64,000 nt of DNA from Spirosoma endbachense (GTDB taxonomy: Bacteria > Bacteroidota > Bacteroidia > Cytophagales > Spirosomataceae): contig NZ_CP045997.1 of NCBI RefSeq assembly GCF_010233585.1, positions 6,561,018-6,625,017 of the forward strand. The letters are read 5' to 3'. Made by a program: the position numbers and the translations under genes. Every line of letters begins with the position of its first letter. The stretch's first letter is position 1. This document shows, piece after piece, positions 1 to 64,000 of the stretch. The notes beneath the pieces are model-generated. The model worked only from the letters and a program-made list of their open reading frames with translations. It ran no database searches and had not been told where the DNA came from.

Positions 1-1
1 G

Positions 2-223
2 TCGCCCGAACGGCTTGGCCTTTTCACATATTACCTCGAACGACATATTGAAGTCGATGGCGACCATCATTCGCATTTAGCTAAAGCCATGACGGCCGAA
101 CTTTGCGGATCTGATACCCAACGCTGGAACGAGGCTACGCTAGCCGTTGAAGCGGCTCTGGTTGCCCGAATTGCTTTATGGGATAGTGTTTACGAACAGA
201 TCTCTCTTGCAGAACCGGCTTAA
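2..223 (+). CDS. DUF3050 family protein, C-terminal part (partial)
   Basis: Only the last 73 residues lie in the window; the start is off the left edge. The fragment reads [14 protein letters not shown], then AELCGSD, a Trp, and ends with [14 protein letters not shown]. This His/Asp/Glu-rich stretch followed by a helix with ARIxLWD is what I know from the C-terminus of DUF3050 proteins, a family with a predicted heme-oxygenase-like all-helical fold and clustered possible metal ligands. The biochemical function of the family is not established. The gene is closed by a strong hairpin terminator a few bases downstream, so it is the end of its own transcript and is not linked to the acyltransferase gene that follows. 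Confidence 0.72.
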
Positions 224-246
224 CCAGCTTATTTCTACTAGTCTCA

Positions 247-284
247 ATGCCCGAACAGGCCTAAATCCTGTTCGGGCATTTTCT
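247..284 (+). terminator. Rho-independent terminator after the DUF3050 gene
   Basis: A perfect 13-bp stem (ATGCCCGAACAGG with its complement) encloses a 7-base loop and is followed by TTTCTTT. It starts 23 bases after the stop codon of the partial gene. Confidence 0.85.
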
Positions 285-311
285 TTATAATTCATCGGTT
301 TGTACTTTTTC

Positions 312-342
312 TTGAAAACATTATAGCGGACTTGTAACTTTA
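312..342 (+). promoter_or_regulatory. Possible Bacteroidota-type promoter for the acyltransferase gene
   Basis: TTG, then a 20-base gap, then TAACTTTA, which matches the -7 consensus TAnnTTTG at 7 of 8 positions. It sits about 90 bases before the start codon of the acyltransferase. The last base deviates, so this is a weak call. Confidence 0.35.
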
Positions 343-433
343 CTAATTCACCGCATTCTGTTGGTAAACAGCCACGATACAATGGCTATTCAATCGAATG
401 TATTGAATCGAATTGCGACCCCCTTAACCTGTG

Positions 434-1237
434 ATGAAATACATAAAGCCTACTAAATTTAGCTACTTGCCTAAGTTTCTGATGCCTTTAGACCTGCTCG
501 GCATTTTTGAGCGAGATCCGTTTGGCAACTCACTTCTGGTTAGACGTATGCTGATTGGTATTGTTGGCTGGCTTACCTATGCTCGTTACACAGTCGTCAA
601 TCGAATTCAGATTGAGGGCACCGAAAATCTGGAAAACTTACCGATCAATAACGTCCTCTTCCTGTCGAACCACCAGACTTATTTTGCCGACGTTATTGCC
701 TTCTTCCATATCTTCTGCGCCGTTAAATGGGGATTTCAGAATACGATGCTACCACCGGTGTATCTTCTTGGGCCCCGAGCCCGGCAATACTACGTGGCGG
801 CATCAGAAACGATGAAGAAAGGAATTGTGCCCAGAATTTTTTCGGCGGGCGGTGCTTTAACGATTGAACGCTCCTGGCGTGCTGAAGGGCGCGAAGTACA
901 GCGATCGGTAGACACGTCTGCCAACGATAAAATCGCGAAAGCATTGGCTCATGGCTGGGTGGTTAGCTTCCCACAAGGAACAACGAGTCCCTACGCTCCG
1001 GTCCGGAAAGGGACCGGACATCTTATCAAAAACAACGAGCCAATCGTAATACCGGTAGTTATCAACGGTTTCCGCCGGGCCTTCGATAAGAAAGGACTGA
1101 GGTTCAAAAAGCGCAATACATTATTAACCGTAAAGTTTAAAGCGCCACTTCTGGTAAGCCCCGACGATACCGTCGACGATATTGTGGCCAAAGTTCGACA
1201 CGCCATCGAACAGGATGCGCCCGAATGGGTGAAATAA
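434..1237 (+). CDS. PlsC-type lysophospholipid acyltransferase
   Basis: This 267-residue protein of the 1-acylglycerol-3-phosphate acyltransferase superfamily should transfer acyl chains to lysophospholipid or glycerol-phosphate acceptors at the inner membrane. The first catalytic block is SNHQTYFADV (His about 80, Asp about 86). The second is FPQGTTSP at about 179, in the place of the usual FPEGTR, followed by a basic KGTGHLIK segment and the IPVVINGF strand typical of the fold. A hydrophobic helix near 38-50 may anchor it. The His-Asp spacing is five residues where HX4D is canonical, and Gln replaces the Glu of block II, so the acceptor may differ from that of classical PlsC. An in-frame GTG lies immediately before the chosen ATG and is an equally possible start. 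There is no obvious ribosome-binding site. Confidence 0.85.
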   Translation: MKYIKPTKFSYLPKFLMPLDLLGIFERDPFGNSLLVRRMLIGIVGWLTYARYTVVNRIQIEGTENLENLPINNVLFLSNHQTYFADVIAFFHIFCAVKWGFQNTMLPPVYLLGPRARQYYVAASETMKKGIVPRIFSAGGALTIERSWRAEGREVQRSVDTSANDKIAKALAHGWVVSFPQGTTSPYAPVRKGTGHLIKNNEPIVIPVVINGFRRAFDKKGLRFKKRNTLLTVKFKAPLLVSPDDTVDDIVAKVRHAIEQDAPEWVK

Positions 1238-1329
1238 TCGAAGCAAAGACCAACTTCCCAAAAGGTTAGTTGCTTCAGGCTCTACGGCCCGACTCAACGA
1301 GTTGATCTTCGCTTTCGCTCAAAGCGCTG

Positions 1330-2751
1330 TTAAAGAATCCAGCGGAATAAAAGGTAAAGTGTGAAGGCCAATAGCATGGAAACAGGTAGCGTCAATACCC
1401 ACGCTAAAGCAATGTTCCGAATGGTACCCGCCTGAAGATTTTTAACCCCTTTGCTGGCAACCATACTTCCTGCAATGCCCGAAGAGAGAACGTGCGTGGT
1501 GCTAACGGGCAGTTTTAACGCCGATGCTAACCCAATCATACTGGCAGCGACCAGTTCGGCCGAAGCGCCCTGTGCATACGTTAAATGCTGCTTGCCAATT
1601 TTTTCGCCAACGGTTACCACAATCCGGCGCCAGCCGATCATCGTACCTAGGCCAAGCGAAAGAGCAATCATCAGAATTACCCACAATGGAGCATAATCGG
1701 TAAAACGACGCAAACCGTTTTCTTCGCTCAGGCTCTTTTTCATCACCGCCAGTTGGCTCGCGCTAAGGTTGGCCCCTTCATCTTCGGCAATTTTATTCAT
1801 GTTGCTGTTGATAAGCAGCAGATCGCGCCGAACATTCAAGCGTTCTTCCTTGGGAATTTTATTATCGACCAGCGGAGCATTGACCATCGCCTTCAGTTCG
1901 GCCAGTTCAATACGGGTACGCGCCAGGCGATCACGGTTTATGGGCGCAAGCTGATTTGAATCCAGCGTTGCGATCGTCTGTTCGATACCCGTAATGTTTG
2001 GTTGCATCAGACGCGGATCAAGATCGGGCTGTACGGCAAAATGAAAGGGGACAATACCGATCAGAATCAACATGATCAGGCCCACTCCCTTTTGACCGTC
2101 ATTGCTGCCATGAAAGAAACTAACCAGCGAACAGGTTGCAATCAGGACACCACGAATCCAGGAAGGTGGAAGACTATTTTTCTTGGGCTCCTTGAAAAGC
2201 TGACCTTTAACGTCCTCGGGCACCGATCGACGTAAAACAAACATCAATACGATGGCCAGACTAAAGCCCAATAGAGGAGATAACAGCAGTGCTTCGCCCG
2301 TTTCAATCGCCTTTTCCCAGTTTACCGCCGATCCAGCTTTGTTATCAGGCATGGTAGAAAAAGCCAGACCTACGCCCAGAATAGATCCGATCAGGGTATG
2401 GGAACTTGAACTTGGCAGTCCGAAATACCAGGTGCCAAGGTTCCAGATGATGGCACTCAGCAACAGGGCCAATACCATAGCAACACTGTGATAAACGTTC
2501 TGGTCGACCAGTAATTCGACCGGCAACAAGTTTACAATACCCATTGCAACACCAATACCACCCAGCAGAACACCGGTGAAATTGCATATTCCTGACCATA
2601 CAACGGCTGCCGTTGGCTTCAGTGAATTGGTATAAATGACAGTGGCAACGGCATTGGCCGTATCGTGGAAACCGTTAACAAATTCGAAAGCACAGGCAGC
2701 GAATAAGCTGATAAACAGGAGGATAAAAACATCCGTTTCTAATCCAAACAT
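1330..2751 (-). CDS. pit: Inorganic phosphate transporter, PiT family
   Basis: A 473-residue integral membrane carrier that brings phosphate (or metal-phosphate) into the cell using an ion gradient. The family signatures are clear in both inverted halves: GFHDTANAVATVIYT near the N-terminus and FFHGSNDGQKGVGL in the middle, plus PSSSSHTLIGSILG and PVSTTHVLSSGIAG, the paired SSSSH/STTH repeats of PiT proteins. Between the two membrane halves lies a hydrophilic, charged segment of roughly 110 residues, likely helical, which lengthens the protein. The start is placed at MFGLETDVF because translation upstream of it is not membrane-like and would need an alternative codon. No PhoU-like partner gene (DUF47), often found beside pit in this phylum, is visible here. 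Confidence 0.92.
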   Translation of the reverse strand: MFGLETDVFILLFISLFAACAFEFVNGFHDTANAVATVIYTNSLKPTAAVVWSGICNFTGVLLGGIGVAMGIVNLLPVELLVDQNVYHSVAMVLALLLSAIIWNLGTWYFGLPSSSSHTLIGSILGVGLAFSTMPDNKAGSAVNWEKAIETGEALLLSPLLGFSLAIVLMFVLRRSVPEDVKGQLFKEPKKNSLPPSWIRGVLIATCSLVSFFHGSNDGQKGVGLIMLILIGIVPFHFAVQPDLDPRLMQPNITGIEQTIATLDSNQLAPINRDRLARTRIELAELKAMVNAPLVDNKIPKEERLNVRRDLLLINSNMNKIAEDEGANLSASQLAVMKKSLSEENGLRRFTDYAPLWVILMIALSLGLGTMIGWRRIVVTVGEKIGKQHLTYAQGASAELVAASMIGLASALKLPVSTTHVLSSGIAGSMVASKGVKNLQAGTIRNIALAWVLTLPVSMLLAFTLYLLFRWIL

Positions 2752-2808
2752 GGGTGGGAGATCTTCTATGATTAGGCAAACAGCAAGTCCGTAAGCCGAT
2801 GATTGCCA

Positions 2809-2816
2809 CAAAAGTA
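2809..2816 (-). promoter_or_regulatory. Possible -7 box upstream of the phosphate transporter
   Basis: Read on the minus strand the site is TACTTTTG, a full match to the Bacteroidota TAnnTTTG box, 58 bases before the chosen start. The nearest TTG that could serve as the -33 element is 26 bases away, longer than usual, so confidence is low. Confidence 0.3.
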
Positions 2817-2972
2817 AGGTAAACTGGCCATAGCAGTATTACCAAATTGTTAAGTAGAGACCGAATATCGTATGACTTCTGCAGTTCAGCAACGTGTTAC
2901 GTCTCAGTCAGGTTATGATTCCTGACAATGTGGTGTGGTACGGCTGGTCACCTAAATCGCATGTTGATGATT

Positions 2973-4022
2973 CTACTTTTTGCCAGCCAGTTGTCCACAG
3001 GCAGCATCGATGTCTTTACCCCGGCTACGACGGACATTTACGGTTACGCCTTTACTGTCCAGAAAACCAGCGAATTTATCCAGCGATTGCGGATCTGTAT
3101 TCTTGAAATTTGCCTCTGCAATGGGATTATATTCGATAATGTTGATTTTTGCCGGAACCCGTTTTGTAAATTTCCAAAGCTCCTGTGCGTCCTGTAGGGT
3201 ATCATTAAAATTGTAAAACAGGATGTATTCAAAGGTAATACGAGTACCCGTTTTTTTGTAAAAATAGCCCAGCGCATCACCCAGAGCCTGAAGCGTATTG
3301 CTTTCATTGATGGGCATAATCTGATCGCGCTTCTGGTCATTGGCCGCGTGTAACGACAAAGCCAGATTAAATTTCACCGCATCATCGCCGAGTTGCCTGA
3401 TCATTTTGGCAATTCCCGCTGTCGACACCGTGATCCGCTTGGGCGACATACCCAACCCGTCGGGCGATGTAATTCGATCGACCGATTCCAGCACGTTTTT
3501 ATAATTTAGCAGCGGTTCACCCATGCCCATGTAGACAATGTTAGTCAGCGGTGCATCATAATTTTCCTTCGCCTGCCGGTCTATAGCCACCACCTGGTCA
3601 TAAATTTCGGCGGCATCGAGGTTGCGTTTGCGATCCATATAGCCCGTCGCGCAGAATTTACACGTCAGCGAACAACCGACCTGACTTGATACACAGGCCG
3701 TCATACGGTCCACGTCATCGTTACGGAGAGCCGGAATCAGCACGCCCTCGACCAGATTGCCATCGAACAGTCGAAACGACGATTTGATGGTGCCGTCATT
3801 ACTACGTTGTTGCTGATCGACAGTTAAAGGCCGAATTTCGAAGTGAGTTTTTAATAATTCCCGCGTTGGCAGAGAAAGATTGGTCATCTGCTCAAACGAC
3901 TGAGCCGATTTTTTCCAGAGCCATTCATGAACTTGCTTCGCCCTGAATCCCTGTTCGCCCTGTTGCGCCAGCCAGTCTTTCAGTTGAGCGGCTGTAAGTT
4001 TGCGAATGTCTTGTTTATCCAT
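2973..4022 (-). CDS. rlmN: 23S rRNA (adenine-2503-C2)-methyltransferase RlmN
   Basis: A 349-residue dual-specificity radical SAM enzyme that methylates C2 of A2503 in 23S rRNA and, in well-studied members, A37 of some tRNAs, affecting decoding accuracy. The radical SAM cluster is CSLTCKFC (Cys 117, 121, 124). The two extra cysteines of the ping-pong mechanism are present: Cys110 (equivalent to E. coli Cys118) and Cys342 in DAACGQLAG near the C-terminus (equivalent to Cys355). The GEPLLNY segment (GMGEPLLNY) and the SLHAAND motif are also typical. It is last in a minus-strand run after a yqeY-like gene and a CvpA gene, separated from the latter by a repeat-built spacer. Length is normal for the family. 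Confidence 0.97.
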   Translation of the reverse strand: MDKQDIRKLTAAQLKDWLAQQGEQGFRAKQVHEWLWKKSAQSFEQMTNLSLPTRELLKTHFEIRPLTVDQQQRSNDGTIKSSFRLFDGNLVEGVLIPALRNDDVDRMTACVSSQVGCSLTCKFCATGYMDRKRNLDAAEIYDQVVAIDRQAKENYDAPLTNIVYMGMGEPLLNYKNVLESVDRITSPDGLGMSPKRITVSTAGIAKMIRQLGDDAVKFNLALSLHAANDQKRDQIMPINESNTLQALGDALGYFYKKTGTRITFEYILFYNFNDTLQDAQELWKFTKRVPAKINIIEYNPIAEANFKNTDPQSLDKFAGFLDSKGVTVNVRRSRGKDIDAACGQLAGKK

Positions 4023-4028
4023 TTTGAC

Positions 4029-4132
4029 TTGTTGAATGACTGAATGATTGAATTATCGAATGTGCCGCCCTATTCACCAGAACTACAGATTGTTCATTCA
4101 ACAATTCCATCATTCAACGACTCAATCATTAA
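4029..4132. repeat. Imperfect inverted repeat of GAATGA units between cvpA-like gene and rlmN
   Basis: The left part holds GTTGAATGACTGAATGATTG and the right part its imperfect complement (CATTCAACAATTCC, CATCATTCAAC). The short units repeat several times within each arm. The right arm runs into the 3' end of the CvpA gene. It may be an intra-operon hairpin. Confidence 0.5.
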
Positions 4133-4652
4133 TTTCTGCCCGCCATTTCTTCCCTGTTTCCAGCCCTTTAGGTACCCAAACAGCAGCTTTGTCCATTATT
4201 TGAGGAGCAACTGGCCGAATGTACGCGTACAAAAAGGCACCTTCGGTCTGGCGGGGGGGTATTCTGACACCCATATAGCTGAACAACCAAAGGATTACAC
4301 TAATTCCAAACACCCACGTAAAAAGACCAACAGCTGCCCCTGCCACACTATCGAACGTTCCCAGAAGTGTATATTTCAGAGAGCGCCGGAGCGCAAAACC
4401 CATCTGGTTGATCATGAACACGGTAGGAAAAAAAATCACCGAAAATCCCAGCCAGGGCAACAGTTTGCGTGCCAGTTCGCGACTGATGTACGGACTCAGC
4501 AATTCTATGCCGAAGGCCAGAAACTTAAACCCAACGATCATGGCCACAACAAACGCAATGACCGCAACAATCTCCACCAGAAGACCCTTGCGGTAACCGT
4601 TAAAAGCCCCCCAGATCAGGGGAATGATCATCAGCAGGTCGAGCGTATTCAA
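4122..4652 (-). CDS. CvpA family membrane protein
   Basis: A 176-residue inner-membrane protein. The N-terminus MNTLDLLMIIPLIWGAFNGYRKG is the family signature, where a short membrane segment is followed by the GxxxGxxRG-like turn. Three further hydrophobic helices follow, near 28-48, 67-82 and 100-125. E. coli CvpA is named for a requirement in colicin V production, and homologues affect envelope stress resistance; the molecular role is unsettled. It lies between the yqeY-like gene and rlmN on the same strand, with hairpin-forming spacers of about 77 and 99 bases on either side, so linked transcription is plausible but may be attenuated. Confidence 0.85.
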   Translation of the reverse strand: MNTLDLLMIIPLIWGAFNGYRKGLLVEIVAVIAFVVAMIVGFKFLAFGIELLSPYISRELARKLLPWLGFSVIFFPTVFMINQMGFALRRSLKYTLLGTFDSVAGAAVGLFTWVFGISVILWLFSYMGVRIPPRQTEGAFLYAYIRPVAPQIMDKAAVWVPKGLETGKKWRAEIND

Positions 4653-4658
4653 CTAGTG

Positions 4659-4727
4659 AAAAGGTGAAAGAGCTAAAGAGCGAGAGAGCAAACAGGCTGA
4701 ATCACCTTTTCGCTCTTTCACGCTTTT
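4659..4727 (-). repeat. Hairpin-forming spacer between yqeY-like and cvpA-like genes
   Basis: AAAAGGTGAAAGAGC pairs with GCTCTTTCACGCTTTT 39 bases later, with one unpaired base. The intervening sequence is also purine-rich with GAG repeats. It can act as a terminator or attenuator for the minus-strand transcript. Confidence 0.55.
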
Positions 4728-4729
4728 GC

Positions 4730-5179
4730 TTATTGTAAAAGTTGCTTAACTGCTGCCGAAATAGCTTTCCCGTCGGTCTGACCAGCCAGTTCTTTGGTCG
4801 CTACGCCCATTACTTTTCCCATATCCGAAGGGGCCGAAGCGCCAATGCGCGTGATAATTGCCTGGAGCTTTTCCTTCAATTCGTCTTCCGAAAGCTGTTT
4901 CGGCAGATATTGTTCGATAATGGCGATTTCGGTTTCCTCCGTTGCCAGCAGATCTGCCCGATTCTGCTGACGGTAGATGTCGGCCGAATCTTTCCGTTGC
5001 TTCACAGCTTTGGTCAGAATCCGGGTTTCTTCTTCGGGTTTAAGTTCGCCTGTGCCACCTTCTTTGGTTTCTTCAAGCAAAATCATGGACTTAATGGCGC
5101 GCAAAGCCCGGAGTTTATCCTGATTTTTGGCCAGCATAGCCTGCTTGATATCGGCGTCAATTTGTTGTTTCAGAGCCAT
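4730..5179 (-). CDS. GatB/YqeY domain-containing protein
   Basis: A 149-residue cytoplasmic protein matching YqeY over its full length. The N-terminal helical half contains KNQDKLRALRAIKS, the middle TKAVKQRKDSADIY, and the C-terminal half EIAIIEQYLPKQLSEDEL followed by DMGKVMGVATKELAGQTDGK. These are the usual conserved blocks. The C-terminal part resembles the tail domain of GatB, the tRNA-dependent amidotransferase subunit that binds tRNA, so a tRNA-related role is suspected for the family but has not been shown. It is the first gene of the minus-strand run leading to the CvpA gene and rlmN. Confidence 0.9.
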   Translation of the reverse strand: MALKQQIDADIKQAMLAKNQDKLRALRAIKSMILLEETKEGGTGELKPEEETRILTKAVKQRKDSADIYRQQNRADLLATEETEIAIIEQYLPKQLSEDELKEKLQAIITRIGASAPSDMGKVMGVATKELAGQTDGKAISAAVKQLLQ

Positions 5180-5256
5180 TTTGGTAATGAATAATGGATA
5201 ATGTAAAGCAGAGAATGGTTGATTGATTACTCATCCATGAACCATCATCGGTTCGG

Positions 5257-5264
5257 CAAAGTTA
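5257..5264 (-). promoter_or_regulatory. Possible -7 box upstream of the yqeY-like gene
   Basis: On the minus strand this reads TAACTTTG, a full TAnnTTTG match 78 bases before the start codon. No convincing TTG lies at the expected distance, so only half of the promoter is supported. Confidence 0.35.
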
Positions 5265-5323
5265 CAAATCTGTGAAGGCTTATTCACGTATTCGCTCATT
5301 CACCCAATCACTCATTAGCGAAA

Positions 5324-6061
5324 ATGACTCGTTTAAGCGTTAATATCAACAAAATTGCCACTATTCGAAATGCACGTGGCGGCAATAATCCAAATCTTGT
5401 ACAGGTAGCTCTTGACTGCGAACGTTTTGGTGCCCAAGGCATTACAGTACACCCCCGCCCCGACGAGCGCCATATCCGCTATCAGGACGTACTGGATTTG
5501 AAAGAGGTGGTAACAACTGAATTCAACATTGAAGGCAACCCCGACGAGCGATTTATCGAGCTGGTAAAACGGGTGAAACCCGAACAGGTAACCCTCGTTC
5601 CGGATGCGCCCGATGCCATTACGTCGAATGCCGGGTGGGATACGATTCGCCATGCCGATCATCTCCGCCGGTTGGTCGACACTTTCAAATCAGACGGAAT
5701 TCGCGTTTCTATTTTCGTAGATGCCGACGAACGTATGGTCGAGGGAGCCAAAGCGGTCGGGACCGACCGGATTGAATTATACACCGAACCTTATGCTGCC
5801 CATTATGTCGCCAATCGCGATGCGGCCATTGCCCCCTTTGTGCAGGCAGCCCGCAAAGCCAACGAACTGGGTATTGAACTCAACGCCGGGCACGATTTGA
5901 GTCTGGAAAACCTGCGTTTCTTTGACGAACAGATACCCGGCCTCAAAGAAGTGTCTATCGGTCATGCCCTGGTCTGTGATGCGCTCTACTTTGGGCTCGA
6001 GAATACGATTCAGATGTATTTACGCTGTCTATCGTCTGAAGCGACGGGTGTCCCCGCATGA
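5324..6061 (+). CDS. pdxJ: Pyridoxine 5'-phosphate synthase PdxJ
   Basis: A 245-residue TIM-barrel enzyme that condenses 1-deoxyxylulose 5-phosphate with 3-amino-2-oxopropyl phosphate, closing the pyridine ring of vitamin B6 in the DXP-dependent pathway. The hallmark N-terminus is present ([17 protein letters not shown]), followed by HPRPDERHI at 43-51 with the catalytic histidines, the NIEGNP strand with its Glu, VTLVPD, and [10 protein letters not shown] near the end for phosphate binding. Length is normal. It begins a plus-strand pair with mnmH and is divergent from the yqeY-like gene. No pdxA is visible in the window. Confidence 0.97.
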
Positions 6062-6163
6062 TTGATTACGCTGACTGAACAACTCACTGGATTTTGACTA
6101 CTATTACGAACAGTAATGAGCGAAATCAGATTAATCCCTAAATCCGTGTAATCCTGGTCAGGA

Positions 6164-7192
6164 ATGGTTCATCAGCTATCGGTCGAAGAATTTTTAGATA
6201 AGGCGCAAACTTTTCCCGTCATCGATGTTCGGTCACCGGGAGAATACGACCATGCTCATATTCCGGGAGCGATTAGTATTCCATTGTTCGACAATGACGA
6301 GCGGGCACAGGTTGGTACAAAATACAAGAATGCAGGTAAAGATGCCGCCGTTCTGGTAGGCCTTGATCTGGTAGGCCCAAAGCTGGCAGGATTCGTTAAA
6401 CAGTCGAAAAAGCTAAATCCGCAAACCAAAGAAGTGCTGGTCCATTGCTGGCGGGGTGGTATGCGCAGCGGCTCTTTTGCCTGGCTTCTCGACACCGCAG
6501 GACTAACTGCTTCTACACTGGCGGGGGGCTATAAAGCCTATCGTAACACCGTGCTGGCTGCTTTTGCGGAACCCCGCCCCCTCCTTATTCTGGGCGGCAA
6601 AACAGGCAGCGGCAAAACCGACATTCTGAAAGCGCTGGCACAGGCAGGTGAGCAAATTATTGATCTGGAAGCGTTAGCGCATCACAAAGGGTCAACATAC
6701 GGTGCTATCGGGCAGGCGGCTCAACCCGCTACCGAACAATTCGAGAACGTCTTATTCGAGAAATGGCGGCAACTAAATCCCAACCGGCGGATCTGGCTTG
6801 AAGATGAGAGCAGAAATATCGGCTCCTGTTTTATTCCAATGGCGCTTTGGCAGCAAATGCGGGCTGCCCAGGTAGCCTTTGTCGACATGCCCAAAGAAAT
6901 CAGGATTTGCCGACTGGTATCCGAATATACGGGCATTGATCATGATCTACTCATTGCCGCAACCGAACGGATTCGGAAACGCCTGGGAGGTAAAGTAACA
7001 AAAGAGGCTCTGGACGCTCTTGCTCACCACGACTACGCCACGGTTGCCGATCTGACGCTCGATTATTATGACAAAGCCTATTTGCATGGTTTAGCGCAGC
7101 GTGATTCGACAACGGTTCATTCATTTTCGGTACAAACAAACAATCCGGCCGAAACAGCGAGGCAGCTCATTAGTTGGGCAAATTCCCTATAG
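6164..7192 (+). CDS. mnmH: tRNA 2-selenouridine synthase MnmH (SelU/YbbB)
   Basis: A 342-residue two-domain tRNA-modifying enzyme. In characterised members it geranylates 2-thiouridine at the wobble position and replaces it with selenium from selenophosphate. The N-terminal rhodanese domain (about 5-130) has VIDVRSPGEYDHAHIPGA and the active loop HCWRGGMRSG with Cys95, equivalent to E. coli Cys97. A P-loop domain follows with GGKTGSGKT at 144-152. No selD is visible in the window, so a selenium-dependent role cannot be confirmed here. The stop codon is one base from the stop of the convergent lipoprotein gene, leaving no room for a separate terminator. Confidence 0.93.
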   Translation: MVHQLSVEEFLDKAQTFPVIDVRSPGEYDHAHIPGAISIPLFDNDERAQVGTKYKNAGKDAAVLVGLDLVGPKLAGFVKQSKKLNPQTKEVLVHCWRGGMRSGSFAWLLDTAGLTASTLAGGYKAYRNTVLAAFAEPRPLLILGGKTGSGKTDILKALAQAGEQIIDLEALAHHKGSTYGAIGQAAQPATEQFENVLFEKWRQLNPNRRIWLEDESRNIGSCFIPMALWQQMRAAQVAFVDMPKEIRICRLVSEYTGIDHDLLIAATERIRKRLGGKVTKEALDALAHHDYATVADLTLDYYDKAYLHGLAQRDSTTVHSFSVQTNNPAETARQLISWANSL

Positions 7193-7193
7193 C

Positions 7194-7775
7194 TTATTTC
7201 TTTTTGGTCGAATTCATCCGTCGAATTACCTCCCGTTTGCTGAACGCCAGCCGCCATACGGCAAATGGTATCTCCTGCTTTCCGAAACAGGCTTCGCAGA
7301 TCGGGCTATCAGTAGGGAGAGCCATATTGTAAACAAAGAGTGTATCGCTGATTTTCTGAATGTTCGAGATAGGCGCTAATTTCTGCTTGGCATTATAGAG
7401 GTAAGCGTCCAGAATGTCGCGTTCTTTCTGGCTGAATGACTTATTCTTCACATCGGCAGCCCCCAGCAGGCGAATATCAAGCGCATAGCGTTCGGCAATG
7501 GCCTTTACACGGGGCAGATTCTGCAATTGGCAGAGTTTCGCGCGATCGGCGGGATCTGTCGTTTTTGGAAGTTCTGTCGCTAATTCTTTCTCGACCACAG
7601 CACTGACCTTCCCACCCATATTATCAATTGTTTCGATCAGATCCGCATCTGTAATACGCTTGATTTTCGAATCAGCCATCTCCTGTTTCAATTCATTCGT
7701 ATACTGTACCCGGTCGGGTCCACAGGCAAGCAAAAGGCTGATTAGCAAGGCAAGAAGAATTACTGAGCGTGTCAT
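7194..7775 (-). CDS. Putative lipoprotein with a CxxC motif, function unknown
   Basis: A 193-residue protein I do not recognise with certainty. The start is placed at MTRSVILLAL, which gives a short lipoprotein signal ending in LLLAC with the lipidated Cys at 18; an ATG 33 bases upstream would give a longer, more basic n-region. The mature part is mostly charged helices. A C-terminal CEACFGKQEIPFAVWRL segment resembles the position of a heme-binding CxxCH motif, but His is replaced by Phe. This is loosely reminiscent of DUF3365/Tll0287-like proteins, which I offer only as a possibility. It is convergent with mnmH with one base between stop codons and is divergent from prfA. Confidence 0.6.
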   Translation of the reverse strand: MTRSVILLALLISLLLACGPDRVQYTNELKQEMADSKIKRITDADLIETIDNMGGKVSAVVEKELATELPKTTDPADRAKLCQLQNLPRVKAIAERYALDIRLLGAADVKNKSFSQKERDILDAYLYNAKQKLAPISNIQKISDTLFVYNMALPTDSPICEACFGKQEIPFAVWRLAFSKREVIRRMNSTKKK

Positions 7776-7881
7776 AAACAGGAACTTAATACGATTACGT
7801 TTCGTCATTTACAGATAGAACGATCCCACAAAAGGCTTGGTTGCAGCCTGCAAACATAAAGCCTAACTGCCGGGATTTTTG

Positions 7882-7889
7882 TAATTTTG
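7882..7889 (+). promoter_or_regulatory. Possible -7 box upstream of prfA
   Basis: TAATTTTG is a full match to TAnnTTTG about 95 bases before the prfA start. No TTG is found at the usual spacing upstream, so only the -7 element is supported. Confidence 0.35.
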
Positions 7890-7982
7890 TTTTTCAGGAC
7901 GGTAGACAGTCGATATCAGATCAATTAGCGGTATCTTTTTGTCGAACGTCCAAGTATCCAGTATCTAACGTCTTCCCAATAT

Positions 7983-9056
7983 ATGCTTGACCAGTTAGAA
8001 GCCATTAGCGAACGCTTCGACGAAGTAGCTCAGCAAATCGTGCAGCCCGAGGCCGTTTCGGACCAGAAACGGTTCATGAAACTGAGCAAAGAATATAAAG
8101 ATTTGGAAAAGATCGTTGTGCAGTATCAAGCCTACAAGCAACTGCTCGAAGAGATCGAAAACGCCAAACAAATCATTTCTACCGAAAAAGATGAAGATTT
8201 TCGGGAAATGGCAAAAGCCGAATTAGATGAACTGCTGCCACGTCGGGAAACGCTGGAGGAGACGCTGAAAGAAATGCTCATTCCTAAAGACCCGAACGAC
8301 AGCAAAAACGTCATTCTGGAAATCCGGGGCGGCACTGGTGGCGATGAAGCGGCTATCTTTGCCGGTGACATGTTCCGGATGTATCAGCGATTCTGCGAAA
8401 AAATGGGCTGGCGGATGTCGCTCGTCGATTATACAGAAGGCACATCGGGGGGCTACAAAGAAATTATCACCGAAATCGAGGGAGAAGATGTATACGGTAA
8501 GCTGAAGTTTGAGTCGGGGGTTCACCGCGTACAACGCGTACCCGCTACCGAAACCCAGGGCCGGATTCATACATCGGCGGCTAGTGTAGCCGTCCTGCCC
8601 GAAGCCGAAGAGGTTGATGTTGACTTGAACATGAACGACATTCGGAAAGATACGTTCTGTTCATCGGGTGCAGGTGGTCAGTCAGTAAACACAACGTATT
8701 CAGCTGTTCGTCTGACCCACATTCCAACGGGGCTTGTTGTTCAGTGTCAGGATGAGCGTTCACAGTTGAAAAACTTCGATAAAGCATTGACCGTTCTACG
8801 CTCACGGCTCTACGAAATTGAGTTGCAGAAACACAACGAAGCCATTGCATCGCAGCGCAAAACAATGGTGGGTAGTGGCGACCGTTCCGACAAAATCAGA
8901 ACCTATAACTACCCACAAAGCCGGGTGACTGATCACCGCATTGGCCTGACGGTTTATAACCTTCCTGCCGTCATGGATGGCGACATTGGCGACTTTATCG
9001 AACAACTCCGCATTGCCGAAAACGCCGAACGGCTGAAGGAAGGCGCAGCTGCCTAA
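7983..9056 (+). CDS. prfA: Peptide chain release factor 1
   Basis: A 357-residue class I release factor that recognises UAA and UAG in the ribosomal A site and triggers peptide release. The codon-recognition tripeptide is PAT at 187-189 within HRVQRVPATETQGRIHTS, which marks RF1 rather than RF2. The catalytic GGQ lies at 231-233 in SSGAGGQSVNTT; Gln233 is the usual methylation target of PrmC. The N-terminal coiled-coil domain (about 1-100) and the C-terminal SDKIRTYNYPQSRVTDHRI segment are intact. Length is typical. A TAATTTTG box is upstream; no prmC gene is adjacent. Confidence 0.98.
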   Translation: MLDQLEAISERFDEVAQQIVQPEAVSDQKRFMKLSKEYKDLEKIVVQYQAYKQLLEEIENAKQIISTEKDEDFREMAKAELDELLPRRETLEETLKEMLIPKDPNDSKNVILEIRGGTGGDEAAIFAGDMFRMYQRFCEKMGWRMSLVDYTEGTSGGYKEIITEIEGEDVYGKLKFESGVHRVQRVPATETQGRIHTSAASVAVLPEAEEVDVDLNMNDIRKDTFCSSGAGGQSVNTTYSAVRLTHIPTGLVVQCQDERSQLKNFDKALTVLRSRLYEIELQKHNEAIASQRKTMVGSGDRSDKIRTYNYPQSRVTDHRIGLTVYNLPAVMDGDIGDFIEQLRIAENAERLKEGAAA

Positions 9057-9148
9057 AAATTAGTAGCGTCAAACAAAATCCTGGTAATTAAATGCCGGGG
9101 AGAGCAACAATAGCATAGCGTTGGGACAAGAAGAAAACTGAAACCGTT

Positions 9149-9331
9149 ATGCTCAAATCAACCAACAACAAGGGCAAAAAGTCTCAAACACCCGACCGCC
9201 CGAGAGTAAGAGCGATTAAGAATGGACATACAGCGGCTGAGTTAGCCGAATCTGGAGAACGGTGGGCGAATCATTCAGGACCATACTTAACCTTGGAGGA
9301 AGTAATGGCTCTTGAAGCCAACAAGCAGTAA
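9149..9331 (+). CDS. Small hypothetical protein, 60 residues
   Basis: A short basic-then-acidic protein with no recognised family. The N-terminal third is Lys/Arg-rich (KSTNNKGKKSQTPDRPRVR) and looks disordered; the C-terminal half (HTAAELAESGERW, then LTLEEVMALEANKQ) could form two helices. It stands alone between prfA and the sigma factor gene and is followed by a very strong terminator, which supports it as a real transcribed unit. It could be a small regulatory or antitoxin-like protein, but no partner gene is present. Confidence 0.5.
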   Translation: MLKSTNNKGKKSQTPDRPRVRAIKNGHTAAELAESGERWANHSGPYLTLEEVMALEANKQ

Positions 9332-9391
9332 TCTTCCCGTTGTAAGGCTCGGTAACATCTGCAATTTTACCGCGTAAATCCCTAAATTATC

Positions 9392-9433
9392 AAACGCATA
9401 AAACCCGGCAAAAACCGGGTTTTATGCGTTTTT
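9392..9433 (+). terminator. Strong bidirectional hairpin terminator
   Basis: A perfect 17-bp stem (AAACGCATAAAACCCGG and complement) with a 6-base loop is followed by TT. It ends the 60-residue gene and isolates prfA from the sigma-factor locus. Confidence 0.88.
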
Positions 9434-9623
9434 GGCCTTTTTCGCCTGATCGGAATCGAAAAATAATCGGGGGAAAAGCAATTATATCTGGCCTTCCAGG
9501 ACGCTATTAATCGATAATTGCTAACATCAACATAAGTATTTTCTAATTTTTTAAGAAAATAATCTCAAATAGGAGGTTAAGTTTTCGTTAAAAACTGCTC
9601 ATGTAATAAAGGCACCTGGACTT

Positions 9624-10223
9624 ATGAGCAGACGGCTACCTTCGGAAGAAGCGCAACAACTTTGGCAGGAATATCGGGCGGGCGACATGTACGCTCTGGC
9701 CAAAATCATGCAGAGTTATTATGCTGACCTGTTCCACTGGGGAATGCGCCTGCATGGCGATCGTGAATTTGTAAAAGACTGTATCCAGGAGCTATTCGTC
9801 AATCTCTGGAAAATGCAGGCATCGATCAATTCGGTCGGCAATGTCCGCTCCTACCTACTCGTCGTTCTTAAAACCCGCATCCTGCGCGAATTGTCGAAAA
9901 AACAGGCGACGCACCAGTCAGCACTCTCCGACGAATATTCGTTCTCGGTCGAGTTCGCGGCTGATATACGGCTCATTGAAGAAGAAAATGAAATCTACCA
10001 GATTCGAAAACTGGAGCACGTAATCAATCATTTACCAGAACGCCAGAAAGAACTCATTTACCTGCGTTTCTACCAGAACCTCAGCTTCGAACAGATTGCG
10101 GACATCATGCATCTTGGCCGTCAATCGGTTTACAATCTGCTTCATAAATCGCTGGATAGCCTCCGGAAAAACTGGTCTGTCAACACGATAGGGCTTTTTC
10201 TTTATTTTCTGGAGAGGATCTAA
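9624..10223 (+). CDS. ECF-type RNA polymerase sigma factor
   Basis: A 199-residue group IV sigma factor. Region 2 spans about 26-95 (YYADLFHWGMRLHGDREFVKDCIQELFVNLWK) and region 4 about 130-185 (LPERQKELIYLRFYQNLSFEQIADIMHLGRQSVYNLLHKS), the -35-binding helix-turn-helix. Such factors in Bacteroidota commonly sit beside a FecR anti-sigma gene and a SusC with an N-terminal STN domain, and drive expression of that importer when its substrate is bound. That exact arrangement follows here, with 24 bases to FecR. I therefore infer that it activates the aldarate import and breakdown genes downstream. Confidence 0.93.
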   Translation: MSRRLPSEEAQQLWQEYRAGDMYALAKIMQSYYADLFHWGMRLHGDREFVKDCIQELFVNLWKMQASINSVGNVRSYLLVVLKTRILRELSKKQATHQSALSDEYSFSVEFAADIRLIEEENEIYQIRKLEHVINHLPERQKELIYLRFYQNLSFEQIADIMHLGRQSVYNLLHKSLDSLRKNWSVNTIGLFLYFLERI

Positions 10224-10247
10224 TTTTAGACTAAGCAGTAGACGGCA

Positions 10248-11378
10248 ATGAAGAATTATGAATCATATCGGGTAGACGACTTTATTGACGATAAAGATTT
10301 TGAAGACTGGGTTCGGGGACGAAGCAGTCGGGAGGCTTTCTGGCGATCATTTCTGCAACACTACCCCGACAGACGGGAGGCATTTCATCAGGCAGAGCAA
10401 TTCATTCGGGCCGCCACTGTTGCTCCCGAACGTATCAGCGAAGCCGAAATAAGGAAAGAAGTCGAGCTATTCATTGAAGCCACAGGTTCATCAGTACCCA
10501 ATCGGTCGCCTTTCTCATCCATTTTTCGGTCCGAAACATCGTCAAGGCTCCCGTATGGTTTCCGTTGGGCAGCTGGCATTGCTGCACTCCTTTTGACCGT
10601 GGTTGGGCTAGGCTGGTATTCTATCCACACCAACTCAACGCCGTTAATTACCAGGCAGGCCGATGGTCCTACTCATTCGCCGGAGGGTTCTGCCAACCAA
10701 TTTGTCGAGACATTTAACCATACCAAGCAGCTGCTTAGGGTTGCACTTAGCGATAGTTCAGAGGTGTTACTCAGCCCAAAAAGTCGCCTTCGCTATCCCT
10801 CGCAGTTTGTCGGAAACGTACGAAAAGTCTATCTGGAAGGAGAAGGAAGTTTCTCCGTTAAGCGTCGGAAACAGCCTTTTATGGTCTATTCCGGTGAAAC
10901 CGTCACCAAAGTGTTGGGTACTCGCTTTGTGGTACGCGCTTTCGATCTCGACAAAAAGATTACGGTGCAGGTACTATCCGGAAAAGTGTCTGTGTATAAG
11001 GCCAATCCCGAACATACTACCCATAATAAAGAGGTCAACGGCCTGATATTGAATGCAAACCAGGCGGCCATTTTCGAAAAAAGCGATGGTAATCTGACAA
11101 AAACCCTGGTAGCAAATCCCACGCTTGTCCGAAAAAGCGATAAAGAAATAACCTTCGTGTACGACGACGTTGCCCTGTCAGCGATTTTACGGGAATTAGA
11201 AACCAGTTACGGTATTCCGATTCAATTCGACGAACAAAGCTTTGAGGGGTGCAAAATTACGGCCGCTCTTTCGAGTGAGTCACTCTATGAAAAGCTGGAT
11301 TTACTCTGCAAAGCCGCGTCAGCGACTTATGAAATAATAGATGGGCAAATTGTGCTTAGCCGAAAAAGCTATCGATAA
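10248..11378 (+). CDS. FecR family anti-sigma factor
   Basis: A 376-residue single-pass inner-membrane protein. Residues 1-100 are cytoplasmic and should bind the ECF sigma factor encoded just upstream. One membrane segment lies at about 106-126. The periplasmic part has a FecR domain (about 165-265, with LSDSSEVLLSPKSRLRYPSQF and GTRFVVRAF) and a C-terminal DUF4974 domain (about 300-370, beginning ITFVYDDVALSAILRELE). In the known circuit the periplasmic part contacts the STN domain of the partner SusC; substrate binding then releases the sigma factor. The partner SusC with STN is the next gene. Length and layout are normal. Confidence 0.93.
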   Translation: MKNYESYRVDDFIDDKDFEDWVRGRSSREAFWRSFLQHYPDRREAFHQAEQFIRAATVAPERISEAEIRKEVELFIEATGSSVPNRSPFSSIFRSETSSRLPYGFRWAAGIAALLLTVVGLGWYSIHTNSTPLITRQADGPTHSPEGSANQFVETFNHTKQLLRVALSDSSEVLLSPKSRLRYPSQFVGNVRKVYLEGEGSFSVKRRKQPFMVYSGETVTKVLGTRFVVRAFDLDKKITVQVLSGKVSVYKANPEHTTHNKEVNGLILNANQAAIFEKSDGNLTKTLVANPTLVRKSDKEITFVYDDVALSAILRELETSYGIPIQFDEQSFEGCKITAALSSESLYEKLDLLCKAASATYEIIDGQIVLSRKSYR

Positions 11379-11514
11379 GTGCCGGTGAATGCATAAAAAC
11401 AAGGGCAGTGGCTAAGCCACTGCCGATAGGTCTATCCACTGGGAGTCGACTCGCCAAAGTAACCGCTCAGTGGAAGAAGTTCCGAAACCCGAACCTTTAA
11501 ACCTTACCAAAACT

Positions 11515-14500
11515 ATGGAAAAACACCTTTCCGGGCAACTCTGGCTAAAACTTATGCGGTTTTCTCTAACACAAAGTTTAGTTATGTTCCTGCTGGTGGG
11601 CGTGTCGTATGCCCACTCGAGTAAGGCCCAGGAATACCTGAGCAAGCGATTGACTTTACGTGCTGAAAATCAAGAGATCAAAAAGATACTGATCGATATT
11701 GAAAAAGCAACGGGTGTACAGTTTGTGTATAGCTCTCAGGTAATCGACCCTAAGCAACGGATAAGCGTTCAGGTAAATAATTCAACCCTGGAAGAGGTAC
11801 TCATTAAGTACATCAAACCGCTGTCTGTCAATTATGAACTGGTAGGCCGAAAGATCGTTCTGTCGGCCAGCGCACCGGCTTCTAGCGATACGGGCTTCGT
11901 TGAACCGATCGACCATCCGGAAGCCGCGCCCAAACGACCGATAACGGGTCAGGTAACAGACGAAAAAGGAGCTGGACTTCCGGGCGTAAGTGTTATCGTG
12001 AAAGGATCGCAACGAGGCACCACATCCAATTCGGAGGGGAGCTTTCAGCTGGACATTCCGGACGGAAGCGCTTCGGTTCTTGTTTTTAGTTTTGTTGGCT
12101 ACGACAGCAAAGAAGTGGTGGCGGGCAATCAATCGACGTTTCGAGTCTCGCTGGCTCCGGCCAGCAAAGCGCTGAACGAAGTCGTTGTAACGGCTTTGGG
12201 CATAAAAAAACAGGCCAAAAGCATCGGTTATGCCACCTCTACGGTTACCTCAGATCAGATAACGGTTAACCGAACGGCTAATTTCATGAACGCCCTACAA
12301 GGCAAAATTCCGGGTGTTAATATAACCTCGCTGGGGTCAGGACCTGCCGGAACCAGTAAAATCCGGATTCGTGGCCAATCATCCTTCGGCGGCAACAACT
12401 CACCCCTGATCGTTGTCAATGGCGTGCCGATCGATAACACAAACTATGGTGCCCGAGGAGACGTATCCGACAAGGGAAGCAACCGTACGTCCGATAGCGG
12501 TGATGGCCTCAGCAGCATTAATCCCGACAATATTGAAACCATGACCGTGCTGAAAGGCGCTGCGGCTTCGGCCCTCTACGGCTCGCGCGCTAAAGATGGG
12601 GTGATCATGATTACGACCAAAACCAGAGGAACAGGATCGGGTATTGGCTTAGAATACAACACCAATTTTACGACAGACACCCCGCTAGACTACACCGATT
12701 ACCAGTATGAATACGGTCAGGGTGAAAATGGTGTTCGCCCAACGGCTCCCTTTCCAACGTCGGGCCAATGGAGTTTCGGCGAGAAATTCCAGCCAGGCAT
12801 GACCCAGATTTTATTCGATGGCGTTGAAGTACCTTATGTGCCTCAACGGAATCAAATAACGAAGTACTACCGCACCGGACAAACCTGGACAAATACCATC
12901 AGTCTTTCGTCGGGTGGCGAGTTCGGGGGGTTCAACCTGTCGATTTCCAATCTGGACAACAAAACGATTCTGCCGGGTTCGGGCTATAACCGCAAAACCG
13001 TTAATCTGGGATTTACCCAAACACTGGCGAAGAAACTGACCATTTCGGGCAATGTGAATTATTCCAATGAGTACCGGAAAAACCCACCGAATATCGCTGA
13101 GCAGGATTATAGCCCGGTTGTATTGTTTAGCATGGCCAATTCCATGCCGCTGGACCTTCTGGAAAAATACGCATCCGATGCGAATGGGAATGAAGTACTC
13201 TGGTCGCGGTTTACCAACCGAACCAATCCTTATTTTGCGTTGAAACGCTTCGAGAATGTGCGTACGGATCGGGTGTTTGGCAATCTGACAGCGCGGTACA
13301 ATTTTACGGACTGGCTGTTTTTGCAGGCACGGGTAGGGCAGGACTATTATGCTCGTGAACAGGATTACAACCTCCCTACCGGTAGTCAGCGGCAGCCTGC
13401 CGCACCCGCAGGTTTTGTGAATGGCCAATATGTGCAGGACTCCCGGACGGTACGCGAATTGAATACAGATTTCCTGTTGGGAGCCAACCATACATTTGGC
13501 GTTTTTGGCGTTAATGCGAACATTGGTGGCAACCAGATGTACCGCAGAATTAGCCGGCACAACGTATTTGCGCAGGATTTCTATACCCGAGGGCTATACA
13601 CAATAGGTAATGGACGCCAAAAAGATGCTACCTATGAATTATCGGAACGGCAGGTCAATTCGCTCTATGGGTCGGCAGAGGTTTCATACAAGGACTTTCT
13701 GTTTATAAACGGAACCGTCCGAAACGACTGGTTTTCTACTCTATCGCCCGAGAACCGGAGTATTTTATACCCTTCTGTAACCGCAAGTTTCGTTTTTTCA
13801 CAGGCATTCGCCAGCGCCTTACCAGGCTGGCTTTCTTTCGGAAAAATCAGAGCGGCTTATGCTGAAGTAGGGAGCGACACCGATGTACAGCCCTACGCCA
13901 ATAACCTTTTCTACGGAATAAATGCCCAGCAGTTTCCATCGCCAAGTGGAGCTGCCCAGCCCTTAGCCAGCATTAGCGGGTCAACGGTTCCCAACGCCAA
14001 CCTGCGTCCCATGCGTGTTTCCGAAAAAGAAGTGGGGCTGGAATTGAAACTATTCAATAATCGGATAGGATTAGACCTAACCTATTACGACAAACTATCG
14101 TCGGATCAAATTCTGCGAGCCCAGACATCTGATGCAGGTGGATACCTGACGCAGTTAATCAATGTCGGTCAAAGCCAGAATCGGGGTCTGGAAATGCTGT
14201 TGACGTTTTCGCCCCTTAAGCGAGTCGACTTTAACTGGGATGTCAACATTAACGCGGCCTATAACGTAACGAAAGTTCTCGATTTGGGCAGCAGCGTAAG
14301 CGACAATATGATCACCGTCGGAACCGGCGATTTTACGGGTGAACTGCGTCAGGTAGTAGGTCTGCCCATGGGTCAGCTGTTTGGTTTTGGCTACCTGCGG
14401 GATGCACAGGGCCGTCAGGTTTTTGATGCGGGCAATGGGCGTCCGCTGCGAACAGCCACTCAGATCAGCTTCGGTAGCGCTTTGCCTAAGTGGGTTGGTG

Positions 14501-15012
14501 GTTTCACCAATAGTTTTACCTACAAGGGCATTAATCTATCGTTTTTGATCGACTTCAAGCTCGGGCATAAGATGATCTCCGGAACGAACCACAATGCCTG
14601 GCGGCATGGCCTGCATAAAGCCACTTTAGCCGGGCGGGCAGAGGGCTATGTGATCGGAAATGGTGTCAATCCGAGTGGCGAAGTTAACCAGACCAAGTCG
14701 GGGGTTCAGGCTTTTTATGAAACCGTTCGTTCGCAGAACATTGCTGAAGAATTTGTCTACAATGCGGGATTATGGCAGTTGCGGCAGATAACGATCGGCT
14801 ACGACTTCACCAAATTTCTACCGACTTCCAGTAAGTTCATCAAAGGAATTCGGTTAAACGCCGTGGCCAATAACGTAGCTGTCATCAAGAAATGGGTGCC
14901 CAATATTCATCCTGAGCAGTTCGGCTTTCCCTCCGATAATTTGATAGGCCTCGAAGCAACCGGTTTGCCAATAACCCGTAGTGTTGGATTTAATCTTAAC
15001 GTCAAATTTTAA
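11515..15012 (+). CDS. SusC/RagA-type TonB-linked outer-membrane importer with STN domain
   Basis: A 1165-residue outer-membrane channel that imports nutrients with energy from TonB. The chosen ATG gives a signal peptide at about 10-35; an upstream in-frame GTG would add 15 residues. Mature domains in order: STN (about 45-116, signalling to FecR), a carboxypeptidase-regulatory-like beta domain (about 142-220, GQVTDEKGAGLPGVSVIVKG), the TonB-box region (NEVVVTALGIKKQ), a plug (about 225-340, ending in GAAASALYGSRAKDGVIMITTK) and a C-terminal 22-strand barrel ending in Phe. It is followed by its SusD lid. The substrate is not readable from sequence, but the linked catabolic genes suggest a sugar diacid or a conjugate of one. 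Confidence 0.95.
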   Translation: MEKHLSGQLWLKLMRFSLTQSLVMFLLVGVSYAHSSKAQEYLSKRLTLRAENQEIKKILIDIEKATGVQFVYSSQVIDPKQRISVQVNNSTLEEVLIKYIKPLSVNYELVGRKIVLSASAPASSDTGFVEPIDHPEAAPKRPITGQVTDEKGAGLPGVSVIVKGSQRGTTSNSEGSFQLDIPDGSASVLVFSFVGYDSKEVVAGNQSTFRVSLAPASKALNEVVVTALGIKKQAKSIGYATSTVTSDQITVNRTANFMNALQGKIPGVNITSLGSGPAGTSKIRIRGQSSFGGNNSPLIVVNGVPIDNTNYGARGDVSDKGSNRTSDSGDGLSSINPDNIETMTVLKGAAASALYGSRAKDGVIMITTKTRGTGSGIGLEYNTNFTTDTPLDYTDYQYEYGQGENGVRPTAPFPTSGQWSFGEKFQPGMTQILFDGVEVPYVPQRNQITKYYRTGQTWTNTISLSSGGEFGGFNLSISNLDNKTILPGSGYNRKTVNLGFTQTLAKKLTISGNVNYSNEYRKNPPNIAEQDYSPVVLFSMANSMPLDLLEKYASDANGNEVLWSRFTNRTNPYFALKRFENVRTDRVFGNLTARYNFTDWLFLQARVGQDYYAREQDYNLPTGSQRQPAAPAGFVNGQYVQDSRTVRELNTDFLLGANHTFGVFGVNANIGGNQMYRRISRHNVFAQDFYTRGLYTIGNGRQKDATYELSERQVNSLYGSAEVSYKDFLFINGTVRNDWFSTLSPENRSILYPSVTASFVFSQAFASALPGWLSFGKIRAAYAEVGSDTDVQPYANNLFYGINAQQFPSPSGAAQPLASISGSTVPNANLRPMRVSEKEVGLELKLFNNRIGLDLTYYDKLSSDQILRAQTSDAGGYLTQLINVGQSQNRGLEMLLTFSPLKRVDFNWDVNINAAYNVTKVLDLGSSVSDNMITVGTGDFTGELRQVVGLPMGQLFGFGYLRDAQGRQVFDAGNGRPLRTATQISFGSALPKWVGGFTNSFTYKGINLSFLIDFKLGHKMISGTNHNAWRHGLHKATLAGRAEGYVIGNGVNPSGEVNQTKSGVQAFYETVRSQNIAEEFVYNAGLWQLRQITIGYDFTKFLPTSSKFIKGIRLNAVANNVAVIKKWVPNIHPEQFGFPSDNLIGLEATGLPITRSVGFNLNVKF

Positions 15013-15056
15013 GATTTCTCCCACAGCTATTGTCAACCCATCAAAAACGGACTACC

Positions 15057-16586
15057 ATGAAAAAAATCAATAAATACCTGCCAATCTGGGTACTAGCCTT
15101 CTTCCTGCTGGCTTCCTGCGATAAAGGATTCGACGAAATGAATGTCAATCCCGTTGCGCTGACAGCCGTAGAACCCGCCTTTCAATTGAACACCGCCATC
15201 GTAGCCAGTGCACCGGGCTATGGTAACCTAAGCTATGAAACGACCATCGTCAAACAAATGATCACGCCATTTAGTGGTCAGGGGTCGGCAGCTAACTTTA
15301 ATCAGGATAACCGGACGGTATCGAACGGCAACTGGAATACCTATTATCAATCGGTTATAAAAGAATTGACGGATGTCATCGCCAAAACAAAAAGCGATCC
15401 GGCCCGTACGAACCTGTACAATATGACCCGAATATGGCGGGCTTATTCGTTTATGGTGCTGACTGACACCTACGGCGACATACCATATACGCAGGCCGGA
15501 AAAAGTTATCTGGAAGGAATTGTAGCACCCGTCTATGATACGCAGGAGTCCGTTTATACGGATCTGTTAACCGAATTGGATGCCGCTTCTGCTGCGTTGG
15601 ATGCCACCAAAACAAAAGTAGCCAGCGACATTCTCTTTGATGGCGATGTCGTTAAATGGAAGCGTTTAGGCTATTCCATTTTGCTCCGGGCGGCCATGCG
15701 GTTGTCCAAAGCAAACCCGACCAAAGCAGCCGAATACGTTGGCAAGGCAGTGGCAGGTGGTGTTATGCAGTCCAATGATGACAACGCAATTATCCGCCAT
15801 ACCGCCAGTTTTACCAATCCTGTTGGCTCCCAGTTAAATGGTGGTCAATCCGCCTTCTTTTATCTGGCCGAAGATTTCGTCAGTTATCTGAGTAAAACCA
15901 ACGATCCACGGCTAGCCTCCATTGCGGTTCGGTATGTGGGTGCGACCAGTGGAGCTCAACAGATTGAGTCAAAGGCCAATCGGACTCCAGGCGTTCAGAT
16001 CGGCGCACCGCTGGGCTATGATAACACTACGATAAGTGCGGCTGTAACCGCCAGCAAACTCGCTAGTTTGTGGGATTACAGCCAGCTCGACAAAACGAGA
16101 ATGGCCGCCCTGTTGGCCCCCAGCTTTCTGGTTACCTACGCGCAAACCCAGCTTTTGCTGGCCGAAGCCGCATTCCGGAAATGGACAACGGGCGATCCGG
16201 CTACGTTATACGCTAATGGCGTCCGTTCGCACATGCGGCAGCTGGCCAGCTATGGAACAACTACTGCCGTTCCTGATGCTGCCATCGCGACTTATTTACA
16301 GGCCAATCCGTTGGCTGCTGGTAAAGAGCTGGAACAAATCAATACGCAATACTGGGTCGCTTCATTTCTGATGGGCCCAGAAACATGGGCTAACTTCCGC
16401 CGGTCTGGGTTTCCGGTATTGACGCCGAACCCGTATCCGGGCAGTGATCTGAAAACAGAGCCGTTTATTCGTCGATTGACCTATACGGATGCCGAGCTGA
16501 ACGTTAATAAAACCAATGTACAACAGGCGATTGGCCGACAGGGCCCTAATCTGCTCGATACCCGAATCTGGTGGGATAAAAAATAG
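15057..16586 (+). CDS. SusD/RagB-like nutrient-binding lipoprotein (SusD-like_2 type)
   Basis: A 509-residue outer-membrane lipoprotein that forms the lid on the SusC channel and binds substrate at the cell surface. The signal ends in LLASC with the lipidated Cys at 21. The mature N-terminus DKGFDEMNVNPVALT matches the second SusD clade (PF12771), as do WKRLGYSILLRAAMRLS and the late AEAAFRKW repeat helix. ATG at this position is preferred to an upstream in-frame TTG. The gap to SusC is 44 bases, so they should be co-transcribed. It is one of two SusD types in the window; the other at 40437 belongs to the main RagB clade. Confidence 0.93.
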   Translation: MKKINKYLPIWVLAFFLLASCDKGFDEMNVNPVALTAVEPAFQLNTAIVASAPGYGNLSYETTIVKQMITPFSGQGSAANFNQDNRTVSNGNWNTYYQSVIKELTDVIAKTKSDPARTNLYNMTRIWRAYSFMVLTDTYGDIPYTQAGKSYLEGIVAPVYDTQESVYTDLLTELDAASAALDATKTKVASDILFDGDVVKWKRLGYSILLRAAMRLSKANPTKAAEYVGKAVAGGVMQSNDDNAIIRHTASFTNPVGSQLNGGQSAFFYLAEDFVSYLSKTNDPRLASIAVRYVGATSGAQQIESKANRTPGVQIGAPLGYDNTTISAAVTASKLASLWDYSQLDKTRMAALLAPSFLVTYAQTQLLLAEAAFRKWTTGDPATLYANGVRSHMRQLASYGTTTAVPDAAIATYLQANPLAAGKELEQINTQYWVASFLMGPETWANFRRSGFPVLTPNPYPGSDLKTEPFIRRLTYTDAELNVNKTNVQQAIGRQGPNLLDTRIWWDKK

Positions 16587-16593
16587 AAAGGCG

Positions 16594-16660
16594 TTTTGTT
16601 AAGAGCCGTGCCACGGTTAGTAAGCACATGGTCAGAAACCCGGCATGGCTTTTAACAAAA
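16594..16660 (+). other. Long hairpin between SusD and the aldolase gene
   Basis: TTTTGTTAAGAGCCGTGCC pairs with GGCATGGCTTTTAACAAAA across a 29-base loop. The 19-bp stem has only two non-Watson-Crick positions, both G-T, so it is intact in RNA. No U-run follows, which argues against a simple terminator and for an RNA-stability or processing element that lets transporter and enzyme genes be expressed at different levels. Confidence 0.6.
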
Positions 16661-16702
16661 TCCTGATAAAGTAAAGCCTTCCTTATTCCACCTTTCTTTT
16701 AA

Positions 16703-17482
16703 ATGAAGAATCTAAAAAAACGACTTAAGCAAGGCGATACACTCAACGGGTGTTGGTTAAACCTTGGGAGTTCACTTACAGCCGAGATTGTTGGCCAGGC
16801 TGGATTCGACTGGGTGCTGATTGATCTCGAACATGGTGCCGGATCGGAGAAAGATGTGCTGTATCAGTTACAGGCTCTCGAACATACGTCTGCTGGCGCT
16901 ATCGTACGGGTAGAAAGTGCCGAAAGTCAACGTATTCACCGGGTGCTCGACATGGGAGCCGAAGGAATCATGTGCCCCAAAATTACCAATCCGGCAGATG
17001 CCCAGAAGGTTGTAAACGGCTTACATTATCCTCCGCATGGCAGCCGGGGCGTTGCCAAGATGGTACGGGCTACTGGCTTCGCTCAGAATTTCAACCAGTA
17101 TTATCAGGAATCCAGAGATACGATTTTGGGCGTAGTTCAGATCGAAACCGTTGAAGTCCTCAATCACCTCGACGAAGTAGCAGCTATCGACGGTGTCGAT
17201 GTGTTATTTATTGGCCCCGCCGATCTATCTATGGAACTGGGCATTTTCGGGCAATTTGACCATCCCCGATTTAAAGAAGCCTTAAAAGAAACGATCAATG
17301 CGGCCCAAAAAGCGGGGAAGGCTACTGGCATTCTGTTCTTTAATCCCGATGATTATAAAACCTACCATGACCTCGGCATCCGGCTGATTGCCTGCGGGGC
17401 CGATGCCACGTTTGTTGCCGATGGTGCCCGAAACCTGGCGAACAAACTGGATGCATTTAGATCAGTCTCAAAAACCAGCTAA
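16703..17482 (+). CDS. HpcH/HpaI-type aldolase, likely 5-keto-4-deoxy-glucarate aldolase (GarL-like)
   Basis: A 259-residue class II pyruvate aldolase. Key residues of E. coli HpaI are found at nearly identical positions: DLEHG with Asp41 and His44, Arg69 in IVRVES, the metal ligand Glu148 in VQIET, and metal ligand Asp174 in GPADLS. GFDWVLIDLEHG and KMVRATGF are family blocks. The family includes HpaI, RhmA and GarL, which cannot be separated by motifs alone; the neighbours (glucarate dehydratase and tartronate semialdehyde reductase) make GarL the best reading: 5-keto-4-deoxy-D-glucarate to pyruvate plus tartronate semialdehyde. Confidence 0.88.
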   Translation: MKNLKKRLKQGDTLNGCWLNLGSSLTAEIVGQAGFDWVLIDLEHGAGSEKDVLYQLQALEHTSAGAIVRVESAESQRIHRVLDMGAEGIMCPKITNPADAQKVVNGLHYPPHGSRGVAKMVRATGFAQNFNQYYQESRDTILGVVQIETVEVLNHLDEVAAIDGVDVLFIGPADLSMELGIFGQFDHPRFKEALKETINAAQKAGKATGILFFNPDDYKTYHDLGIRLIACGADATFVADGARNLANKLDAFRSVSKTS

Positions 17483-17553
17483 CCAATAAAGTCTATCCTC
17501 GTCTGTTCGTGCTAGCAGACTGCCCACTCACTATTCTCATAAACCTTTGTTTA

Positions 17554-18999
17554 ATGACTGATCCGCTCATAATCTTAGCTGTAGGCGTAGTTATCGTAGT
17601 AGGTGGCATAATTGGCCTGAAGCTGCATCCATTTCTGGCCTTGTTACTTGGCGCTTTTGTGGTAGCATTAATGACACCAGCTTCTGCCATCGAACAATTT
17701 GCTTTATCGAAAGGCACGGCACCGGCCGCTGCCCTGGCCCTGGCGAAAAAGGGAATCGGCGAACGAATTGCCACTGAATTCGGGAATACATGCGGCAAAA
17801 TAGGCATCCTGATTGCAATGGCCGCAATCATTGGAAAATGCATGCTGGAGAGTGGAGCCGCCGAACGAATTATACGCTCTATGCTGCGGTTGACAGGCAT
17901 CGAAAAAGCGCCCATTGCGTTTCTGGTCAGCAGTTTCTTTTTGGGAATACCCGTATTTTTCGATACGGTCATTTTTCTGATGATGCCGCTGGCGAAGGCC
18001 ATGACTCTGCGAATCGGCAAAAACTACCTCCTGCTGGTACTCTGCATCATGGCCGGAGCAGCTATGGCCAACTCGCTGGTTCCACCCGCGCCCGGACCCC
18101 TATTTCTGGTGGGCGAAATGCATATTCCCATTGGAATGATGATGATAGGTGGCACTATTGTTGGGCTTTTTACCATAACGGCCGGGTATTTTTTTGCCCT
18201 TTGGGCCAATCGGAAATGGCCGATTCCGCTGCGCGATTCGCTGGATGCAAAACTGGAAGACATCAAACTAATAGCCGCCAAAGAGACCATTCATCTTCCC
18301 GCGCTGGGACTGTCGCTTTTGCCCGTTTTGATTCCTCTGGTCTTTATCTGTGCGGATACAGCCCTCACAGCGATGGCTACGCCCGGTACACCGCTTACTC
18401 AGTCGCCTTTTTTAGGGAAGCTGATAAGCCTGATCAAGTTCTTTGGCGATAAGAATATCGCGATCGTTACGGGTGGTATTGCGGCACTGCTTGTACTGGC
18501 CAAAGAAAAAAAGGGCAGCAAAGAAGGGCTAACCCCGTTCGTGCAGGCGGCTCTGATGAGCGGAGGAGGTATTATTCTGATCACGGCAGCGGGTGGCGCT
18601 TTCGGCGGTATGTTACAGCAAACCGGCATTAGCGCGCGTATTGCCGACATGACGAAGGATTACCAGATGGCCTTGATTCCGATGGCGTTTTTCATTGCCG
18701 CCGTTGTCCGAACCGCCCAGGGCTCTGCCACGGTAGCGCTGATCACGGCTTCGGGCATTCTATCGGGAATGGCCAGCAATGCACACCTGGAATTTCACCC
18801 ACTGTATTTGGGTCTGGCGATTGGCTGCGGGTCAAAATTAGTGCCCTGGATGAATGATGCAGGGTTCTGGATCATTTGCAAACTAAGCAACTTAACGGAA
18901 CGTGAGGCCCTTAAAACCATTTCACCCTTACTGGTGGTGATGGGTCTGACAGGTCTGGTCGTTATCATGATTGCGGCTCAATTATTCCCACTGGTTTAA
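17554..18999 (+). CDS. GntP family permease for sugar acids
   Basis: A 481-residue inner-membrane carrier of the gluconate:H+ symporter (GntP) family, with about 12-14 hydrophobic segments. Conserved blocks include KLHPFLALLLGAFVVALM near the N-terminus, MLESGAAERIIRSML, PVFFDTVIFLMMPLAKAM (the GntP signature with the FFD turn), SLVPPAPGPLFL and RTAQGSATVALITASGIL. The C-terminus carries the usual GSKLVPWMNDAGFWI. ATG is preferred over an upstream GTG. GntP carriers import gluconate and related acids. Placement between the aldolase and reductase genes suggests glucarate, galactarate or a breakdown product as the cargo after passage through SusCD. Confidence 0.92.
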   Translation: MTDPLIILAVGVVIVVGGIIGLKLHPFLALLLGAFVVALMTPASAIEQFALSKGTAPAAALALAKKGIGERIATEFGNTCGKIGILIAMAAIIGKCMLESGAAERIIRSMLRLTGIEKAPIAFLVSSFFLGIPVFFDTVIFLMMPLAKAMTLRIGKNYLLLVLCIMAGAAMANSLVPPAPGPLFLVGEMHIPIGMMMIGGTIVGLFTITAGYFFALWANRKWPIPLRDSLDAKLEDIKLIAAKETIHLPALGLSLLPVLIPLVFICADTALTAMATPGTPLTQSPFLGKLISLIKFFGDKNIAIVTGGIAALLVLAKEKKGSKEGLTPFVQAALMSGGGIILITAAGGAFGGMLQQTGISARIADMTKDYQMALIPMAFFIAAVVRTAQGSATVALITASGILSGMASNAHLEFHPLYLGLAIGCGSKLVPWMNDAGFWIICKLSNLTEREALKTISPLLVVMGLTGLVVIMIAAQLFPLV

Positions 19000-19081
19000 T
19001 GCGCTGAAACGACATTGTTATTAAATGACATTTGTTTCTCGCCGATACGGTCCGTATTTGCAGGAAAAATACCTCTATAAA

Positions 19082-19948
19082 ATGGAAAAAGTAGGATTTA
19101 TTGGTTTGGGTATCATGGGCAAGCCCATGGCGTTGAACTTGATTAAGGCTGGCTATTCGCTTTCGGTACTGGGTCAAAGTAAAGCAGCCAGCGAACTAAT
19201 TGAAGCGGGTGCACAATCGTTCGCGACGAGTAAAGAACTGGCTCAACAGAATGATATTATCATTACGATGCTGCCCGATTCGCCCGACGTCGAACAGGTA
19301 GTGTCTGGTCCTGACGGGGTGCTCGAAGGTATTCAGGCAGGAGCCTTATTTATTGACATGTCGACCATTGCGCCCTCAACCGCGCGGAACATTTACGGCT
19401 TAATGCAGGAAAAAGGAGCCGATGCTCTGGACGCGCCGGTTTCGGGAGGTCAGGTAGGTGCCGAAGCCGCATCGCTGTCTATTATGGTGGGCGGTAGTGA
19501 ATCTGCCTTTCAGCGTGCCCTGCCTCTATTTCAGGCAATGGGGAAAAACATTGTTCACATCGGCGAACCAGGGGCCGGACAAACGACCAAAACCTGCAAC
19601 CAGATGATTGTTGGCATTACGATTCAGGCCGTTGCCGAAGCGTTTGCACTGGCTCAAAAAGCGGGCGTAGATCTTGAAAAAATGCGGGAGGTCCTGCTGG
19701 GTGGTTTTGCGCAAAGCCGCATTCTCGACCTGCATGGAAAGCGCATGATCGATCACAATTTCAAGCCGGGTTTCAAGATCAAATTACACAAGAAAGATAT
19801 GGGCATTGCCCTACAGGCTGGCGAAGAATTTTCGGTACCTCTCAAAGGTACTGCTCTGGTAGCCGCTCAAATGGAGGCTGCCGTAGCTCAGGGAAACGGC
19901 GAATTAGACCATAGTTCGCTCGTGTTACTGCTAAGTGACGACCAATAG
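19082..19948 (+). CDS. garR: 2-hydroxy-3-oxopropionate (tartronate semialdehyde) reductase
   Basis: A 288-residue beta-hydroxyacid dehydrogenase that reduces tartronate semialdehyde to D-glycerate with NAD(P)H. The Rossmann motif is GFIGLGIMGKPMALNL at 5-20; the substrate loop is DAPVSGGQVGAE with SGG at 121-123; the catalytic Lys170 is in TTKTCNQMIVG with Asn173. These fit the family that also holds 3-hydroxyisobutyrate dehydrogenase, and the aldarate context selects GarR. The start at MEKVGFIG is the standard one; an in-frame ATG 57 bases upstream encodes a tail with no Rossmann features. A glycerate kinase, needed to finish the pathway, is not in the window. Confidence 0.92.
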   Translation: MEKVGFIGLGIMGKPMALNLIKAGYSLSVLGQSKAASELIEAGAQSFATSKELAQQNDIIITMLPDSPDVEQVVSGPDGVLEGIQAGALFIDMSTIAPSTARNIYGLMQEKGADALDAPVSGGQVGAEAASLSIMVGGSESAFQRALPLFQAMGKNIVHIGEPGAGQTTKTCNQMIVGITIQAVAEAFALAQKAGVDLEKMREVLLGGFAQSRILDLHGKRMIDHNFKPGFKIKLHKKDMGIALQAGEEFSVPLKGTALVAAQMEAAVAQGNGELDHSSLVLLLSDDQ

Positions 19949-20080
19949 TTTATCGTACTCAGGATTTTCGTTAAAACCAGACCCATATTCATCCTGTACC
20001 AATTTAAGGCCTAGTCTGTTTTTTTCGAAAATCCTGGCTCAATGAATGCTTTAAAACCAAAACCCTTAACGAACCTTAAC

Positions 20081-21199
20081 ATGATGAAACGTAAGAATTT
20101 TATTAGAGTCATTGCCGCTGGTTCCGTGGGAGCAGCCGCGTGGAGCCCCGAGCTGGCAAAAGCCAACAGCAAGGCCAAACCCAAAAAAGTACTCATGAAA
20201 GTGGGCTGTCAATCGGGCGGCACATCAACCGAAAATCTGGAGTTCAAAGCCCGACATGGGGTGTATAATCTGGATGGAGGTGCTCCTAAAACGATTCCCG
20301 GCAAAGGCTGGGATCTGGACGATTCGCTGAGAAAGAAAGAAGCCTGTGAAAAATACGGCATTAGTCTTGACGCCTACCACTTTCCCTTAGCTTCCTCTGG
20401 AATCGATAAGGCCGAATATCCGAATGTAATGCTTGGAAAGAGTCCGGAACGCGATCGTGAAATCGAGATCCTTCAGCAGATGATTCAGGTTGCCGGGAAA
20501 TCAGGCATTAAGGTACTGAATTACAACACAACAATTCTCCCGGTTTTACGGACGGGAAAAACAGTCGACCCAAAACGCGGCAATGCCATCTATAGCACCT
20601 GGAATTACGAAGAGGCCGTCAAACAAAATGCGCCCAAAACCATAGCAGGGGATGTATCGATCGAGCAGATGTTTGAGCGCATTACTTACCTCCTCGACCG
20701 AATTCTTCCGGTTGCCAAAGAGTATAAGGTCAAGCTAGCCAATCACATTGCCGATCCCCCAACGCCCGTTGGGTTTCGGGGAATAACCCGGTGGAATAGC
20801 CCGGATGTTTTTAAGGGTATTCAGCGATTTGCCAAGCTCTACGATAGTGAATATCATGGTTTCAATTTTTGCATCGGATCAATTGCCGAAGGGCTGAATG
20901 ACCCCAAAACGGAAATTATGCCGATCATCAAATGGGTTGGCGAGCGAAACCAGATTTTTAACGTTCATTTGCGCAACATTAAGGGTGGCTGGAACAATTT
21001 CCAGGAGGTTTATCCCGATAACGGCGACATGAATTTTCTGCATGTTGTCAGGGCTTTACGCGATGTTGGCTATTCGGGCATGGTTATGCCTGATCATGTG
21101 CCACACCATGCCGATAGTGCCGCTGATTTACAAGCCTTTTCGTTCTGCTATGGTTATATAAAAGGCCTTCTTCAGACGGTAGCAGACGAAGTATCATAA
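20081..21199 (+). CDS. Exported UxuA-like (mannonate dehydratase superfamily) TIM-barrel protein
   Basis: A 372-residue TIM-barrel protein. The C-terminal half parallels D-mannonate dehydratase UxuA, and all four expected metal ligands are visible: His222 in NHIADPPTP, Cys264 in FNFCIGS, His296 in VHLRN and Asp338 in MPDHVPHH. UxuA converts mannonate to 2-keto-3-deoxygluconate. What is odd is the N-terminus: KRKNFIRVIAAGSVGAAAW followed by SPELAKA is a clear export signal, possibly Tat-like but with KR rather than RR, so the enzyme should be periplasmic. An ATG 39 bases upstream is an alternative start. The reaction here may be an isomerisation or dehydration of an imported sugar acid before GudD; substrate unknown. 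Confidence 0.8.
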   Translation: MMKRKNFIRVIAAGSVGAAAWSPELAKANSKAKPKKVLMKVGCQSGGTSTENLEFKARHGVYNLDGGAPKTIPGKGWDLDDSLRKKEACEKYGISLDAYHFPLASSGIDKAEYPNVMLGKSPERDREIEILQQMIQVAGKSGIKVLNYNTTILPVLRTGKTVDPKRGNAIYSTWNYEEAVKQNAPKTIAGDVSIEQMFERITYLLDRILPVAKEYKVKLANHIADPPTPVGFRGITRWNSPDVFKGIQRFAKLYDSEYHGFNFCIGSIAEGLNDPKTEIMPIIKWVGERNQIFNVHLRNIKGGWNNFQEVYPDNGDMNFLHVVRALRDVGYSGMVMPDHVPHHADSAADLQAFSFCYGYIKGLLQTVADEVS

Positions 21200-21213
21200 G
21201 CAATAAAACCACT

Positions 21214-22518
21214 ATGCAGTACAAAACAGGGCCCCGAATTGCTCAAATCCACATTACTCCCATTGCCATTGTTGACCCTCCCCTGCTGAATGCTGCGGGT
21301 TTACATGCGCCCTATGCCTTGCGCACAATAGTCGAACTGGTAACGGATGACAACATTTCGGGCATCAGTGAAATTCCGGGCAACAAAGATATCGATGCCG
21401 CGCTCGAAGCATCCAGAAGTTTGCTGATTGGGAAAGACGTATTCCAGCTTAATGACATCAGGCAGGTGCTGGTCAATCAGTTTGGAATCGAAACCGCAGC
21501 AGACCGGGGAGAAACACCCTGGGATCAACGAAAACTGGTTCATATTTTTAGTGCCATTGAAGTCGCCTGTCTCGATATTATCGGGAAAGTTACGGGTCGC
21601 CCGGTTGTTGATCTTTTGGGTGGAAAAATGCGTGATCGGGTTCCTTTTTCGGCTTATCTGTTTTATAAATACGAAGGGGCTGGTGGAGAACTGGCGTTCA
21701 AAACTGATCCGGCTGCGCAGGGATGGGCAGCCGCCCGGCAAGCCAGTGCTCTGAATCCTGCCGAAATTGTGGCCCAGGCCAAAGCCATGTGTGCCGAGTT
21801 TGGCTTCCAGTCGATCAAGCTGAAAGGTGGTGTCTTTGAACCCCAGCAGGAGGTCGATGCGATGTTTGCGTTACACGAAGCTTTTGGCCCCGGCGTACCG
21901 TTACGGGTTGATCCAAATGCACTCTGGACGGTCGAAACCTCTATTCAATATGGCCGACAGATGGAGCCAATTCTTGAATACCTGGAAGATCCGACCCGAG
22001 GCCAGGAAAACATGGCAAAGGTTAGAAAAGCGATTAAAACGCCACTGGCTACAAACATGTGTACGACCTCGTTTGAAGACATTCCGAACAGTATTGCTAT
22101 TGGATCGGAAGACATCATTCTAAGCGATCACCATTTTTGGGGCGGTTTGCGGGCATCCATCACCCTGGCGGGTATATGCGAAACGTTTGGGCGAGGATTG
22201 TCGATGCACTCCAATAGCCATCTAGGAATTTCATTAGCGGCTATGGTCCATCTGGGTGGTGCCCTGCGCGATGTACCTTACGCGCTGGATACACACTACC
22301 CCTGGCAATCCGATGAAATCGTTACCTCAGGCCGTTTTAAATTCGAAGATGGGTCGGTAGCGGTTCCGCAGGAGCCAGGTCTGGGTGTTGAATTGGACCG
22401 GGACGCACTGGCAAAACTTCACCAGAATTATCTGGACTGTGGATTGACGAAACGTGATGATCAGGTGGAAATGCAGAAAGTACAACCGGGCTGGACATTT
22501 AAATCGGTACGCTGGTAA
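21214..22518 (+). CDS. gudD: Glucarate dehydratase-like enolase superfamily enzyme
   Basis: A 434-residue enolase-superfamily acid-sugar dehydratase that converts D-glucarate (and L-idarate) to 5-keto-4-deoxy-D-glucarate. The catalytic KxK is Lys202/Lys204 in SIKLKGG. Metal ligands are Asp233 (RVDPNALW, with Asn235), Glu258 (YLEDP) and Asn281 (TNMCTT). The general acid-base pair of the glucarate dehydratase subgroup is Asp305 (LSDHHFWGG) and His332 (SMHSNSHLGIS). These align one by one with E. coli GlucD. It is 14 bases from the UxuA-like gene and ends the plus-strand operon at a hairpin terminator. Confidence 0.94.
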   Translation: MQYKTGPRIAQIHITPIAIVDPPLLNAAGLHAPYALRTIVELVTDDNISGISEIPGNKDIDAALEASRSLLIGKDVFQLNDIRQVLVNQFGIETAADRGETPWDQRKLVHIFSAIEVACLDIIGKVTGRPVVDLLGGKMRDRVPFSAYLFYKYEGAGGELAFKTDPAAQGWAAARQASALNPAEIVAQAKAMCAEFGFQSIKLKGGVFEPQQEVDAMFALHEAFGPGVPLRVDPNALWTVETSIQYGRQMEPILEYLEDPTRGQENMAKVRKAIKTPLATNMCTTSFEDIPNSIAIGSEDIILSDHHFWGGLRASITLAGICETFGRGLSMHSNSHLGISLAAMVHLGGALRDVPYALDTHYPWQSDEIVTSGRFKFEDGSVAVPQEPGLGVELDRDALAKLHQNYLDCGLTKRDDQVEMQKVQPGWTFKSVRW

Positions 22519-22575
22519 TCCAGTCAATTTGACTAAAAACCCACAAAATACAGCTGTGCCGTTGCTATTAAATGA

Positions 22576-22612
22576 AAATGTCCGGACTTCCACGAAAAAG
22601 TCCGGACTTTTT
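22576..22612 (+). terminator. Terminator at the end of the aldarate operon
   Basis: GTCCGGACT and its complement form a 9-bp stem around a 10-base loop, extended by A/T pairs and followed by TTTTT. It lies between the convergent gudD and sdhB genes and can serve both. Confidence 0.82.
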
Positions 22613-22634
22613 ATAGATACCGATTATACGTTTA

Positions 22635-23387
22635 CTAGGCGTTGTTCGAGGTCAGTTTCGCGCCAAGATACTCGCGATTCATGCGGGCAATGTGATCAAG
22701 CGAAATTGATTTGGGACACTCTACCGAGCAGGCACCTGTAAACGAACACGCGCCAAAACCTTCGGCGTCCATTTGCGCAACCATACGCTCGGCCCGCTCT
22801 TTATGTTCTGCCTGCCCCTGTGGCAGGATGGCCAACTGCGATACTTTAGCCGAAACAAATAGCATAGCCGATGCATTTTTGCAGGCAGCTACACAGGCTC
22901 CACAACCAATACAGGCAGCGGCATCCATCGCTTCATCGGCAATAGTCCGGGGAATAAGAATCTCATTCGCATCACGCGCCGATCCTGTGTTAACCGATAC
23001 ATAGCCACCCGATTGAATGATCCGGTCAAATGCCGAGCGATCGACCATCAGGTCTTTGATTACCGGGAATGCCCGCGCCCGCCAGGGTTCCACCACAATC
23101 GTATCGCCATCGTTGAACGAACGCATGTGCAGCTGGCAGGTTGTTGCCCCCGTCTGTGGACCATGTGCGCGCCCGTTGATGTACATGGAACAGGTGCCGC
23201 AGATACCTTCGCGACAGTCGTGATCGAACGTTACGGGGTCTTCACCTTTTCGGGTAAGGGAATCGTTCAATACGTCGAACATTTCCAGAAACGACATATC
23301 TTCCGATACATTATCGAGATGGTATTCGACTAGTTTACCTTCTGTATTGCTATTTTTCTGTCTCCAGACTTTTAGGTTAATTTTCAT
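22635..23387 (-). CDS. sdhB: Succinate dehydrogenase/fumarate reductase iron-sulfur subunit
   Basis: A 250-residue electron-transfer subunit linking the flavoprotein to the membrane cytochrome. The 2Fe-2S ligands lie in CREGICGTC plus a later Cys (GATTCQLHM). The C-terminal domain carries [11 protein letters not shown] and [14 protein letters not shown] for the 4Fe-4S and 3Fe-4S clusters. The sequence is of the type seen in Bacteroidota and epsilonproteobacterial enzymes rather than mitochondrial SdhB. It is the last gene of sdhCAB, separated from sdhA by 90 bases holding a hairpin. Complex II joins the citric acid cycle to the quinone pool. Confidence 0.96.
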
Positions 23388-23409
23388 TGTTTGAGAGTCT
23401 TCCGTTTTC

Positions 23410-23464
23410 AGTTTTCAGTTTTCAGTTGGTCATTACGCCAACCGCTAACTGAAAGCTGAAAACT
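23410..23464 (-). repeat. Inverted repeat built from TTTTCAG units between sdhA and sdhB
   Basis: AGTTTTCAGTTTTCAGTT pairs with AACTGAAAGCTGAAAACT at 16 of 18 positions across a 19-base loop. Further TTTTCAG and GCTGAAAAC copies flank it. It may lower or stabilise downstream sdhB mRNA. Confidence 0.6.
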
Positions 23465-23477
23465 CGTCGCTGAAAAC

Positions 23478-25415
23478 TTATTTATAACTCCGCTGGGTCA
23501 GTTTCACGTTCTCGAACACCAGTTCTTCTTTGTTAAGCACTTCAGGCTTGTCGTCTCCCTGATATTCCCAGGCAGCAACATAGGCATAATTGGCATCATC
23601 GCGGAGGGCTTCACCATCGGGGGTCTGGTATTCCTCGCGGAAGTGTCCACCACAGGACTCATTCCGATTGAGAGCATCCTCAACCATTAATGCGCCTAAT
23701 TCGATAAAGTCTGCTACGCGTGATGCCTGCTCCAGAGCCTGGTTCATTTCCTGCGACTCGCCCAGCACTTTTACATTCGTCCAGAATTCTTTTTTGAGCG
23801 CCTTGATTTTCTCACGGGCTATTGTCAGTCCTTCGGCAGTACGCCCCATTCCGCAGTACTCCCACATGATGTGGCCCAGCTCCTTATGCAAATCATCAAC
23901 AGGCCGCTCACCTTTGATAGCTAATAAGCGATCGATCTGGTCATGTATTTTCTTTTCCGCTTCCTTAAAGACTGGCGCATCAACAGGCAGTTTGTCGGCA
24001 GGACCGATCGTCGCCAGATAATCACCGACAGTGTAGGGAATCACGAAATAACCATCGGCCAGCCCCTGCATCAATGCTGAAGCGCCTAGTCGGTTCGCAC
24101 CGTGATCGGAGAAGTTTGCCTCACCAAGTGCATATAGGCCAGGAATCGTGGTCATTAAGTTATAATCTACCCACAAGCCACCCATCGTGTAGTGAACGGC
24201 CGGATAGATCATCATCGGCGTTTCGTACGGGTTTTCGCCAGTGATTTTTTCGTACATCTCGAAGAGGTTGCCGTATTTGGCTTCAATGGTCTTTTGGCCA
24301 TCGCGTTTGATCGCATCGGCAAAGTCCAGGTATACTGCCAAACCGGTTTTACTCACGCCACGGCCTTCATCACAGACGTATTTGGCATTACGCGATGCGA
24401 CATCGCGCGGCACGAGGTTACCGAATGAAGGATAACGGCGTTCGAGGAAGTAATCACGGGCATCTTCTGCCAGATCAGTGGCTTTTAGCTGACCTTTCTG
24501 AATTTTTTGCGCGTCTTCTTTTGATTTGGGTGCCCAAACCCGACCATCATTCCGTAGCGACTCCGACATCAGCGTCAGTTTCGACTGATAATGGCCCGAT
24601 ACCGGAATACAGGTTGGGTGAATCTGTGTGAAACAAGGATTACCGAACAGAGCTCCTTTTTTGTGAGCACGCCATGCAGCCGTGGCATTCGACCCCATCG
24701 CATTGGTCGACAGGTAGAATACGTTGCCATAGCCTCCTGTGCAAAGGAGAACGGCGTGGCCCGAATGTGACTCAATTTTACCAGTAATCAGGTTCCGGGT
24801 GATAATGCCTCTCGCTTTGCCGCCTTCAACGACAAGGTCAAGCATTTCGGTACGGGGAAACAATTTCACCTTCCCATTGGCCACCTGACGGCTCAAGGCC
24901 GAGTAGGCACCTAACAGCAACTGCTGCCCGGTCTGGCCACGAGCGTAGAACGTACGAGACACCTGCGAGCCCCCGAATGACCGGTTTGCCAGTAGACCGC
25001 CGTACTCTCGGGCAAACGGCACTCCCTGAGCTACGCACTGATCAATAATATTGACACTGACTTCGGCAAGCCGATGGACGTTTCCTTCGCGAGCGCGGTA
25101 GTCGCCCCCTTTAATCGTATCATAAAACAGCCGAAACACGCTATCACCATCATTCTGGTAGTTCTTAGCGGCATTTATACCGCCCTGAGCCGCAATAGAG
25201 TGCGCCCGGCGCGGACTATCCTGAAAGCAAAATGCTTTAACATTATAACCTAGTTCGGCCAGCGATGCAGCAGCCGATGCGCCTGCCAGACCTGTACCAA
25301 CGACAATAATATCGTATTTCCGCTTGTTGGCCGGATTTACCAGTTTCAAGCCGAATTTCTGCCGTGCCCACTTTTCGGCTAAAGGGCCTTCGGGAATTTT
25401 AGACTCCAGTTTCAT
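23478..25415 (-). CDS. sdhA: Succinate dehydrogenase/fumarate reductase flavoprotein subunit
   Basis: A 645-residue catalytic subunit that oxidises succinate to fumarate. The FAD-binding fold begins [20 protein letters not shown] and the covalent FAD attachment site is [14 protein letters not shown]. Later blocks such as [24 protein letters not shown] sequence ([18 protein letters not shown]) and [17 protein letters not shown] are typical of the active site and cap. The start at [10 protein letters not shown] is chosen; upstream in-frame codons come from a low-complexity spacer. Slightly longer than E. coli SdhA, as is normal for the Bacteroidota type. Middle gene of sdhCAB. Confidence 0.96.
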
Positions 25416-25433
25416 TCCTTCTAAAAAGTAAAA

Positions 25434-25508
25434 GGCGAAAGAGTGGAAGAGTGGAAGGATGACTGGAAGATTACCGGTCGCCCTTTCGCTCATTCGCTCT
25501 TTCACTCA
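25434..25508 (-). repeat. Low-complexity GAAAGAG/CTCTTTC spacer between sdhC and sdhA
   Basis: One half is rich in GAGTGGAAGA units and the other in CGCTCATTCGCTCTTTCACT, giving weak inverted symmetry. The CGCTCTTTCAC motif also occurs in the spacer at 4711-4721. Confidence 0.4.
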
Positions 25509-26204
25509 TTAAATAATTCCATGAACCTGTAAAAACACGTAGATCGGCATCGCTGCAAAAGCGGCAGGAATGATTATCGCAAAAAAGTATTTGCCCACAA
25601 ATTCAATCAGGGGGGTGTATTTCTTATGCCGAAGACCAAGCGTTTGAAAGCCGCTCTGAAAACCGTGCGCCAGGTGATAGCCTATGGCAACCATGCAAAC
25701 GACATAGAGGAGTACGTACCACCACTGGCTAAAAGCTACTTTCACAACTGCATACAAGTCTTTGTACTGCTTACCATCATATTCGGCCATCGGAACAGAT
25801 CCAAAGTGCATCTCGTACCAGAATGTCCGCATGTGAATGATAATAAACAGCAACAGGATTGTGCCCAGAATACCCATGTTACGTGACGACCAGTCACTGT
25901 TCGATTCGGGCTTACTGTATGCATATTTCACCGGTCGCGATGCCTGATTATGGCGGGTTAGTATCCAGGCCATAAGTGCGTGTACCAGAATGGACGTATA
26001 CAGCAGATAAGAGACAGTAAGGATAAGCGGATTGTGGGTCATGAAGTACGTGTACTCATTAAAAGCCCGTCCATTATCCCCTTTGAAAAGCTGTAAATTA
26101 CCAGCCATGTGAACTATCAGAAAGGTACTGAGAAAAAGCCCCGTCAGCGACATGATAACCTTTCGGCCGAGGGAGCTGGATAGTGTTTGTATTACCCAAG
26201 CCAT
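25509..26204 (-). CDS. sdhC: Succinate dehydrogenase cytochrome b subunit
   Basis: A 231-residue inner-membrane anchor with five hydrophobic helices, the single-subunit diheme cytochrome b type found with this SdhA/B class. It passes electrons between the iron-sulfur subunit and menaquinone. Candidate heme-ligand histidines lie within or near helices: FLIVHMAGNLQLF, SILVHALMAW, LFIIIHMRTF and IGYHLAHGFQSGFQTLG. The start MAWVIQTLSSSLGRKVIMSLTG is chosen because residues encoded upstream are not membrane-like. First gene of sdhCAB, with a promoter-like site 64 bases upstream. Confidence 0.93.
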   Translation of the reverse strand: MAWVIQTLSSSLGRKVIMSLTGLFLSTFLIVHMAGNLQLFKGDNGRAFNEYTYFMTHNPLILTVSYLLYTSILVHALMAWILTRHNQASRPVKYAYSKPESNSDWSSRNMGILGTILLLFIIIHMRTFWYEMHFGSVPMAEYDGKQYKDLYAVVKVAFSQWWYVLLYVVCMVAIGYHLAHGFQSGFQTLGLRHKKYTPLIEFVGKYFFAIIIPAAFAAMPIYVFLQVHGII

Positions 26205-26267
26205 ATGGTAAATGACACGAAAATTTAGTGGTAAACTATTGAAAAAAAGCCGATTTAAACGGCGCAT

Positions 26268-26298
26268 CAAAGCTAAAGCACAAACCCCATGCAAACAA
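26268..26298 (-). promoter_or_regulatory. Likely promoter of sdhCAB
   Basis: On the minus strand it reads TTG, a 20-base gap, then TAGCTTTG, a full match to the Bacteroidota -33/-7 consensus. The -7 box is 64 bases before the sdhC start. Confidence 0.6.
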
Positions 26299-26518
26299 CT
26301 TTACGGCCCATTTTCAACGAACTTCTGTCTAATATAGAGCCGGTAAAAATTAGACAAACGGGCTACTTTCATAACAGAGTGTGCCAAATTTTTGTTTGCT
26401 TCCACAGGCGAAAAACAGGCGAATGAGTCGAATGTATCCTATCCATTAAACAGACTATTAGTGCCAACAGCCGAGACTACTGATAATCAATCGTTTATTC
26501 GCAAGAAGAGTCTATTTC

Positions 26519-26549
26519 TTGAATAAACGCAGGAAGTCATGTTATTTTG
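26519..26549 (+). promoter_or_regulatory. Possible promoter of fabD
   Basis: TTG, 20 bases, then TTATTTTG, which matches TAnnTTTG at 7 of 8 positions. It lies about 70 bases before the fabD start. Confidence 0.4.
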
Positions 26550-26619
26550 CCGATCACATGGGTACTAATTAACAGCCATTTTTCACGCAATCACCTGTCA
26601 TTAGTTTGTCTCCTATCTT

Positions 26620-27495
26620 ATGAAAGCATACGTATTTCCTGGCCAGGGCTCCCAGTTTCGGGGTATGGGTCGCGACATCTACCAAAACTCCGAAGCAGCT
26701 CGTAAACTCTTCGACCAGGCGAATCAACTATTGGGCTATGATTTGACCCGGATTATGTTCGAAGGAACAGACGAAGAGCTAAAACAAACCATTTACACAC
26801 AGCCAGCAGTGTTACTTCATGGCGTTGTGTTGGCCCTTACTGCGGAATCGTTTGCTCCTGACATGGTAGCAGGGCACTCACTTGGTGAACTATCTGCCCT
26901 GACGGCGGCTGGTGCATTATCGTTCGAAAATGGCCTGAAACTGGCTTCTATTCGGGCAACGGCCATGCAGAAAGCCTGTGAACTGGCGCCGTCCAGCATG
27001 GCCGCCGTATTGGGTTTAGCCGATGATGTGATAGAGCAAATTTGTGCTGGAATTACCAGTGAAATTATAGTACCTGCCAATTACAACTGTCCCGGACAGG
27101 TTGTGATTTCGGGCAGTATTGCGGGTATTGAACTGGCCGCTGAGCAACTTAAGGCCGCCGGGGCTAAACGTGTTTTACCCCTGGCAGTAGGTGGCGCATT
27201 TCATTCTCCCTTTATGGAGCCCGCCCGCGAAGAATTTGCAAACGCCGTCGAAGCGATGTCATTTAGCGAGGCCAGCTGCCCAGTTTATCAGAACGTAAAC
27301 GCTCAGCCAACGAAAGATCCGAGCACAATAAAAGCGAACCTGATTGCCCAGTTAACGGCGCCGGTCCGGTGGACCCAGTCGGTTGAACAAATGGCAGCCG
27401 ATGGCGCAACTGAATTTATTGAATGCGGTCCGGGAAAAGTTTTACAGGGACTAATAAAAAAAATAGTATCAACTGCCGCAGTAGCATCCATATAA
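26620..27495 (+). CDS. fabD: Malonyl-CoA:ACP transacylase FabD
   Basis: A 291-residue cytoplasmic enzyme that loads malonyl groups onto acyl carrier protein for fatty acid synthesis. Landmarks: YVFPGQGSQFRGMG with Gln11 at the start, the nucleophile Ser87 in AGHSLGELSAL, Arg112 (SIRATAMQ), the catalytic His195 in GGAFHSPFM, and the closing ECGPGKVLQGL. Length is normal. The gene stands alone, between divergent sdhCAB and tRNA-Gln, and not next to other fab genes in this window. Confidence 0.96.
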   Translation: MKAYVFPGQGSQFRGMGRDIYQNSEAARKLFDQANQLLGYDLTRIMFEGTDEELKQTIYTQPAVLLHGVVLALTAESFAPDMVAGHSLGELSALTAAGALSFENGLKLASIRATAMQKACELAPSSMAAVLGLADDVIEQICAGITSEIIVPANYNCPGQVVISGSIAGIELAAEQLKAAGAKRVLPLAVGGAFHSPFMEPAREEFANAVEAMSFSEASCPVYQNVNAQPTKDPSTIKANLIAQLTAPVRWTQSVEQMAADGATEFIECGPGKVLQGLIKKIVSTAAVASI

Positions 27496-27569
27496 GCAAA
27501 AATACTGGCTGATAGTCAGCACAAAGCCGGGAGAGCGAAGCAAAAATCAGATTTTTTTGAGGCAGGTAC

Positions 27570-27601
27570 TTGTTTTTGACACATTCAGCCTGTTATCTTT
27601 G
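27570..27601 (+). promoter_or_regulatory. Promoter of tRNA-Gln
   Basis: TTG, 21 bases, then TATCTTTG, a perfect Bacteroidota consensus (TTG-N17-23-TAnnTTTG). It ends 10 bases before the mature tRNA, as expected for a tRNA promoter. A second TTTG lies within the spacer. Confidence 0.75.
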
Positions 27602-27611
27602 CACTCGCAAT

Positions 27612-27682
27612 TGCCCGATCGTCTAAGGGTAGGACGACAGATTTTGGTTCTGTTTGTGGAGGTTCGAATCCTTCTCGGGCAA
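27612..27682 (+). tRNA. tRNA-Gln (anticodon TTG)
   Basis: A 71-base cloverleaf reads clearly. The acceptor stem is TGCCCGA/TCGGGCA; the D stem is GTCT/GGAC; the anticodon stem is ACAGA/TCTGT around loop TTTTGGT, giving anticodon TTG; the T loop is TTCGAAT. The discriminator is A and CCA is not encoded. A terminator follows immediately. Confidence 0.96.
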
Positions 27683-27683
27683 C

Positions 27684-27719
27684 AAAAAAGCCGCTTAATG
27701 TAAATTAGGCGGCTTTTTT
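27684..27719 (+). terminator. Terminator of tRNA-Gln
   Basis: AAAAAAGCCGCTTAAT pairs with ATTAGGCGGCTTTTTT (one G-T pair), with a 4-base loop and the T-run forming part of the stem. It begins two bases after the tRNA. Confidence 0.9.
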
Positions 27720-28057
27720 CATTTATTAGTTGTCAAAAAACCAAAAATGGATACTTCAATTTGTTGCATTATAAATACTATTTAATTTGCTAATTGTGCA
27801 AGAAATGATTATTATTGCCAAGGTAGTAACCAGAAGTGACAATAGCTGCTGGTTTGTAACAAAGCGAATTTATAATTGATTATAAGATCATTTAACAAAA
27901 TTCGTTTTGTTCATACAGAATAATAGGTGATATAATTCGTGTTAATACTGATAATTTATCGTTACAATTTTGCCGTACACACAATCTCAATGTGACCGTG
28001 CCTTTCTGTTTACGTCAGATTGATATAATGTTTTGAATTTTAATGCATTTTAGATAC
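27720..28057. other. AT-rich intergenic region upstream of the TetR-type regulator
   Basis: About 340 bases, strongly AT-rich, with no supportable gene. I found no complete TAnnTTTG promoter and no clear palindromic operator by eye. Confidence 0.5.
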
Positions 28058-28735
28058 ATGGAGAAGGACGAGAAGGTCAGACGCAACCGCGCTAAAACAA
28101 CTCAGCGCATCGTAGAAGCGTTAGAAGAAGTCATTGCAGAGCGGGGTCTGGAAGGAGTTGGAGTCAATCGGGTTGCAGAAAAGGCTAATGTCAGTAAAGT
28201 GCTGATTTATCGCTACTTCGGCGGTATGGAAGGGCTTCTGGAATACTATGTAAAAATGGGCAAATTATTCCCAGTATTCAATCCAGCTGTCTTAGACCAA
28301 ATTCGTCCTTTACAAGAGTCTGATGTGGCTCGTATCTGGTATCGCCAGGTTATCCAGACCTACCGTTACTTCCGTACGTTTAAAGCAGCCCGTGAAATCC
28401 TGAAAGCAACTGTTATCGAAAATGATTCGATTGCAGAAACAACAGCAAGAGCACAAGACGAAGAAATGACACGTCTTGTCGAGCAGCTTTCATTCGTTAA
28501 GGGGGCCGATACACAAGCCATTTCGGCAATTGTTCTTGGTGCTATGACCTACCTAACGATCATGGCTCAGAACGATCGTACCATGATCAGTATTGATCTT
28601 CGGAGCGAAGAAGGATGGAAACGCATCGAAAATGCCGTTAAAACCATTTATATCGCTCTGAATAAAATGGCGATTCAATCAAAAGAGGTTAATCTGGAGT
28701 TACAGTCGGCTCATCTGCCAATGGCTCAGTGGTAA
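28058..28735 (+). CDS. TetR/AcrR family transcriptional regulator
   Basis: A 225-residue one-component regulator. The N-terminal helix-turn-helix spans about 8-55: RAKTTQRIVEALEEVIAERG, then VGVNRVAEKANVSKVLIYRYFGGMEGLLEYY, the classic TetR DNA-binding block. The remaining all-helical domain would bind a ligand that cannot be predicted. The second ATG is preferred because the TetR block normally starts within about 10 residues; an ATG 15 bases earlier is possible. It is monocistronic, convergent with the GH65-type gene and separated from it by a very long hairpin. Its targets are not evident. Confidence 0.9.
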   Translation: MEKDEKVRRNRAKTTQRIVEALEEVIAERGLEGVGVNRVAEKANVSKVLIYRYFGGMEGLLEYYVKMGKLFPVFNPAVLDQIRPLQESDVARIWYRQVIQTYRYFRTFKAAREILKATVIENDSIAETTARAQDEEMTRLVEQLSFVKGADTQAISAIVLGAMTYLTIMAQNDRTMISIDLRSEEGWKRIENAVKTIYIALNKMAIQSKEVNLELQSAHLPMAQW

Positions 28736-28742
28736 GTTTTAG

Positions 28743-28812
28743 TTTAAACAAGTTGAGCTTTCAAGTTACAGATTAGCACTAATCTGTAACTTGAAAGCTC
28801 AACTTGTTTAAA
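28743..28812. terminator. 33-bp perfect inverted repeat, bidirectional terminator
   Basis: TTTAAACAAGTTGAGCTTTC and the following 13 bases are repeated as an exact complement after a 4-base loop (GCAC). It lies exactly between the convergent TetR and GH65-type genes. The length is far beyond what termination needs. Confidence 0.85.
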
Positions 28813-28817
28813 ACGAT

Positions 28818-30863
28818 TTACTGCACCTGTACAGTTTTTAAGTCAGGCCCAATTCCTTTTATCGTTAGCGATTTCCATTTTTTTGGCAACTTTGTTTTAA
28901 GTTGTGTAATACCGCTGTCTGAAATTTCAAGCCCACCAAACCCATTCAGCACCGCTTGCAGCATACCACCCGCTCCTGTTGCAAAATAAGGGTTTGTTCC
29001 ACCAGCGGTTTCGGCCAATACATTAAACGGTGGTACTTCATTCGGTTTATAGCTCTTCACAAACCAATCATAAGCTTTATCGGGATTACCAAGACGAGCG
29101 TGTAGCGTCGATAAAACCGACCAGCCCATAGCCGGACCATCGGGTGAATAGCGGGGTTCATAGTAGGCAAGATCTTTTTTAATCGAATTTTCATCGGCTA
29201 TGATATGAAGCGGATAAGCCAGCAGATTGACATCAGCCTGTTTGATCATAACTCCGTCGTACGTGCGATTTTCCTTCGTTACACCATCCGGAAATTTCAG
29301 AATTGGTAGATTGTCGGCAACAAGTTTCCAGTCTGGATCCGGCGTTACTCCTAACTCCTGAGCCGCTTGTATGGCATACTCCAGCGACGTTTTAGCCATA
29401 CCGTTCGTGAACGCGTTGTCGTCGATGTTTTCCTGCCACTCATTTGCGCCAATGACGTTGTTAATGTGAAACTTGCCTGGGCCTTCACGCTCTACACGGC
29501 TACTCCAGAAAGCTGCCACTTCTTTTAGCATTGGGTAGCCACGCGTACGAAGCCATTCTTTGTCTTTCGTTACCTGGTAATACTTCCAGAAAGACCAGCC
29601 AACACAACCCGTAATATGTTGCTGAAAGGGGCCTGTCAGCGCCCATACGGGCGTAGCTTCCTGCCCATCAGTATCCGACTCCCAGGGGAACATAACGCCC
29701 GCATAGCCATGACTGAATGCATTTTGCCTGGCCATCGACATCCGTTCAAAGCGATATTCCAGCATTGATCTCGCGATTTCGGGCTTTAGGGTTAAAATGG
29801 GCGGATACATCCACAATTCCGTATCCCAGAAGACGTGACCATTATAGCCAAGCCCCGATAACCCCATTGGCGACAGGCTATAACCGGTTCCCTCCCGGAC
29901 AAATGAATACAGGTGATACAGTGCTGAGCGAACAGCGCGCTGGGCATCCGGATCACCGTCTATAATAATGTCGCTTCGCCAGAGCTTAGCCCATTCTGCG
30001 TTGTGACGAATAAGCAATCGCTCCGTACGTTCCAGAGCGGCAAAGAGCGTAAGCCTTTCCGCTTCGTTATGCGGATCGGCGGTGTGTGCCGTCGATGATA
30101 CAGAACCCACTACACTGAACCGATACGTTGTTCCGGCTTTCAGGCGTTTTTTGAACTTGGCCAGATGCATGTTGTAATCCCAGTCTTCATGAATCACATC
30201 GGGTTCCTGGCCATGAGGCTCCTCAAAAATGAAGCTATTGGAAGCAGCAACGGTATGCCGTCCGGAAGGGCTTTTAGCCACTGAGGTCAGTAACCGAATC
30301 GTGACGTGTGAGCGGTCGATCTCCGAATAAAAATTCTTTACTTCTTTAAGGTTCTCGGGGGTTTCGATCACACTCATCGGGCTAATTTCACAATCTTTTC
30401 TGGCCGTAATTTCGACCATTGTCAATTGCGAAAATGGCAGATGACGCAATGCCATCATCGTTTGCCGAACACTTACTTTATCTTTAAAATCAAACGTAGT
30501 TGTTAAGGCCGCCTTCTGCATATCAAGCGTTTGGCGGTAATTACTGATGTCTTTCGACCCAAGCCGCTGCCCATCTACATCGAGGTTCATATTGGCAAAA
30601 TTGAACACTTTCAGGATATTCGAGACACGACCACGGCCATAGGTATCAAAAGCGCCATTTAATACCACGTCTTTCACTTTCATTGGCTCCGGCGACGACA
30701 CAAGGCCAATCATTCCATTGGCCACTGTTATGCCGTAATAGTTAGCAGGATTGATATTCTGACCTACAATCTGCCAGCCCGCATTGTCGACTTGCGCAGT
30801 TGCCGTTAGAGAAAGCGTATAAGCTGCCAGCAGGAAGCCGCTCACAATTAGTTTTCTATCCAT
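28818..30863 (-). CDS. Exported GH65-type glycoside hydrolase
   Basis: A 681-residue protein with an N-terminal signal peptide (KLIVSGFLLAAYTLSLTATAQ), then a beta-sandwich domain (about 30-270) and an (alpha/alpha)6 barrel (about 290-640), the layout of glycoside hydrolase family 65. HVFWDTELWMYPP at about 343-355 and the candidate general acid Glu475 in GANEWQEN are family motifs. The region where phosphorylases carry a phosphate-binding loop instead has LAETAGGTNPYF with a Glu that could be the base of a hydrolase, as in kojibiose hydrolase and ATHL1-like enzymes. So hydrolysis of an alpha-glucoside in the periplasm is more likely than phosphorolysis. It is last in the minus-strand block that begins with SusC. 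Confidence 0.85.
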   Translation of the reverse strand: MDRKLIVSGFLLAAYTLSLTATAQVDNAGWQIVGQNINPANYYGITVANGMIGLVSSPEPMKVKDVVLNGAFDTYGRGRVSNILKVFNFANMNLDVDGQRLGSKDISNYRQTLDMQKAALTTTFDFKDKVSVRQTMMALRHLPFSQLTMVEITARKDCEISPMSVIETPENLKEVKNFYSEIDRSHVTIRLLTSVAKSPSGRHTVAASNSFIFEEPHGQEPDVIHEDWDYNMHLAKFKKRLKAGTTYRFSVVGSVSSTAHTADPHNEAERLTLFAALERTERLLIRHNAEWAKLWRSDIIIDGDPDAQRAVRSALYHLYSFVREGTGYSLSPMGLSGLGYNGHVFWDTELWMYPPILTLKPEIARSMLEYRFERMSMARQNAFSHGYAGVMFPWESDTDGQEATPVWALTGPFQQHITGCVGWSFWKYYQVTKDKEWLRTRGYPMLKEVAAFWSSRVEREGPGKFHINNVIGANEWQENIDDNAFTNGMAKTSLEYAIQAAQELGVTPDPDWKLVADNLPILKFPDGVTKENRTYDGVMIKQADVNLLAYPLHIIADENSIKKDLAYYEPRYSPDGPAMGWSVLSTLHARLGNPDKAYDWFVKSYKPNEVPPFNVLAETAGGTNPYFATGAGGMLQAVLNGFGGLEISDSGITQLKTKLPKKWKSLTIKGIGPDLKTVQVQ

Positions 30864-31080
30864 AAATGCCATCAATTAAATAATAGCTAAAAATAATACC
30901 ATTTTTCAGGATAAATGGCTTATTCGATCGGCTTCGGAGAATTCGAACGTTAAGGTCAATTCGCTACGGATATTTCCGATGGACAATGCCGAAATCGTTG
31001 ACCAGGATTTCGTTCATCTTTCGAAGGACACTTAAGTTGATAAAAGACCGAATTTCCAGCAATAATCTCGGCTTATTCGC

Positions 31081-31746
31081 TTATCGGCCGTGCGCATGTC
31101 CCGATCGGCCGGTTCGGCCTACCCGAGGTCTACCCACACGAATTAGCGCCCCGGAATCGGTACGCATCAGTCCATAACGGATGCAAATTCCGTAGAATGT
31201 TTTCGATGCGTCGGTGGTTTCGTTGCTAAAGTCGTAGTAGCCTGTTGTCAGGCCAATTCCCAGGCGAGGGGCAACCTGAGCGATAATATTGTAGGTAAGC
31301 TCCAGCATCAGGCTTCCCTGCTGATCGAAGACCCGGCCAGCTCCAATTGTCATCTCATTGGCAAAGACACCGTAATTGGCAACATCCATCGTTACCCGGC
31401 CTTCAACGAACAGCGTAGAATCCGGACGCAGTGAATTTCGCCCAAAAACAATACCCAGGTCAATTACATTGAATGTTTTACCAATCTCAATACTCTGTGC
31501 AATACGATCTTTGGGCTTTCCGGCCCCTGTATAAATCAAAAATGGCGAAGAACGCACATACCATGGAGCTGCTTTAAAATTAAAAACCGAGCGCGTTGAA
31601 TCTTCCGGCGAACGGCTAAGGGTACGATAAGTATCTCTATTTTGATCGGCTCGCGTTTTTGTCGAATCTGCTGATGACTGCGCTTGCAGTTTTGTTGTCT
31701 GCGCCGATAAAATGATGCTAAACAATGCCAGAAAACGTATTACCAT
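31081..31746 (-). CDS. Predicted outer-membrane beta-barrel protein, function unknown
   Basis: A 221-residue secreted protein with no family I can name. MVIRFLALFSIILSAQTTKLQAQ is a signal peptide; ATG here is preferred to an upstream TTG. After a polar linker rich in Ser, Asp and Arg, alternating hydrophobic/polar strands follow (SIEIGKTFNVIDLGIVFGRN, FVEGRVTMDVANYGVF, GLTTGYYDFSN, YGICIRYGLMRT), compatible with a small barrel or porin-like fold. The C-terminus is Gly/Arg/His-rich (RTGRSGHAHGR), unusual for a barrel, which normally ends in an aromatic residue. It lies between the GH65-type and haloperoxidase genes on the same strand, with a terminator upstream of it. Confidence 0.6.
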   Translation of the reverse strand: MVIRFLALFSIILSAQTTKLQAQSSADSTKTRADQNRDTYRTLSRSPEDSTRSVFNFKAAPWYVRSSPFLIYTGAGKPKDRIAQSIEIGKTFNVIDLGIVFGRNSLRPDSTLFVEGRVTMDVANYGVFANEMTIGAGRVFDQQGSLMLELTYNIIAQVAPRLGIGLTTGYYDFSNETTDASKTFYGICIRYGLMRTDSGALIRVGRPRVGRTGRSGHAHGR

Positions 31747-31790
31747 AGCAGACAAAGTGCGTTATGAGCGTATAACTTGCCAATTACTAA

Positions 31791-31825
31791 AAAAAAGAAC
31801 CGCCTTTAACGAGCGGTTCTTTTTT
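31791..31825 (-). terminator. Terminator after the haloperoxidase gene
   Basis: AAAAAAGAACCGC and its perfect 13-base complement surround a 9-base loop and provide T-runs on either strand. It ends the haloperoxidase transcript 17 bases beyond the stop codon. Confidence 0.88.
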
Positions 31826-31841
31826 AAGCATCTTTTAATTG

Positions 31842-33197
31842 CTACCGACTGGCTACGGCCGATCTCCTGGTATGAATTTTTTGGATAACCCACTTGCCGA
31901 CCTGCTCCCCTTCAATCTGTCCATTCACTAGTGCCGATCTATAGTGAATGCCACCATACATCCGGCTAATCGACGCTTCATCGGCAGCATCCCGGAACGA
32001 CTTAAACGACCGGACACCATGCCCATATTGAAACTCGGTTGAGTCAGTAAAGGCAACATTGTCGCCCATGAGGCTTGTCAATACCGTAGCCGCTGCGGTT
32101 GAAATCACACTGTGGCCGCTGGGATATTCGGGAAAGGGCGGTGTTTGAAGAAAGGGCGTCCATTTAGGGTCAATAGACTTGTTGATAACTGTTTCGGGCC
32201 GAACCGTTTTACTCCGGTATTTTTCGTCCCAGCAGGAAATGAAACCATCGGTCAACGCAAATGAAGTAAGAGCATATGCCTCAACAGTTTGTATCATAGT
32301 CAGCTTTTTCTGCCGGGCCACAGTTTGGGCAATTCCCAGCCAATGGCCGCCGGGAGTCATTTTCTTACTGGCATACATAACATGGCCAGCTACATTCATT
32401 ACAAAGGCATTATCGTCCCAGAAATAGGCAATGTCCTGCTTCTGTTTATCGAGGGTTTTTCCGGTTTGATACACTTCATCCAGTTCTTTTTCATAAGGAC
32501 TTCCCTTTTTTAAACTATACGGTAAAGGGCGTGGTGGCATGAACTGATTGCAGGTATCCATTGCCCAACAGCGTATTTTGTTCCATTGCGGTTCGGCAGC
32601 ATCCATATAGGCTGGGGGCGTTGGTACCCAAGTTCCTTCTTCGTTGGTAACGGTATGCTTAAAACCGCGGGTTTGCTTGTAGTTATCCTTCGCTGCATAA
32701 TCCAGAATATGCTTGGCAATCGTTTCTCCGTAAGCCATCGAACGATCGTAAACGTCATCAGGAAGGCCATCTTTTTTATACTGTTGGTAAAATGGCTTTT
32801 CAAATTCGTCATAGTATTCAACAGTGAACGTGAGTGCACGCGCAACGGTCAGTAATGCATGTATACTGGCGAGTGGAAAACAATACTCCTTCCCAGCCTG
32901 GGGCTTCGGGCTTGCCTGAAATCGTTTCAATTTCCCACCTAATGACTCATATTGAGCATCGTCAGGCACAAGTGCTTCATAACCCGCCAGGTTGGCATAC
33001 GCATAAATCCGACTGGCAACTGGTGGTGAAAAGATATCGTGAATAATGACCTGTGTCAGTTTGTTTAATGCCACATTATAGTTTTCTGGATTAGCAGCCC
33101 TGGCCTTGTATTCGGCTGGAGAAGCAGGCTTCTGACAACTGGCAACTGTTACCAGCAGGATGGCCAGTAGAAGACTGAATCGACGCGAAAAGTTCAT
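31842..33197 (-). CDS. Vanadium-dependent haloperoxidase family lipoprotein
   Basis: A 451-residue lipoprotein: the signal ends VASC with Cys21. The C-terminal PAP2/haloperoxidase domain has the complete vanadate-binding set, KYRSKTVRP (Lys326, Arg333), PSGH (359-362) and SRMYGGIH (Arg412, His418), matching KX6RP-PSGH-SRX5H. Such enzymes use peroxide to oxidise chloride, bromide or iodide, while relatives with the same site act as acid phosphatases; the motif does not tell them apart. Anchored in the outer membrane or periplasm it could halogenate or make hypohalous acid at the cell surface. It follows two CRTAC1-like genes on the same strand and has its own promoter-like site. Confidence 0.92.
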   Translation of the reverse strand: MNFSRRFSLLLAILLVTVASCQKPASPAEYKARAANPENYNVALNKLTQVIIHDIFSPPVASRIYAYANLAGYEALVPDDAQYESLGGKLKRFQASPKPQAGKEYCFPLASIHALLTVARALTFTVEYYDEFEKPFYQQYKKDGLPDDVYDRSMAYGETIAKHILDYAAKDNYKQTRGFKHTVTNEEGTWVPTPPAYMDAAEPQWNKIRCWAMDTCNQFMPPRPLPYSLKKGSPYEKELDEVYQTGKTLDKQKQDIAYFWDDNAFVMNVAGHVMYASKKMTPGGHWLGIAQTVARQKKLTMIQTVEAYALTSFALTDGFISCWDEKYRSKTVRPETVINKSIDPKWTPFLQTPPFPEYPSGHSVISTAAATVLTSLMGDNVAFTDSTEFQYGHGVRSFKSFRDAADEASISRMYGGIHYRSALVNGQIEGEQVGKWVIQKIHTRRSAVASR

Positions 33198-33254
33198 ACT
33201 CTAGTTTGACAAGTTAATACGGAATCAGCTCAGTTATTGATTAACCAATTGTTA

Positions 33255-33281
33255 CAAAATTAAGGGAAAATATCGGACAAA
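33255..33281 (-). promoter_or_regulatory. Possible promoter of the haloperoxidase gene
   Basis: On the minus strand this is TTTG, 15 bases, then TAATTTTG. The -7 box is a full consensus match 58 bases before the start, but the spacing is shorter than usual. Confidence 0.4.
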
Positions 33282-33308
33282 ACGGAGTTAACTACTGATT
33301 CTGCCTAA

Positions 33309-36300
33309 TTACAACGGTTTGAAGAGCTGTATTCCCATTCCATTCCGAGCAACGGCAATCAGTAACCCTTTTGGGGTCTGAATGGGGCGAATATCGCGAA
33401 TTTCACCATTGAGCAGAAATCCAGAATCTACAGGCGACAACGCGATAAAATTCCCTTTTCCATCGTTCTTCAATACTAATCCATAACTCGCATCGTAACG
33501 CCCCTGATACATACTAACACCATAGAAGTTCCCACCGCCTAACACGTCGAGATCGCCGTCGTTGTCAATATCTATAGCCTGTAGCGCAAATAGCTTCGAT
33601 ACCTGCGCCATCAAGGGTAGTTCATGGATAATAAACTTACCATTTTGGTTTTCCAGATAAATCGACGCGAATTGATTAACGGAATACTCCTCAGCCCCTT
33701 TTAAATCATCGGCTTTCAAGACATTATCCAGGGTCTTGCCCGCAAATGACACATAATCGGTGAATCGCTTATTAATAATGCCGGGCATCTGCTTACCCAA
33801 CTCATCTTTAAACGCCAATGGATACCAGTCCTTTCCACGATTATAGGCTATGATTTGCTCCGTACTTTGATTTCCGTCTATATCTTTCACCCACATGCGT
33901 AACTGCGAATCGGGCGCCTTTCGAAATTTGGTATTCGTTCCAAGATTACCCGCCATCAGATCAATATCGCCATCGCGATCAAAATCCGCAGCAATGACTC
34001 GCTGGTAGAATCCGTTTAAGGGAATCTCGTCTGTCGTGATCGGTTTGACTTCAGAAAACCTGCCTTTGTCATTGGCAAAAATGCGGATAGGCATCCAGTC
34101 ACCGGCCAAAATCAGATCCTGATCTTTATCGCCGTCGTAATCGGCCCAAACAGCATCCGTAATCATTCCGGCTTTACGCAATCCGGTAGCAAGCTTATCG
34201 GTCTGATCTGAAAACTTACCTTTCCCATCATTAATGAGCAGATACGAACCAGGTGATTTCCCGTAATTGAATCCCACAACTCGCCCGCCAACAAACAAGT
34301 CCAGATCACCATCGCGGTCAATATCAAATGGCCGAACACAACTTTTATTATCGTACATGGTCGGTAACGCATTGGCCGAACGGCTGAAACGCCCCCGCCC
34401 ATCGTTCAGATAAAGTCGATCAAACTGCTCGGTCATCTGGCCGTAGAACTCGTTTCCTCCCGATACGACATATAAATCCAGGTCTTTGTCGCCATCGGCA
34501 TCGAAGAAAACGGCATCTACGTCTTCGTACGTTGAGTCACGAATAAAGTCCGGTTGATTCGATGGAATAAATCGACCACTAGGTTGCTGGACCAATAAAC
34601 TTCCCGCCTGCCATTTGGCTCCGCCTGCATATACATCAGCTAAACCATCGCCATTTACATCACCAATGGCCAGATGCGGCCCTTCCGTCGATACTTTAAA
34701 TGGCATTAATGACTCGCGGACGAAATCGAAATAGTCACTATTTTCGAGATGACGATAGGGAATTGAATCTACTTTTGTAACATCGGCAAAGCGTGCTTGC
34801 ATAGCGGGCGCTGTATACCGAAAGGTTGTTCCATCGAGTTTCGCATCGGCTTGATTCAGAATGATCGGCTGGTTGCTTTTCACGTTTTTGCGAACTTCCA
34901 TGCGCTGAGTTGGCCAGATCACGATCAGCGAGTCAATGCTGTCATGATGGCCAAGACCAAATAATAATTCAGGAGCTACTGACGACTCAAAACCCCGTGT
35001 TGGCATCAGCTGCTGCATCTGCAGAGCGTTTCCCTGCTGCGAATCTCTATATTTCAAAATGACCTTCGCACCAATCCCAAACGTATTCGGAGAATCACCT
35101 TTCAATTTAACCGTCAGGTATTTGTTGTCAGGAAATAGTGAATTGGCTTCATTGCGGTACAGCCCGGCAGGATCATTGACATTATTGGTTACTATATCCA
35201 GATCGCCGTCATTGTCCAGATCAGCGTATACGGCCCCGCACGACAGCGTTGGTTGCGAAAAACCCCAGGCGGCCGATTTATCATCGAACTGGAGTCTGGC
35301 GGTTCCCCGATACAGATAGTTCGCTATTTTGCCTTCAGGCATGGACTGAATGGCCTTTTCATCGAGTTTCGACGATGCACCAAGCTCACTCTGTAACGAC
35401 TCATTAGAAATATATTTGACGTAGTCCAGGTTGTTAGGCCGTCGGGCAATTCCATTCGCAACGAAGAGGTCTTTGATACCATCATTGTCATAATCGGCCA
35501 ACAAGGGCGACCAGCTCCAGTCGGTAGCTGCTACACCTGCCATTACGCCTACATCCATGAATTTTTGCCCCGACAGGCTAATCTGCAAACAATTACGGCT
35601 GTATTGATTCATGTAACCGTATGAGAGTTTATACCGGTAAATATCCAGTGGATCTTCGCCCTGTGAGGCTTTTTCGACCGCTTCGTCGGCGGGGTACATG
35701 TCCAGTGTCATTACATCAGGATACCCGTCGTTGTTTACATCCGCAATGTCGTTGCCCATCGAAAAGCGGCTGGTATGCTGGAACGCCTGCCGGATACTTT
35801 CTACAAAACCGCCTTTGTGGTTATTAACGTAGTAATAGTCATCTTCGTGAAAATCATTAGAGACGTATAAATCTTCCCAACCGTCGGCATTCAGGTCGGC
35901 GATCGAGATACCTAGCCCATAACCCATTGCAGCCCCAAAAATGCCAGCCTGTTCACTAACATCAATAAAGTGCCCTTTGTCGTTTCGAAACAGGTAATCG
36001 CCCGACTCCTGGTTTCGGTCGTTACGAGTCGTTACACGATCAAAGCTTCGGGACGTATGAACAGCATGATTCAGTAGAAAACAGTCTAAATCGCCGTCAT
36101 GATCATAGTCGAAAAAAGCGGCCTGGGTCGAGAACCCGGAAAACGAAAGTCCATATTCAGTTGCTCGCTCCGTAAACGTTGGCACACCATCTGAACCAGG
36201 GCCATTGTTGATGTACAATTCATTATGGCCTCGTAGACCGTTGAATTTGCTAACTGCACAAACATATACATCCAGCAAGCCATCGCTATTAACATCGGCC

Positions 36301-36659
36301 ATCGTAACACCAGTCTGCCAATCTGCCTGACCAGCCATACCAGCTTTAGCTGTCGCGTCTGCGAATGTAAAATTCCCTTTGTTCAGGTACAGTTTGTTGG
36401 TTTCCTGATTGGAAATAAAATAAAGATCAGTCAGGCCGTCGTTATTCAAATCGCCAGCCGCTACACCGCCACCATTGTAGAAGTATAGATAATCCAAAAT
36501 GGATAGGCTGTCGGTATTGTGCAGCTGATTGACAAAGCCAATGCCGGTTTTCGTCGAATCAAGTAATTGAAACAATGGCTTCTCGGCGGCAGGCTGGTTT
36601 CCCGAGCAACCGGTTAATAAGCCTGTTACCACTATAAAAAGCCCCAATAAAACCCTCAT
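33309..36659 (-). CDS. FG-GAP/VCBS-repeat and ASPIC/UnbV lipoprotein, CRTAC1-like (copy 2)
   Basis: A 1116-residue surface or periplasmic lipoprotein with signal ending LLTGC (Cys18). About 13 calcium-binding loops of the DxDxDGxxD type are spread along it, for example DLNNDGLTD, DVNSDGLLD, DYDHDGDLD, DLDNDGDLD, DADGDKDLD and DIDNDGDLD, as in FG-GAP propeller blades. An ASPIC/UnbV domain lies at about 500-600 (ending LIVIWPTQ). This suggests two seven-bladed propellers around a central ASPIC domain. The molecular role of bacterial CRTAC1-like proteins is unknown; binding of carbohydrate or protein is assumed. It overlaps the previous gene by 4 bases (ATGA), so translation is coupled. The two copies have the same layout but differ throughout, so the duplication is old. 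Confidence 0.9.
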   Translation of the reverse strand: MRVLLGLFIVVTGLLTGCSGNQPAAEKPLFQLLDSTKTGIGFVNQLHNTDSLSILDYLYFYNGGGVAAGDLNNDGLTDLYFISNQETNKLYLNKGNFTFADATAKAGMAGQADWQTGVTMADVNSDGLLDVYVCAVSKFNGLRGHNELYINNGPGSDGVPTFTERATEYGLSFSGFSTQAAFFDYDHDGDLDCFLLNHAVHTSRSFDRVTTRNDRNQESGDYLFRNDKGHFIDVSEQAGIFGAAMGYGLGISIADLNADGWEDLYVSNDFHEDDYYYVNNHKGGFVESIRQAFQHTSRFSMGNDIADVNNDGYPDVMTLDMYPADEAVEKASQGEDPLDIYRYKLSYGYMNQYSRNCLQISLSGQKFMDVGVMAGVAATDWSWSPLLADYDNDGIKDLFVANGIARRPNNLDYVKYISNESLQSELGASSKLDEKAIQSMPEGKIANYLYRGTARLQFDDKSAAWGFSQPTLSCGAVYADLDNDGDLDIVTNNVNDPAGLYRNEANSLFPDNKYLTVKLKGDSPNTFGIGAKVILKYRDSQQGNALQMQQLMPTRGFESSVAPELLFGLGHHDSIDSLIVIWPTQRMEVRKNVKSNQPIILNQADAKLDGTTFRYTAPAMQARFADVTKVDSIPYRHLENSDYFDFVRESLMPFKVSTEGPHLAIGDVNGDGLADVYAGGAKWQAGSLLVQQPSGRFIPSNQPDFIRDSTYEDVDAVFFDADGDKDLDLYVVSGGNEFYGQMTEQFDRLYLNDGRGRFSRSANALPTMYDNKSCVRPFDIDRDGDLDLFVGGRVVGFNYGKSPGSYLLINDGKGKFSDQTDKLATGLRKAGMITDAVWADYDGDKDQDLILAGDWMPIRIFANDKGRFSEVKPITTDEIPLNGFYQRVIAADFDRDGDIDLMAGNLGTNTKFRKAPDSQLRMWVKDIDGNQSTEQIIAYNRGKDWYPLAFKDELGKQMPGIINKRFTDYVSFAGKTLDNVLKADDLKGAEEYSVNQFASIYLENQNGKFIIHELPLMAQVSKLFALQAIDIDNDGDLDVLGGGNFYGVSMYQGRYDASYGLVLKNDGKGNFIALSPVDSGFLLNGEIRDIRPIQTPKGLLIAVARNGMGIQLFKPL

Positions 36660-39600
36660 TGCCGGGGTCCTTTCGTTAGCGAAAAGACCTGCGCCCGATC
36701 GTTATTTTTGGCCAGGATGATGAACGGTTTTCCATTAGCTCCATGTCCAGTCTGCATTCTACGCACTTGTCCGCGAACAAAAAAGCCCGTATCCCTGGGC
36801 TTCCTCGCCGTAAACTCGCCTTTACCATTACCTGTTAACAAGAGTCCATAGTTAGCATCGTAACGCCCTAACTCAGTCAGCACATCGAAGAAATTGCCAG
36901 CCAGTAGAATGTCCATTTTACCATCATTGTCGTAGTCATCCGTCAGAATGGCATGAATCGGCGACGTCTGAGCCTGTATAGGAAGCGCTTTAAGGGTAAA
37001 ATTGCCTTTACCATCATTAATCATTACCGACGTTTCGGCTTCCTGAACCATTTTAATGCTCGTTCCTTCCCGCTGCTGAGCTGAAAAAATATCCTCATAA
37101 CTAGCCCTGGCATAGTCGGAGTGCTTAATGTATTTCGTTTTTATTGACGGAATACGCTTTTGCAGATCAGGTTTCTGAACCATGACGCACTCGCGACGTT
37201 CTCCATCTGAAACAGGGCGAAAACAGGTAACTACCTGCTCGTAAGATCCGTTACGATCGAAATCATTGCTGTATAAATGAGCTGGTTCTTCTTTTGAGGC
37301 AACCATACGGCTGTTCAAACCAAGATTACCAACGACAAAATCAATATCGCCATCCTGATCAAGATCAGCCGCCCGAATGGCGTTCCACCAGCCACCCGTA
37401 GCAGCCAACGTTTCGTTATCGAACCGCTCGAACCCTTTACCCTGTTTATTTTTCAGGATCGTAATTGGCATCCAGTCGCCAACCAAAATTAGATCAGGGT
37501 AATGATCGTTGTCAATATCTGACCAGACAGCATCCTTTACCATGCCGATTTCTTTCGAAAAAGGTAGTAATTCAGCAGTTGCCTTCCGAAAGTTTCCTCG
37601 GCCATCATTGACAAGTAGCAGTTGATCCGGGCTTTTACCATATTGCCCCGACACCATACGCCCACCAACGAACAAATCCTGATCACCATCGCGATCAAAG
37701 TCAGCCGCAACAACGCATGAATTATTTTCCAGGCTGCGGGGTAAGCTTTTATCCCAGGTAAAATTGCCTTTACCATCATTTCGATAAAGTCGATCGGCCA
37801 GATAATCGGGCTCATCAAACTCGTTTCCTCCCGTAGCGATATACAAATCCAGATCCTTGTCGCCATCGGCATCAAAAAAGGTTGCCCCAATATCTTCTGT
37901 ATACAGCGCATCAAGCAAAAATGGCTGTTTGTCAAGGCTAAACGTTCCTGTTGGCTGCTGCATATACAAAGAACGCGGCATATTGGCGGCACCGCCCAAA
38001 AATACATCGTCGAGCCCATCCCCATTTACATCGCCAATGGCTAAGGCAGGCCCTTCCCGCGAGAGCATTTCTTTTAATAAACCATCGCGGTTATAATCAA
38101 CGAACTCATTTTCTTTATGCCTGTAATCCAGGCCAGATACACCTGTTACGTCCGTAAAAAGGCGTGGCCCAGTCGTTGGCTGATTAGAAAATATGGCTGT
38201 CTGGTCTGCCTCTTTATGCGTCAGATTAAGCGTTGTATTGGCCTTTAATTGCCGAATAACCTGCTTTTTATCATCGGGCCAGATGACAGTCAGGGAATCA
38301 ATTGCCGGATTATCACCCAGACCGAATACCATAGTCAAATCCACCGACGACTCAAAACCCCGGTTCGGCATTTGTTGCAGGTATTGGGTCTGCACCTGGC
38401 CATCAGTCGATTTTTGATAGACATACACTTTAGCGCCAATCGCATTCAGGTTATGTCCATTTCCGGTAAGCTTTACCCGTAGGAAGTTCTTATGGTTTTT
38501 GTCAACAGCCGTGTTTTTATAGATTGACACCGGTAAGTTGTTGTTATTGACAACTAAGTCCAGATCGCCATCATTGTCCAGGTCACCATAGGCCGAGCCA
38601 TTCGAGAAGGATGGGGTACCAAGCCCCCATTCGGCTGCTTTGTTTTCAAACTGCATGCCGTTACCTACATTCCGGAATGCGTAATTAGGCAGGGGACTAG
38701 ATCCCATTTTATCTACGTATTCTTTATAGTCGAATTTTTTAGTGCCTTCAATCATCGACTGCAAATCGGGATTGTCGGCCAGAAAGGCTACATAATCCTG
38801 ATCAGTAAGATCTTTGAGGATGCCATTCGCGACGAAAATATCTTTTTTGCCATCCATGTCCATATCGAACAACAAGGCTCCCCAACTCCAGTCGGTAGCT
38901 GCCGTTCCAGCCATTCGACCGATTTCAGAGAATGTACCATCACCATTGTTGAGGTGAAGCATATTGCGTGGATCCTGATAAAAAAAATCGCGTGACTCTT
39001 TCAATTGCCCCAACTCGTAGCTTTCGAAGGATGTTGTCGTTTTAAGGCGGTAATCATCGTCGGGCAACATATCGGTTACGAAAATATCAAGATTACCGTC
39101 GTTATTGACATCAGCAATATCAGCCCCCATTGAGGAAAGACTGATGTGGCCCATTTCGTTTTCAACGTCCTCTTTAAACGAACCGTTTTTCTGGTTGATG
39201 TACAGATAATCCCGCTCGTAAAAATCATTAGAAATATAAATATCAGGCCAGTTATCGTTGTTAACATCGCCAATGGTAATACCTAACCCAAAACCAATCA
39301 GGCTGCCATAAATACCGGCCTGTTGGCTAACATCCTTAAATGGCTTATCAGGTCCTTCGTTCCGAAACAATTTATCGCCCCCCAGTTTATCGCGTGTGTC
39401 GCGCATATTCTGGTAACCCAGGCGATCCATTGGCGTGAAACTGTTATTCAGCAGGTACATATCCAGATCACCGTCACGATCGTAGTCGAAAAAAGCTGCG
39501 TGGGTCGAGAAACCGCCATCAACCAGACCATACTCCTTCGCTTTTTCTACAAATGTAGGCACACCCTGTCTTACGCCCTGATTAATATATAATTGGTTTC

Positions 39601-40015
39601 CCCGCTCATCGCGGCTACCGGAGTTACACACATAAATATCGAGTAGTCCGTCGCCGTTCACATCCGCAAACGTGATGCCCGTTGACCAGAACTTCTTACT
39701 CAGAATCCCTGCTTTCCGGGTAATATCGTCAAACTTCATCCCGCCTTTGTTGAGATAAAGCTTATTTTCTTCAAAATTGGACGTTAGAAACAGGTCAGGC
39801 AGGCCGTCATTGTTAACGTCTCCAATAGCAACTCCGCCCCCATTATAGAAATTACGATAGCTGAAAATGTTAAAATCCTTTTTATCGAGGCTCCTGTTTA
39901 CAAAGTTTATACCCGTTTCACTCGCGGGTAATGCCTCGAAAAGGGTATTAGTATTGCTATGGCACGATAATAGTCCAAGTAGACTAGCAGCCAATAGACC
40001 CAATTTTTTTGTCAT
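36656..40015 (-). CDS. FG-GAP/VCBS-repeat and ASPIC/UnbV lipoprotein, CRTAC1-like (copy 1)
   Basis: A 1119-residue lipoprotein with signal ending LLSC (Cys18), paralogous to the next gene along its full length. I count about 14 DxDxDG-like calcium loops, including DVNNDGLPD, DVNGDGLLD, DYDRDGDLD, DVNNDGNLD, DLDNDGDLD, DFDRDGDQD and DYDNDGKMD; one blade has Asn or Asp substitutions (DVNNDNWPD, DIDNDHYPD). The ASPIC/UnbV region includes GIGAKV-like NAIGAKVYVYQK and SLTVIWPDD. It lies downstream of a SusC/SusD pair on the same strand, separated from SusD by 421 bases that contain a terminator and a long palindrome, so it may have its own promoter. Function unknown. Confidence 0.9.
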   Translation of the reverse strand: MTKKLGLLAASLLGLLSCHSNTNTLFEALPASETGINFVNRSLDKKDFNIFSYRNFYNGGGVAIGDVNNDGLPDLFLTSNFEENKLYLNKGGMKFDDITRKAGILSKKFWSTGITFADVNGDGLLDIYVCNSGSRDERGNQLYINQGVRQGVPTFVEKAKEYGLVDGGFSTHAAFFDYDRDGDLDMYLLNNSFTPMDRLGYQNMRDTRDKLGGDKLFRNEGPDKPFKDVSQQAGIYGSLIGFGLGITIGDVNNDNWPDIYISNDFYERDYLYINQKNGSFKEDVENEMGHISLSSMGADIADVNNDGNLDIFVTDMLPDDDYRLKTTTSFESYELGQLKESRDFFYQDPRNMLHLNNGDGTFSEIGRMAGTAATDWSWGALLFDMDMDGKKDIFVANGILKDLTDQDYVAFLADNPDLQSMIEGTKKFDYKEYVDKMGSSPLPNYAFRNVGNGMQFENKAAEWGLGTPSFSNGSAYGDLDNDGDLDLVVNNNNLPVSIYKNTAVDKNHKNFLRVKLTGNGHNLNAIGAKVYVYQKSTDGQVQTQYLQQMPNRGFESSVDLTMVFGLGDNPAIDSLTVIWPDDKKQVIRQLKANTTLNLTHKEADQTAIFSNQPTTGPRLFTDVTGVSGLDYRHKENEFVDYNRDGLLKEMLSREGPALAIGDVNGDGLDDVFLGGAANMPRSLYMQQPTGTFSLDKQPFLLDALYTEDIGATFFDADGDKDLDLYIATGGNEFDEPDYLADRLYRNDGKGNFTWDKSLPRSLENNSCVVAADFDRDGDQDLFVGGRMVSGQYGKSPDQLLLVNDGRGNFRKATAELLPFSKEIGMVKDAVWSDIDNDHYPDLILVGDWMPITILKNKQGKGFERFDNETLAATGGWWNAIRAADLDQDGDIDFVVGNLGLNSRMVASKEEPAHLYSNDFDRNGSYEQVVTCFRPVSDGERRECVMVQKPDLQKRIPSIKTKYIKHSDYARASYEDIFSAQQREGTSIKMVQEAETSVMINDGKGNFTLKALPIQAQTSPIHAILTDDYDNDGKMDILLAGNFFDVLTELGRYDANYGLLLTGNGKGEFTARKPRDTGFFVRGQVRRMQTGHGANGKPFIILAKNNDRAQVFSLTKGPRQ

Positions 40016-40097
40016 TATCTAACTCAATTAATCAAGTTACATTCCACTGAATCGCCTGTTATTACGGCAAGGCATCGATTGTTTGCTTAGATGATAT

Positions 40098-40222
40098 AGG
40101 GTTTTCGCTTAGATGCGTGCCACCGCAGCCGCGGACGGTGGTTACTGATGGCGAACTGATAACCACGGTCCGCCGTTGCGACCGTCCGCGGCTGCGGTGG
40201 CACGCATCTAAGCGAAAGCCCT
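40098..40222. repeat. Long GC-rich imperfect palindrome
   Basis: Two 42-base arms, complementary at 41 positions, flank a 41-base loop. The arms contain GATGCGTGCCACCGCAGCCG and its complement. The loop holds a second hairpin (GTGGTTA/TAACCAC) and a diverged direct copy of part of the arm (GGTCCGCCGTTGCG beside CGTCCGCGGCTGCGG). It is much richer in GC than its surroundings. It resembles dispersed REP or MITE-like elements more than a terminator, but I see one copy only. Confidence 0.75.
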
Positions 40223-40385
40223 AATGATTTTAGTAGAAGCAGTTTCAATACGTTTTTAACGAATGCGTTGGTGTATCTTTCTGATTTGCATGACTTTCAT
40301 AAAGCCATAGTCTGCCAGCGGTAGCACGGCGTTTTGCAAAAGTCATGGCTTACTAACTGTCAGGTATCCCAGTTGACAAGAAACA

Positions 40386-40415
40386 AAACAGCAGCCCACT
40401 ATCAGGCTGCTGTTT
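40386..40415 (-). terminator. Terminator after the SusD gene
   Basis: AAACAGCAGCC and its exact complement form an 11-bp stem with an 8-base loop. On the minus strand the T-rich tail TGTTTC follows. It ends the SusC/SusD transcript. Confidence 0.8.
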
Positions 40416-40436
40416 AATCAATCTAGTTAAGATAGC

Positions 40437-42002
40437 CTAGTATCCGGGATTCTGTTTCAGATTCGGATTACTATCAACGGCACGTTGTGGAATTGGGAAT
40501 AATACTTTCGTATCAGCCGATTTCGAAGGGCGGTTATCTACCGGATCGAGGAAGGTACCAAAACGAATCTGGTCATTCCGACGCCAGCCTTCCCAGTACA
40601 ATTCAAATCCACGCTCGGCCAAAAGAGCCTTTGCATCAATTGGCGTCTTAGCAGCGACACCACGCGTTGTGCGCAAATTGTTTACAATCTGTTCAGCTGT
40701 CTGTCCGGATGGATCGGTCCCACCGCGCAGAATGGCTTCTGCTTTCATTAGCAGCAAATCAGCATAACGAAAGAATACATAGTCGTTCGCAGGATTGTCC
40801 AGAAAGCCTGGCTGAGGGAGGTATTTAACTACCCGTATTCCTTTAGCCTCCAGCGCATAAGAGAGATTAACATCAGGCGTAAAAACGAGTGGGTTACCAC
40901 TTCGATCTTTCAGCGGGGCACCTTTCTTATCAAATTGCTGACCCACCAGAAAACCAGCCCGCACGCCTATACTGTCCGTTATGCCCGTAACAGCTTTGCC
41001 TAAACGCTCATCAGCCTTATCAAAGCTATTATAGAAATCAGCCAGTGTTGTGAAACCGTTCCAGCTACTTGGTTGCTGGTTATAGTGCAACGTCATGTAA
41101 TAACGGTTACGCACGTTTCCTGGCTGAGCAGAATTGTCATTCGCGATGACATATATGTTCTCTTTGGATGCTGTTGAGTTGCTGGGCGAGAAGTTATCAA
41201 AATACGCGCCTTTCGGTTGTAATGAGAACTTACCCGATGCAATAACCGTATTACAGGCTGCAATGACAGCATCCATATCAGCCTTTGCAAACGTAAACGG
41301 ACCGGCTGGCGAAGCGGCTGGTTGCTTATATACAGCTTTGTTTAGCAGTATTTTAGCCAATAGGAACTGAGCTGCTTCTTTAGACCCTCTATTGTTGGTA
41401 GCTGCCGTTACAGTTGGCAGATTCGGTATAGCCGCTGTTAAATCTGCGACTATATAGTCAGTAGCTGCTGAACGATCAAGCACTTTAGGGTTTGCATCAG
41501 CGGCATCTGTTGCTTCACGAACCGGAACCTGTCCGTATAAATCAACGACATAGAACATAAAGAACGCCCGCAAAAACTGCGCCTGCGCTTTAATAGCGGC
41601 ATCGCTCCCAGCTACTGAAATTGTCTGCGTAGCCTTAAAAGCACCGCTGTTCAAATTGTCCCAGGCATTGTTGATCTCAACGTGTTCAGGTGTCCAGGTA
41701 TGCTGATGCAGCTTGCGCCAGGTACCGAAGTCATCCCAGTCTGTTCCCCGCGTAGGGCCCTGCATTTCGTCAGTCGGATGTTCTTCCATTGCATAAGTTC
41801 CACCCTGACCATTAGCCAACGCATTAAGAGCTGAAATAGCCCCCTGCAACGAACTGGCTGGATCGATGGGAACGGAAGTAGAACTAGCTGTTTCTGAAGA
41901 TAGTTTTCCCAGAACAGTATCATCCAGTTTAGAACAACCCGCTGTACCAAGCAACAGCGTGGCGCTCAATAACGTGATTGTTTGATATTTAGTAAACTCC
42001 AT
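40437..42002 (-). CDS. RagB/SusD family nutrient-uptake lipoprotein
   Basis: A 521-residue SusD-type lid lipoprotein; signal ends GTAGC with Cys23. Conserved features of the main RagB/SusD clade are present: INNAWDNLNSGAFKA near 105, QAQFLRAFFMFYVVDLYGQVPV at about 160-180, the late FFRYADLLLMKAEAILRGG and the C-terminal ERGFELYWEGWRRNDQIRFGTF block. It pairs with the SusC encoded 105 bases upstream. The substrate is not readable from sequence, though the block it belongs to has only one carbohydrate enzyme, of GH65 type. Confidence 0.95.
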   Translation of the reverse strand: MEFTKYQTITLLSATLLLGTAGCSKLDDTVLGKLSSETASSTSVPIDPASSLQGAISALNALANGQGGTYAMEEHPTDEMQGPTRGTDWDDFGTWRKLHQHTWTPEHVEINNAWDNLNSGAFKATQTISVAGSDAAIKAQAQFLRAFFMFYVVDLYGQVPVREATDAADANPKVLDRSAATDYIVADLTAAIPNLPTVTAATNNRGSKEAAQFLLAKILLNKAVYKQPAASPAGPFTFAKADMDAVIAACNTVIASGKFSLQPKGAYFDNFSPSNSTASKENIYVIANDNSAQPGNVRNRYYMTLHYNQQPSSWNGFTTLADFYNSFDKADERLGKAVTGITDSIGVRAGFLVGQQFDKKGAPLKDRSGNPLVFTPDVNLSYALEAKGIRVVKYLPQPGFLDNPANDYVFFRYADLLLMKAEAILRGGTDPSGQTAEQIVNNLRTTRGVAAKTPIDAKALLAERGFELYWEGWRRNDQIRFGTFLDPVDNRPSKSADTKVLFPIPQRAVDSNPNLKQNPGY

Positions 42003-42107
42003 GAATAGTTTTATTAAATGGTTTTTGCCTAATTCGAGCCCTTCATATCTCCAAGAAAACCAGTTTGCTTACGTATTGGAAATACGAAAAATTCATACAA
42101 TTAGTTT

Positions 42108-45100
42108 TTAAAATCCAACATTTAATCCCAGCGTAACTGTACGTGGCGATGGGAAAGGTGTGTAGTCAATCGCCAGCGACGGAATATTATTGAGCGTTTT
42201 GATCGTGTTCACCTCTGGATCAAGGCCTGTGTAGCTCGTAATAAGCAACAAATTTTGCCCAGACAGCGACAGGCTCAATGTTTTTGCAAAACCACCCTGT
42301 GGCAACGTAAACGCATAGCTAACCGAGGCATTGGCTAACCGAACAAAATCGCTCTTTTCAAGGAAACGAGTCGATACTGAACCTGAGTTCAAGGGACTTT
42401 CGCTACTGCTGGCTACATCCTGCGTTACATTGCGGCCGTTTTTCAGAGATCCTTTCAGGAAGAGCGCGTTTGCGGTATTGTTATAAACATAGCCCCCAAA
42501 CTGGCTGTTGAAGAACAGACTGGCGTTGAATTTGCCAAACGTAAAATTGTTCGTTAAGCCAAACCGCATCCGGGGAAATGGATCACCCTGAATTTTCGAT
42601 GCACCACCATCAGCATACGTACCCAGCCCATTGGCATCGAGGCCAGTATAGGTCTGCATAATGAACGAGAATGGCGCATAGCCGTCCCGAATGGTCTGCC
42701 CAAAAGCACCCGAAAGGCCCTGTCCGTCAATTGGCCCTGTTGGTATAGATGTGCCAATCCCCTGCACAACAGGTTTCAGGAATGTAGCATTCGCTGCGAC
42801 TTCCCAGCTGAACTTTTGTTTTTGAACGGCCTGGAAATTCAGCGAAACTTCAACTCCCTTGTTGATAACTTCACCGGGCAGGTTCACCCATTTGTAAGTA
42901 ACAGGAGCCGGCTGTGCATAAAACACCTGAAATAGCAGGTTGGTAGTCGATTTGTTGAAATAATCGACAGAACCACTTAACCGACCTTTCAACACGGTGA
43001 AATCAAGACCAGCGCCATAGGTTGTATTCTGCTCCCACTTGATATTGGGGTTCGGGTTGTTATCCTGCACAGTTGACCCATCTGAGTTCCGGGTAAAGAT
43101 GATCTTCGATACGCCCCCTGCAAAGTCCTGATTCCCCGTAACACCGTAGTTAACCCGTAGTTTGAGGTCATCAAAAATACTCTTTGGCACAAAGCTTTCC
43201 TGCGACAAACGCCACGCTCCTGCCAGTGAGGGGAAATACCCATATTTATTATTTATCCCAAACCGGGACGAACCATCAGCCCGTAACGTAGCGGTTATCA
43301 GGTATTTATCCTGAATGCTATAGTTAACACGGCCAAAATAGGACTGGAGATCATTCTGCGAGTGATCGGATGTTGCACCAAATGCCTTATAGGTTAGTCC
43401 GTTCGCTCCGCCCAGATTGTCTGTATAGCTAATTACATCCAGGTTATAGCCAAAATAGCTAGCCAGGGCTGTGTTTTGCTGGTTGTTGAATTTCTGATAT
43501 GAAAAGCCAGCCAGAGCTTCCAGGCTATTTCCAGCTATCTTCGTATTATAATTCAGTGTGTATTCAACCAGCTTTGAGGTGCGGTACTTATTATTGATAA
43601 TAGCAGCCCCATTGCCCTGAACGGAAACCTGGTTATTACTGATCGCCAGGTTAAAGTTACCTCCCAGACGCGAATCGAGTTCCGTACGACGTACTGCGGT
43701 TGCATTATCAATACCAAAGTTAGCTTTGAACTGTAATCCTTCCAGGATCTGCCAGGTTAAACTCGCGTTTGCCAGCGTCCGGTTGGTTTCGCCCCGGTCG
43801 CGATCATAGGCAAGAATAGCAGCCGGATTACGGAAGTCACCACCAGGTTGATAGAATGTCCCATCAGGGTTGGTAACCGGATAGGTTGGGTTAGCCTGAA
43901 TGGCTGCTCCAATCAAATTCCCCTGAGCACCCGCATTCGTGGTATTCAGAACATACTGGTCCTGAAGGTTCGAAGTCGTTGCATTTAATGCCAGCGTTAC
44001 TTTGTGATCAAACAAGTCATGACTGGCATTGATACGGCCGGTTATCCGCTTCTGACCCGAATTTCTGACTATACCTTCCTGGTCCTGATAACCAACAGAG
44101 AACCGATAGCGGGTATTTTCGTTACCACCGCCAAAACCGACGTTATAGTTCTGGGTAACACCCGTCCGTAAAATCTGGTCCTGCCAATCCGTAGAGGCTT
44201 TTTTGTCAACCTGGCTAAGATCACCACCAGCCGCTGTTACACCAGCCAGAAATTGCTGTGCATTCAGAAGATCATACCGCTTGTAGGCCGAGGCTACACT
44301 GGCCGAGGCCGAGAATGTAAGGTCGCTCTGACCAACTCTTCCTTTTTTTGTTGTAATCAACACCACACCATTGGCACCTCGAGCGCCATAAATCGCGGAA
44401 GCTGAAGCATCTTTAAGTACCGAAATATTTTCGATATCAGATGGATTCAGGAAGCTCAAGGGGTTACGTGGGGGCGATGTACCACCACCAAAATCCGTCG
44501 TTACGCCCGTATCACCACCATCGAGAGGCACACCATCAATAACAAACAATGGGTTGTTGCCAGCACGCAGAGAAACCGCACCCCGAATTGAGACATTGAT
44601 ACCTGCACCTGGTTCACCACTGGAAGGGGTAATCTGAACGCCCGACACACGGCCTTGTAATAATTGTTCTGGCGAAGATATAACCCCTTTATTGAAGTCT
44701 TTGGTACCTAACGATGCCACTGATCCAGTAGCATCTTTTACTTTCTGCGTACCATAGCCGACTACAACCACTTCCTGAAGAGCTTTGGTATCGTCAACCA
44801 GTTTTACATCTATGGTTGAACGATCGCCTACTGCTACCTCTTGCGTTACGTAACCGATAAAACTCAATACAAGTGTGGCATTATCTGGTACATTCGCTAA
44901 AGAGTATACACCATCTCCATTAGTTGTTGCTCCCCGCTGTGTCCCTTTTAACTGAACGCTTACCCCTGGTAAACCAAACCCAGTAGGGTCTGTTACTTTA
45001 CCTGTTACGGTACGTCCCTGCGCCCATGCTACCGAATTACCAAGTAGCATAATCATTACCAGCATCGACAGAAAACCAAAAGCCGTTTTCCGCGCAAATA

Positions 45101-45173
45101 GCTGGGGTTGAGTAGTCCCAACCTGACCTACGTAACCACCAAAGTGGCTACTAGTGTAGGATTTGTCCATCAT
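42108..45173 (-). CDS. SusC/RagA-type TonB-linked outer-membrane importer
   Basis: A 1021-residue channel that works with the SusD lid downstream. The signal peptide is unusually long, about 52 residues with hydrophobic core FLSMLVMIMLLGNSVAWAQG. Then come a carboxypeptidase-regulatory-like domain (GKVTDPTGFGLPGVSVQLKG), the TonB box (LQEVVVVGYGTQK), a plug with SGVQITPSSGEPGAGINVSI and ENISVLKDASASAIYGARG, and the beta barrel to a terminal Phe. There is no STN domain, so unlike the SusC at 11515 it is not set up to signal to an anti-sigma factor, and no sigma/FecR pair is nearby. Two adjacent ATG codons can start it. Confidence 0.95.
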   Translation of the reverse strand: MMDKSYTSSHFGGYVGQVGTTQPQLFARKTAFGFLSMLVMIMLLGNSVAWAQGRTVTGKVTDPTGFGLPGVSVQLKGTQRGATTNGDGVYSLANVPDNATLVLSFIGYVTQEVAVGDRSTIDVKLVDDTKALQEVVVVGYGTQKVKDATGSVASLGTKDFNKGVISSPEQLLQGRVSGVQITPSSGEPGAGINVSIRGAVSLRAGNNPLFVIDGVPLDGGDTGVTTDFGGGTSPPRNPLSFLNPSDIENISVLKDASASAIYGARGANGVVLITTKKGRVGQSDLTFSASASVASAYKRYDLLNAQQFLAGVTAAGGDLSQVDKKASTDWQDQILRTGVTQNYNVGFGGGNENTRYRFSVGYQDQEGIVRNSGQKRITGRINASHDLFDHKVTLALNATTSNLQDQYVLNTTNAGAQGNLIGAAIQANPTYPVTNPDGTFYQPGGDFRNPAAILAYDRDRGETNRTLANASLTWQILEGLQFKANFGIDNATAVRRTELDSRLGGNFNLAISNNQVSVQGNGAAIINNKYRTSKLVEYTLNYNTKIAGNSLEALAGFSYQKFNNQQNTALASYFGYNLDVISYTDNLGGANGLTYKAFGATSDHSQNDLQSYFGRVNYSIQDKYLITATLRADGSSRFGINNKYGYFPSLAGAWRLSQESFVPKSIFDDLKLRVNYGVTGNQDFAGGVSKIIFTRNSDGSTVQDNNPNPNIKWEQNTTYGAGLDFTVLKGRLSGSVDYFNKSTTNLLFQVFYAQPAPVTYKWVNLPGEVINKGVEVSLNFQAVQKQKFSWEVAANATFLKPVVQGIGTSIPTGPIDGQGLSGAFGQTIRDGYAPFSFIMQTYTGLDANGLGTYADGGASKIQGDPFPRMRFGLTNNFTFGKFNASLFFNSQFGGYVYNNTANALFLKGSLKNGRNVTQDVASSSESPLNSGSVSTRFLEKSDFVRLANASVSYAFTLPQGGFAKTLSLSLSGQNLLLITSYTGLDPEVNTIKTLNNIPSLAIDYTPFPSPRTVTLGLNVGF

Positions 45174-45647
45174 AGGTTTACAGTAAAAAGTTTAAAATAT
45201 GGTATGTTGATTTAGGTTAAAGATGGTATGCTATTTATCCGCTTCGTTTCCCAAAATACTCACCGCCGAACAGGGCTGCACCCATCCTCGATTATTTTGG
45301 TAACTTGGTTAGATTTTATAGAACATATACCTGAACCAGATGGCAAATTACTAAATCTCATCCTTAAAATACAACGACTATAGTTAAAATCGGATTAACT
45401 AAAGTCAATATTGTATCATAATTATTGTTAAAAACCATGAATTGAATCTGATCGATTATATTTTACTAATTACTTATTTAGAATATATCTTCTTTATAAT
45501 CAAGTAGATAATTAATATGAATGCGTCAAATTATTATAACTATTTCCTGTTAAACAGACTTATGAATTTCACAGGTCCGGTTGATAATTTTGGCGTATTA
45601 ACAGCTAATTTTGCTTAAATTCTGGCAGATGCCACTGTTTTAGTATT
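45174..45647. other. AT-rich divergent intergenic region
   Basis: 474 bases between the divergent SusC and dehydrogenase genes, with no supportable gene. It must hold promoters for both. Only a plus-strand -7 box is recognisable. Confidence 0.5.
45585..45592 (+). promoter_or_regulatory. Possible -7 box for the FAD/Fe-S dehydrogenase gene
   Basis: TAATTTTG is a full TAnnTTTG match 56 bases before the start codon. No TTG is seen at the expected distance upstream. Confidence 0.38.
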
Positions 45648-48605
45648 ATGGATTCAGAAGTTATACGCCGTTTGTCTGAAAAACTGTCCGGCAATGTCTA
45701 CGACGACCGTACCTATCGTACACTTTATGCGACAGATGCGTCGGCCTATCGTGAAGTACCAACGGCTGTTGCTGTGCCCAAAACAATTGATGATTTAAAG
45801 ACACTGATTGCCTTTGCCCGACAGCATAAAACATCGCTCATTCCACGCACAGCCGGAACATCTCTGGCGGGGCAGGTTGTCGGCAGCGGCATCGTTGTCG
45901 ACGTATCCAAACACTTTACAAAAATTCTGGAAGTCAATCCCGAAGAGCATTGGGTACGTGTCCAGCCAGGTGTTGTCAGAGACGAGTTGAATCTGTTTCT
46001 AAAACCATATGGCCTATATTTTGGGCCCGAAACCTCCACGGCAAACCGAGCTATGATTGGTGGTATGGTCGGCAATAATTCCTGCGGATCGAACTCGGTC
46101 GTCTACCGGGCAACCCGCGAGCATACCTTATCCGTAAAAGCGCTACTGGCCGATGGAGAAGAAGTAGAGTTTAGTAGTTTGAGTAGCTGGGATTTTACAA
46201 AACAGGTCAGTGAAGCAAGCCGTAAGAATGGCTCCGCAACGGTGGCCGATAACATAATACTGAAGACAAACGCGATTTTGTCTGATCCGGGAAATCAGGT
46301 GGAAATCCGCCGGAACTTCCCCAAAAAGACCATCGAACGACGGAATACGGGCTATGCTTTAGACGCATTGCTCGATATGGAACCATTTACACCGGGTGGA
46401 GAGCCATTTAATCTGGCCAAATTCATTGCCGGTTCAGAAGGAACGCTTTGTTTTCTGACAGAAATTAAACTAAACCTTGTTCCGCTCCCGCCTAAAGAAA
46501 GCGGGTTAGTCTGTATCCATTGTCATTCGATTGATGAGGCACTCCGGGCTACCCTGGTATCGCTTCATTATAAGCCCTACGCCGTTGAATTAATTGATGA
46601 CATTATTCTGGAACGGGCTGATTCTAATCCTGAACAACGAAAAAACAGCTTTTTTGTCCAAAAAACACCCACAGACCATTTTCCGATCATTCTGGTTGTA
46701 GACCTTTCGCGCGATACCCGTGCCGAAATTGAGTCGCTGGCAGCCGAAATGGAAGCTGAGCTACGGGCGGCAAACTTAGGCTACCATTACCCTTTACTAT
46801 TTGGCGAGGATACAAAAAAGATCTGGACACTCCGCAAAGCCGGACTCGGCCTGCTTGGTAACCTCCCCGGCGACGAAAAAGCGGTAGCCGTCATTGAAGA
46901 TACGGCCGTAGATGTCCACGATCTGCCCGACTACATTCACGATTTTAACGAGATTCTGAAAAAGCATAACATGCATTCCGTGCACTATGCTCACGCAGGG
47001 TCGGGAGAATTACACCTTCGCCCGATCATCAATCTCAAAACGGAAGAAGGACACCGGCAATACCGAATGATTGCCGAAGAAATTGCAACGCTGGTAAAAA
47101 AATACGATGGTTCGCTTTCCGGTGAACACGGCGACGGGCGATTGCGGGGAGAATTTATCCCGCAAATGGTTGGACCGCATAATTATGAACTAATGCGGCA
47201 GATTAAACATACCTGGGACCCCGATGGTATTTTTAATCCTGGCAAAATTATTGAAACGCCCCCGATGGACACGTTCCTGCGGTATGAAGCAGGCCAGCAA
47301 ACACCCGAGTTTAAGACTTATTTTCGCTATAAAGACCAAAATGTTCTACAGCATGCTGAGCAGTGCAATGGTTCGGGCGATTGTCGAAAAACGCAGGTAT
47401 CTGGCGGAACAATGTGTCCTAGTTACATGGCAACCCGTAATGAGAAGGATACGACGCGGGCGCGGGCTAATATTCTGCGGGAGATGCTGACGCGCTCACC
47501 GAAGGAAAATCGCTTTGATCACGAAGAAATTAAAGAGGTATACGACTTATGCCTGTCCTGCAAAGGCTGCAAGAACGAATGCCCATCGAATGTGGACGTG
47601 GCAAAGTTAAAAGCCGAATTTTTGCAACAATACTACGACACAAACGGTGTACCCATCCGGTCGAGGCTGATCGCTAACTTTGCCCGGCTGTCGAGTGTGG
47701 CGGCACTTGTTCCCTGGGCATGGAACGGCGTATTAGGAACACCATCGCTCCGGCGCATTGCCAACAGAGTGGTTGGTTTTCACCCCGACCGAACAATGCC
47801 TTTACTGAGTAATACAACGTTAAAGAGCTGGGCATCCGGTCGCTCGGATAAAGACCCGAAACGAACCGTTACAACCCAGAAACTCTTTTTGTTCTGCGAC
47901 GAGTTCACAAACTATAATGACGTTGAAGTTGGTCAGAAAGCGATTCTGTTATTTGAACGGCTGGGTTATACCGTCGTCATTCCTGAGCATGGCGAAAGCG
48001 GTCGTGCTGCCCTGTCGAAAGGGATGCTTAAATACGCAAAAACGCTGGCCGAACGTAATATCCGATTGTTGAAGGATGTCGTTACAGCCGAAACTCCATT
48101 AGTTGGACTGGAGCCTTCGGCCATTCTGACCTTCCGCGACGAATATCCTGATCTAGTTGATGAATCACTGGTGGCCGATGCTAAGCATCTGGCTCAAAAT
48201 GCGTTAACCTTTGAAGAATTTATCGCTCGCGAATCAGACGCCGGGCGCATCCGAACGGAGCAGTTCACGGATGAAAAACGGCTTATTAAACTGCATGGGC
48301 ATTGTCAGCAAAAAGCAGTATCATCGTTGGTGCCCGGAAAAAAGGCGTTGTCATTACCTCAGAACTACACGACACAACTGATTCCTTCGGGCTGTTGCGG
48401 CATGGCTGGTTCATTCGGATACGAAGCTGAACACTACGAGGTTTCCATGCAGATTGGAGAACTTGTCCTGTTCCCAGCTGTTCGTCAGCAGCCCGACGAT
48501 GTGATTATTGCCGCCCCCGGCACCTCCTGCCGTCACCAGATTAAAGATGGTACAGCCCGTAAAGCTAAGCACCCTGCCGAGATTTTATTTGAGGCATTGA
48601 AATAG
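45648..48605 (+). CDS. Fused FAD-binding and 4Fe-4S D-2-hydroxyacid dehydrogenase (GlcD-GlcF type)
   Basis: A 985-residue membrane-associated oxidoreductase. The N-terminal half is a VAO-type flavoprotein: FAD-binding domain with PRTAGTSLAGQVVGSGIVVDVSKH and GGMVGNNSCGSNSV, then the FAD-oxidase C domain with HYAHAGSGELHLRP and SGEHGDGRLRGEF. A ferredoxin-like module follows with CNGSGDCRK...MCPSYMATR and CLSCKGCKNECPSNVDV for two 4Fe-4S clusters, and the C-terminus has a cysteine-rich domain with HCQQKA and GCCGMAGSFGYE. In other bacteria this fusion oxidises D-lactate, glycolate or related 2-hydroxyacids and passes electrons to the quinone pool. Substrate here is undecided. Monocistronic, closed by a strong terminator. 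Confidence 0.93.
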   Translation: MDSEVIRRLSEKLSGNVYDDRTYRTLYATDASAYREVPTAVAVPKTIDDLKTLIAFARQHKTSLIPRTAGTSLAGQVVGSGIVVDVSKHFTKILEVNPEEHWVRVQPGVVRDELNLFLKPYGLYFGPETSTANRAMIGGMVGNNSCGSNSVVYRATREHTLSVKALLADGEEVEFSSLSSWDFTKQVSEASRKNGSATVADNIILKTNAILSDPGNQVEIRRNFPKKTIERRNTGYALDALLDMEPFTPGGEPFNLAKFIAGSEGTLCFLTEIKLNLVPLPPKESGLVCIHCHSIDEALRATLVSLHYKPYAVELIDDIILERADSNPEQRKNSFFVQKTPTDHFPIILVVDLSRDTRAEIESLAAEMEAELRAANLGYHYPLLFGEDTKKIWTLRKAGLGLLGNLPGDEKAVAVIEDTAVDVHDLPDYIHDFNEILKKHNMHSVHYAHAGSGELHLRPIINLKTEEGHRQYRMIAEEIATLVKKYDGSLSGEHGDGRLRGEFIPQMVGPHNYELMRQIKHTWDPDGIFNPGKIIETPPMDTFLRYEAGQQTPEFKTYFRYKDQNVLQHAEQCNGSGDCRKTQVSGGTMCPSYMATRNEKDTTRARANILREMLTRSPKENRFDHEEIKEVYDLCLSCKGCKNECPSNVDVAKLKAEFLQQYYDTNGVPIRSRLIANFARLSSVAALVPWAWNGVLGTPSLRRIANRVVGFHPDRTMPLLSNTTLKSWASGRSDKDPKRTVTTQKLFLFCDEFTNYNDVEVGQKAILLFERLGYTVVIPEHGESGRAALSKGMLKYAKTLAERNIRLLKDVVTAETPLVGLEPSAILTFRDEYPDLVDESLVADAKHLAQNALTFEEFIARESDAGRIRTEQFTDEKRLIKLHGHCQQKAVSSLVPGKKALSLPQNYTTQLIPSGCCGMAGSFGYEAEHYEVSMQIGELVLFPAVRQQPDDVIIAAPGTSCRHQIKDGTARKAKHPAEILFEALK

Positions 48606-48607
48606 CT

Positions 48608-48662
48608 AATAGCTATACTGTCTCTGCTTAACTGAGCGCTATGCAGAGACAGTATAGCTATT
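48608..48662 (+). terminator. Strong terminator after the dehydrogenase gene
   Basis: A perfect 20-bp stem (AATAGCTATACTGTCTCTGC and complement) has a 15-base loop. It begins three bases after the stop codon. Confidence 0.88.
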
Positions 48663-48860
48663 TCAATGTCGGCTATAGGACTTTTTATTCACTATATTAT
48701 TTAGATAGGTTAAATCTTGTACTTTTAAACCTTCGCTCCCAGCTCATTTACCCATATAATCAAAACACTAGTAAAAAGTAGCATGGCCTGTTGTTATTGG
48801 AGCTACAATAATTGAGATTTGATAAACAAATGCCGCCTTTCTAACTACGATTTCATAGGA

Positions 48861-51407
48861 ATGGTATATTATTTACGGGTATGGACTGTTTGCCTTGGCT
48901 TTCTGCTTCCATTTTTTTCGTCGGCTCAACGTGCTCCGTCCAGCGTTTCGCTAGTGTGTGCTACACCCGATTTATCTGCCAAAGAACGCCATACACTTAC
49001 TAGTCTGGCAGCATTCGCTTTAAGTATGAAGCAGGCTTCGGGCCAGCCGCTGGCCAGCCTTACCTATGTGCCAATTCGCCCTCACATTTACCGCCGTAGC
49101 GATGGTACTGGTGGCATAACGCTGGCCAAAATGAATAATATTATAGCTACTACGAATAGCTACTACCTGCTCAATGGTAGTGGCATTCAATTTTATTTTT
49201 GCGGCACTTCACCCGAATATATAGATAACGATAATCTCTATAACAGCTTCCCGGCCTTTAATGAAACATCCGTTAATGGACACGATGCTACCAATGCCTT
49301 AAATCAATATTATGTCAATGCCTTTAGCCAGAGTGGATTAGGAGGCTATGCGTATTTCCCGGACAACACAATTCAGGCAACGCGTTCATTTATTTTGAAT
49401 GAGTCGGATGAGGTCGATCTGGGTAACCGCTTACTTCCGCACGAGCTTGGCCATAATTTTGGTTTATTTCATACGTTTGGCAACCTGAGCACTGGTACCG
49501 ACGAATTGGTAACCAGAGGTGCAGGCGCTAACTGCGCATTGGCGGGCGACGAGTTGTGCGACACCCCTGCCGACCCGTATGGCTTACCGGGTGCAACCAC
49601 AATTTATATCAATGGCTGCGAAACGTATAATGGCACCGCTAAAGATTCGCAAGGGGCTTCTTTTGCACCATCAACGACTAACATTATGTCGTACTACTTT
49701 CCCTGCACGCATGATTTCACGCAGGGGCAGTATGATCGAATGCAGGCAGGGCTGGCATTGCGCCAAACACACACCGCTTATTCACTGGATTGCCCGCCTA
49801 CGAGCGTTTCAGCACCCAGTAACGTCGTGGCTACTATCAATAATGGTAACGTATTTATAGCCTGGCAGGATAATGGAGCCAATGAAATGGGCTATTTCAT
49901 TGAACGGTCTACCTTGCCTAACACTGGTTTCGTGTCCATTGGCGGTGTAGCTCCCAACAGTACCAGTTACACAGACACAAAAACGGCCCCTTTAACCACC
50001 TATTATTATCGTATCAAACCATCAAACGCCACTACGCAGGGAATCAGCCCAACGGCCAGTGTTACGACGCCGACCTGCCATCCGATCTACAGTTCCTATA
50101 CCTGCACAGAAGGTGACGGCTTAAATGGTTTTGTACTGAATAGCAGTATACTGAGCCAAAATTCTGGTTGTTCATTAGGAGGGTATAACTCCAGCACAGT
50201 AGTTTCTACAACGATAGTGGCCGGGCAATCGTCATCATTCACCGTGACGTTAATACCGTCAAACTATAAGCAGGGAGTTACAATATGGGCAGATTTGAAC
50301 CGGAATGGTTCGTATGAAAGTAACGAACTCCTCTACCAGACGCCTGCCATACTTACAGGGCAATTTTCGGGAAGCATCACATTCCCGGCCAATTTAACGG
50401 GCGGTAATTTGGCGTTACGAGTAGTTGACGCATACAATACCATTCCTACCGATCCGTGCGGAATCTATCTCTACGGCGAAACGGAAGATTATCAGATACA
50501 AGTTGTTGCTCTACCTTCGGCAGACCTTAGGTTAAGTATGCAAACGAATACCCGAACGCCAGCCACGAATCAACCGGTCAGCTTTTCGGTAACTCTACAG
50601 AATAGAGGTCCTTCTAATGCAACAGGCATTAGCTGGCAAAACAAGCTGCCGCCCAATCTTAGCTTTGTCAGTAGTGATGCTGGTGTATCAAGTTCGGGCA
50701 CAGCCGTAAGTGGCAGCGGCATAGCGCTCAACAGTGGGGCCTCGGCTACATTTGTGTATCAGTTAATGCCTACTCAACCGGGTGTCTATGTCAATTCGGC
50801 CCAGATAGTAACCAGCAGTCTATACGACCCTAATTCACAACCGGGATCAGGAACCGGTGACGGCCAGGACGATGCAGCAACAGTAGATATTCGTACCTCA
50901 CTCAGCAGCTCAATAGTGTATGCTTCGCCCAATCCGAATCAGACACCTCTCCCTACCGTTATTTCCGGTCAGCCAACTCCTGACCCCGCAAAAGCTGATC
51001 TGTCTGTGCTTATGAGCGTGAATACCCGTACTCCAGCAAATGGTCAGCCAGTTACGTTTACCGTCACAGTTACAAATGCCGGGGGATTATCAGCGAATAC
51101 TATTGTGGTACGCGATACATTACGAGGGCTGACCCTAACCAATTCGCCCACAGGCGCTATTGTAGTAGCAACAGGAGCTAACTACACAATTATCGAAGGA
51201 ACGATCAATTCACTATCCGCAGGCGGATCGGCCCAGATGGTGTTTACAGCAATACCCAATACAACCGGTTCTATTATGAACGCGGCTCAGATCTGGTCAG
51301 TTTCTACGCTGGATCCTGACTCAACGCCAGGGTCAGCAAATCCTACCGGCAATAACCTCAATGGGGAAGACGATGTTAGCTGGATTGATCTTCGTGTAGT
51401 CCCATAG
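48861..51407 (+). CDS. Secreted M43-type metalloprotease with GEVED and DUF11 domains
   Basis: An 848-residue exported protein. ATG at MVYYLRVWTVCLGFLLPFF gives a signal peptide cut near SSAQ. The zinc site is HELGHNFGLFH (His194, His198, His204, catalytic Glu195), with Met276 of the Met-turn in TNIMSYYFPC and GDELCDTPADP at 229-239, which points to the M43 (cytophagalysin/pappalysin) family. Then come a fibronectin III-like domain (about 305-400), a GEVED domain (about 430-555, ending YGETEDYQIQV) and two DUF11-type repeats (each ends in a DDxxxxDxR motif). No type IX secretion tail domain is recognisable. The 3' end overlaps the convergent permease gene by 32 bases. Confidence 0.88.
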   Translation: MVYYLRVWTVCLGFLLPFFSSAQRAPSSVSLVCATPDLSAKERHTLTSLAAFALSMKQASGQPLASLTYVPIRPHIYRRSDGTGGITLAKMNNIIATTNSYYLLNGSGIQFYFCGTSPEYIDNDNLYNSFPAFNETSVNGHDATNALNQYYVNAFSQSGLGGYAYFPDNTIQATRSFILNESDEVDLGNRLLPHELGHNFGLFHTFGNLSTGTDELVTRGAGANCALAGDELCDTPADPYGLPGATTIYINGCETYNGTAKDSQGASFAPSTTNIMSYYFPCTHDFTQGQYDRMQAGLALRQTHTAYSLDCPPTSVSAPSNVVATINNGNVFIAWQDNGANEMGYFIERSTLPNTGFVSIGGVAPNSTSYTDTKTAPLTTYYYRIKPSNATTQGISPTASVTTPTCHPIYSSYTCTEGDGLNGFVLNSSILSQNSGCSLGGYNSSTVVSTTIVAGQSSSFTVTLIPSNYKQGVTIWADLNRNGSYESNELLYQTPAILTGQFSGSITFPANLTGGNLALRVVDAYNTIPTDPCGIYLYGETEDYQIQVVALPSADLRLSMQTNTRTPATNQPVSFSVTLQNRGPSNATGISWQNKLPPNLSFVSSDAGVSSSGTAVSGSGIALNSGASATFVYQLMPTQPGVYVNSAQIVTSSLYDPNSQPGSGTGDGQDDAATVDIRTSLSSSIVYASPNPNQTPLPTVISGQPTPDPAKADLSVLMSVNTRTPANGQPVTFTVTVTNAGGLSANTIVVRDTLRGLTLTNSPTGAIVVATGANYTIIEGTINSLSAGGSAQMVFTAIPNTTGSIMNAAQIWSVSTLDPDSTPGSANPTGNNLNGEDDVSWIDLRVVP

Positions 51408-52806
51408 CCGTATCGCTCCGATTGAACGGCCATTGCTGACGCAAACCGGCTGAGATCAGGAACGCTACTATGCCGACACTAATGACAATGAGCCCGGAGA
51501 GCATGAATGTCAGGCCCGTTGAAAAGAAAATAAAGAGCCATACGCTGATCGCTAAAAGCACCGGCAATGGATAAAGCGGCATCCGAAACGGAAATTCGGT
51601 AATTGCCCGTCGGCGGTGGAGGAGTAATAAACCAATGGCCTGTCCGACAAACTGCACAATGATCCGCATAGCCAGAATGGCCGTAATAACATCACCAAGG
51701 CGAAAAAGTAAGCTAAAGACGAAACCTAATCCGCCCAAAAACAGCAACGAAACATAAGGGAATTGGCGGGTCGGGTGTAAACGGGCGAAGATCGGAAAAA
51801 ACTGCCCATCAACAGCAGCGGCATAAGGCACCCGTGAGTATCCGAGTAAGACCGCAAATAAAGACGAAAAAGCCACTAGCAACACCAAGATTGTAGCAAA
51901 TTGAGCCACTTTTGGTCCATAGAGCGTTTCGATAAAGAGGCTAACGATGAAATCACTGTTTTGGGCTTCCTGCCAAGGCACCACACTGACTACGCTGAGA
52001 TTCATGAGTAAGTAAAGAGCAGCAATCCCAGCAATGGAAATAAACATACTGGCAGGAATATTACGAGTTGGCCGCTGAATTTCACCACCTAAATGGCAAA
52101 CGTTATAATAGCCCAGATAGCAATAAATTGTTTTCACGGACGCATGACCAAGACCAGCTGCCAGCAATCCACCACTAACTGAACTCATCGACTCAAACGT
52201 GTCGGACAACGGAATTCTGGCATTGCTTAATCCGCCGATAATAATCCAGCCCAGGGTTACCAGCACTGCTCCCCACATAATCAACCCGATTTTCCCAATC
52301 GAGTCGATTTTCCGGTATAGTAATACGATAATAACCAGGACAACTCCGCCAGAAACCGCTTTACGCTGCCACTCTTCCAGCGGCATCAGGTAAGACATAT
52401 ACTGCGCAAAACCAATCGCACCAGAAGCCATTACTAAAGGAGCCTGAATGAGTGTTTGCCAGACATATAAAAAGGATAGCAAACGCCCCCAGCGTTTTTC
52501 GCCGTACGAAATTTTCAGAAAATTATAGCTTCCCCCCGCCTGCGGAAACGCAGCGCCCAATTCTGCCCAGACAAACGCATCGATCACCGAAACGAACGCT
52601 CCTAATATCCAGGCCCACAGAAACTGAGGCCCACCCAGCGTTTTAATAACCAGAGGTAACACGACAAACGGGCCGATTCCGACCATATCAATCATGTTCA
52701 GGGCTGTGCCCTGAAGCAGATTTAGTCGGCGTGGTAACGCTGAATCCGTATCCGATAATGGGGGTACCGGTGGCTCTGAAGGATTGGAAGGTGTAGAATC
52801 AATCAA
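51376..52806 (-). CDS. APC family amino acid permease
   Basis: A 476-residue carrier with about 12 membrane helices. The first helix has IDMVGIGPFVVLPLVIKTLGG, the unwound GxG turn of the APC fold, followed by WAELGAAFPQAGGSYNFLK, a motif of amino acid/polyamine antiporters. GYSRVPYAAAVDGQFFPIFARLHP is also conserved. It probably imports or exchanges an amino acid; the substrate cannot be read. The last 32 bases overlap the 3' end of the convergent metalloprotease gene, including its final codons. It is not near amino acid enzymes. Confidence 0.9.
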   Translation of the reverse strand: MIDSTPSNPSEPPVPPLSDTDSALPRRLNLLQGTALNMIDMVGIGPFVVLPLVIKTLGGPQFLWAWILGAFVSVIDAFVWAELGAAFPQAGGSYNFLKISYGEKRWGRLLSFLYVWQTLIQAPLVMASGAIGFAQYMSYLMPLEEWQRKAVSGGVVLVIIVLLYRKIDSIGKIGLIMWGAVLVTLGWIIIGGLSNARIPLSDTFESMSSVSGGLLAAGLGHASVKTIYCYLGYYNVCHLGGEIQRPTRNIPASMFISIAGIAALYLLMNLSVVSVVPWQEAQNSDFIVSLFIETLYGPKVAQFATILVLLVAFSSLFAVLLGYSRVPYAAAVDGQFFPIFARLHPTRQFPYVSLLFLGGLGFVFSLLFRLGDVITAILAMRIIVQFVGQAIGLLLLHRRRAITEFPFRMPLYPLPVLLAISVWLFIFFSTGLTFMLSGLIVISVGIVAFLISAGLRQQWPFNRSDTAMGLHEDQSS

Positions 52807-53010
52807 TAGCGTAATGGAAAAAGAGAATGATCTACCAAACGATCAGGCAACGGTCATTCGAAGCGTAAAAGTTCGATTTCTCACCCGTATTTTTGGGAGC
52901 TTGTGTCCGGATAACTCGTAAATGAGTTCAAGCGAGGCCCGTTGATCCATCAATAAAGGGCATACAATCTTTATAATGCCAGCCAATTAGTATGGAAACC
53001 ACATAAAACA

Positions 53011-53052
53011 AAAAAGCGTCGCTGCCAGATCTTATGGCAGCGACGCTTTTTT
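53011..53052 (-). terminator. Terminator of the TonB-dependent receptor gene
   Basis: AAAAAGCGTCGCTGCCA and its exact complement form a 17-bp stem with a 7-base loop (GATCTTA), and each strand has a T-run. Confidence 0.9.
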
Positions 53053-53066
53053 AGCGTTTACCCGGT

Positions 53067-56000
53067 TTAATTCATCAGTTGATCAAAGGTTAGGCTGATG
53101 TAGTACATCGAACCAACACTTGGATTACCCCATGACTGCTGATACAGCTTCCCGATGAGGTTGGTGCCTCCAATTTTCAGAATAGACTTAACACCAGGTA
53201 TTTTTTTGCTAATCTGAGCATCCAGCGTACTGTATGCCGGTATAATTGTCTGCTGACGGCCTGTAGCTTCAGTATTGGCAAAGCTTGACTCCCACCGGAA
53301 TGAATCCTGTGCCCGCCATACAACGTTAAATCCGAAGTTACTGCCCGCAATATTCCGGTTGCCAAACGACAGATTATACCGATACTTCGGCGTATTAAAG
53401 AATGTCACGAATCCAGTCGGAATCTGATCCTGATCAATTAAATAGTTCGACGATACGTTGGCTCCGATATTATAATTGCCTGGTAGCAGATAATCCAACC
53501 CAATCGCCCAACCCGCATTTTTCAATTGGGTTGTCGAATTGACAGGATAGAAATATACGTTACGAGTTGCTGCACTGATAAGCTGTAACGTTGACGTCGG
53601 GTTCGTTGGCGAAACTGGCTGCCTTCCCTGTACTACCGTTTGTGTACCCAGGAAATTAAGGAATCGATTGTAGTAATAATAAGCATCAATAAATAACTTA
53701 TTACCAATCAGCCCTTTATAACCCACTTCATACGTTTCTACCCGCTCAGGGTCATAGCCAGTATCAACAGCGGTTTTAAGTAATCCGAGGGCTTGTGGCA
53801 ACGCAGCAGCACCACCCGTCTGCAAAGCTGCTCCAAATGCCTGTACAGACTGAAGGGTATAAATGGGGCTACCAGCAAAATTATAGCGCTGCTTAAACAA
53901 AGGCAGACCACCTATTAAATGTGCAGTAGGTGTAGTCAAATCAATGTACTGATCCTGCGTTGTTGGTATGCGGAAACCACGCTGAAATGATGCCCGGAAA
54001 TTATGCACCTTGGCCACTGTCAATACCGCCGATAAACGAGGGCTTACCTGCGCTTTAAAATTCTGATTTTTGTCGTAACGAAGTGATCCCGTGAGTTTGA
54101 GTACATCAGCCAGTGTTTTCGATGCCTGCGCATAAACCCCATATTCATCGATCGTAAACTCTTTGCCGTTTTCGTCACGGGCAAACAGGGTCCCCTCTGA
54201 GTTCAAAGCATATCGGCGCACATTTCCACCTACGATCAATTCAATCAATTTTGGGTCAATTACCTTGCTGAAGTTATACATTGCTTCACCATGGTAGAGA
54301 TTGGTTTTGTCAAGAAACCGGGCACCTACGCCCGTTGCATCGCCCGGTATAGGCTTCCCTGTTACAGCATCGAAAGCCTGCTGGAAACCAGCGGTACCGG
54401 GCAATAAACGCCCCTGGTCAGCCGCGCCCCGAGCCACATTAAGCCAGGCACTTTGTTGGTTTGTAACCGTTGCCTGTGCAGCAGCCAGCGCAGCTGTAGG
54501 CGACTGTCCTGAACCGAGAGCCGTTAAAAAAGCGGTGGTATAGCCCTGAAAGGCCGTTTGGGCATAAGTCCCAAAGTAGGTCGGGAACCACTTGGCAGCA
54601 CTACCACTCCAGGCTTCATTGATCCCCTGTCCTAATATACCAGTAGCATAAGCATCGCCCGAGCGTTCCTGCGTGGTATAAGCCCGTACAAAGAAGTTAG
54701 ATCCTTTCAGTTCGAGTTTATACTGTCCTAACTTAAAGCCTTTGATGTAGTAGCGATCGGCCCCCGTATAAACCGTCGTTCCAGTACCCCAGTTTGCTTG
54801 CAGAATAGCTTCTACGTTCTCGTTCAAACGGTAATGCAAAGCTCCATTTAGCTTTAGGTTAGTAGCATCGTAATTGACAAGTTCACTTTCCTGATAGCCT
54901 GTCCGCGAGATATTCAGGTTCGGAATAATGTTGTTGAAGATCTGTTGGGGCGTAAGGCCAGTCAGTTGCGGCAACGTTCTATTACCTGCCTGCGGAATTG
55001 GCGTACTGGCAATCAGGCCCAATATCTGCGATGAACCGTCGGCCCCAGTACCGGGCTGCCCATTGCCATAGAGATTGGAATACAGGTTAGCACTGGCATC
55101 ACCGTAGATATTGATACCATCGTAACCCTGATTATTAGCCCGGTTACCCGTTTCAAGCGTATAGCCATTAGAGAATCCCTGGTCCCGATAGTCGGTCGCC
55201 TGCCAGTCTTTAGCCGATAGGTACGAAATGCCTACCTTAAAAGCCAGACGGTTATTGAATGCCTTGGCATAACGAAAGGCCGCATCATAGTAGGGTGTGG
55301 TTGCCGTTGACCGATTGCTGGCATTCATTACTCCGCCTTTCACATAGGCGCTGAGCCCCTGATACTGGAACGGACTTTTCGATGTCATTAAGAGTAAACC
55401 ATTGATAGCATTGGGGCCGTAGAGCGCAGAGGCCGCACCAGGTAAGAGTTCAACGCTTTCCAGATCCAGTTCCGACACACCGGCAATGTTGCCAACGGAG
55501 AAATTCAGGCCCGGTGCCTGATTGTCCATCCCGTCCAGTAACTGGACAACCCTTGTGTTACCATTAGCGCCAAAACCACGTACGTTGACTGATTTGAACG
55601 TCAGACTTTGGGTGCTCATGTCAACGCCCTTTATATTCTGGATCGCATCATAAAACGACGCTGATGGCGTAGCCTGAAACGCTCGAATATCCAGCCGTTC
55701 GACCGATACGGGCGATTTAAGCACACTTTCCTCGACCCGTGAGGCCGATACAACGACTTCCTGCCCTAAATTGACCTGCTCTTTCAACGCAAAGTTCAGA
55801 TCACTTCGATCGCCATTAATCACCTCTTCCTGCGACTGAAAACCAATCGACGAGATAGCAATAGTGAAAGGAGTAGGCGTATTCGTTGTTAAGGAAAAAT
55901 TACCTTTCTGGTCAGTTATCGTACCAATAACTTTTCCTTTAACGATAATGCTGATACCGGCTAATTCCTCTTTCGTCGCTTCCGCAGTTATTTTGCCTGA

Positions 56001-56084
56001 AATTCGCGTTTGAGCCATAGCCCCCACACAAAACAAGCAGAAAAGCACAGGCAGGAGGAATGTGTGAGTAATTGATTTTTGCAT
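53067..56084 (-). CDS. TonB-dependent receptor, no SusD partner
   Basis: A 1005-residue outer-membrane receptor. The signal is FLLPVLFCLFCVGAMAQ. A carboxypeptidase-regulatory-like domain follows (SGKITAEATKEELAGISIIVKG, about 28-110), then a TonB box region (GQEVVVSASRVEES), a plug (VSVERLDIRAFQATPSASFY ... NVRGFGANGNTRVVQLLDG) and a barrel. It has no STN domain, and no SusD gene is adjacent, so it is a general receptor rather than a SusC. Candidates include peptides, siderophores or vitamins. It is between a permease gene and a divergent oxidoreductase; whether they work together is open. Confidence 0.92.
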   Translation of the reverse strand: MQKSITHTFLLPVLFCLFCVGAMAQTRISGKITAEATKEELAGISIIVKGKVIGTITDQKGNFSLTTNTPTPFTIAISSIGFQSQEEVINGDRSDLNFALKEQVNLGQEVVVSASRVEESVLKSPVSVERLDIRAFQATPSASFYDAIQNIKGVDMSTQSLTFKSVNVRGFGANGNTRVVQLLDGMDNQAPGLNFSVGNIAGVSELDLESVELLPGAASALYGPNAINGLLLMTSKSPFQYQGLSAYVKGGVMNASNRSTATTPYYDAAFRYAKAFNNRLAFKVGISYLSAKDWQATDYRDQGFSNGYTLETGNRANNQGYDGINIYGDASANLYSNLYGNGQPGTGADGSSQILGLIASTPIPQAGNRTLPQLTGLTPQQIFNNIIPNLNISRTGYQESELVNYDATNLKLNGALHYRLNENVEAILQANWGTGTTVYTGADRYYIKGFKLGQYKLELKGSNFFVRAYTTQERSGDAYATGILGQGINEAWSGSAAKWFPTYFGTYAQTAFQGYTTAFLTALGSGQSPTAALAAAQATVTNQQSAWLNVARGAADQGRLLPGTAGFQQAFDAVTGKPIPGDATGVGARFLDKTNLYHGEAMYNFSKVIDPKLIELIVGGNVRRYALNSEGTLFARDENGKEFTIDEYGVYAQASKTLADVLKLTGSLRYDKNQNFKAQVSPRLSAVLTVAKVHNFRASFQRGFRIPTTQDQYIDLTTPTAHLIGGLPLFKQRYNFAGSPIYTLQSVQAFGAALQTGGAAALPQALGLLKTAVDTGYDPERVETYEVGYKGLIGNKLFIDAYYYYNRFLNFLGTQTVVQGRQPVSPTNPTSTLQLISAATRNVYFYPVNSTTQLKNAGWAIGLDYLLPGNYNIGANVSSNYLIDQDQIPTGFVTFFNTPKYRYNLSFGNRNIAGSNFGFNVVWRAQDSFRWESSFANTEATGRQQTIIPAYSTLDAQISKKIPGVKSILKIGGTNLIGKLYQQSWGNPSVGSMYYISLTFDQLMN

Positions 56085-56547
56085 AGGTGGCTGGTTAATA
56101 AATAGTTAACTTATAGAATACCTACTTTAATGCTAAACATACGGATAAGTCTTTATTCTGTGCAAGAAAATCTTGACATTAATTAATTATTTCCTCAATG
56201 GGTTTCCTGTCTTATTAGGCTCAAAGAGTGTTTTGGCGTTAGGGCATGGCCTTAAACCTGCCCCTGCGGGTTGCTAAACCGCATCCGGCATGAACGACGA
56301 GGTTTTGAGAATCGCGTCGGCTAACCCTCATAGCGTCGGTTTTAAGAAACCGACACCACATCTTTAAGAAACTCACACCACTTTTTTTAAGAAACCCATA
56401 CCACGTCGGCTACCTGGCTGATTCATTCACCAGTCAATCGCAAACAAATTCATGGATCTTCGACAATAGATAAAGTAGTAAATATCTAATTAAGATGCCT
56501 TTTCATTGTTAAGCATCTTATTTCTCAACCGATACTCTCTTACCACG
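56085..56547. other. Intergenic region between the receptor and the oxidoreductase
   Basis: 463 bases with no supportable gene. It contains a small repeat cluster listed separately; the left 120 bases are AT-rich and the middle is GC-rich. No consensus promoter was found by eye. Confidence 0.55.
56335..56404. repeat. Hairpin plus three short degenerate repeats
   Basis: GTCGGTTT-TAAG-AAACCGAC is an 8-bp hairpin with a 4-base loop. Starting in it, three units of the form TTTAAGAAACnnAnACCAC recur at steps of 22 and 23 bases. Confidence 0.65.
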
Positions 56548-57900
56548 ATGACGAACGAATCAAACCGGCGTGATTTCCTCAAAACCTCCGGCCTGCTGAC
56601 AGGTGGTGCCCTACTTGGCAGTCTACCGTTCAGCGCAAAGGCCGAAACTGGCCATCCTGGCTATCATTTTTCAGCGAACGATACAATAAAAGTAGCTTTG
56701 ATTGGCTGTGGTGGCCGTGGAACGGGTGCTGCTCAACAGGCTCTTAGCACGAAACAAAACGTCAAAATCGTTGCCATGGCCGATGCCTTCCGCGACCGTC
56801 TCGACGATGCCTATAAGGCTCTGATCGGACGTGGTGCCAAAGCGGCCGATGGAACGCCAAAAGTAGACGTGCCGGAAGACCATAAGTTCGTTGGGTTTGA
56901 TGCCTACAAACAGGCTATGGCCTTAGCGGATGTAGTAATTCTGGCTACTCCACCCGGTTTCCGGCCAAGCCACTTTGAAGAGGCTGTTCGGCAGGGCAAG
57001 CAGGTTTTCATGGAAAAACCCGTTGCCACCGACGCTCCGGGCATTCGTCGGGTGTTGGCAGCTGCGGAAGAGGCCAAAAAGAAAAAATTAAACGTAGTCG
57101 TAGGTTTACAACGGCGCTATCAACCCAGCTACCGCGATATGATTAAGCGCATCCACGACGGTGCCTTAGGCGACATCGTGGGCGGACAGGTGTACTGGGT
57201 TAGCGGAGGAGTCTGGCAGAAGCCCCGCAAACCAAATCAGACTGAAATGGATTACCAGATGCGTAACTGGTATTATTTTAACTGGCTCTGTGGCGATCAC
57301 ATTAATGAACAGCACGTTCACAACATTGACGTGGCCAACTGGGTGAAAAACAGTTATCCCGTATCGTGCCAGGGAACGGGCGGTCGGCAGGTACGAACAG
57401 GCAAAGATTATGGCGAAATTTTCGATCACCATATTGTCGATTTTGTCTATGCCGATGGCACAACCATCAACAGCCAGTGCCGACACTATGAAGGCACCTA
57501 CAGCCGGGTCGACGAAATGTTCCTGGGAACTAAAGGGAAGATTGAAGGTATGGAAAAGAAAAGCAGCGCATTGATGGGCTATAACGGTCAGCCGATCTAT
57601 ACCCATGATAGCAAAGCCGATGGGAATCCTTACCAGATTGAACACGACGAATTGTTCGAAGCCATTGCCAAAGGAGAATATAAATTTGCGGATGCCGAAC
57701 GTGTTGCCAAAAGCACAATGACGGCCATTATGGGCCGTATGGCTACTTACTCTGGTAAAGTTGTGAAGTGGGATGAAGCACTAAATTCACAGATCGATCT
57801 TTTCCCCTCAACGCTGGCCTGGGATGCTCTGCCTAAGAGTTTACCCGATAAAGATGGGTTTTACCCAATAGCGGTACCGGGTAAAACAATAGCGGTTTAA
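56548..57900 (+). CDS. Tat-exported Gfo/Idh/MocA family oxidoreductase
   Basis: A 450-residue NAD(P)-dependent sugar dehydrogenase-fold protein. SNRRDFLKTSGLLTGGALLG is a twin-arginine signal, so the folded, cofactor-bound protein is sent to the periplasm. The Rossmann part has VALIGCGGRGTGAAQQAL (about 50-67), VVILATPPGFRP and MEKPVATDAPG, where the Lys of EKP is the usual catalytic residue. The C-terminal domain has GDHINEQHVHNIDVANW. ATG preceding the Tat motif is chosen over an earlier in-frame codon. Exported members of this family are common in Bacteroidota and some act as glycosidases by an NAD-dependent mechanism; the substrate here is not known. Confidence 0.92.
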   Translation: MTNESNRRDFLKTSGLLTGGALLGSLPFSAKAETGHPGYHFSANDTIKVALIGCGGRGTGAAQQALSTKQNVKIVAMADAFRDRLDDAYKALIGRGAKAADGTPKVDVPEDHKFVGFDAYKQAMALADVVILATPPGFRPSHFEEAVRQGKQVFMEKPVATDAPGIRRVLAAAEEAKKKKLNVVVGLQRRYQPSYRDMIKRIHDGALGDIVGGQVYWVSGGVWQKPRKPNQTEMDYQMRNWYYFNWLCGDHINEQHVHNIDVANWVKNSYPVSCQGTGGRQVRTGKDYGEIFDHHIVDFVYADGTTINSQCRHYEGTYSRVDEMFLGTKGKIEGMEKKSSALMGYNGQPIYTHDSKADGNPYQIEHDELFEAIAKGEYKFADAERVAKSTMTAIMGRMATYSGKVVKWDEALNSQIDLFPSTLAWDALPKSLPDKDGFYPIAVPGKTIAV

Positions 57901-57929
57901 GACCAAACTTCCTGTATTTATCTGGTTAA

Positions 57930-57966
57930 AATAAGGCCGACTGCCAACTGTGCAGTCGGCCTTATT
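57930..57966 (+). terminator. Terminator after the oxidoreductase gene
   Basis: AATAAGGCCGACTGC and its perfect 15-base complement enclose a 7-base loop, 29 bases after the stop codon, with a short T-rich tail. Confidence 0.87.
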
Positions 57967-58102
57967 CTGTTTCAGAAAGCGACTATTTTAATTCGTAAAA
58001 TCCTGTCTATCTATTTGATTAATAACTAGTTTGAGTGGCATAAGCAACCCCAATAACCGGTATTGCATCTGGTAGCTAACTGGACTAATATTAATCCTTT
58101 TT

Positions 58103-59284
58103 ATGGCTACCATTCAGCACCAAAGAGAACACTATATCGATTGGATCAGGGTTCTCGCCTTCATGGTCTTAATCTTTTTTCATTGCTCCATGCCTTTTGT
58201 GCGGTTTGGCTGGGAGATCAAAAACGAAGAACATTCGATCGTCCTCGATCGGCTTATAATCTGGTTGCACCAGTGGCGGCTACCTTTATTATTTTTCATT
58301 TCGGGAGTTGGAGTTAGCTTTTCTATACGGAAGCGGTCGGTTCTTTCATTTTTCGGGGAGCGAGTTATCCGGTTATTCATCCCCTTGCTTTTCTCCATGC
58401 TTTTTGTCATTCCCCTGCAGGTGTATTTTGAGCGCCTACAGGAAAAGCGGATCGATGAAAGTTACTGGCATTTCTATCCCTCAGTCTGGACTTTTATCCC
58501 CTATCCTGAGGGCACCCTTACCTGGAGTCATTTATGGTTTGTAGTCTACTTATTCGTATTTACAATTTTGCTGCTGCCCATTTTCTATTTATTCAACGTT
58601 CGGGCTCTGCGGATTTGGAAGCAAAAAATCAATCCGTTTTTTAGCCATCCACTCGCCAATCTATCACTGGCAATTCCTTTTATACTCTACTATTTTACTT
58701 TGTATATTCGATGGCCAGCTCAGGGCAGTTTATTTGATGATTGGTTTGTGTTTAACTCATCGATCACATTTTATTTTTTCGGTTACTTTCTCGGCGATTT
58801 ATCATCCTTCTGGATCACCTGCGAAAAATACCGCAAGTTTTTTTTATCAGTTTCCCTGCTTTGTATGGCCGTTTTATTCTGGAACTATTACTGGGCGGTC
58901 AATTTGCCGAAGCAACAGGATAATTCACTTTATCTATACGGCCTTTTTGACGGTCTGCATATCTGGTCGACCATTCTGGCTATTATTGGTTTTGCCAAAC
59001 GGCATTTAAATTTCACGAATCCAACACTCAGGTATTTAACTTCAGCCGTTTACCCATTTTACATTCTTCATCAAACGATTATTGTATCAACAGGCTATTA
59101 CATTGTTCAATGGAACAGCCCCATTGCAGTGAAGTTGGTGGCGTTGATCCTTGTTTGCTTTCTCCTTTTATTTACGCTATATCATTTCCTGATCCGTCCT
59201 TTTGTTCTCACTCGTATACTGTACGGATTAAAGCCAAAGCAGATCAAACTGAATGAGAAGCTTGCTTATGTGGAACAGGTATAG
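58103..59284 (+). CDS. Acyltransferase-3 family membrane protein
   Basis: A 393-residue inner-membrane protein with about 10 hydrophobic segments. The N-terminus has YIDWIRVLAFMVLIFFHCSMPF, the acyltransferase-3 signature in which a RxxAxxxVxxFH-like helix carries an active-site His, and RLPLLFFISGVGVSFSIRKR follows. The late helix has HQTIIVSTGYYIVQW. Members O-acetylate or O-succinylate envelope sugars, glucans or other surface compounds using cytoplasmic acyl-CoA. No glycan genes are close, so the target is unknown. Its stop codon is one base from the stop of the convergent apbE gene. Confidence 0.9.
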   Translation: MATIQHQREHYIDWIRVLAFMVLIFFHCSMPFVRFGWEIKNEEHSIVLDRLIIWLHQWRLPLLFFISGVGVSFSIRKRSVLSFFGERVIRLFIPLLFSMLFVIPLQVYFERLQEKRIDESYWHFYPSVWTFIPYPEGTLTWSHLWFVVYLFVFTILLLPIFYLFNVRALRIWKQKINPFFSHPLANLSLAIPFILYYFTLYIRWPAQGSLFDDWFVFNSSITFYFFGYFLGDLSSFWITCEKYRKFFLSVSLLCMAVLFWNYYWAVNLPKQQDNSLYLYGLFDGLHIWSTILAIIGFAKRHLNFTNPTLRYLTSAVYPFYILHQTIIVSTGYYIVQWNSPIAVKLVALILVCFLLLFTLYHFLIRPFVLTRILYGLKPKQIKLNEKLAYVEQV

Positions 59285-59285
59285 G

Positions 59286-60401
59286 TTACCGGAATGGGGC
59301 CAATTGCCATTGGCGCAATTGGCCCTTTTTAGTTTCGATAATCAGCAAGTTTGCCCCCGGCCAACGGTTAATTAACCGACGACTCTTAGTCAACCCGGCC
59401 ACGCTAAATACTTTCGTGAGCGCGTCGGCGTGGTAGCCGTTGGGAGCCATCACAGTGGCTCGAACAAAATGATGCAGGCCCAGACCAGTACGCGGGTCCA
59501 TAATGTGTGAGTAACGTCGACCCTTATACTCCAGAAACCGGTAGGTGTCGCCCGATGTCGTTATGGCAGCATTTTTGAGAAAAACGGTTGCGGTATCGGG
59601 ATCTCCGGCCTTTCCTGATCCAATACCGACACGCCAGCCTGCCGGGTTATCTGGCGGTGGATCGCCTACCAGAATATCACCCCCAATGTCTATCAGCGCC
59701 GACTGAATTCCGAACTGGTGCAATACTGTCAACGCTTCATCGATAGCAAAACCTTGCCCAATACCACCCACATCCAGACGCATACCCGACCGTCGAAGCT
59801 TTACTGAATGATGAATGCTATCTAACTCCATTAACCGATAACCCACTGACCGCCTGGCCCGACGACGTTCTTTTGCCGTTGGAAATTCCTTTCGTCGAAC
59901 GGCTCTTCGCCATAAAAGCGACAAGGGTCCGACGGTTGGATCAAAGCGCCCGTTTGAGAGTCGGGCTATGGTTTGTGCCTTATTCAAGACATCGAATAAC
60001 TCAGCAGACACAGGTACCCATTGGCCGGAACCACCGGTTGCCGATAAACGATTAATTTCGGAACCGTCCAGATAATCGCTCATGATCTGATTCAGGGAGT
60101 CCATTCTGGCCGAAACGGCGGCATTGGCTCGCTGTGCCATTACACTATCAGCCGTATAAAAAATTACATTGAACTGCGTGCCCATCAAACCCCGATGAAA
60201 CGTAAAGCGATGTGCAACCGATTGAGCCGTACAAAAGGTAGAAAGGAATAAGGTGGCGATCAGCAGATGTATTGCCAGTCGAGAAGGAAATAGGGTGCGT
60301 CTTAAGCGTTTATGACGTAAATTTATTAACCTGTAGAAGTGTTTCCACTGAAATTGAGATAAGGCTTCTACGGGAAATTTTGCTAATCGTATTATGGTCA
60401 C
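59286..60401 (-). CDS. apbE: FAD:protein FMN transferase (ApbE family)
   Basis: A 371-residue periplasmic flavin transferase that attaches FMN to a Thr or Ser of partner proteins such as Na+-NQR or Rnf subunits. Family blocks are MGTQFNVIFY, MSDYLDGSEINRLS, GMRLDVGGIGQGFAIDEAL, and GRRYSHIMDPRTGLGL with the Mg/FAD-binding Asp. A signal-like hydrophobic stretch, LAIHLLIATLFLSTFCTAQS, precedes the domain after a basic n-region. The start is uncertain: there is no ATG between the domain and far upstream, and the nearest usable codon is this GTG, which overlaps the start of the divergent small gene by 8 bases. A farther upstream start would run through that gene and is unlikely. Confidence 0.82.
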   Translation of the reverse strand: MTIIRLAKFPVEALSQFQWKHFYRLINLRHKRLRRTLFPSRLAIHLLIATLFLSTFCTAQSVAHRFTFHRGLMGTQFNVIFYTADSVMAQRANAAVSARMDSLNQIMSDYLDGSEINRLSATGGSGQWVPVSAELFDVLNKAQTIARLSNGRFDPTVGPLSLLWRRAVRRKEFPTAKERRRARRSVGYRLMELDSIHHSVKLRRSGMRLDVGGIGQGFAIDEALTVLHQFGIQSALIDIGGDILVGDPPPDNPAGWRVGIGSGKAGDPDTATVFLKNAAITTSGDTYRFLEYKGRRYSHIMDPRTGLGLHHFVRATVMAPNGYHADALTKVFSVAGLTKSRRLINRWPGANLLIIETKKGQLRQWQLAPFR

Positions 60402-60597
60402 GATCAAAAATAAATTCGTTTTACTGGCCGCTGCCTTCTGGATAATCGGAATTGTGCTTCTCCTGATTGGTGCATGGGCCAGAAATAACCATTCCGATGC
60501 AGCCGGGACCTTACTGACACTAGGCATTCTGGGTCAGGCTATTGGCTTCGGCTTTTTGGGTTTTGCTATTATGCAGGCTGTTCTGAAGAAAAAGTAG
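60394..60597 (+). CDS. Small two-helix membrane protein, function unknown
   Basis: A 67-residue protein with two hydrophobic helices at about 7-25 (FVLLAAAFWIIGIVLLLIGAW) and 38-62 (LLTLGILGQAIGFGFLGFAI), joined by a polar turn (ARNNHSDAA) and ending in Lys-rich AVLKKK. I do not recognise a family. The gene starts within the 5' end of the divergent apbE gene, so the two may share a control region. Its stop is followed within 20 bases by the convergent Uma2-type gene end. Confidence 0.65.
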   Translation: MVTIKNKFVLLAAAFWIIGIVLLLIGAWARNNHSDAAGTLLTLGILGQAIGFGFLGFAIMQAVLKKK

Positions 60598-60613
60598 TAT
60601 TCTTATTCTTGGA

Positions 60614-61186
60614 TCAAGCCTTGAATAAATCCTCGATCACAAATTGAAAATCGGGTACCACAGGGGCGGCTGAACAAACATCCTGCCCTTTAAATACCCT
60701 GATATCATCGGGCGAGGAGTAGGCATAAATTTTCTGTTGTTTCTGAGCAATGTACCAGACCAGCTGAACACCCGCATCAAAGTAGTCCTGCACTTTCTCC
60801 AGCACGTCGTTCTGCGACTCTGAGTCCGATAAAATCTCGATGGCTAAGGGAGGCATAAAGCGTTTACCTATTTTAGCTTCTCTTATCTGCTCATCGGTGA
60901 AAATAGCCAAATCAGGGATTCGTTTGCGAAACGCATCGACATACGCATCTCCTTCTGACAACATTTCTGCTCCTTGCTGGTATAACTGTGTTTTGGCAAA
61001 GGCACGCATTAAAAATCGAGCAATAAACAATTCTTCCTGCTTCATGGCGGGTTTCCTGATGATTCTTCCCCGCACGAACTCGTAGTTTACATCCGTTTTT
61101 TTACGGGCAAGCCACTTTTCGAATTCGGCAACCGTTTGCGGTGCCGACCGACGTTTCGCGCGGGATGTGGTTATCTTCGTTTCCAT
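60614..61186 (-). CDS. Uma2 family (DUF820) endonuclease-like protein
   Basis: A 190-residue protein with a predicted PD-(D/E)xK restriction-endonuclease fold. The motifs are KRIPDLAIF (the PD strand), PPLAIEILSDSESQNDVLEKVQDYFDAGVQLVWYI (with the E-x-L and later Lys) and a C-terminal FKGQDVCSAAPVVPDF strand region. Uma2 proteins are abundant in cyanobacteria and Bacteroidota and their role is not established; some are thought to be mobile-element or defence related. There are no flanking repeats or transposase here. ATG at METKITTSRAKRR is chosen over an upstream TTG. The 20 N-terminal residues are basic and may be unstructured. Confidence 0.85.
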   Translation of the reverse strand: METKITTSRAKRRSAPQTVAEFEKWLARKKTDVNYEFVRGRIIRKPAMKQEELFIARFLMRAFAKTQLYQQGAEMLSEGDAYVDAFRKRIPDLAIFTDEQIREAKIGKRFMPPLAIEILSDSESQNDVLEKVQDYFDAGVQLVWYIAQKQQKIYAYSSPDDIRVFKGQDVCSAAPVVPDFQFVIEDLFKA

Positions 61187-61264
61187 ATTGAGCAGTTGGT
61201 TTATCAACCGTTATTGCCGACATAAGTCTGCACTGAAAGAATTTATTCCAGGCTGAAGTCAAAT

Positions 61265-62368
61265 CTACAAAATTCCGGCCTCCTGGCGGTCTATCTGCGA
61301 GACTTTGTTGCGCAGGTACATGTCCACGAGCACCAAAGCGGCCATTGCCTCGACGATAGGCACGGCACGCGGTACAACACATGGATCATGTCGGCCTTTT
61401 CCTGAAACAGTTACCGGCTGGCCATGAATATCTACGCTGTCCTGATCCTGCATGATGGTCGCTACGGGTTTGAAAGCGGTGCGAAAGTAAATGTCTTCGC
61501 CGTTACTGATTCCACCCTGAATTCCCCCCGACTGGTTGGTTTTGGTACGAACTCGCCCTTGTTCATCCGTATAAAATTCGTCGTTATGCTGCGAACCGTA
61601 CAATGCTGCACCCGCAAATCCGCTGCCGTATTCAAATCCTTTAACAGCATTGATGCTCAGCATCGCTTTGCCCAGTTCGGCATGGAGTTTATCGAAAACC
61701 GGCTCGCCCCAACCAACTGGGACCCCCGTTACGACGCAATCGACTATTCCGCCGATCGAATCGCCCTGCTTGCGAGTTTCGTCAATGTATTGAAACATGC
61801 GTTCGGCCATTTCGGGATCAGGACAACGAACAGGATTCTCTTCGGCAAGGGCCAGATTTAGGTCAGCATATGCTTTTTCGAGCTTCATCGTACCAACCTG
61901 CGAAACGTAAGCCTGAACCTGAACACCCTGCTGCGCCAGGAGCAGTTTAGCTACCGCACCCGCGGCAACCCGCGCTGCCGTTTCGCGCGCCGATGACCGC
62001 CCACCACCCCGATAATCACGGGAGCCGTATTTAGTTTGATAGGTGTAATCGGCATGGGAAGGCCGAAACTGTTCGGCAATATGGCCATAGTCTTTACTTC
62101 GCTGGTCGGTATTGCGAATTACTAGTGCGATGGGTGTTCCCTGTGTTTTTCCGTCAAACACGCCCGACAATACCTCAAATTCATCAGCCTCACGCCGTTG
62201 GGTTGTAATTCGTGACTGGCCAGGTTTACGCCGATCCAAATCATGCTGAATAAAATCAGTATCAAACGTCAATCCGGCCGGGCAACCATCTATAACCACG
62301 CCAATGGCTGGCCCATGTGATTCGCCGAAAGTAGAAATTTTAAATAGTGTTCCGTACGTACTACTCAT
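61265..62368 (-). CDS. aroC: Chorismate synthase
   Basis: A 367-residue FMN-dependent enzyme that makes chorismate from 5-enolpyruvylshikimate 3-phosphate, the last common step of aromatic amino acid, folate and quinone synthesis. The signature blocks are [19 protein letters not shown] at the start, [53 protein letters not shown] for FMN binding, and [14 protein letters not shown] and [18 protein letters not shown] near the end. The last two basic residue blocks hold the catalytic His and Asp. Length is typical. It stands alone between batD and the Uma2 gene. Confidence 0.98.
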
Positions 62369-62457
62369 GCTTGCTTATGGCTAGTGGATGCCGATGCTCA
62401 GATACTGAATCGCAGAAAACAACCCTTTCCCGAATGCATCATCTCGAATCCACTCAT

Positions 62458-63909
62458 TTATCTCTTAAAAAATACAAAGATCATTCCTAATAGCATCAAT
62501 ACAATCAACACATTGGCAATCGCTCGAATTAAAACCGGAATACTCAAGGGTTGATGCGTACTATCCATCGTTTCGATACCGGCATACAGGGAATCTCCGG
62601 CGGGCGTTACAACAACGGTTTCGCCGTTTGTGCCCGACAACGCAGCTTCTACCGTTGAATTAATAGCGATTGCCGATCCTTTTTTGCCGACCTGTAGCTG
62701 TAAACGTGGTCGAAGCGTATCATATCGGGCCGTTTGCGGATTAAAATAAATCCATTGAAAGCGATTGATCAATGAAATCATTCCATTCTGATGGGGCACA
62801 ACAAAATAAGTAAACGTCTTATGGCCCGTAACCTCCGTGCCCGAATTATTAATGGTATGGCGTTCTTTGGGAGGAAACACATCAACAGCGGTGGTGTCAC
62901 TAAGCGTTTCGGGTGCCGGAAGCGTCGCGATATTACCTTCACCTGTCACAGAAAATGTATAGCGAACACTTTGCCCAACGCTGACTCGCTGCCGTTCCAG
63001 GCCTTCTTCCAGGCGGAATAATCCAACGGGCACCCGCCCCCGCAAGGGATGCGCTGGCAACGGCCGAACGGCCACAGTAAGCGGTTTGCTGGTAAAGACA
63101 ATCGTTTCTGGCTTAGCCGATGGTGGACCAATAATAGGCTCCTTGCCCAGCCACAGGGTCACCGCCGGTAATTTTAACGTCTGATTCGATAACGGAAAAA
63201 AAACGGATTGATAAAGCCGAAACTCCCGAAACTTTTTTCCGCCAACCGATACGGGCATAGGATTTAGCTCGGTTATATTCAGGTTTTCTTCCCACGCATT
63301 GGCCGGCCGGATTTTTTTATTGATTGCCTGTAACTGCTTATCGAGAGCGGTAAAACTTAGTTTATAAGGATAATTGTCGGCGACAAAAAACGACAGCGTC
63401 AGCGCTACACTTTCGCCCGAAAAAATTATAGATTTTGAGGCTCGAAGTGATAGGAAAGCCGACCCATTAGGCGGAGGAACAATGGCTGTAGCCGTCAAAT
63501 TAGTAGGAATTGACGCGGTTGCCGACGAACGAACCACTAAAATCGTACCCTCCGATTGCACCGTTTCATCATTGACCTGGATACTAAATGGCGGGACTCG
63601 AAAACGTCCCGGTGCCCGTGCCTGATAATTTTGCGTAATAACTTGATTAGTAATTGTTTTTCCACCAATTTCACTGGGCGTAACGCTCGCGGAGGTCCCC
63701 TTTTTGGTGAACCCCGCAATATCAGGAAAAGTGATGGATGGCCGGGTGTCACTGTTGGGAATGATAACAGAAATAGTGAAAGGCCGTTCAATCGGAAAAT
63801 TTGTTTGACCTAACTCAATAGTTATGTCATTTTCAATTACTTGGCTAAAGCCAGCAATTGAGACACAAAAAAATAATGCAAGAAAATTGCGGAATATTGC
63901 AAGCATCAT
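62458..63909 (-). CDS. BatD family protein
   Basis: A 483-residue envelope protein. MLAIFRNFLALFFCVSIAGFSQ is a signal peptide, followed by Ig-like beta domains with characteristic BatD strings (FPIERPFTISVIIPN, PPFSIQVNDETVQSEGTILVV, SIIFSGESVALTLSFFV, FTYFVVPHQNG) and one C-terminal membrane helix near 460-480 (LIRAIANVLIVLMLLGMIFVFF). Bat proteins occur in gene sets with MoxR ATPases and von Willebrand factor A proteins and were first tied to aerotolerance in Bacteroides. In this window it is the only member; the rest could lie beyond the right edge or elsewhere. The first of two adjacent ATG codons is used. Confidence 0.87.
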   Translation of the reverse strand: MMLAIFRNFLALFFCVSIAGFSQVIENDITIELGQTNFPIERPFTISVIIPNSDTRPSITFPDIAGFTKKGTSASVTPSEIGGKTITNQVITQNYQARAPGRFRVPPFSIQVNDETVQSEGTILVVRSSATASIPTNLTATAIVPPPNGSAFLSLRASKSIIFSGESVALTLSFFVADNYPYKLSFTALDKQLQAINKKIRPANAWEENLNITELNPMPVSVGGKKFREFRLYQSVFFPLSNQTLKLPAVTLWLGKEPIIGPPSAKPETIVFTSKPLTVAVRPLPAHPLRGRVPVGLFRLEEGLERQRVSVGQSVRYTFSVTGEGNIATLPAPETLSDTTAVDVFPPKERHTINNSGTEVTGHKTFTYFVVPHQNGMISLINRFQWIYFNPQTARYDTLRPRLQLQVGKKGSAIAINSTVEAALSGTNGETVVVTPAGDSLYAGIETMDSTHQPLSIPVLIRAIANVLIVLMLLGMIFVFFKR

Positions 63910-64000
63910 TGTTAATTTGGGGCAACAATTTTATAAGATCAGCCGTTACGGTTTAAGTAGCCCAATAAGAACGAACCAGTCAACCTCTTTCAGTATCCAT

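What the first reader, a model, noticed from the sequence alone, without database searches (positions are those of the whole stretch)
28818..45173. SusCD importer linked to twin CRTAC1-like propeller lipoproteins, a vanadium haloperoxidase lipoprotein and an exported GH65-type glycosidase
Seven minus-strand genes in a row all have export signals: SusC, SusD, two FG-GAP/ASPIC-UnbV lipoproteins, a haloperoxidase with an intact vanadate site, a predicted barrel protein and a GH65-type enzyme. Family knowledge covers each part, but I know of no described pathway that uses all of them. Inference: an envelope system that captures a calcium-bridged or phenolic/glycosidic substrate, halogenates or dephosphorylates it, and imports the product.
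Basis: partly seen in the sequence, partly recalled or inferred. Interest (0 to 1): 0.78.

Follow-up and report, generated by a model that had tools for sequence, protein, structure and literature searches.

The report
Alpha-glucoside uptake locus with swappable receptors
A run of seven envelope genes in a bacterium of the genus Spirosoma probably captures and splits small alpha-linked sugars; the same unusual gene set, including a vanadium-type enzyme, recurs in other Bacteroidota, and its outer-membrane receptor part has changed repeatedly while the rest stayed put.

Summary
The seven genes, order, strand and families are as described; the genus is Spirosoma. The order is not private: a SusC-SusD-CRTAC1-like-CRTAC1-like-haloperoxidase run was read in 27 of 35 genus genomes, and the combination recurs in other families: of 25 kojibiose-hydrolase-type GH65 places in a 395-genome class draw, 12 lie within 3 kb of a haloperoxidase relative, 11 of them also near a CRTAC1-like gene. 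GH65 is a kojibiose hydrolase (alpha-1,2-glucosidase) by family model and active-site residues; the haloperoxidase is nearest to the Zobellia iodoperoxidase. In some relatives an aquaglyceroporin, glycerol kinase, sugar kinases, trehalase or GH13 enzymes are added, so I read a Sus-like uptake locus for small alpha-glucosides (kojibiose type; glucosylglycerol or trehalose possible). New here: SusC-SusD-CRT_A behaves as a cassette of two alternative types; on the haloperoxidase tree the type label changes 8 times, at least 5 forced by supported branches, while CRT_B, haloperoxidase and flanks stay constant. The haloperoxidase's role is open. Halogenation, a phenolic substrate or dephosphorylation found no support.

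The parts
42108..45173 (-). SusC/RagA TonB-dependent transporter (type 1 receptor cassette)
   Evidence: TIGR04056 687 bits; 41% identical to the syntenic SusC of the nearest relative
40437..42002 (-). SusD-like lipoprotein, lipobox then CSKLDD (type 1 cassette)
   Evidence: PF07980; 35% to the syntenic SusD of the nearest relative
40386..40415 (-). terminator-like hairpin just after SusD
   Evidence: RNA fold of 61 nt -21.8 kcal/mol, z -3.87, 0 of 200 shuffles as good
36656..40015 (-). CRT_A: two-propeller FG-GAP/ASPIC-UnbV (CRTAC1-like) lipoprotein, third gene of the receptor cassette
33309..36659 (-). CRT_B: second CRTAC1-like lipoprotein, 4-nt overlap with CRT_A; part of the constant module
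   Evidence: PF13517, PF07593; overlap; no cassette-type signal
31842..33197 (-). vanadium-haloperoxidase-type lipoprotein, relative of the Zobellia iodoperoxidase
   Evidence: 4cit E 2.4e-126 over residues 10-443; recalled ligand residues conserved
31081..31755 (-). small exported protein, probable eight-stranded outer-membrane barrel; not in all relatives
   Evidence: model pLDDT 66.9; barrel matches; alignment of 15
28818..30875 (-). exported GH65 kojibiose hydrolase (alpha-1,2-glucosidase)
   Evidence: NF053734 1130 bits, cut-off 800; 7fe3 E 1.8e-234; nine active-site residues
45648..48605 (+). flank: FAD-oxidase/Fe-S protein, divergent neighbour at this side of the locus in many Spirosoma genomes
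   Evidence: 98% to the nearest relative
28043..28735 (+). flank: TetR regulator at the other side
   Evidence: PF00440; 100% to the nearest relative

Best explanation
A Sus-like outer-membrane uptake locus for small alpha-glucosides. Proposed working order: SusC-SusD with the CRTAC1-like lipoprotein CRT_A form a ligand-specific receptor (inferred from their joint inheritance); CRT_B is a constant accessory lipoprotein; the imported alpha-1,2-glucoside is split in the periplasm by the GH65 kojibiose hydrolase (inferred from family, residues and signal peptide); the products go to general metabolism, or in some relatives to linked glycerol, glucose or trehalose genes. The haloperoxidase is a lipoprotein that should bind vanadate and oxidise a halide with H2O2; removing H2O2 near phototrophs is my guess for its role. 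Shown: gene content, recurrence of order, family membership, active-site residues, block change of SusC-SusD-CRT_A. Inferred: substrate, location, complex formation, haloperoxidase role.
For: Kojibiose hydrolase by NCBIfam, by 7fe3 and by nine residues named in PMC8626586 (passages), all kept in the window protein; acid Glu in 48 of 48 and base Glu in 47 of 48 haloperoxidase-linked homologues. Linkage: 12 of 25 class-draw GH65 places (own included) within 3 kb, same strand, of a haloperoxidase relative, 12 of 25 within 5 kb of a CRT gene, 11 both, in four family codes; rough chance 0.4 to 1.2% per gene if independent. Accessory genes in 22 CRT-linked versus 36 unlinked haloperoxidase loci with 6 kb on both sides: GH65 10 v 2, aquaglyceroporin 8 v 1, glycerol kinase 6 v 0, GlpD-like 5 v 0, ROK 7 v 0 (Fisher p 0.0005 to 0.006). 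The L104 and L182 kinases pass the GlpK cut-off; the L113 trehalase passes two subfamily cut-offs. Cassette: window and G185 share haloperoxidase 96%, CRT_B 83%, but SusC 41, SusD 35, CRT_A 57%; type means within (1/2) v between: SusC 60/77 v 34, SusD 62/77 v 35, CRT_A 77/78 v 57, CRT_B 72/80 v 72, haloperoxidase 77/80 v 78.
Against: No sugar or glycerol gene other than GH65 in the window cluster. In 34 genus loci GH65 is there in 18, a short fragment in 2, missing with the TetR flank reached in 13, cut by a contig end in 1. Glycerol genes appear at 1 of 25 class-draw places; by record titles most loci that have them belong to Cyclobacteriaceae or other Cytophagales. 13 of 25 GH65 places lack a haloperoxidase within 3 kb; 39 of 63 haloperoxidase loci lack a same-strand CRT gene, 11 of these with one on the other strand. 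No sugar sensor next to the cluster. All four mentions of glucosylglycerol in PMC8626586 concern another enzyme, so it is not shown as substrate. Accessory-gene labels were chosen after looking at linked loci, related loci are not independent, and L096 and L098 are near-copies.
Confidence: 0.5

Rival explanations
1. Halide-handling system: the haloperoxidase is the core, oxidising iodide or bromide at the cell surface, and SusCD-CRT imports the iodinated or iodine-binding product; GH65 supplies glucose as fuel for H2O2 formation.
For: The only solved relative by sequence is the Zobellia enzyme. Arenibacter sp. C-21 takes up iodine needing glucose, oxygen and calcium, and has at least five relatives of that enzyme (PMC5064120, whole text). 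A GMC oxidoreductase lies in L113 and L199.
Against: Spirosoma is not marine as a rule (recalled); most accessory genes identified are catabolic; many haloperoxidase relatives lie without same-strand CRT genes (39 of 63).
Confidence: 0.15
2. Locus for a phosphorylated glycoconjugate (for example glucosylated glycerol-phosphate polymers): the PAP2-fold protein acts as phosphatase, GH65 removes alpha-glucose or kojibiose, glycerol genes use the rest.
For: PAP2 superfamily, GH65 kojibiose hydrolase, glycerol kinase and a GlpD-type protein in relatives.
Against: Close similarity to an iodoperoxidase and Ala in place of the motif Asp (motif recalled); no phosphodiesterase family among the 30 neighbouring ORFs scanned with Pfam, many others not scanned; the MFS protein resembles a sucrose symporter, far below cut-off.
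Confidence: 0.1
3. SusCD-CRT-haloperoxidase is a general receptor module of unknown ligand, and GH65 and the kinases are passengers that differ by lineage.
For: GH65 is facultative in the genus; accessory genes differ between lineages; the own genome has a second SusC-SusD-CRT-haloperoxidase locus without GH65 in view (L167).
Against: GH65-haloperoxidase closeness recurs in four family codes of the class with changed internal order.
Confidence: 0.25

Closest known systems
FjDexUL, branched-dextran utilisation locus of Flavobacterium johnsoniae (PMC10316084, passages)
   Same: SusC-SusD plus an exported GH65 kojibiose hydrolase, FjGH65A, the nearest solved relative
   Different: No GH66, GH31, GH97, SusE/F or SusR homologue among the seven genes here; instead two CRTAC1-like lipoproteins and a haloperoxidase
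Zobellia galactanivorans vanadium iodoperoxidase (PDB 4cit, 4usz)
   Same: Similarity over nearly the full length, same recalled ligand residues, Ala in place of the motif Asp
   Different: Here a lipoprotein inside a SusCD-CRT-GH65 cluster; the gene neighbourhood of the Zobellia enzyme was not examined
Vertebrate CRTAC1 (PDB 9etn)
   Different: Here a lipoprotein with a second C-terminal propeller (616-1119), tied to SusCD
Classical Sus polysaccharide utilisation loci
   Same: Adjacent SusC-SusD, further lipoproteins, exported glycosidase
   Different: CRTAC1-like proteins in the SusE/F position; no adjacent sugar sensor; vanadium-type enzyme

Membership tests
Sus-like polysaccharide utilisation locus | adjacent SusC and SusD | tested here: met
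Sus-like polysaccharide utilisation locus | glycan-active enzyme in the locus | tested here: met
   GH65; facultative in relatives
Sus-like polysaccharide utilisation locus | adjacent sugar-sensing regulator (SusR, HTCS or ECF/anti-sigma) | tested here: not met
   immediate neighbours are a TetR gene and a FAD-oxidase gene
Sus-like polysaccharide utilisation locus | surface glycan-binding lipoprotein next to SusD | tested here: inconclusive
   CRT_A holds the place and co-varies with SusCD; glycan binding and surface exposure untested (weak signal test)
GH65 kojibiose hydrolase | above the NCBIfam cut-off | tested here: met
   1130 v 800 bits
GH65 kojibiose hydrolase | general acid, general base, hydrolase signature and +1 subsite residues | tested here: met
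   E479, E622, M337, P581, A582, F631, W398, E399, T414, roles from PMC8626586 passages
GH65 kojibiose hydrolase | hydrolyses kojibiose | not testable with these tools
   needs the enzyme
Vanadium haloperoxidase (iodoperoxidase branch) | vanadate ligand residues | tested here: met
   (which residues are ligands is recalled)
Vanadium haloperoxidase (iodoperoxidase branch) | halide oxidation with H2O2 | not testable with these tools
   needs the enzyme
CRTAC1 / ASPIC-UnbV | FG-GAP repeats with UnbV_ASPIC domain and CRTAC1 fold | tested here: met
   (fold: CRT_A only)
Branched-dextran utilisation locus | endo-dextranase (GH66 or GH31) in the locus | tested here: not met
   none among the seven genes

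The most novel reading that the evidence does not exclude
A distinct kind of Sus-like locus, spread over the class, in which the receptor is an exchangeable three-gene cassette SusC-SusD-CRTAC1-like protein, plugged into a constant module of a second CRTAC1-like protein, a vanadium halide-oxidising lipoprotein and, facultatively, an alpha-1,2-glucosidase; the two receptor types persist side by side across genera, as under selection for variety, and a metal oxidant works as part of nutrient uptake.
Probability: 0.35. Interest if true: 0.75.

Novelty: new variant of a known kind. Interest (0 to 1): 0.6.

Why it matters
Haloperoxidase relatives of this kind are nearly universal in the family (213 of 222 genomes at E 0.001), yet to my knowledge (recalled) their cellular role is unsettled, and bacterial CRTAC1-like proteins have no assigned job. 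A recurring gene set gives both a testable setting: sugar uptake. The block change of SusC, SusD and one CRTAC1-like gene is a natural experiment that points to the partners of a receptor and lets ligand specificity be compared.

Full report
Setting. The window lies in a 10.3-Mb single-contig genome. The nearest named relatives by the haloperoxidase are Spirosoma species at 77 to 86%, and same-genus genomes hold contigs of the same lengths as those Spirosoma records (for example 715745 bases), so the genus is Spirosoma. The seven minus-strand genes run SusC, SusD, CRT_A, CRT_B, haloperoxidase, small protein, GH65, between a divergent FAD-oxidase/Fe-S gene and a TetR gene. CRT_A and CRT_B overlap by 4 nt; other gaps are 86 to 205 nt except 421 nt between SusD and CRT_A, which holds a terminator-like hairpin and an inverted repeat with 43-nt arms.

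Conservation. I took the best haloperoxidase place in each of the 35 other genus genomes of the family search and stretches around it. A same-strand run SusC-SusD-at least two CRT-haloperoxidase, small ORFs under 260 codons passed over, was read in 27 of 35. Of the other eight, three are at contig ends (L129, L144, L146), one was cut by my fetch (L156), one has all genes but with split reading frames (L159), and three lack SusCD or CRT genes in view (L133, L149, L160). Among the 80 best haloperoxidase contigs of the named collection (a capped list), 63 have at least 6 kb upstream and 24 of those carry same-strand CRT genes; of the 39 others, 11 have a CRT gene on the other strand. Several of the 80 are near-copies of each other or of genus genomes. 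In the class draw of 395 genomes, 24 have 25 GH65 places at E 1e-100. With all 25 read (own window), 12 have a haloperoxidase relative within 3 kb on the same strand, 12 a CRT gene within 5 kb, 11 both. The 11 lie in four family codes and six genus codes, five of them in one genus, with changed internal order, which argues for a functional tie. Against: 13 of 25 have no haloperoxidase nearby, and some of those are SusCD-GH65 loci of another kind.

Accessory genes. In CRT- or GH65-haloperoxidase-linked loci outside Spirosoma, Pfam and NCBIfam name an MFS transporter, MIP channel, glycerol kinase (737.9 bits, cut-off 590), a GlpD-type oxidase (360.7, cut-off 360 in L104; below cut-off in L099), DUF3179, ROK and PfkB kinases, trehalase, GH13 enzymes, a second GH65 of the PRK13807 domain type with beta-phosphoglucomutase, and an SSF symporter. 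Counts in 22 linked against 36 unlinked haloperoxidase loci are given above. L099 holds GH65, haloperoxidase, channel, glycerol kinase, GlpD-like, ROK and PfkB on one strand. This points to small alpha-glucosides, and glucosylglycerol would use both sets of genes, but only 1 of 25 class-draw places shows glycerol genes and 8 of 25 one of MFS, ROK, PfkB or trehalase.

Receptor cassette. Against its nearest relative (G185, L126) the window has flanks at 98 and 100%, haloperoxidase 96%, small protein 97%, but SusC 41, SusD 35, CRT_A 57%. DNA identity falls from 95% near the start of SusC (about 45.2 kb) and recovers to 87-94% at about 35.06 kb inside CRT_B, near the start of its ASPIC domain. Neither genome shows the other's cassette elsewhere: the type 1 SusD finds at best 42% in G185, the type 2 SusD at best 40% in the own genome (that is its syntenic counterpart), and no further CRT match to CRT_A exceeds 46% in either besides G185's own syntenic one at 60%. 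Over 32 clusters (5 of 37 dropped: L143, L154, L158 with shifted, split or missing CRT genes, L090 and L094 as far outgroups), SusC, SusD and CRT_A separate into two types while CRT_B and haloperoxidase do not; some type 1 SusC rows are cut by the ends of the fetched stretches. On the SusD tree of 35 rows type 1 is one clade (SH-aLRT 100); on the haloperoxidase tree the same label needs 8 changes, at least 5 forced by well-supported branches, no fewer than chance would give (82 of 500 shuffles as low). Type 1 and type 2 are sister rows in two other genus codes too (L235/L236, L237/L238). Three genomes hold both cassettes in tandem (L131/L239, L132/L240, L138/L241), so duplication with differential loss is as possible as replacement, and changes cannot be read as gains. 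L234 was labelled as both on the strength of a partial SusD.

Haloperoxidase role. Nothing computed here decides it. Precedents: iodine uptake in Arenibacter C-21 that needs glucose, oxygen and calcium (PMC5064120, whole text), and vIPO3 upregulated in Zobellia on Ascophyllum (PMC9296495, passages). I favour H2O2 removal or halide oxidation beside phototroph sugar sources, as a guess.

Verdict. Real, recurrent, and an unusual variant of a Sus-like locus. The substrate class is moderately supported, the exact substrate weakly, and the receptor change strongly.

Noticed in passing
window 40097-40223: Inverted repeat with 43-nt arms in the SusD/CRT_A gap; an 18-nt piece of it occurs 14 times in the genome with up to 2 mismatches, 0 for the reversed control: a dispersed palindromic repeat.
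   Followed up: partly
window 28754-28801: Palindrome with a stem of 20 pairs between the TetR gene and GH65, terminator-like on both strands.
   Followed up: no
L167 (own genome 7657000-7676999): Second SusC-SusD-like-unknown-CRT-haloperoxidase (46%) locus without GH65 in view; the unknown gene has a weak, below-cut-off cytochrome cbb3 match.
   Followed up: partly
L063, L064, L067 and other Dyadobacter loci: A haloperoxidase relative at about 55% stands divergent to a SusC - unknown - CRT - haloperoxidase (about 32%) run.
   Followed up: no
own genome: Of 9 ASPIC genes, 6 lie near SusC on the same strand (two in the window, L166, L167, L168, L170), so SusCD-CRT pairing goes beyond this locus.
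   Followed up: partly
L126 near the TetR gene: A stretch of window GH65 (29350-29513) matches at 77% where the gene itself is missing, perhaps a deletion remnant.
   Followed up: no
L092, L096, L098, L099, L103, L104, L114: A DUF3179 gene recurs near the CRT-haloperoxidase set, 7 of 22 linked and 0 of 36 unlinked loci.
   Followed up: no
[not shown]
   Followed up: no
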